Shown: positions 1 through 25,702 of the stretch, piece after piece
How positions within the stretch are numbered: the first letter of the stretch is position 1
Layout of the letters: the number at the start of each line of letters is the position of its first letter
Assembly: GCA_900128565.1 (NCBI GenBank)
Contig: LT635993.1
Coordinates: 1-25,702 of the forward strand
DNA: 25,702 nt
DNA from: Stramenopiles sp. TOSAG23-6
Lineage: Eukaryota; Sar
Reading direction: 5' to 3'
Position numbers and translations under genes: made by a program
The notes under the pieces: generated by a model
Databases searched by the model: none
Seen by the model: only the letters and a program-made list of their open reading frames with translations
What the model was told of the DNA's origin: nothing

Positions 1-53
1 TTGTACCTAACAAATTTTAGTTTTTTTTTTTGAAATATTTTTCCAAAATACAT
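1..53 (+). repeat. Partial introner-type intron (3' end only)
   Basis: The window opens inside the branch-like motif (TTGTACCTAACAAA) of the shared intron family. The element runs through a T-rich tract to a family-type end, CCAAAATACAT. The following exon starts at 54 in an open frame. The 5' half lies outside the window. Confidence 0.7.
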
Positions 54-392
54 GTCATTGTTGATGCATTGCATCGTGGGGACGTCCTCGCAGCATTATG
101 CCAAGAAACATTTGTACGTTGTCCATTGTACTTTGAATTTTTGATTATGAAAATTTCGTACGTACCTGACGAAGTTTTTTTTTACCGAAAAAAAAAATAT
201 TTTTTCACAATACATATTTGTTTTATTTTTTTGAATTTTGAATTTATTTTTTTTCCGTACCAAATTTTATACCTAACAAAAAAACAAAAAAACAAAATAT
301 TTTTTACAATACTTGGCGATCATAGCATTGTTCAACGGAAAGAATTATCGACTTTGGAAGTTTCAACACCACAAGGCCCTTCAAAAATATAG
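54..392 (+). CDS. 3' end of an unrecognised gene, convergent with the giant gene
   Basis: Two exons are visible. Exon 54-113 encodes a peptide starting VIVDALHRGDVLAALC and ending QETF. Exon 315-392 continues GDHSIVQRKELSTLEV and ends at a TAG at 390-392. A composite intron (114-314) built from two back-to-back family introns separates them, and a further family intron precedes the first exon (1-53). The intron length of 201 nt keeps the frame. About 45 residues are visible, too few for me to assign a family. The gene converges with the giant gene, whose stop is 160 bp away. The same exons appear in the right arm. The start codon and most of the gene lie beyond the window. Confidence 0.6.
   Translation, partial: VIVDALHRGDVLAALCQETFVRCPLYFEFLIMKISYVPDEVFFYRKKKYFFTIHICFIFLNFEFIFFPYQILYLTKKQKNKIFFTILGDHSIVQRKELSTLEVSTPQGPSKI
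114..215 (+). repeat. Introner-type intron, first of a tandem pair
   Basis: It begins GTACGTTG after exon end ACATTT. It carries TTTCGTACGTACCTGAC in the middle and ends TTTTTCACAATACAT. The next base (216) is already the first base of a second element, so no exon lies between them. Confidence 0.75.
216..314 (+). repeat. Introner-type intron, second of a tandem pair
   Basis: The start is degenerate (ATTTGTTTTATTTT aligns with GTACGTTTTC). It contains CCGTACCAAATTTTATACC followed by TAAC, and ends TTTTTTACAATACTT. Removing 114-314 as one unit joins the flanking exons in frame. Confidence 0.65.
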
Positions 393-466
393 TGTAAAGT
401 TTAATTTTTTGGTTTTGTTTAGGTACAAAAAATCGTAGGAAAAAAAAAAAAACGTGTAAAGTTTAA
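392..466 (-). repeat. Introner-like core between two 13-bp direct repeats
   Basis: The 13-mer GTGTAAAGTTTAA occurs at 392-404 and 454-466. Between them, on the minus strand, is a T-run, TCCTACGATTTTTTGTACC and TAAAC, which resembles the inner part of the intron family. It lies in the short gap between two convergent genes, in the probable 3' UTR of the giant gene. The usual GTACGT start and CACAATACAT end are not recognisable. Confidence 0.45.
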
Positions 467-551
467 ACGAAATAAATTTATTTTTTTGTCTGAAAATATT
501 TGCTAAAAGCACATCTTCGAATTTATCTTTTACATTTCTTTAATTTTGAAT

Positions 552-3500
552 CTATGACAAAGTAAATGAAGGATTCCCGAAACTACTTAGGCCCATCTTT
601 GAAGCCAATTTTCGACCTTCATCGGATCCAAATGTCGGACGATTTCGTGCTCCAAAGCGACGATTTTTTTTCCTTTGATTTATTTTAACCTGTTTCGGAA
701 ATGGTTTTTTACAAGTGTCATGTATTACAGGGCGTATTGCAGGTAAATAATATTTATCTGGTTGTTGTATATTCAATATTTTTCCTGTATATTTTGGTTT
801 TCTACTTTGGCGACGTCGTGATTTCGTGTGTATAAATGTATTGTCTTTAGGATCTGCATCTGATTTTAATTTTTTAAGTCTCAAACGAGTCAACATACCA
901 CGAGCTAATGACTGTATACATGAAGCAACTTTATTATGTAATGCAGTCTTCTCTCGCGACATTCTCATACATCTCAATTGACCAATTGGAGATAGTTCAG
1001 CCCAGTCTAATCCAAATTCCATTGAAAGTATTGTGTTTATTGTAGAAAATGATATTGGTTTCAGCTTTTCTTTTAATATAAAAGAAGGATGTGCTTTAGA
1101 TTGATGATTTCTTCTGAAAAAACTAGCATTGTCAACATCTTTAATATTGAAAGCTTTATCGGTATTAAGATTATCAATACATTGGTCATTTTGTTGAAGT
1201 TTTTGTCTTGATTTTTGCAATAACATCATTTCCCTCGCTTTTTCTGCCCCAAATTTCAAAAGTTTCATACGGGCTTCATCTTTCAATAATAATGGTCCAG
1301 GTTTCATATACGTTTTTTCATTTGTAGTTTTGTTAATGTAGTAATACCGCATCTTCTTGTGATTATAAATTTCGCGCCATTTTGATGTATTCTGGAAACT
1401 ACTAATCTCTGCTTTGATATACACCAAAACTTGTTCTGCATATTTGAATGCACGTCGTGCCGCTCGAGCTGCAATTCGAGCGGCTCTTGCAGCATTTTGC
1501 AGTTCTTGTCTACGCACTTTCTTTACGCGGATTGCTTCTGAAATTGCTAAAGAACTTTTTGTAGATGCAAATGAAGCTGCATCACATGAAATAATTACAG
1601 CTCTTTGTATTGCTACAGTAATAGCTTCTTGGCGTATACGTAATTCCTCTTGCACTTTATCATTAGCATTAGCTGCAATATTCGAAAAGTGACGAGCAAT
1701 TGTTGAACCAACATATGCCATTGCTACTGCTGAAGATAAGGCGCTACTCAATGCACTTTGGTAGCATACCGTGGCAGCATCTGCCATAGATTTGCCACAC
1801 TGTCGTTCTTCAATTTTTAAAGCTACAACATGTCTACGATATGCATCTTGGTTACTTTTGATACAATCTAAAACAAAATGATCAGCTCGGTGTCTTTCCC
1901 GTCGTGCTATTAATAAAGCACTAGCAGATACGTATGCGGCTTTCGCTAATATTGGTCGAAGTCGATGCTTTGCACTTACAATACTCTGTATCGCGTTTTT
2001 TGATAATTTAAATGAATATACAGCTGCTCCTGCTGCAACATACGCCGCTATCGCTACTTCTTTACTACACTCTATCTGAATCTTTCGTTTCCGTGCTAAT
2101 ATTACACTGGATTTGCATAAATTAAACATAAACATAGCTTCAACTGTGGCAGATGAAGCTACAGTCGCAGCAACCTTAGCACGAGCTTTTGCCATAGCTT
2201 TTTCTCTCCATTCTTGTTGCTGTTTTACCCGCTTGATTCGACTTGCTTCCTTGGCTTTCTCTCGAGCATCTTTTTCTGCTTGTTGTGCTTTCGCGTTACG
2301 TGCATCAATCGCATTGTCATATTCTGCTTTTCTTTTATGGCGATCGATTCGTCTTTTTTCAGATATGCTTCGACTAGTTTTACATCTATCATTACTACTA
2401 GAGTCCCACGCAACACGGGCAGCTAATGCTTCAGAATGATGGAGTACACTATTTTTCAGTTGTTCTTTCACTTTTTCATGTTCCTTTACCGCGTTTTCTA
2501 ATAATGCAGTTTGAGTTTCTTCAGAATCATGTCTTACAATAGCAGCAGAAGAAAATTCATTTGCCCATTTTACATTAATTTTTCTGAATTCTTCTTCAGC
2601 TTGTTTTGCAGCAGAAATAGCTTGGATTTCTTCATGGGCAGCAGTCTCAATTAATGTCATTGCTAACATTATCTCAGCTTTAATGTAACATTGTAGTGCT
2701 GCTTCACTGGCAGTTGCTGCGATATACCAAGCAATACTTGATGTTTTATCTCCTATAGTATTTTCCACAGCCAATTGTGATGCTTTTACAACTTTATTAT
2801 AATCATCTTTTGCGTTCTGATACATTTCATGTTTTAGCCTTGAATTTGTTTCAACATTCTCTAGAGTTTTTATAGCAGCAACTTTTGCTGCATTCTTTAT
2901 ATTACACTGCCATTCAAGTTGCTGTCGTAAATGAGATAGTTTACTCTTTTGAATACTTGCTCTCAATTTAGCTTTCCTTGCCGATGCTTCCAACGCCTTT
3001 TTTTGTGCACATACCTGTAGATAGGAATGTATTTCTTCTTCCTCAAGTTTTTTTACATTGTACATTGCATTTGCAGCGTCATAATCCAGCGAGGAAATAG
3101 CTAATGCTTCTTTTGCATTTCTCAATTCTTCTTCCTTTAAAGTAGTTTTTTGCTTTGCAAAGTTTACCTCCTCATTTAAATTTTGAGTTGTTTCAAATTC
3201 TAGAGCAGTCAATTTTTTTAAATTTTCCGATATTTTGTCAAAAACAGCTGCAGCTTCAGGCTTATTAGAATCCAATGTACTTTGAAGATATCCGTGTGCA
3301 GCAGTGGCTTCTGCTTCGACTTCTAGACGCCTTTGTCGCTTCATTGCTAATATTTCATCTCGGGAACATTCTGTTTGAATTTCAAAAGCTACTGCAGAAG
3401 CCTCCTCTTCTTTAATACGTTGAAGTGTAGCTGATAAACTCTCACGTATTTTCGCTGCATTTTCTACATTAGCTTTGGCATTCGTGCGCTCTAATTTTGC

Positions 3501-6500
3501 AGTTTCTATTCGTTTTTTAAGAGCAGCAGCTTCTTCTTCTGCTACTCTTTTGGCAGCAGCTGCCTCTTCTGCTTTCTTGCATGCAATACGCTTTGCCTCC
3601 CACGCCGCTTTTGCATGTTTAGCTTCTTCCTTTGCTTTACGAAGTTCTTCTTCGGCAGCTTCTATCTCGATAATTTCTTTCTCGGTTGCTTCGTTTTCAA
3701 CATTATCTATCTCTGTAGTTTTCTTTTTCATTTCATTTACATCATCTATATGTTCATCATGTAATCTCATAGTTCCAATGTCAGTTTTGTTTTGTCTGTC
3801 TTCACCAATTGTTCTTCCTTCTGTATGATCTAAAATTTGCGATTGTTTTCTTAATCGCTTCAACTTTTCAGCTGCTATATTACAGGTTTTATTCAATGAA
3901 AATGCTGTGAATGCTAAATGATCTCTTTCATTTTCTAACTCAACTTGTTGCATAATTGTATTACGACTCGATTGTATAGCTTCTTCTTCCTTAAATGCTT
4001 GCTGTTTTGCATTCGTCACATTCGTGAGTTTTTGATTCGCATCATTTTGTGCTGCTTCCCAATCTTTTTGAACTTTTGTACATTTTAAAGCAACCTTTTT
4101 TGATTCATTCTCTGTTTGTTGAAGATCCTTTTTGGCAGATAATACATCAGCACTATTACTTGTGCACATAGATTTAATTCGCTGTCGCTCTGTCTCAATC
4201 GCTATTAACTCTTCTTCAATGCGAGACTGTAACTTTTCTGTTTCTCTAGCACCAACAACATGAAAGCTTTCAATTTTCAAAGTTTCTACGTTTGCTTCAC
4301 GTTTGGATAATTTTATTGTTGTCAAACGAACTTTTTCCTCAACTTTTACTATTGCATTCGACAGAATATTTTGAGCATCACACACGTTGTTTTCACATAT
4401 ACTCAATTCAGATTGTAGGGATTCGACTTCGTGACGAAGACTTTCTTCTTTCTGAGCTGCAAGTTCGCAATCTTCTTTTACCCTTGATATCCATGCAGAT
4501 GATACTGATTTTGCTTTCATTGCATTCTTGAGCAATATTTTCAAAGCACCGTTTTTTTTCACCGGACGCTCGCTTTCGACAGTATACGCCTGTGCTTTCA
4601 TTATTGCGTGATTTATTGATGTTTCAGTTTCATCTAAAACTAGCTTTATTGCAATAGATGCTGTGATTGCGACATTGGCAGACTCTTGGATATATTGAGC
4701 TAAACATATTTTCTTCTTTTCGATTTCTATAAAATTCTCTATCTCTACAATATCTCTCTCAAGTGTAGATGCAAATTCTGTGACACAGTTTGCAATGGAT
4801 TTAGCTATGATAATTGCATTTTTCATAACCAACTTGTCTTCCGTTTCATCTTTAGGAGTAACATTACCTGATTTGTATGTTCTGGTTTTCAACTTGCAAC
4901 GGTGACCTAATAATTTTCTAAACATTTGAAGAATAAAGTAATTTTCATCAATTTTGATTAAATCAACGCGACTACCTAAATTTTTCAGCAGTGATAGCAC
5001 ATGCTCATGTTCATCAATCCCATTGATTTCACTACTTTCACCAATCGCACGAGAACTATTAATCTCATCAATCGAAATAATTTTTGCCACAACATTTTCT
5101 TCTCCTATTGATTCAGTGGCATCTATTTTACTATTGTCTACATCACTGATCTTTGTCTCTATTGAATCAACGATACTATTGTCTACATCACTGATCTTTG
5201 TCTCTATTGAATCAACGACACTATTGTCTACATCACTGATCTTTGTCTTTATTGAATCAACGAAATCTAGCTCTGTTTCATTGATAGTTTCAGTATCAGT
5301 ATCATTTTTTACATTTTCTACTTTCGGCACAACATTTTTCAAAATATTTCCATGCAAGCCCACCAACTTCATTTTGTTCAGCGCAGATTTTATTGCTGTT
5401 GGCGGGTTTCTTTGTTTTTGAAACCACTCTTCAACATATTTATACGTTATTTTCGCTGCCTCTACGATACTAACTTTTCCATCTGCATTTGAATCTGCAG
5501 AAGAAAGCAACGCGTCAAGTTGTTCATCATTCATCGGAATGATTTTACCATCTATTTTAAAAGCGTCTTTTACCTGCATATCAAATATAACTTGCTGAAA
5601 TTCACTACTTGATATAAAACCATTATTATCAGCATCATACGAAGTAAATAAAGATTGTATATGTTTTTGTCGTTCTATTGAATTTAATTTACCATCAATT
5701 TTTTTGAGTAATTCCACTGGCACATCTGGTTTGTTCCATTGACACTGGCCAGTAACAATGCACCAATAATAAGTATGACCATCAGCATCAATGTGCTCTT
5801 CCCATTCGTGTTTTTGGGGTTGCTTTATTAAAGGCGCGGAGGTACCACTTGGTTTTGTAAAACCCATTATTTTGAGTTTTTTCATTGCCGATTGCATCGC
5901 TTTTGGTGGTTCTCGATTATTGCTTGCAAGCCAATGTTCTACTTTTGTCTTTGTTAAAAGTGTTGCTTCATCTATACTAACCTTTCCATCACCATTACCC
6001 ATTTTATCTGCCATTAACAATAACTGTTCTAGCTCATTGTCAGGTATTGAAAGAGCAAATGCAATTTGCATATCTTGTAGTGCAGCGCGAAACTCTCCAG
6101 GGGATATAAAGGAACTATTATCTTTATCATACTTTTGAAATAATGTTTTGAGTAGAATTTGTCTTTCTTCCTCAGTTTCTTCATGTTTTCGAAGCATCAA
6201 ATGTTTTGGTATCCCAGCAGGATACTCCCATTGACTTGTATTTGTGTCTGTATTGAAGAAGAAAAGTGTTCCATCTTCAGCTTTATGCTCTTCCCACTTT
6301 CCTAGTAAACTTCCCCCAGCTTTAGCAAAATCAAATTCGCTCAATCCCCAAACATTCATCTTACTTATTGAAGATTTTATCACATCCTTTACAGAATATT
6401 GCCTAGATTTGAGCCAAACTTTGATTACATTATGTGTCAGCTGTGTTGCTTCCACCAGATCGACCTTACCATCATTATTAGTGTCTGAAAATGACATCAA

Positions 6501-9422
6501 TTCTTCCAATTCATCATTAGAAAGTCTCAGTGCAAAAGAAATTTGCATATCCCGCAACGCCTCGCGAAATTCACCGGGCGATATGAAACCATTACTATCA
6601 GTATCATACCCCCGAAAAAGTGAAGTCAAATGTTTCTGCATCACTTCAAAACTTTCCCTTTCTTCGATAGAAACAATAAGATGATCTTCTACACTAGGCT
6701 TTTCCCATACACACACTCCAGTTGCAATTTCCCAATAATAAGGATAACCATCCTCACTCATATGTTCTTCCCATGTGTGAGGAATACGAGCAAGCGCTGC
6801 GGCTTCTGGGTCAACATTTGTTCCAAGTTTTATATTTGTTATTATATCTATTTCTAGATTTGATTCTTTTTCAAATGATTGTATTGTTTCTTGGGTCACT
6901 TTATTGGATACTTCACTTGTTGATTTATCACTAATATTCAAACCACCTGCTAATTTCATTAACTTTAGTTTTTTCATTGCCGATTGCATCGCTTTTGGTG
7001 GTTCTCGCTTATTGCTTGCAAGCCAATGTTCTACTTTTGTCTTTGTTAAAAGTGTAGCTTCATCTATACTAACCTTTCCATCACCATTACCCATTTTATC
7101 TGCCATTAACAATAACTGTTCTAGCTCATTGTCAGGTATTGAAAGAGCAAATGCAATTTGCATATCTTGTAGTGCAGCGCGAAACTCTCCAGGGGATATA
7201 AAGGAACTATTATCTTTATCATACTTTTGAAATAATGTTTTGAGTAGAATTTGTCTTTCTTCCTCAGTTTCTTCATGTTTTCGAAGCATCAAATGTTTTG
7301 GTATCCCAGCAGGATACTCCCATTGACTTGTATTTGTGTCTGTATTGAAGAAGAAAAGTGTTCCATCTTCAGCTTTATGCTCTTCCCATTCCCCGAGTTT
7401 TGTTGTGTCTCCAACACTGACAACACGAATTCTATTCATTATTTTTCGTATCTTTGAAACTCTTTGCGATTTCACTTTTATTTTTTCCTGTGCATCATGC
7501 GCTATAAGCCACTCTTCAATAGTTTTAAGCGACAGATTGAGAATCTCTGAGATACTCACTTTACCATCACCATTTTTATCAGCAGTACTAAGAAGAGATT
7601 GTATTTGTTCATCAGATAATGACACAGAAAGTTTTGCTATATCTATTTTGTGTAAGTCTTTCAAACAATTCTTAAACTCTTGAATTGATATTTCTCCACT
7701 ATGATCTTCATCGTAAACACGAAATAAACCTTCTAAACGATGTTGTCGTTGTAAAATCCCGGCATTTCCTTCCTTTGCAATTTTTTCTGGTAACACATCC
7801 GCTGGAGGGTGCCAAAGAGAGTTTTCTGTCAAAATATTATAGTAGAATACACCGCCTTTGCCATCTTCACATGTATTATGAAAACAAAATTTAAAAATTC
7901 GAAATTCGTTAGGTATAGAATCTTTGGATTTGGTATGAAAAAAAATAAATTTGAAATTATAAATTAGGGTTTTAAATGAAAACGTACATTCTTCCCAAGA
8001 AACAGGAATTTGTGCAAATATATTTGGGGCAGATTTTGAACTATTAAAAGCTGATTTATGTGCGCGTATAGCAACAACAGATGCATCATATGCAAAGTAT
8101 GCAGCATCTGAAGCAGATTTCGCTGCTTTTACTTTTTCCCTATCAAAAGCCCCTAGTTGATGAAGTTCTGCCTCTGCACGGCCTACACTTAATTTAGCAT
8201 TTTCACATTCTTCCTGTAAAGCATTCAATTTTATTTTTTGTGAATTCAGTTTTAATTTTATTCTATTCAATTTCAATAATTGTTTTTGAACATTTTCCTC
8301 CGCTTTTACAATATTTGTTTCGAGTATTTTAATATTTTTCCTTGCACTGGTAATGGCAACTTTATTAGATTTAAAAGTTTGACCCCGACTGATAAGAGTC
8401 TGGAGGCGCTCAATTTCAGCATTATTTGCATCAAAATCGTCCTTTGCGTTTCGTTTTATATTTTCAGCATTTTCATATTTTATAGTTTCTGTTGTGACCT
8501 CATTTTTGATGTTATCGAATATTTTTTGTGCTTTTAAAACGCGTTTTTGTAATTGCTCATATTTAGATTTATTCTGTGATATTGTTTTCATTGCAACTTT
8601 TTCGGACTCTCCACACAATTCAAGATAGGCTTGTAATTCTCCAGCTGCATGAATTATGAAAAAATATTTCAAAAAAAATATTTTTTCGTTAGGTACAAAA
8701 TTTCGTACGTAAAAAAAAGATAAAAAATTGAAATGAAAACGTACATCTATTGATTCAAAGAGAACTCTGTCGTGTTCGACTTTGAGTTCATTGTACAGTT
8801 TTGTCATTCCTTCCAGTTTTTGTTTAGATTTTGATAACTTTGCTTCTCTTTTTGATATTTGGTTTTGAACTATTTCTATTTTTTTATCACATTTTTTGAG
8901 CTTCTTTTTCTTTGCGTTTTCAGTCTTCAATTCCGTTTTTTCTGTGTTGAGTTGTTCCAGAGCAGCGATTGATTCATTGTACACACCAAGGATAAGAGAA
9001 TGTTCTTGTTGACTTTCTTCCATATTTTGCTTTGCTGTCAATAACTTTTGAGCTGCCTTGGCATGAAGCGAGGCTATTTTTTTATGAGCTTTCGCGGCAA
9101 TTCGACTAGCTTTAGCAGCTGCTTTCTGGTCAACCTTTTCGTCTCTTAAATACTGAAGAAAATCGCTCTTTCGCCTGTTAAATCTTTTCATCTGTATTTC
9201 TTCTGGCGACAATCTACTATTTTCTGAGAGTTTCACTTGTACTTTCATTTTCCTGAATAATTTACCGAGGCGCTTGGCAGGTGCCTCGACTATACTTGAA
9301 CCATCTGCTTTTAAAATAAGCCACGGTTTAACGCCTTGAGGCGCTTCCCACTGAGAAGAATTTGTTTCCGAGTCAAAATAAAATACACCTCCTTCGCCAT
9401 CATCATGAATTTCCCACACCAT
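552..9422 (-). CDS. Giant WW / EF-hand / coiled-coil protein
   Basis: The spliced product is 2885 residues, from exons 9422-8745, 8648-7988 and 7870-552. It opens with a WW domain (WEIHDDGEGGVFYF...SQWEAP), then a Lys/Glu-rich coiled coil. Five WW domains follow (near 8010-7800, 7390-7295, 6780-6690, 6300-6200 and 5810-5715), each trailed by a pair of EF-hands such as DEDHSGEISIQE and DKNGDGKVSISE. Next come a 45-bp tandem repeat, a very long Ala/Glu/Lys-rich coiled coil, a degenerate seventh WW near 1395-1285 (YMKP in place of WxxP), an IQ-like motif (CIQSLARGMLTRLRLKK) and a basic tail. WW domains bind proline motifs, EF-hands bind calcium and IQ motifs bind calmodulin. A calcium-responsive cytoskeletal scaffold is my inference. 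I recognise no named orthologue. The start is the only ATG immediately ahead of the WW domain. The part below 4179 is duplicated in the right arm. Confidence 0.85.
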   Translation of the reverse strand: MVWEIHDDGEGGVFYFDSETNSSQWEAPQGVKPWLILKADGSSIVEAPAKRLGKLFRKMKVQVKLSENSRLSPEEIQMKRFNRRKSDFLQYLRDEKVDQKAAAKASRIAAKAHKKIASLHAKAAQKLLTAKQNMEESQQEHSLILGVYNESIAALEQLNTEKTELKTENAKKKKLKKCDKKIEIVQNQISKREAKLSKSKQKLEGMTKLYNELKVEHDRVLFESIDVRFHFNFLSFFYVRNFVPNEKIFFLKYFFIIHAAGELQAYLELCGESEKVAMKTISQNKSKYEQLQKRVLKAQKIFDNIKNEVTTETIKYENAENIKRNAKDDFDANNAEIERLQTLISRGQTFKSNKVAITSARKNIKILETNIVKAEENVQKQLLKLNRIKLKLNSQKIKLNALQEECENAKLSVGRAEAELHQLGAFDREKVKAAKSASDAAYFAYDASVVAIRAHKSAFNSSKSAPNIFAQIPVSWEECTFSFKTLIYNFKFIFFHTKSKDSIPNEFRIFKFCFHNTCEDGKGGVFYYNILTENSLWHPPADVLPEKIAKEGNAGILQRQHRLEGLFRVYDEDHSGEISIQEFKNCLKDLHKIDIAKLSVSLSDEQIQSLLSTADKNGDGKVSISEILNLSLKTIEEWLIAHDAQEKIKVKSQRVSKIRKIMNRIRVVSVGDTTKLGEWEEHKAEDGTLFFFNTDTNTSQWEYPAGIPKHLMLRKHEETEEERQILLKTLFQKYDKDNSSFISPGEFRAALQDMQIAFALSIPDNELEQLLLMADKMGNGDGKVSIDEATLLTKTKVEHWLASNKREPPKAMQSAMKKLKLMKLAGGLNISDKSTSEVSNKVTQETIQSFEKESNLEIDIITNIKLGTNVDPEAAALARIPHTWEEHMSEDGYPYYWEIATGVCVWEKPSVEDHLIVSIEERESFEVMQKHLTSLFRGYDTDSNGFISPGEFREALRDMQISFALRLSNDELEELMSFSDTNNDGKVDLVEATQLTHNVIKVWLKSRQYSVKDVIKSSISKMNVWGLSEFDFAKAGGSLLGKWEEHKAEDGTLFFFNTDTNTSQWEYPAGIPKHLMLRKHEETEEERQILLKTLFQKYDKDNSSFISPGEFRAALQDMQIAFALSIPDNELEQLLLMADKMGNGDGKVSIDEATLLTKTKVEHWLASNNREPPKAMQSAMKKLKIMGFTKPSGTSAPLIKQPQKHEWEEHIDADGHTYYWCIVTGQCQWNKPDVPVELLKKIDGKLNSIERQKHIQSLFTSYDADNNGFISSSEFQQVIFDMQVKDAFKIDGKIIPMNDEQLDALLSSADSNADGKVSIVEAAKITYKYVEEWFQKQRNPPTAIKSALNKMKLVGLHGNILKNVVPKVENVKNDTDTETINETELDFVDSIKTKISDVDNSVVDSIETKISDVDNSIVDSIETKISDVDNSKIDATESIGEENVVAKIISIDEINSSRAIGESSEINGIDEHEHVLSLLKNLGSRVDLIKIDENYFILQMFRKLLGHRCKLKTRTYKSGNVTPKDETEDKLVMKNAIIIAKSIANCVTEFASTLERDIVEIENFIEIEKKKICLAQYIQESANVAITASIAIKLVLDETETSINHAIMKAQAYTVESERPVKKNGALKILLKNAMKAKSVSSAWISRVKEDCELAAQKEESLRHEVESLQSELSICENNVCDAQNILSNAIVKVEEKVRLTTIKLSKREANVETLKIESFHVVGARETEKLQSRIEEELIAIETERQRIKSMCTSNSADVLSAKKDLQQTENESKKVALKCTKVQKDWEAAQNDANQKLTNVTNAKQQAFKEEEAIQSSRNTIMQQVELENERDHLAFTAFSLNKTCNIAAEKLKRLRKQSQILDHTEGRTIGEDRQNKTDIGTMRLHDEHIDDVNEMKKKTTEIDNVENEATEKEIIEIEAAEEELRKAKEEAKHAKAAWEAKRIACKKAEEAAAAKRVAEEEAAALKKRIETAKLERTNAKANVENAAKIRESLSATLQRIKEEEASAVAFEIQTECSRDEILAMKRQRRLEVEAEATAAHGYLQSTLDSNKPEAAAVFDKISENLKKLTALEFETTQNLNEEVNFAKQKTTLKEEELRNAKEALAISSLDYDAANAMYNVKKLEEEEIHSYLQVCAQKKALEASARKAKLRASIQKSKLSHLRQQLEWQCNIKNAAKVAAIKTLENVETNSRLKHEMYQNAKDDYNKVVKASQLAVENTIGDKTSSIAWYIAATASEAALQCYIKAEIMLAMTLIETAAHEEIQAISAAKQAEEEFRKINVKWANEFSSAAIVRHDSEETQTALLENAVKEHEKVKEQLKNSVLHHSEALAARVAWDSSSNDRCKTSRSISEKRRIDRHKRKAEYDNAIDARNAKAQQAEKDAREKAKEASRIKRVKQQQEWREKAMAKARAKVAATVASSATVEAMFMFNLCKSSVILARKRKIQIECSKEVAIAAYVAAGAAVYSFKLSKNAIQSIVSAKHRLRPILAKAAYVSASALLIARRERHRADHFVLDCIKSNQDAYRRHVVALKIEERQCGKSMADAATVCYQSALSSALSSAVAMAYVGSTIARHFSNIAANANDKVQEELRIRQEAITVAIQRAVIISCDAASFASTKSSLAISEAIRVKKVRRQELQNAARAARIAARAARRAFKYAEQVLVYIKAEISSFQNTSKWREIYNHKKMRYYYINKTTNEKTYMKPGPLLLKDEARMKLLKFGAEKAREMMLLQKSRQKLQQNDQCIDNLNTDKAFNIKDVDNASFFRRNHQSKAHPSFILKEKLKPISFSTINTILSMEFGLDWAELSPIGQLRCMRMSREKTALHNKVASCIQSLARGMLTRLRLKKLKSDADPKDNTFIHTKSRRRQSRKPKYTGKILNIQQPDKYYLPAIRPVIHDTCKKPFPKQVKINQRKKNRRFGARNRPTFGSDEGRKLASKMGLSSFGNPSFTLS
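5131..5265 (-). repeat. Three tandem 45-bp units in the giant gene
   Basis: CTATTGTCTACATCACTGAT begins at 5131, 5176 and 5221. Each unit encodes 15 residues of the type VDSIETKISDVDNSI. Only a few bases differ between copies. The repeat is a linker between the last EF-hand pair and the long coiled coil. Confidence 0.9.
5875..6296 (-). repeat. WW/EF-hand module, copy 1 of a near-identical internal duplication
   Basis: This 422-bp stretch matches 6967-7388 with only two differences seen (near 5929 and 5969). It encodes one WW domain and its EF-hand pair. The copies are 1092 bp (364 codons) apart, the length of a WW-EF-EF-WW-EF-EF block. Confidence 0.9.
6967..7388 (-). repeat. WW/EF-hand module, copy 2 of a near-identical internal duplication
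   Basis: This is the partner of 5875-6296. The second WW/EF unit of each block (6780-6440 and 5810-5450) has diverged strongly. That suggests local gene conversion of this module after an older block duplication. Confidence 0.9.
7871..7987 (-). repeat. Introner-type intron 2 of the giant gene, splitting a WW domain
   Basis: It starts GTACGTTTTCATTT, has TATACCTAACGAATTTCG inside and ends TTTTCATAATACAT. It is 117 nt, in frame and without a stop. Removing it restores a WW domain: SWEEC joins EDGKGGVFYYN. This fixes an AT-ended 3' border. Confidence 0.85.
8649..8744 (-). repeat. Introner-type intron 1 of the giant gene
   Basis: The exon ends ATAGAT, the intron starts GTACGTTTTCATTTC, has ACGTACGAAATTTTGTACC followed by TAACG inside, and ends TTTTTCATAATTCAT. 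The downstream exon is GCAGCTGGAGAA. It is 96 nt, a multiple of three with no stop, so it reads through as ORF. Its composition and family motifs mark it as an intron. Confidence 0.8.
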
Positions 9423-9735
9423 GGTCAGCTATTTTGATCCAGCTGTAGTGTTTTCATAATATTCTAAAACTTTAAATTGCTTGTTTGGAGAGTACTAAAA
9501 AAATAAGATGGTGAACTGACCAGTGTGACATTTTTGTAACTGTGGAGAATATTGCGAATGGAACAAACCTGAAACCTGAAATATATTTTTTCGATTATAT
9601 GCGCGCGAGCTCAGTCGAGCTCTTCTTCTTCTTTTTGTCACACACACAGCAGAGAAGAAGTGTTTTTCATTTTTATAGAGTACGACCAACCGTAATTGTT
9701 AGACTTCAGCGTTTTATTTCGCAAATTAATAGCAC
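9423..9735. promoter_or_regulatory. Divergent intergenic region between the giant gene and SF3B6
   Basis: The 313-bp gap between two divergent start codons must hold both promoters. It contains a GAGCTC-AGTC-GAGCTC element near 9608 in a purine/pyrimidine-skewed stretch (TCTTCTTCTTC) and a short CA run. I see no convincing TATA box or other named motif. Confidence 0.5.
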
Positions 9736-10062
9736 ATGGCAGGGGCTGGTGCGCGTACACATAAGCTATTGGGTCCAGAGGTTAATCGATGCTTGTATGT
9801 TCGTAATTTGCCTTTCAAAATCACAGCAGAGGAAATGTATGACATTTTCGGTAAATATGGAGCTTTGCGACAAGTACGTATAGGTAATGCGAACAATACT
9901 CGTGGTACGGCGTATGTAGTATATGAAGATATCTATGATGCAAAAAACGCAGTAGATCATTTATCAGGATTTAATGTCTGCGGGCGATATCTAATAGTTT
10001 TGTACTTTCAACAGACTAAAGGTAAAAGGCAGACTGTCCGGTCAAGGAAACCTAAAACATGA
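9736..10062 (+). CDS. SF3B6: Splicing factor 3B subunit 6 (p14 / SF3b14a)
   Basis: This intronless 108-residue protein is almost entirely one RRM. RNP2 is CLYVRNL at about residues 19-25 and RNP1 is RGTAYVVY near 56-63. The stretches [14 protein letters not shown] and DHLSGFNVC are hallmarks of SF3B6 rather than of a generic RRM. The protein is a U2 snRNP SF3b subunit that contacts the branch-site adenosine in the nucleus. The RNP2 tyrosine, equivalent to the residue that crosslinks to the branch point in animals, is present. The C-terminal tail is shorter than in the human protein (about 125 residues) and basic ([13 protein letters not shown]). The gene is divergent from the giant gene. Confidence 0.95.
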
Positions 10063-10202
10063 TAATGTTTCTATATGGCGACGACACAGTATAATAAAAA
10101 GAATAATATAAGCGTTTTTATTGCATTAATATTTCCAGTTTTGGTTCCTTTTTCTCATGTGAGAAAATTTCAGTGAACTAATTTCTTTTCATTTTCGACA
10201 AT

Positions 10203-10260
10203 GTATTGGCACGGAATCCAATACTATTTTTTCAACAAAGTATTGATACGGAATCCAATA
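10203..10260. repeat. Duplicated hairpin motif
   Basis: GTATTGG-CACGGAAT-CCAATAC (10203-10224) is a 7-bp stem with an 8-base loop. A second version, GTATTGATACGGAATCCAATA, sits at 10240-10260, with similar flanks in both. It lies 140-200 bp downstream of the SF3B6 stop. A terminator or element remnant is possible; the function is unknown. Confidence 0.55.
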
Positions 10261-10662
10261 TTATTTTAACGCTTTAAGCACATTATTTTTCAAAAAATCT
10301 TTAAAAAGTCGTTCACAACAGTATCAGTATATCCAGGGACATAGTAAAGTGTAATTCAGCATCATCAACACAAAAGAAATACTACATCTTCGAAAAAGAC
10401 ACTACATCTTTGGATACTAAAAAAATCGCATATTTCGTGTTTTTTCTGCATATTTTGTAATTTTTGAAAACAAAACAAGTAATTCATTTGAAAAGGGAAG
10501 GAAAAACAACAAGAAAAAAGTGATGTGGGACATATTGCTTTTGACTTATCTCATATTTTTAAAAAGATGAAATGAAATTTAATGGTATTGAAATGAAACA
10601 TTATCTTGTTGAAGGGCATAATATCCATGATTTAGATAATGGAGTTTTCAAAACATTGAAAT

Positions 10663-10686
10663 TTGTTAGGTACGAAATTTTCATAC
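10663..10686 (-). repeat. Solo introner fragment in intergenic DNA
   Basis: On the minus strand the sequence GTATGAAAATTTCGTACC followed by TAACAA matches the inner palindrome and branch-like motif of the intron family. No gene is recognised on that strand, and no family 5' or 3' end is found nearby. It may be a decayed copy or the intron of a lost gene. Confidence 0.5.
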
Positions 10687-10874
10687 AAAAATAAAAAAAA
10701 ATCGGAGATTTTCGATCTTTGAAGAAGGTTTTTGAATTTTATCGATCCGACGATATAATAAATTTATCGATCCTCGCGTACTACACTGATCAATATTCAA
10801 ATTGTATATATTTTACGATACTTCTTTTGAGTTATTCAGGAATAATCTACTTAAATCTTTCACTCAAACAGACA

Positions 10875-12765
10875 ATGAATCGTCTTTCTTGCTTTTCTGT
10901 AAGTATGTCAAAGCACCTAATTGGAATTTTGGTCTCATTATTTCTCCCCATAATTGTTCTCGGCACACATAGTGATGGACCAAGTGGAGGACGGAGTAAG
11001 GAAGTTTTGAACATGATGAGCGACTTCTCTTCAAAGTTGGCAAATATTGATGAAAGTATGCCAATCGGGTTAGATGATTTCTCGAATAGATTTAGAGGCT
11101 CTAGTGAGAGAGATTCCGGGATACAAATAACGATAAAGGAAAAAGAACTTCCTCAAAAAAATTTCCCCTTTTTATCATTTGATCCGCTTACATTACTCGA
11201 AGACCAAAGCACTAACAAAACTCATCCTCAAACCAACAATACTCAACCTCAAGCCAGTAGCATAACTCAACCTCAAGCCAGCAACACAACTGATGTGCGT
11301 TTTCAAAATCAATTTCGATTTTTATTTATACCAAATTTTGTGCCTAACGATTTTTTTACTGATTTTTTTTTCACAATACATCAAGCACAGGGATTAAATT
11401 CAACCCAAATCCAAGGATTGCATGGGAATTCTACTATAACAGAGCCTTTTGTATTGGACTCTCATCGAGCACCAGGAGTTCCATATTATCATGCAACTAA
11501 GTCAACAGATCTTTCTTCTTCTTCTTCTTCGGAAGATAACTGTTGCTCAGATAGCTTGGCACCAGGAATCCCAGGTTGGACTTCGGATTTAGATATAATT
11601 GATGAGAATGCCATTCGAGCAATGGAAGGTGCCATGTACGTTTTCAAAATTTATTATTCTTATCTATTTTTGTTGTTGCAAAAATTGAACTCAACTTTCA
11701 TACAAAAAAGAAATATTTCTTCACAATATAGTAAGCCTGTGATGAGACGAGCTGAACAAGATAAGCAAGTTGCAGATTTGATGACGGAACAAGCCAAGCT
11801 CTTTCAAGAGAAGGCTTTGGGTAGTCAGAAAGTGGCTCAAGAGACAAAAGAAAAGGTTGATAAATTGACATCTGCTGTACGAGCTAAACAAGATATATTT
11901 ATTGCAACGGGACTCCATCAAGATGTACGTCTTCCATCATTTTAAATTTTAAATTTATTTTTTTGAAAAACATCTGTACCCTATGTTAACAAAAAAATCA
12001 AATTTGAAATATTTTTTCACAATACATGCAGTGAGAGCACAATATATCACAAAAGCCCAATTGAAAGCTCAGGAAGCAACAGTAAAGCACCTACGGAAAA
12101 AATCAGAAGAAGCCGATGAAGCTCAAAAAAAATCATCGGAACGACTAGACAAAGTAGTACAGCAGTTTAAAAGTATTTCGAACCAACTACCTAGTGTCTT
12201 CATGGCACAAAAACTAGCTCAGAGGGCAGAAGATGCAGTTGGTAAACCTGAAATGAATGGTTTAATCGAAACATGGAATTTGCAGGGCATGGATCCGGAC
12301 TCTCATGAAAATACAAGAGATACAAAGAATTCAGTGACAGTCGAAATTTCACCAACTCCATGCAAAGCTTCAAGTGAACCTTGCGGTGAATCGAGACCAG
12401 CGGACGCAGCAGAAGCAGACACAGCAGACCCATCAGCACCAGCACCAACACCGCCAAATCCACCAACAACACAAGCAAACGCAGAAGCAGTACCGGCAGC
12501 AATAACAGAAGATTTAGCAGAAGCAAAAGCAAACGCAGCAACAGCTGGCACATTGGTGGAGTCAAACGCACATTCCGCGGAAAGCAGAGGAGACTTCGAG
12601 CGTTTGAAGGAAAGCCTCGAGAATAGTATTCAACGGGAGGCAGAGCGTGTGAAAAAACGCCTCGAGAATATCGAGAAAATACAAAATTCAATTACAAAGG
12701 AAATTTCTTCACCAGTGAAAGGTGAAAAAGAGGGAATGACTCAAAAAAGTGAGCCTATAGTATAA
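10875..12765 (+). CDS. Secreted Ala/Pro-rich coiled-coil protein, family member A
   Basis: The spliced product is 534 residues from exons 10875-11294, 11382-11635, 11732-11924 and 12028-12765. The start MNRLSCFSVSMSKHL leads into a hydrophobic signal peptide (LIGILVSLFLPIIVLG). It aligns with the leaders of the next two + strand genes. Then come Asn/Gln/Thr-rich repeats with N-glycosylation sequons (TQPQASSI, TQPQASNT), a Ser-rich patch with CC, and a coiled coil (ITKAQLKAQEATVKHL). The motif GKPEMNGLIETWN, a C-x6-C pair (PCKASSEPC), an Ala/Pro-rich linker and a charged C-terminal helix follow. I recognise no named family. The coiled coil, GKPEMN and C-x6-C features are shared with member C at 14292. 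All three introns belong to the repeated family. An upstream in-frame frame extension exists, but the leader homology supports this ATG. Confidence 0.75.
11295..11381 (+). repeat. Introner-type intron 1 of secreted gene A
   Basis: GTGCGTTTTCAAAATC starts it after exon end ACTGAT. It contains TTTTGTGCCTAACG and ends TTTTTTCACAATACAT. It is 87 nt, in frame and without a stop, so it also reads as ORF. Confidence 0.75.
11636..11731 (+). repeat. Introner-type intron 2 of secreted gene A (AG end)
   Basis: It starts GTACGTTTTCAAAATT and ends TTCTTCACAATATAG. It is the only complete copy here with a canonical AG end. The inner CTAAC motif is missing. The exons join as GGTGCCAT + TAAGCCTGTG. Confidence 0.75.
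11925..12027 (+). repeat. Introner-type intron 3 of secreted gene A
   Basis: It starts GTACGTCTTCC and ends TTTTTTCACAATACAT. Using the nearby AG (ATGCAG) would put a TGA in frame. The AT end keeps the frame and gives the same length as member C between the coiled-coil segments. Confidence 0.8.
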
Positions 12766-12824
12766 CAAAATTTAATAGTAAAATAAATTACAACGACAAA
12801 AACATTAGTAGCTTGAGTACTCTA

Positions 12825-13268
12825 TTAAAAGAATAACCCCCACACTTTGAATTCTGTTTCATCCCCAGTTGCATTTTTATCAGTGTGTACCGCAAAGAGT
12901 TTTGCGCAGCATGCAGACTTCACATCTTTGACTATAGGATTTGGCTCTGTTGTGGGGTTTACTCGAAGAGCTTTGAGGTTCCTGAGCGTTGCGTTTGCTC
13001 CAATATTTCTAAGGTTTCTGAAAAATACTGTTCCATAATAGCATGGTTGTCATTGAACAAATAAAATTCCTATTGATAAATTGCTGACAGCTGCAACTTT
13101 AGGGTACGGGCATAGGGTATAGGGTCATGAATTAGCTACCGAAATTACCGGATAATCATCATCCGTACGTTACTTTTTTTCGAAAGCAAAGCAAAGAAAA
13201 TCTTCTTCGCTCGATCTAGATCGCGAAGTCACCGTTGATGATACTGTTAAGACAATATCGTGTAACAT
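12825..13268 (-). CDS. Small two-exon protein of unknown function
   Basis: Exon 1 is 13268-13174 and exon 2 is 13017-12825, with a canonical GTAACG...TTTTTCAG intron of 156 nt between them. The phase is kept and the product is 95 residues. It starts MLHDIVLTVSSTVTSRSRSS and continues KNLRNIGANATLRNLKALRV, then NPTTEPNPIVKDVKSACC, and ends KVWGLFF. It is mixed in composition, with a CC pair and no obvious signal peptide or membrane segment. The opposite strand is also open in exon 2, but its translation is Phe/Ser/Val-rich as expected of an antisense shadow. I recognise no family. The gene is divergent from 13412. The assignment rests on a good splice acceptor, matching phase and plausible composition only. 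Confidence 0.45.
13018..13173 (-). other. Predicted canonical GT-AG intron
   Basis: It begins GTAACG and ends TATTTTTCAG on the minus strand. It lacks the repeated-family signature. It contains a run of degenerate CCCTA units (positions about 13092-13124). Confidence 0.45.
13092..13124. repeat. Degenerate telomere-like tract
   Basis: The + strand carries TAGGGTACGGGCATAGGG and then TATAGGG, loosely spaced GGG units resembling TTAGGG repeats. The tract is too degenerate to call with certainty. Confidence 0.3.
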
Positions 13269-13411
13269 TTTTGATCGAACTATTACTTAAAACTTTCTAA
13301 CGTGAAGACTCGATTCACTATCTTAATTCAGATTGTTTAAAATTATATTGGAAATTATACTAGTTTAATTTTCAGTGTTCAACCCAAAGCATCCTTTACC
13401 CAATCAAACCT

Positions 13412-13954
13412 ATGATGATGCCATCTTTAAATATGTCAAAGCACGTTACTCTTCTGGGGGTTATATTGATACTATTCCAATCCAAAAATTTCAATTGCTA
13501 TGCTACGCTGATTTCCGTCAAGAGTGTTCAAGCTTTGACAGACAGTCCCGAGGACCGTATAAATGAAGCTGTTCAAGGTATGTCAGACAGTGCTGTGAAT
13601 GCTCGGAAATTTCTTCAGAAATATCCTTCCAATTACAGTTCTGCTAACCCCATTGTGGCTGAATCTTTGAAACAATTACAAAGTGATGTATCAAGGATTG
13701 TAGCTTTGCATGAAGCACATGATCATAATGGTTATAATCATTATAATGTTGATTCGGATTATCAACATATGATACAAGATGCACAGGGGGAGATTTTCAA
13801 TAGAGTTACGATGAAAGCTTTGGAAAATGGAACAAATGCAAGTTTAAATGGATTCAATCAAGAAGAAAAAATTCACGAAAAGGTTGCTCATGTGGCGGAC
13901 AATGCACGCGAAAAAGTGACTGGGTTACAACAGAACCTTCGAAGTAACATTTAG
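13412..13954 (+). CDS. Secreted protein, family member B (short)
   Basis: The product is 180 residues, unspliced. Three consecutive ATG codons start it (13412, 13415, 13418). The first aligns with the start of member C (MMMPSLNMSKH against MSPPSLNISKY). A signal peptide (VTLLGVILILFQS) is followed by a mostly helical, charged domain with a His/Tyr-rich stretch (HEAHDHNGYNHYNVD) and sequons (NYS, NGT, NAS). It lacks the GKPEMN motif and cysteine pairs of the neighbours, so it shares mainly the leader with them. The 5' leader also resembles that of member C (TTTAATTTTCAGTGTTCAAC against TCTAATTTTTAGTGTTGAAC). I recognise no named family. Confidence 0.7.
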   Translation: MMMPSLNMSKHVTLLGVILILFQSKNFNCYATLISVKSVQALTDSPEDRINEAVQGMSDSAVNARKFLQKYPSNYSSANPIVAESLKQLQSDVSRIVALHEAHDHNGYNHYNVDSDYQHMIQDAQGEIFNRVTMKALENGTNASLNGFNQEEKIHEKVAHVADNAREKVTGLQQNLRSNI

Positions 13955-14291
13955 AATATACTGTAGGGTATCATCATTCCTGTTTTTAAAAATAAAATTT
14001 AAATTGCAAATTCATTTCGATTTTTTTCTTTTTCAAATTTAAAAATTTTTCAAAACTTGCTGCGATCTAGATCTCGATCCTGAGATAGCTAGAGATCGAT
14101 CGACCGTATCTTAGTACAACAATTAATTGGATTGGATCTTCTACCATACCTTCCAATTTTTTAATTAAAACAGACTAAACACCACTATCCAAATTTGCGT
14201 AATTTAAGCATAACTGTTGAGTAGAGGTAGATTAGTCTAATTTTTAGTGTTGAACTCACCGTATTCTTTCTTTAACACTGTCAGGTCTACG
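13955..14291. other. Intergenic region upstream of secreted gene C
   Basis: It is AT-rich. It contains the palindrome GATCTAGATC (14064-14073) in a GATC-dense patch, and a 5' leader block similar to that of gene B (from about 14236). No gene is seen. Confidence 0.5.
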
Positions 14292-15716
14292 ATGAGTCCT
14301 CCATCTTTGAATATTTCAAAGTACCTACTAGTTGTTATGATATTTACGTTAATTTCCCCTAAAACGGTTTTCTGCGCAAAACAGCATAAGGTAAAACTGA
14401 GGAATGTGTTAGAAATGCCTAGTGACTCAAAAAATAATCAAAGGGTGTCCATACACGGAGGACTGCAATCTAATAGATTTACAGATATCGAAACAATGAA
14501 CACCGCTTCTGGAAAACAACAAGTTATGTCTCTAAATAGATTCAGAGGTACCCACGAGAACACTACGATTGCTTGTGGCAAAGAAAACAGTGTTACTCCT
14601 TGTGGTGAGGTACCCCAGGAAAATCCGGTTGAGTATTATACAGTAAGCAAGGGCTCAGGATCTGCTGAAGGGTGTTGTTCGACGGCGGCTGATGACGCTA
14701 TTATAGAACAAGCAGAAAGGGATAAACTTGCAGCTGATTTAGCCTTGAAAAATGCAAAAATACTTGAAGAAAATGCAAAAAAGAGTGCAGATGCTGCAAA
14801 GAGTGCAATATCTAAAAGAGATGATTTAAACAGTAGAATTAGAGTGAAGACAATCTTAGATGAAGCAAAAAAGAAACATCTTAGAGCAACTGAAAGATAC
14901 GGAATCACGAAGGCACAACTTCGAGCTCAGGAAGCAGCAGTAAAACACTTAAGTATAGATGCGAAAAATGCAAAGCAGTCATTAGAAGAATCAACTGAAG
15001 AATTGGATAAAGCATTCGCGGCCTTTAGAAGTCTCGCGACTAAATTGCCTAGTGTTACATTGGCAGAGAACTTAGCAGAAGAGGCTGAGAATGCAATTGG
15101 TAAACCAGAGATGAATGATTTAATTCAGACGTGGAATTCGGCCAAATCAAATTTGGACAAAAATTCAACACCATGTAACTCTTCGGGAAATCCTTGTGAA
15201 AATCATAACAACGAGGTAAAGCCGTGTAACTCAACAGATAAAGGATGTGGTGTCCCAAAGGAAAGTGGAGATGATACCCTGCACGAATTTGCTACAGACA
15301 ACGATGTAGAAATCGATATATCTACAGAAAAAATTGGTTCAAATATGAAAAACTTAAAAATTCCTGCTCCAGAGAAGGCATCTTTACAAGGCAATTCAAG
15401 TGATGATACCCAGCANGANTTTGCTACAGGCAACGATGTAGAAATCGAGATATCTACAGAAGACATTGGTTCAAATATGAAAACCTTGAAAATGCCAACT
15501 CCAGAGAAGACATTGGTAGCTCCATGTGATTCTTCTGTCAAACCTTGTACGAAGAATATTACAGATACATTAACTCTGGTTGATCCATGCAACTTTTCGG
15601 AAGCTGGTTGTGTCTCCGGAGAACATCAAGATCATAAAAGTGACACTGCTGTTTTAAGTACTAGTTCTAAAGATTTAATAGCTGATTTTGTAAACGACAC
15701 AAAGGAAAATTCATAA
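14292..15716 (+). CDS. Secreted coiled-coil protein with C-x6-C repeats, family member C
   Basis: The product is 474 residues, unspliced, from ATG 14292. A signal peptide (YLLVVMIFTLISP...VFC) is followed by a variable region, a CC pair and a long Ala/Lys/Glu coiled coil. Then come ITKAQLRAQEAAVKHL and GKPEMNDLIQTWN, both shared with member A. The C-terminal half has four C-x6-C pairs (PCNSSGNPC, PCNSTDKGC, PCDSSVKPC, PCNFSEAGC) and a tandem 132-bp repeat. Two bases are unresolved (N at 15416 and 15419), so two residues there are unknown. The stop is 33 bp from that of the convergent UAP1. I recognise no named family. A surface or secreted repetitive protein is the inference. Confidence 0.75.
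   Translation: MSPPSLNISKYLLVVMIFTLISPKTVFCAKQHKVKLRNVLEMPSDSKNNQRVSIHGGLQSNRFTDIETMNTASGKQQVMSLNRFRGTHENTTIACGKENSVTPCGEVPQENPVEYYTVSKGSGSAEGCCSTAADDAIIEQAERDKLAADLALKNAKILEENAKKSADAAKSAISKRDDLNSRIRVKTILDEAKKKHLRATERYGITKAQLRAQEAAVKHLSIDAKNAKQSLEESTEELDKAFAAFRSLATKLPSVTLAENLAEEAENAIGKPEMNDLIQTWNSAKSNLDKNSTPCNSSGNPCENHNNEVKPCNSTDKGCGVPKESGDDTLHEFATDNDVEIDISTEKIGSNMKNLKIPAPEKASLQGNSSDDTQXXFATGNDVEIEISTEDIGSNMKTLKMPTPEKTLVAPCDSSVKPCTKNITDTLTLVDPCNFSEAGCVSGEHQDHKSDTAVLSTSSKDLIADFVNDTKENS
15270..15512 (+). repeat. Tandem 132-bp repeat in secreted gene C
   Basis: GATGATACC starts unit 1 at 15270 and unit 2 at 15402. Unit 2 is matched for about 111 bp, to the shared CCAGAGAAG. The units encode FAT.NDVEI.ISTE.IGSNMK. 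The two N bases fall in unit 2, perhaps because reads from the units were mixed. Confidence 0.85.
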
Positions 15717-15749
15717 TAAAAAGCATTTCATTCTAATGTTTATAGTTTA

Positions 15750-17811
15750 TTATATCGAAACTTTGGTTGACTGATCTTTCTTTATACAGTCATTGTCCGA
15801 GCTAAGAAAAACGGGTGTTTTGTAGCATCTGCCTTGGACTAACTTTGAAAGCCCTTCGCCACTGAAACTTAATTTGGCAGACACTTCACATAAATCTTCA
15901 CCAACTACAGTAGCACCTGCCGCTATCAACCATTTTCTATGTAGGTTTGACGTCATGAGTCTAGCTGTTTCTGGCGAGTCATTTCCCGTCGCGTTCTTGA
16001 CTGGCGAAAATTCATTCTCACGATTCACTTCAAGTACTACAAGGTTACTTGCTATAGGGAACAAATCAAATATGAATGACTCTAATTTTATACCATTTCT
16101 TTCTCTCGGGTTTGGATCATCGACACAAGGAATCACACAATGTGAAAAAATATATTTTTTTTTGGCTGAAAAAAAATCGTTAATTACAACATTTGGTACA
16201 AATAAAAAAACAAAAAAAAATTCAACTTTTGAAACGAACACTTTCTTTGCAATATGGTATTTACGAGGCAAATTATTCGGTGCACAGTTATTTTTAAGAA
16301 AATCAAAAGAGTAGTAGTGTATGCAAACGTTACCTGCACGAAAAGTAAGTTGACCGTTCAAATCACACTTTTTTAATAATTCTGGTTTCATATCAGAATA
16401 TTCCACGACGCAAGTGATGTATTGTGAAAAAAAAAAATTGTTTTTAGTAAAAAAAATCAGTTAGGTACGAAATTTCGTATGAAAAATATATACTGAAAAT
16501 ATTCAATTTTGAAAACGTTCATTCCGGAGCGACGACAGAGTACACCCACTTTCTCTTCTGGGTTAGTTTTCGACACAACTTTGTTACCTACATCTGCATT
16601 TCGATCTCGGCAATAGCCTACAAATACTGGATCTCCCACTTTACTCATTGCATTATCAATTGCACCACACCAAATATGTATTGTGAAAAAACATTGTTTT
16701 TTGGAGAAAAATCGTTAGGTACGAAATTTCGTATGAAAAAATTGAAATTTAATTTTGAAAACGTACACTCGACACTCCTTTACGTTGCATATGACTAATT
16801 GGGGATTCCGTGCCTAATGTTGATCCACAACCATGTAGGGCTCGATAGATCCCACCATTACCGTCTGGTGCAGTCGCTACTTCAAACTTAGATTTAAGAA
16901 GAATTTTACCATCCGGTGAGAGACAAGGTAAAGTATTGTGAAAAATATATTTTTTTTTTTTTGTAAAATAAAAAAAATTGTTAGGTACGAAATTCCGTAC
17001 GAAAAAAAAATAGGTAAAAAAAATTCAATTTTGAAAACGTACAAGTGCCTTGCTTGAAAAACACGACTTGATCTTCAGCTAAGCCAAAGTTATTATTAGC
17101 TTTGAAATATTTTACTGTATCATCATATATTGTCAAATAATATGGTTGAAGTTTGAAATTCGTTAATTTTTGGAAGAGTACAAAAATTGGATTTAATTTG
17201 GGTAGTAAATATACAAAAAAACTCAAAAAAAATGCTAGGTACGAAATTTTCTACGAAGAAAAAAAGTAAATTTGAAATTCATCATGAAAACGTACATCAG
17301 TCATTGGACTCGTCATTACATATAACCAGACTTTTGGCTGCACATTTGAAATTTCAGGAAAGTTCATTTTCGCAAGTTCTTGTAGTTTGAGTATGCGTTC
17401 ACACTGCAACTGGAAAAGACTCTTTTTGCTCAAGAGACCAATGTTAAATTCTCCTTTTGGACGATTGGATTTCAAACGTGTACCTTGACCTCCCGCCATA
17501 ATGATGACACCTAATTCTTGCATTGCAACAGCTTTCAAGCCATTGTTGCGCCATGCTTCAGTTTGGTCATTTGGGACGTCACTTAAAACAGTAACCGATT
17601 CGCAAGGTTGGAGGGTTCCACCAGTTCCACTCTCAGTAGCAAGACCATCCATCGTTGCTTTATAAATATTGTTGACGTACTCAGGGTCGTGTTCGCCTAA
17701 TTGTTCTAAGAACATCTTCAACTCAATGTTTGATGAATCCTTTTCACAAAATCGCATGACATGTCCCTGTTTGGCATCTGCATAACGCTTCTGCTGAATA
17801 GAAAAATTCAT
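15750..17811 (-). CDS. UAP1: UDP-N-acetylglucosamine pyrophosphorylase
   Basis: Six exons (17811-17296, 17124-17043, 16930-16767, 16675-16521, 16416-16240, 16134-15750) give 492 residues, near the usual length of about 500. The enzyme makes UDP-GlcNAc and pyrophosphate from UTP and GlcNAc-1-phosphate in the cytosol, feeding glycan, GPI and chitin-type pathways. The nucleotide-binding loop MAGGQGTRL...PKG is at about residues 105-120. Further family blocks are [43 protein letters not shown] and [32 protein letters not shown] comes near the C-terminus. With the non-AG borders given here, segment lengths around most junctions match those of animal and plant UAPs. The gene is divergent from GlnRS and convergent with secreted gene C. 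Confidence 0.95.
16135..16239 (-). repeat. Introner-type intron 5 of UAP1 (GT end)
   Basis: It starts GTTCGTTTCAAAAG after AAAGT and ends TTTTTTCACATTGTGT. The last bases GT match the exon end. The join gives AKKVIPCVDD. It is the most diverged copy in this gene. Confidence 0.7.
16417..16520 (-). repeat. Introner-type intron 4 of UAP1 (GA start)
   Basis: It starts GAACGTTTTCAAAATT, not GT, after exon end GGAAT, and ends TTTTTCACAATACAT; 104 nt. The join gives [15 protein letters not shown], the same length as the animal enzyme there. Confidence 0.85.
16676..16766 (-). repeat. Introner-type intron 3 of UAP1
   Basis: GTACGTTTTCAAAATT, then CATACGAAATTTCGTACC and TAACG, ending TTTTTTCACAATACAT; 91 nt. 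The join gives [12 protein letters not shown], of the expected length. Confidence 0.85.
16931..17042 (-). repeat. Introner-type intron 2 of UAP1 (TT end)
   Basis: The exon ends GGCACTT. The intron runs GTACGTTTTCAAAATT to TTTCACAATACTT, and the last four bases, ACTT, equal the exon end. The join gives QGT-LPC, as expected in this family. Confidence 0.85.
17125..17295 (-). repeat. Introner-type intron 1 of UAP1
   Basis: It starts GTACGTTTTCATGATG after ACTGAT, has AAATTTCGTACCTAGC inside and ends TTGACAATATAT. At 171 nt it is the longest complete copy. The MTSPMTD/DDTVKYF join has the family length. Confidence 0.85.
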
Positions 17812-17895
17812 ATTTAGTCAGATGATTTCAAAAGCACTTGTGGGCTACCTAAAAATTGCCATCAGTAGGTAGACGTTGTTGACCAGTAGTAGGTA

Positions 17896-17926
17896 TTAAC
17901 CCTAACCCTAACCTTAACCCTAATTT
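17896..17926. repeat. Interstitial telomere-like repeat
   Basis: Four near-tandem CCCTAA-type units occur on the + strand (TTAGGG on the other), one of them CCTTAA. In several lineages such tracts are bound by telobox factors in housekeeping promoters. They can also be scars of break repair. Confidence 0.8.
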
Positions 17927-17988
17927 AACTATATCAAGTCCACGACACGTGTGTGAGCAGTCACAAATTCACAAGTCATGATGTGTAC

Positions 17989-18014
17989 CAACAACAACAA
18001 CAACAACAACAACA
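17989..18014. repeat. CAA trinucleotide microsatellite
   Basis: About eight CAA units end in CAG, about 105 bp upstream of the GlnRS start codon. If transcribed, it would lie in the 5' UTR of GlnRS. Confidence 0.9.
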
Positions 18015-18119
18015 GCAAAACATTGTATTAGTTTATTTTGAGTAAATATTTCAAGATGGTACGATACCTCGATACAGTTTAATCTAACAGAAAGGCTTGT
18101 AAAACATAATAGCATATTA

Positions 18120-20276
18120 ATGAGTGAATTAGCTTTATTTCGTACTTCTTTACGTCTACAACTGAAACACTTTTCAAGAGTTTCGAATATTCCCAACAGT
18201 CATTTTGCTTTTTCCACGGCTACTCCTTCAAACTTTGTGCGTTCACTTGTAGCATCAGATGTAGCAAATGGAAAGTTTGGTGGTCGAGTTCAGACAAGAT
18301 TTCCACCAGAGCCAAGCGGCTACTTGCATATTGGACATGCAAAAGCCATGTGTATCAACTTTGGAATAGCCAGTGATTATCGCGGCGGTTTATGTAACTT
18401 GAGATTGGACGATACAAATCCGGCTAACGTTAAGGAAGATTACGTCGCTGCAATTGCTGCTGATGTAAAATGGTTAGGATATAATTGGGATGGCGATATA
18501 CTCTATGCATCAGATTATTTTGATGATTTGTTTAATTTTGCTAAAGCTCTTATTAAGAGTGGCAAAGCTTATGTCTGTGAAGTCTCGCAGGATGAGTGGC
18601 ATAAAGGAGGACACGCTGGAACTTTAACAACTCCTGGTGTACCATGTAAATATCGCAATAGACCAATAGACGAGAGTTTACAACGATTTAATGAAATGCG
18701 TGATGGAGTTCATCCGGAGGGTTCAATTGTTCTTCGTGCAAAAATCGATTTATCATCGTCGAATATGCACATGAGAGACCCTATGAACGTTTTATTTTTT
18801 TTTACAAAAAAATCGATTTTTTTTTCGTACGAAATTTCGTACCTAACAAATTTTACAATTTTTTTTTTTCACAATGTATACTATATAGAGTGTTGAAAAA
18901 AAATCACTTTCGCACGGGCTCTACATGGAAAATTTATCCGACATATGATTATGCGCACGGTATTTCCGATGCGATAGAAGGTGTTACACACTCTTTATGT
19001 ACTTTAGAGTTTGAAGAACATCGTGCTTTATATAATTGGTTTGTTGATGCGGTTGGTGTTGGAACTGGACTTTGGCATTCAGACGATGATGGCGATGTGA
19101 TGAAACGCCAGCCTGAACAAACAGAGTTTTCTAGACTAAATATATCCAATTCAATTACATCAAAACGTTGGCTTCGTGCTCTCATTGATGCAGATATTTT
19201 ATCGGGTTGGGATGATCCTCGTATTCTAACGATTGCTGGGATGAGAAGACGTGGTTACCCGGCTCCCGCAATTAGAGGTTTTTGTAATGGTACAGGTTTT
19301 AATCGCACATCTGAGGGGGTAGTTGATATGAAAATGTTAGAATCATTTGTCCGTGATGAATTAGATAAAAATGCTCCTCGTGCTATGGGAGTTTTATACC
19401 CCTTGAAAGTTATCATTGAAAATTTTGATGATGCGTTTCGAAGTTATGGTTCAAAGAATAACCCTAACCCTAGTTCAAATGAGAATCTTGGTGGTAATAG
19501 TGCTACTCTTTGTATTCCAAATCATCCCAAGAATCCTGATATGGGCACGAGAGCGGTGCCAATTTCGAAGGAAATATTTATTGATAGAAATGATTTTAAA
19601 ATTGAGGCGAACAAAAAGTTCAAGCGCATGTATGTTTTCACATTTTAAATTTTGATTTTTTTTTCATAGTAAATTTTGTACCTAACGATTTTTGATTTTT
19701 TTTTTGAAATCTTTTTCACAATACATGACAATGAAACAAAGTGTTCGTCTCCGAGGATCCTTTATCATTCGTTGCAAAAAGGTAATTACAGATAAAGTTA
19801 CTGGTGAGCCTATAGAATTGCACTGTGTTGCAGACGAGAATTCAATCGGCAATAACCCTGATCTTAAAAATGGGCCGAAACCAAAAGGAGTTGTACACTG
19901 GGTTTGTGGAAGCAGTTCTGTTCCAGCAGAGGTTCGACTGTACAGTAATTTATTTATTGAAGATTGCGAAGATCCAGTAGCTGCTGCAATGGAAGCCTCG
20001 AAATTGCATGAATGTAATAATGATAATAGCAATGCTTTACCAGATGTGTCGTTTTTTGAACCATTTTTGAATAAAACTTCGAAAATTGTGATTTCGGATT
20101 GTCGCGTGGAAACAAGTATTTCACAGGCTACCCACGGAAGTGTGTTACAATTTGAACGCGAAGGATATTTTGTTATTGATGATGATTCTAAGTATACGAA
20201 CGATGGGAAACTAAGTAGTCTTGTGTTGAACAAAACGATTGGTTTAAAGGCAGGGAAGGGATTTGCTCGGAAATAA
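18120..20276 (+). CDS. QARS: Glutaminyl-tRNA synthetase
   Basis: Three exons (18120-18784, 18880-19629, 19727-20276) give 654 residues. The enzyme charges tRNA-Gln using ATP. It is class I: the HIGH motif is in PPEPSGYLHIGHAKA, and a KMSKS-type loop ITSKR lies within NSITSKRWLRALID. Other family blocks are RLDDTNP, YPTYDYAHGISDAIEGVTHS, the anticodon-binding part GVIHWV-like GVVHWVCGSS, and QFEREGYF near the end. The first 40 residues are rich in Arg/Ser/Phe without acidic clusters, which could be a mitochondrial targeting peptide. The N-terminal appended domain of many eukaryotic GlnRS is absent. An Asn/Pro-rich insert (NNPNPSSN, about 19458) is encoded by telomere-like CCCTAA units. Both introns are of the repeated family with AT ends. 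Confidence 0.95.
18785..18879 (+). repeat. Introner-type intron 1 of GlnRS (GA start, AT end)
   Basis: It starts GAACGTTTTATTTT after CCTAT. A perfect palindrome GTACGAAATTTCGTAC lies at 18827-18842, followed by CTAAC, and it ends TTTTTTCACAATGTAT. The join gives RDPILYRV, matching RDPVLYRI of bacterial GlnRS. TAT occurs at both borders. Confidence 0.9.
19630..19726 (+). repeat. Introner-type intron 2 of GlnRS
   Basis: It starts GTATGTTTTCACATT after CGCAT, has TTTTGTACCTAACG inside and ends TTTTTCACAATACAT. CAT occurs at both borders. The KR-MTMKQS-VRLR join has the spacing of known GlnRS. Confidence 0.9.
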
Positions 20277-20298
20277 CGCAGGGATTTGCTCGGAAATA
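20257..20298 (+). repeat. 23-bp-period duplication across the GlnRS stop codon
   Basis: The 19-mer AGGGATTTGCTCGGAAATA occurs at 20257-20275 and 20280-20298. The first copy encodes the end of the protein (KGFARK) and overlaps the TAA. The second lies in the 3' UTR. Confidence 0.9.
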
Positions 20299-20354
20299 TT
20301 AATATATAATTTCGATAAAGTACAACTTATAATTTATTTGCAAAGTTTCCATTT

Positions 20355-20764
20355 TTATTCAGATGAACCAGATGCGTCCATCATGAGTGTAATGTTATCT
20401 CCCTTTAGCAATATTCGCCCAAGTTTACGTCGCGTCTCCTTTTTTACGTCAAGTTCTTCTGCTTCATCAAGAGTAAGGTTCATATACTCGTCAAATCCCT
20501 GTAGTATTTGTAATATATTGGAAACAATAAAGACTTCATTTAGATGATATATTAAATATAATGGATATTGAAATACATAGATAACGAATGATATATAACA
20601 TCAAATGGAAACATTGAATAGAAGTATGAACGTACGATAATTTTTCCCTCAATGCGAGTGTTAGTCTGCTCGTAAAGCCAGATTTGAACTCTGGACTTAT
20701 TTTGCAAAAATCTAAAGATCAGATTGATCGGCTGGGTCATAACTTTCTTAACTTTCGATGCCAT
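20355..20764 (-). CDS. SNRPE: Small nuclear ribonucleoprotein E (SmE)
   Basis: Two exons, 20764-20636 and 20498-20355, give 90 residues, the normal SmE length. SmE is one of seven Sm proteins forming the ring around U1, U2, U4 and U5 snRNAs. The Sm1 motif spans the intron ([15 protein letters not shown] joined to [15 protein letters not shown]), and the Sm2 motif is [10 protein letters not shown] near the C-terminus. [20 protein letters not shown] is typical of SmE. The tail is ASGSSE. It is the second spliceosome gene in the window. It converges with GlnRS (78-bp gap) and is divergent from the chimeric gene. Confidence 0.95.
20499..20635 (-). other. Canonical GT-AG intron of SmE
   Basis: It starts GTACGTTC and ends ACTACAG; 137 nt. 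Homology (EGKII/GFDEYMN) fixes the borders. It lacks the inner palindrome, the ACCTAAC motif and the CACAATACAT end of the repeated family. Confidence 0.9.
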
Positions 20765-21053
20765 TTTCCTGTAAGAATATCAAATTACACTTTTACTTTG
20801 ATCTCTATTGTCTAAATATTGGATAGAGTTTTATCTCTGGAAGTTCCGAACTTCCGACTTGGGACTTGCGAGGTTTCTCTCGCTGCGATTGGAGGCGCTG
20901 CTGGCATTTTTGACCCACAAAAATCACGAAATCCGCGTATTTTTTTAGATGATCAAGAAGAAGTGAACATCAAGATCAGATCGACTCGACATCTTGCTTG
21001 GTGGTTATTACAATTTATATAGAGTCGACACTCGGTATATTTGATATTTGATA
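20765..21053. promoter_or_regulatory. Divergent intergenic region between SmE and the chimeric gene
   Basis: The 289-bp gap between divergent starts holds an inverted repeat GGAAGTT-CCG-AACTTCC near 20839-20855. On the SmE side, TTCTTACAG sits just before the start codon and could be a splice acceptor in the 5' UTR. No named promoter motif is recognised. Confidence 0.45.
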
Positions 21054-24000
21054 ATGTCTTCACCTAATTTCGATATTGAATCTGACCATTACGATGATTA
21101 TTTCGATGCAGAGGAATATGGTTCTCCAACTAAAAATAGCCTTGTCAAGTCTCCGAAGTTACTTTCTTCGCCTGTCTTTCATGAAAGGCATAAGCCTGAT
21201 GGACAAGAAAATGTTGGTGGACAGGTTCAACAAAACTTGAAAACCAAATCACCTTTATATTATGAAAATTCGAACAAGATAGGTTCGTCTGATAATCTTG
21301 ACTGTGTTACTAGAAAACGTGTTTCTGTACTAGGTATCATATCTCCAGTAGTCAAGACAGTTACGGACGATTCTAAAGTTGAATCTATTCCAGTTAAAGG
21401 ATCACCAGTAGTCAAATCACCAACAGATGCAAAAAATGAAGAAAGAAAGTCAAGTTTGTATACACCTGAAAAACCTCCGCCATTACCTTGCCGTTCGCTA
21501 AAGCCTACTCCAACGCCCCCCAAAATTAAATCTATGTGCACAAGTAATAGTGCTGATGTATTATCTGCCAAAAAGGATCTTCAACAAACAGAGAATGAAT
21601 CAAAAAAGGTTGCTTTAAAATGTACAAAAGTTCAAAAAGATTGGGAAGCAGCACAAAATGATGCGAATCAAAAACTCACGAATGTGACGAATGCAAAACA
21701 GCAAGCATTTAAGGAAGAAGAAGCTATACAATCGAGTCGTAATACAATTATGCAACAAGTTGAGTTAGAAAATGAAAGAGATCATTTAGCATTCACAGCA
21801 TTTTCATTGAATAAAACCTGTAATATAGCAGCTGAAAAGTTGAAGCGATTAAGAAAACAATCGCAAATTTTAGATCATACAGAAGGAAGAACAATTGGTG
21901 AAGACAGACAAAACAAAACTGACATTGGAACTATGAGATTACATGATGAACATATAGATGATGTAAATGAAATGAAAAAGAAAACTACAGAGATAGATAA
22001 TGTTGAAAACGAAGCAACCGAGAAAGAAATTATCGAGATAGAAGCTGCCGAAGAAGAACTTCGTAAAGCAAAGGAAGAAGCTAAACATGCAAAAGCGGCG
22101 TGGGAGGCAAAGCGTATTGCATGCAAGAAAGCAGAAGAGGCAGCTGCTGCCAAAAGAGTAGCAGAAGAAGAAGCTGCTGCTCTTAAAAAACGAATAGAAA
22201 CTGCAAAATTAGAGCGCACGAATGCCAAAGCTAATGTAGAAAATGCAGCGAAAATACGTGAGAGTTTATCAGCTACACTTCAACGTATTAAAGAAGAGGA
22301 GGCTTCTGCAGTAGCTTTTGAAATTCAAACAGAATGTTCCCGAGATGAAATATTAGCAATGAAGCGACAAAGGCGTCTAGAAGTCGAAGCAGAAGCCACT
22401 GCTGCACACGGATATCTTCAAAGTACATTGGATTCTAATAAGCCTGAAGCTGCAGCTGTTTTTGACAAAATATCGGAAAATTTAAAAAAATTGACTGCTC
22501 TAGAATTTGAAACAACTCAAAATTTAAATGAGGAGGTAAACTTTGCAAAGCAAAAAACTACTTTAAAGGAAGAAGAATTGAGAAATGCAAAAGAAGCATT
22601 AGCTATTTCCTCGCTGGATTATGACGCTGCAAATGCAATGTACAATGTAAAAAAACTTGAGGAAGAAGAAATACATTCCTATCTACAGGTATGTGCACAA
22701 AAAAAGGCGTTGGAAGCATCGGCAAGGAAAGCTAAATTGAGAGCAAGTATTCAAAAGAGTAAACTATCTCATTTACGACAGCAACTTGAATGGCAGTGTA
22801 ATATAAAGAATGCAGCAAAAGTTGCTGCTATAAAAACTCTAGAGAATGTTGAAACAAATTCAAGGCTAAAACATGAAATGTATCAGAACGCAAAAGATGA
22901 TTATAATAAAGTTGTAAAAGCATCACAATTGGCTGTGGAAAATACTATAGGAGATAAAACATCAAGTATTGCTTGGTATATCGCAGCAACTGCCAGTGAA
23001 GCAGCACTACAATGTTACATTAAAGCTGAGATAATGTTAGCAATGACATTAATTGAGACTGCTGCCCATGAAGAAATCCAAGCTATTTCTGCTGCAAAAC
23101 AAGCTGAAGAAGAATTCAGAAAAATTAATGTAAAATGGGCAAATGAATTTTCTTCTGCTGCTATTGTAAGACATGATTCTGAAGAAACTCAAACTGCATT
23201 ATTAGAAAACGCGGTAAAGGAACATGAAAAAGTGAAAGAACAACTGAAAAATAGTGTACTCCATCATTCTGAAGCATTAGCTGCCCGTGTTGCGTGGGAC
23301 TCTAGTAGTAATGATAGATGTAAAACTAGTCGAAGCATATCTGAAAAAAGACGAATCGATCGCCATAAAAGAAAAGCAGAATATGACAATGCGATTGATG
23401 CACGTAACGCGAAAGCACAACAAGCAGAAAAAGATGCTCGAGAGAAAGCCAAGGAAGCAAGTCGAATCAAGCGGGTAAAACAGCAACAAGAATGGAGAGA
23501 AAAAGCTATGGCAAAAGCTCGTGCTAAGGTTGCTGCGACTGTAGCTTCATCTGCCACAGTTGAAGCTATGTTTATGTTTAATTTATGCAAATCCAGTGTA
23601 ATATTAGCACGGAAACGAAAGATTCAGATAGAGTGTAGTAAAGAAGTAGCGATAGCGGCGTATGTTGCAGCAGGAGCAGCTGTATATTCATTTAAATTAT
23701 CAAAAAACGCGATACAGAGTATTGTAAGTGCAAAGCATCGACTTCGACCAATATTAGCGAAAGCCGCATACGTATCTGCTAGTGCTTTATTAATAGCACG
23801 ACGGGAAAGACACCGAGCTGATCATTTTGTTTTAGATTGTATCAAAAGTAACCAAGATGCATATCGTAGACATGTTGTAGCTTTAAAAATTGAAGAACGA
23901 CAGTGTGGCAAATCTATGGCAGATGCTGCCACGGTATGCTACCAAAGTGCATTGAGTAGCGCCTTATCTTCAGCAGTAGCAATGGCATATGTTGGTTCAA

Positions 24001-25151
24001 CAATTGCTCGTCACTTTTCGAATATTGCAGCTAATGCTAATGATAAAGTGCAAGAGGAATTACGTATACGCCAAGAAGCTATTACTGTAGCAATACAAAG
24101 AGCTGTAATTATTTCATGTGATGCAGCTTCATTTGCATCTACAAAAAGTTCTTTAGCAATTTCAGAAGCAATCCGCGTAAAGAAAGTGCGTAGACAAGAA
24201 CTGCAAAATGCTGCAAGAGCCGCTCGAATTGCAGCTCGAGCGGCACGACGTGCATTCAAATATGCAGAACAAGTTTTGGTGTATATCAAAGCAGAGATTA
24301 GTAGTTTCCAGAATACATCAAAATGGCGCGAAATTTATAATCACAAGAAGATGCGGTATTACTACATTAACAAAACTACAAATGAAAAAACGTATATGAA
24401 ACCTGGACCATTATTATTGAAAGATGAAGCCCGTATGAAACTTTTGAAATTTGGGGCAGAAAAAGCGAGGGAAATGATGTTATTGCAAAAATCAAGACAA
24501 AAACTTCAACAAAATGACCAATGTATTGATAATCTTAATACCGATAAAGCTTTCAATATTAAAGATGTTGACAATGCTAGTTTTTTCAGAAGAAATCATC
24601 AATCTAAAGCACATCCTTCTTTTATATTAAAAGAAAAGCTGAAACCAATATCATTTTCTACAATAAACACAATACTTTCAATGGAATTTGGATTAGACTG
24701 GGCTGAACTATCTCCAATTGGTCAATTGAGATGTATGAGAATGTCGCGAGAGAAGACTGCATTACATAATAAAGTTGCTTCATGTATACAGTCATTAGCT
24801 CGTGGTATGTTGACTCGTTTGAGACTTAAAAAATTAAAATCAGATGCAGATCCTAAAGACAATACATTTATACACACGAAATCACGACGTCGCCAAAGTA
24901 GAAAACCAAAATATACAGGAAAAATATTGAATATACAACAACCAGATAAATATTATTTACCTGCAATACGCCCTGTAATACATGACACTTGTAAAAAACC
25001 ATTTCCGAAACAGGTTAAAATAAATCAAAGGAAAAAAAATCGTCGCTTTGGAGCACGAAATCGTCCGACATTTGGATCCGATGAAGGTCGAAAATTGGCT
25101 TCAAAGATGGGCCTAAGTAGTTTCGGGAATCCTTCATTTACTTTGTCATAG
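21054..25151 (+). CDS. Chimeric protein: proline-rich head fused to the C-terminal half of the giant protein
   Basis: The product is 1365 residues, with ATG at 21054; the frame also opens at a TTG two codons earlier, which I do not use. Residues 1-157 are unique, acidic then Ser/Pro-rich, and probably disordered. They include MSSPNFDIES, DDYFDAEEYGSP and an SH3-ligand-like KPPPLPCRSLKPTPTPPK. At IKSMCTSN the protein becomes identical to the C-terminal part of the giant protein: the long Ala/Glu/Lys coiled coil, the degenerate WW-like segment, the IQ-like motif and the basic tail. The N-terminal WW domains and all EF-hands are missing. The junction keeps the reading frame. If real, it would form coiled coils with the same partners but lack the calcium-binding part. 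If the right arm is an assembly product, the head belongs to a different gene that is truncated here. Confidence 0.6.
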   Translation: MSSPNFDIESDHYDDYFDAEEYGSPTKNSLVKSPKLLSSPVFHERHKPDGQENVGGQVQQNLKTKSPLYYENSNKIGSSDNLDCVTRKRVSVLGIISPVVKTVTDDSKVESIPVKGSPVVKSPTDAKNEERKSSLYTPEKPPPLPCRSLKPTPTPPKIKSMCTSNSADVLSAKKDLQQTENESKKVALKCTKVQKDWEAAQNDANQKLTNVTNAKQQAFKEEEAIQSSRNTIMQQVELENERDHLAFTAFSLNKTCNIAAEKLKRLRKQSQILDHTEGRTIGEDRQNKTDIGTMRLHDEHIDDVNEMKKKTTEIDNVENEATEKEIIEIEAAEEELRKAKEEAKHAKAAWEAKRIACKKAEEAAAAKRVAEEEAAALKKRIETAKLERTNAKANVENAAKIRESLSATLQRIKEEEASAVAFEIQTECSRDEILAMKRQRRLEVEAEATAAHGYLQSTLDSNKPEAAAVFDKISENLKKLTALEFETTQNLNEEVNFAKQKTTLKEEELRNAKEALAISSLDYDAANAMYNVKKLEEEEIHSYLQVCAQKKALEASARKAKLRASIQKSKLSHLRQQLEWQCNIKNAAKVAAIKTLENVETNSRLKHEMYQNAKDDYNKVVKASQLAVENTIGDKTSSIAWYIAATASEAALQCYIKAEIMLAMTLIETAAHEEIQAISAAKQAEEEFRKINVKWANEFSSAAIVRHDSEETQTALLENAVKEHEKVKEQLKNSVLHHSEALAARVAWDSSSNDRCKTSRSISEKRRIDRHKRKAEYDNAIDARNAKAQQAEKDAREKAKEASRIKRVKQQQEWREKAMAKARAKVAATVASSATVEAMFMFNLCKSSVILARKRKIQIECSKEVAIAAYVAAGAAVYSFKLSKNAIQSIVSAKHRLRPILAKAAYVSASALLIARRERHRADHFVLDCIKSNQDAYRRHVVALKIEERQCGKSMADAATVCYQSALSSALSSAVAMAYVGSTIARHFSNIAANANDKVQEELRIRQEAITVAIQRAVIISCDAASFASTKSSLAISEAIRVKKVRRQELQNAARAARIAARAARRAFKYAEQVLVYIKAEISSFQNTSKWREIYNHKKMRYYYINKTTNEKTYMKPGPLLLKDEARMKLLKFGAEKAREMMLLQKSRQKLQQNDQCIDNLNTDKAFNIKDVDNASFFRRNHQSKAHPSFILKEKLKPISFSTINTILSMEFGLDWAELSPIGQLRCMRMSREKTALHNKVASCIQSLARGMLTRLRLKKLKSDADPKDNTFIHTKSRRRQSRKPKYTGKILNIQQPDKYYLPAIRPVIHDTCKKPFPKQVKINQRKKNRRFGARNRPTFGSDEGRKLASKMGLSSFGNPSFTLS

Positions 25152-25236
25152 ATTCAAAATTAAAGAAATGTAAAAGATAAATTCGAAGATGTGCTTTTAG
25201 CAAATATTTTCAGACAAAAAAATAAATTTATTTCGT

Positions 25237-25311
25237 TTAAACTTTACACGTTTTTTTTTTTTTCCTACGATTTTTTGTACCTAAACAAAACCAAAAAATT
25301 AAACTTTACAC
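25237..25311 (+). repeat. Introner-like core between 13-bp repeats (right-arm copy)
   Basis: This is the reverse complement of 392-466, located downstream of the chimeric gene stop. Confidence 0.45.
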
Positions 25312-25649
25312 TATATTTTTGAAGGGCCTTGTGGTGTTGAAACTTCCAAAGTCGATAATTCTTTCCGTTGAACAATGCTATGATCGCCAAGTATTGTAAA
25401 AAATATTTTGTTTTTTTGTTTTTTTGTTAGGTATAAAATTTGGTACGGAAAAAAAATAAATTCAAAATTCAAAAAAATAAAACAAATATGTATTGTGAAA
25501 AAATATTTTTTTTTTCGGTAAAAAAAAACTTCGTCAGGTACGTACGAAATTTTCATAATCAAAAATTCAAAGTACAATGGACAACGTACAAATGTTTCTT
25601 GGCATAATGCTGCGAGGACGTCCCCACGATGCAATGCATCAACAATGAC
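25311..25649 (-). CDS. 3' end of the unrecognised convergent gene (right-arm copy)
   Basis: Exons 25649-25590 and 25388-25311 are the reverse complement of the two exons at 54-392, with the same predicted peptide and the TAG stop. The composite intron 25389-25589 is also identical. The 5' part lies outside the window. Confidence 0.6.
   Translation of the reverse strand, partial: VIVDALHRGDVLAALCQETFVRCPLYFEFLIMKISYVPDEVFFYRKKKYFFTIHICFIFLNFEFIFFPYQILYLTKKQKNKIFFTILGDHSIVQRKELSTLEVSTPQGPSKI
25389..25589 (-). repeat. Tandem pair of introner-type introns (right-arm copy)
   Basis: Copies at 25488-25589 and 25389-25487 mirror 114-215 and 216-314. Confidence 0.7.
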
Positions 25650-25702
25650 ATGTATTTTGGAAAAATATTTCAAAAAAAAAAACTAAAATTTGTTAGGTAC
25701 AA
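25650..25702 (-). repeat. Partial introner-type intron (right-arm copy)
   Basis: This mirrors 1-53. It is cut by the window edge at the same base as its partner. Confidence 0.7.

Follow-up and report, generated by a model that had tools for sequence, protein, structure and literature searches.

Putative introners with mostly AT-type 3' ends in the genome of an apparent MAST-3 stramenopile

The window (the whole stretch of DNA analysed, 25,702 nt) raises the question of what kind of intron interrupts its genes and how these introns arrived there. The sequence-only reading had assigned 12 introns in four genes to one repeated family, and all 12 were found (Table 1). The position matrix, which itself takes in the flanking and terminal dinucleotides, recovered each of them at a score of at least 13 and 11 of them above 34; the copy at 16135 reached only 16.8. 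Of the further copies announced for both arms of the window, those in 1-314 are present, but those in the right arm (25389-25702) are mirror images and not independent: bases 1-4179 are the reverse complement of 21524-25702 with 100% identity, probably an amplification or assembly artefact.

Table 1. Copies of the putative introner family in the window. Slashes mark the junction left after removal; flank, the two bases before the element.
Feature	Position	Strand	Start	End	Flank	Junction and remarks
Introner, giant coiled-coil gene	7871..7987	-	GT	AT	AT	SWEE/CEDG in frame
Introner, giant coiled-coil gene	8649..8744	-	GT	AT	AT	ESID/AAGE in frame
Introner, secreted protein A	11295..11381	+	GT	AT	AT	NTTD/QAQG in frame
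Introner, secreted protein A	11636..11731	+		AG		sole AG-ended copy of the 12
Introner, secreted protein A	11925..12027	+	GT	AT	AT	LHQD/AVRA in frame
Introner, UAP1	16135..16239	-	GT	GT	GT	lowest score of the 12; AKK/VIPC adjoins invariant K352, I354, P355
Introner, UAP1	16417..16520	-	GA	AT	AT	
Introner, UAP1	16676..16766	-	GT	AT	GT	imperfect duplication; gap-free
Introner, UAP1	16931..17042	-	GT	TT	TT	KQGT/LPC, between nearly invariant T187 and L188
Longer introner (171 nt), UAP1	17125..17295	-	GT	AT	AT	PMTD/DDTVKYF gap-free
Introner, GlnRS	18785..18879	+	GA	AT	AT	MRDP/ILYR gap-free against PDB GlnRS chains
Introner, GlnRS	19630..19726	+	GT	AT	AT	KFKR/MTMKQSVRLR gap-free
Sister-type element, 3' part	1..53	+				ends TTTTTCCAAAATACAT; contig starts inside element
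Full element	114..215	+				GTACGTTGTC...CACAATACAT
Element, 5' boundary approximate	about 228..314	+				ends TTTACAATACTT
Mirror copies of 1-314	25389..25702	-				100% inverted repeat, not independent

A genome-wide search revealed many copies beyond the window. In the whole assembly, which is partial and amounts to 8.03 Mb, the exact 3' end TTTTTCACAATA occurred 583 times (309 of these continue as CAT) and there were 538 occurrences of a sister end, TTTTTCCAAAATACAT, as compared to 3 and 0 for the respective reversed-pattern controls; since some contigs are palindromic or duplicated, part of the copies were counted twice in both totals. In 225.7 kb, 72 elements were found at a score of at least 16 and 78 at a score of at least 13, with 1 and 8 in block-shuffled sequence, and about 8 chance matches are expected among those scoring at least 13. 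Pairwise identity among the 78 copies had a median of 0.69 and was 0.92 at best; the copies are thus fairly diverged and a very recent burst was not seen. The elements occupy unrelated positions in many unrelated genes, and their similarity runs from end to end. That the family is merely mimicked by gene paralogy, by chimeric assembly or by simple AT-rich sequence has next to no probability: long perfect inverted repeats do occur in the window and in the stretches read of contigs C2 and C4, but unique sets such as the 63 copies used below were de-duplicated, the genes are unrelated, and this reading is already contradicted by the reversed-pattern controls and by the frame test described below.

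The host is apparently a MAST-3 stramenopile, an uncultured marine protist. The best matches of GlnRS and UAP1 of the window are neighbouring EukProt genes labelled GSMAST32, a label which we take to denote MAST-3, and a dinoflagellate host is therefore not indicated. The assembly also holds a gene-rich mitochondrial contig, which agrees with a non-dinoflagellate host and could be a contaminant. U1, U6, U2 and U2AF1 were not found in the partial assembly; since it is partial and the search had no eukaryotic positive control, this carries no weight.

The elements are about 100 nt long and AT-rich, with the consensus AT/GTAYGTTTTC...CTAAC...TTTTTTCACAATACAT/G, in which the slashes mark the intron boundaries. 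GT is the start of 54 of the 63 unique copies, and GTAYGT is a good U2 5' splice site (G 0.92 and T 0.87 in the profile). CTAAC is present in 67 of 86 elements, its branch-point A lying at a median of 36 nt from the 3' end. In the 12 window introns we obtained the same count of CTAAC as had been reported before (8); the palindrome described in front of it is weaker than claimed, being perfect (TACGAAATTTCGTA) in three of the 12, formed by six of seven pairs in two and by five of seven in another two, and the eighth CTAAC-bearing copy has no palindrome worth naming. When exon positions near the boundaries were profiled, similarity among copies stopped at the exon boundary: outer bias was limited to the two nucleotides before the element and the base with which the following exon begins (G in 44 of 83), and base -3 was mixed (C 29, A 26, T 15 and G 13; n = 83). 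The three phases were represented 19, 17 and 17 times among 53 non-redundant junctions.

Removal of exactly the element left the 120-nt flanks open in 47 of the 60 junctions of the systematically read set, compared to 7 and 11 when the removal was shifted by 1 and 2 nt and 9 without removal. A larger set of 77 elements, which includes loci chosen by pattern, gave 63 of 74 with exact removal, 11 and 9 with the shifts and 15 without removal. Against the best solved homologues, junctions were gap-free in GlnRS (2 of 2) and UAP1 (5 of 5). Homology alignments of SF3B2 were gap-free at 1 of 2 junctions, the other lying at the alignment start, and a PIGA-like glycosyltransferase had two gap-free junctions out of four, with a 2-residue gap next to the third in one alignment and the fourth at the alignment end. 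Ten spliced proteins were scanned with Pfam: in six a match spans a junction (TBC, DEAD_2 + Helicase_C_2, Kelch, DHHC, RING and asparaginase), and in four no match crossed one. DUF5672 spans two further junctions in another protein, and one junction splits LADE/MGLGKT, presumably a SNF2 helicase motif. The public gene models break at all seven elements of UAP1 and GlnRS. Frame and homology require removal, and the elements appear to be removed as introns.

Precise somatic removal at the DNA level, as known for the internal eliminated sequences of ciliates, would likewise suit AT-rich elements of about 100 nt with a 2-nt flanking repeat, one 2-bp copy of which is left behind. We consider it highly improbable: the 63 unique copies were sense in 48 cases, antisense in 3, unclear in 8 and at edges in 4, with random positions being 36% sense and 36% antisense, and this bias, like the strand-specific splice-like signals, points to RNA. 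Besides, we know of no nuclear dimorphism in stramenopiles. The identification as introners, already proposed in the sequence-only reading, is supported by the end-to-end kinship of the family in unrelated genes, by boundaries fixed to within a two-nucleotide duplication, by frame restoration, by sense bias and by the match of flanking dinucleotides.

The non-AG nature of the 3' ends and the flanking duplication had escaped the sequence-only reading. The AG of canonical U2 introns (GT...AG) ended 1 of the 63 unique copies, AT 45; the 12 window introns end in AT (9), GT, TT and AG (1 each), and 10 of them end in the same dinucleotide that precedes the element. Terminal and preceding pair were identical in 40 of the 63 copies, whereas 20,000 shuffles gave a mean of 28.2 (SD 2.5) and a maximum of 38. 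The match amounted to 40 of 60 at score 16 (shuffle maximum 39), to 38 of 54 at score 20, where the shuffle maximum of 38 reached the observed value, and to 58 of 83 in the larger set (shuffled 41.9, SD 2.4, maximum 52). We read the matching pairs as a 2-nt target-site duplication that would supply the 3' end of the intron; since 16 of the 53 non-redundant junctions have unequal flanking dinucleotides, many duplications are imperfect. The duplicated pair is mostly NT and not the TA expected of a Tc1/mariner-type MITE. Contig C3, which carries seven elements at a score of at least 13, also has an intron of the form GTAAGT...TTCTAAC...CAG; judged by the frame and by the sequence of its gene, which we take to be FKBP-like, it is probably an ordinary canonical intron.

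Where the flanking dinucleotides are equal, shifting both cuts by 2 nt in the 5' direction gives the same mRNA, and the sequence cannot tell the two cuts apart. Such introns would be XY...AC, mostly AT-AC, removed by the U12 spliceosome or as a rare U2 type, and the constant AATAC would then be the 3' end. The comparisons that separate the cuts are divided. A hexamer test on the 16 unequal junctions (6 positive, 10 negative, sum -1.62) was neutral to slightly against GT-AT. Of 11 Pfam models compared for the Kelch gene, 4 scored better with the shifted cut, PF24681 by 15.1 bits (200.2 versus 185.1), but 6 favoured GT-AT by 2-4 bits, and DUF5672 reached 72.8 bits with GT-AT compared to 66.5 (6.3 bits). 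Three more comparisons differed by 0.3 bits or not at all, and in a fourth GT-AT yielded no more than a weak match below its own cut-off (13.5 bits). U12 introns start with ATATCC or GTATCC, and their branch point lies near the 3' end. The elements start with GTAYGT, the good U2 site; ATGTAYGT is unlike the U12 site, and at a distance of about 36 nt their CTAAC is further from the end than the branch point of U12 introns. We infer the GT-AT cut and regard the shifted one as improbable.

A hairpin mechanism like that of the nonconventional introns of euglenids, hemistasiid diplonemids and Amoebophrya, in which the ends are joined by pairing independently of U2 signals, is very unlikely. Repeated introns that lack an AG end and are bounded by short direct repeats are also reported from Amoebophrya (PMC7789003), and single-sequence folds gave at least 5 end-to-end pairs in 52% of 77 elements as compared to 26% of shuffles. 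But in 83 elements the longest complementarity between own ends (6.37) did not exceed that between ends of different elements (6.50), duplex energies were -6.73 for own ends and -6.93 for cross-pairing, and the elements bear constant U2-like signals, which hairpin-type introns do not have in fixed form. Inverted repeats of 8-20 nt joining the ends as in Amoebophrya do not characterise the 83 elements: 14 have complementary ends of at least 8 nt, with own pairing not above cross-pairing. RNAalifold returned an empty structure, perhaps only because of gapped columns.

Taken together, the family is best, and quite probably, explained as non-coding mobile elements of roughly 100 nt that become introns once they are inserted into a gene of the apparent MAST-3 host. 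Each element would bring along GTAYGT as a U2-like 5' splice site, CTAAC as branch point, a U-rich tract and, at its terminus, CACAAUAC (or CCAAAAUAC). Insertion sites would mostly follow an NT dinucleotide, as a rule AT, and often precede a G; the two nucleotides would be duplicated and the intron would terminate with the copy, hence in AT (or TT, GT, CT, AA) and not in AG. The spliceosome would then remove the element from the RNA, and excision would leave the original coding sequence intact. More tentatively, and with the odds somewhat against it, the 3' splice site may be set not by AG but by the element-borne CACAAUAC (or CCAAAAUAC) plus a ruler of two bases, so that the spliceosome takes any dinucleotide supplied by the duplication in the same nucleus in which ordinary GT-AG introns are spliced. 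If true, the transposon would need no AG, and nearly every NT site would allow it to restore the coding sequence.

The elements may have spread as non-autonomous DNA transposons. A route through reverse splicing and reverse transcription, which has been proposed for fungal introners, is less probable, though it deserves consideration: most identified copies are genic and sense, no cognate transposase is linked to the elements, and terminal inverted repeats are minimal (about 4-5 nt in the consensus, short of 6 nt; 23 of 83 elements show exact complementarity of their outermost 5 nt). The locus-specific 2-nt duplication, by contrast, suggests a staggered DNA cut, selection can produce a sense bias, and the assembly has one open DDE_3 transposase ORF (C298:6479-6913) as a possible candidate.

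The family resembles several known systems. Gozashti et al. 2022 (PMC9860276), whose survey began from annotated introns, found target-site duplications in 49 of 130 introner families and terminal inverted repeats of at least 6 nt in 72 of 177. Like those introners, the elements described here would be non-autonomous and intron-creating, and the layout is that of the Chrysochromulina introner (PMC9860276), which brings its own 5' splice site and recruits the 3' site from a duplication of 4 bp; here, 2 nt are duplicated, and the recruited end is mostly AT, in other cases TT or GT, in place of AG. The introner elements of Amoebophrya (Farhat et al. 2021, PMC7789003) are likewise repeated introns that deviate from the canonical type and are bounded by direct repeats, but have inverted repeats of 8-20 nt, no fixed dinucleotides and a dinoflagellate host. 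In the present family, the U2-like 5' site and the branch point are fixed, end pairing does not exceed the cross-pairing control, and the host is apparently a stramenopile. Non-GT/AG introns occur en masse in the tunicate Fritillaria borealis as well, where the core spliceosome is preserved and diverged U2AF subunits recognise non-canonical 3' ends; unlike in the MAST-3 case, the abstract of that report (PMC13326754) describes no introner family. Most introns of hemistasiid diplonemids lack GT-AG and a MITE-like origin was suggested, similar to the situation here, but they have extensive end pairing and diverse dinucleotides (PMC12621601). Mirusviruses of marine protists likewise harbour groups of similar introns, which differ in being overwhelmingly GT-AG (PMC12768974); the combined element pattern had 0 matches in viral contigs.

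The MAST-3 family would be a variant of introners with AT-type ends copied from the insertion site. Introners are a leading explanation for bursts of intron gain, and an AT-ended family illustrates how large numbers of introns can go unnoticed in surveys that start from annotation and in gene prediction: since the public models of two genes are wrong at all seven elements, a survey of annotated introns could miss this one. Because the 3' end seems to be derived from the target site, the family may offer a natural test of how strictly AG is recognised, and correct splice rules would help to mend the gene catalogues of MAST-3, a mostly uncultured marine group.

Twelve introns in the giant coiled-coil, secreted protein A, UAP1 and GlnRS genes of the window had been taken in the sequence-only reading for one repeated family. 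All twelve were present, and the family extends beyond the window, since the exact end motif occurred in 583 copies and that of a sister type in 538 copies across the whole assembly. The consensus AT/GTAYGTTTTC ... CTAAC ... TATTTTTTCACAATACAT/G (slashes mark the element borders) emerged from a profile of 28 seed copies and a position matrix covering 71; the sister type ends in TTTTTCCAAAATACAT. At a score of at least 13, 79 elements were found in 225.7 kb of contig stretches including the window, 63 of them without mirrored copies, and a shuffled control gave 8 versus 78 real elements at this score and 1 versus 72 at score 16. By density this extrapolates to roughly 2,000–3,000 elements, an estimate inflated by duplicated contigs. 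The elements were 64–242 nt long (median 101, n = 79), and their lengths were spread evenly over the three residues modulo 3 (29, 25 and 25 of 79). Divergence among copies was moderate (identity 0.69 at the median, 0.92 at best), and no very recent burst was seen among those compared. Rfam gave no match in the window at gathering thresholds, and the combined element pattern was found neither in viral contigs nor in prokaryote genomes; another pattern matched 96 viral contig stretches, of which the 80 listed had one match each, and was taken as background. Two sets were used below: a systematic set of the 63 elements from stretches of contigs C1–C7 and the window, obtained without pattern choice but scored with a matrix trained on the larger set, and a larger set in which 30 loci (L001–L030) chosen by a CAT-ending pattern supplied 43 of 77 elements of the frame test, so that AT ends are artificially frequent in the sets of 77, 83 and 86 elements. 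N-bearing or long copies were omitted from the fold and identity calculations and, in the larger set, from those on end pairing and duplication.

Exact removal of the elements left 47 of 60 junctions of the systematic set open over 120-nt flanks, versus 7 of 60 with a 1-nt shift, 11 with a 2-nt shift and 9 with the element left in place. In the larger, partly pattern-chosen set, 63 of 74 junctions were open, versus 11 and 9 after the same shifts and 15 without removal; three elements too near a stretch end were omitted from each set (of 63 and 77). The spliced proteins aligned to solved structures without gaps at both GlnRS junctions (MRDP/ILYR and KFKR/MTMK), all five UAP1 junctions, one of two in SF3B2 (IPPGA/SFGYH; the other lies at the alignment start) and two of four in a PIGA-like glycosyltransferase, where a 2-residue gap adjoins the third in one alignment. 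The UAP1 junction KQGT/LPC lies between the nearly invariant T187 and L188 and is flanked by Q185, G186, P189 and C190, all invariant in an alignment with 11 homologues. A Pfam match ran across a junction in six of ten spliced proteins scanned and across none in the other four, and secreted protein A had neither a Pfam match nor a homologue at E 0.001. Public gene models were wrong at all seven elements of UAP1 and GlnRS, some translating into the element. Judged from reading frames and alignments, the elements must be removed precisely, presumably by splicing.

A GT start was found in 54 of the 63 unique elements, which ended in AT (45), TT (8), GT (3), CT (2), AC (2), AA, TG and AG (one each); the twelve window introns ended in AT (9), GT, TT and AG (one each). 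In 40 of 63 the final two bases equalled the two bases before the element (shuffled: 28.2, SD 2.5, maximum 38 in 20,000). The match was 40 of 60 at score 16 (shuffled maximum 39), 38 of 54 at score 20, where the shuffled maximum of 38 was just reached, and 58 of 83 in the larger set (shuffled 41.9, maximum 52). Non-AT ends of the larger frame-test set matched in 9 of 13 cases (TT-TT 4, GT-GT 3, CT-CT 1, AA-AA 1). We read the matching dinucleotides as a 2-nt target-site duplication; an age test of matched versus unmatched duplications was not significant (p 0.49). Because of the duplication, a cut as GT...XY and one 2 bases upstream as XY...AC yield the same mRNA. Unequal pairs, which could tell the cuts apart, were present at 16 of 53 junctions: the DUF5672 junction clearly favoured GT-AT (72.8 vs 66.5 bits), and the remaining ones were mixed, neutral or slightly toward XY...AC. 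GT-AT is the simpler reading because of the strong U2-like 5' site GTAYGT.

A putative intron of the form GTAAGT...TTCTAAC...CAG was found by eye on contig C3, which also carries seven elements; its sequence indicates that AG-ended introns coexist with the elements in this genome. The gene, presumably FKBP-like, had GC-richer codons by eye. A search for further GT-AG introns flanked by coding sequence had no power (12 hits versus 12–15 for five control dinucleotides). Searches for snRNAs and U2AF1 gave no matches in the partial assembly; run without a eukaryotic positive control, they are uninformative.

In the mechanism we consider most likely, the element brings the 5' splice site, the branch-point motif and a U-rich tract, and the duplicated target dinucleotide would supply the 3' end of the intron. 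CTAAC itself was present in 67 of 86 elements, with the branch A a median of 36 nt from the end. Under a possible ruler model, the 3' splice site would be set by an element-borne motif plus two bases and not by AG, a changed final dinucleotide would be tolerated, and a changed CACAAUAC would abolish splicing. An unlikely alternative is that the ends are joined by pairing, as in euglenid, diplonemid and Amoebophrya hairpin introns. Single-strand folds paired the ends in 52% versus 26% in shuffles, an excess we attribute to the shared consensus sequence; but an element's own ends paired no more strongly than the ends of different elements, which argues against hairpin introns. Among the 63 elements, 48 were in sense and 3 in antisense orientation, 8 were unclear and 4 at an edge; such a strong sense bias would follow if insertions that cannot be spliced were lost. 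A transposase-like gene on contig C298 is a candidate mobiliser. The arrangement of a head-to-tail pair on contig C1 looks as though one element had landed at the border of its neighbour. The coordinates of these and other features are compiled in the table.

Features of the window and of other contigs of the assembly
Contig	Positions	Feature
Window	1-4179 and 21524-25702	Perfect inverted repeat, 4,179 bases
Window	38-53	Contig start inside sister-type element
Window	~10874-15716	Three adjacent genes whose starts resemble one another, with hydrophobic N-termini that look signal-like by eye; elements of score at least 13 only in the first, for which no homologue was found
Window	~17896-17923	CCCTAA repeats resembling telomeric DNA, in the UAP1–GlnRS interval
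Window	~19459-19472	Shorter CCCTAA run in GlnRS exon, encoding short insert
C1 (L033)	17483-17678	Two elements head to tail, no exon between
C3 (L039)	~11900-12700	Presumably FKBP-like gene with putative AG-ended intron (GTAAGT...CAG)
C18, C19, C21, C37	39-54	Contig start inside sister-type element
C45	40-55	Contig start inside sister-type element
C298	6479-6913	One DDE_3 (Tc1/mariner-type) transposase match; 432-aa open frame, no stops

The partial assembly comprises 8,027,113 bases in 408 contigs, the window being C43. The best database matches of GlnRS and UAP1 were EukProt GSMAST32 2262 and 2261, adjacent genes judging by their numbering. Over the aligned parts these proteins are nearly identical to those of the window, with differences at the introns; the public GlnRS model additionally omits further stretches. 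From the GSMAST32 label we infer that the host is a MAST-3 stramenopile obtained by single-cell genomics; the assembly probably stems from one of the two Tara Oceans assemblies, MAST-3A or MAST-3F, of Seeleuthner et al. 2018 (PMC5778133). A conserved-pattern search of the assembly found no nuclear 18S. We take contig C136 (L052, 16.8 kb) to be mitochondrial: it bears rRNA genes together with atp9, nad2 and genes for ribosomal proteins, and TGA apparently encodes Trp; compared with the mitochondrial gene content of dinoflagellates, its gene content speaks against a dinoflagellate host. Since passages of Seeleuthner et al. 2018 (PMC5778133) report suspected organelle-sequence contamination between SAGs, taxonomy was based on nuclear proteins. 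The C2 (25.9 kb) and C4 (9.7 kb) stretches contain perfect inverted repeats similar to that of the window, all probably amplification or assembly artefacts, and C13 and C14 resemble near-duplicates of one another. At least six contigs start inside a sister-type element among the first 100 matches listed; the assembly thus seems to be interrupted by the very repeats.

Many eukaryotes have introners, and one known type, in Chrysochromulina, carries its own 5' site and takes its 3' site from a 4-bp duplication (PMC9860276); the layout is common to both, but the family described here, most likely introners as well, does without AG. The introner elements of Amoebophrya are described, in passages of PMC7789003, as non-canonical, without fixed signals and with inverted repeats of 8–20 nt. 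No paper joining "introner" and "MAST-3" was found in the literature searched, and the passages searched in MAST papers held no or only irrelevant content on introns or splicing, which is the sole hint that the family is unpublished. In a tunicate with mostly non-GT/AG introns, U2AF is duplicated and diverged according to the abstract of PMC13326754, which suggests U2AF as a place to look in MAST-3.
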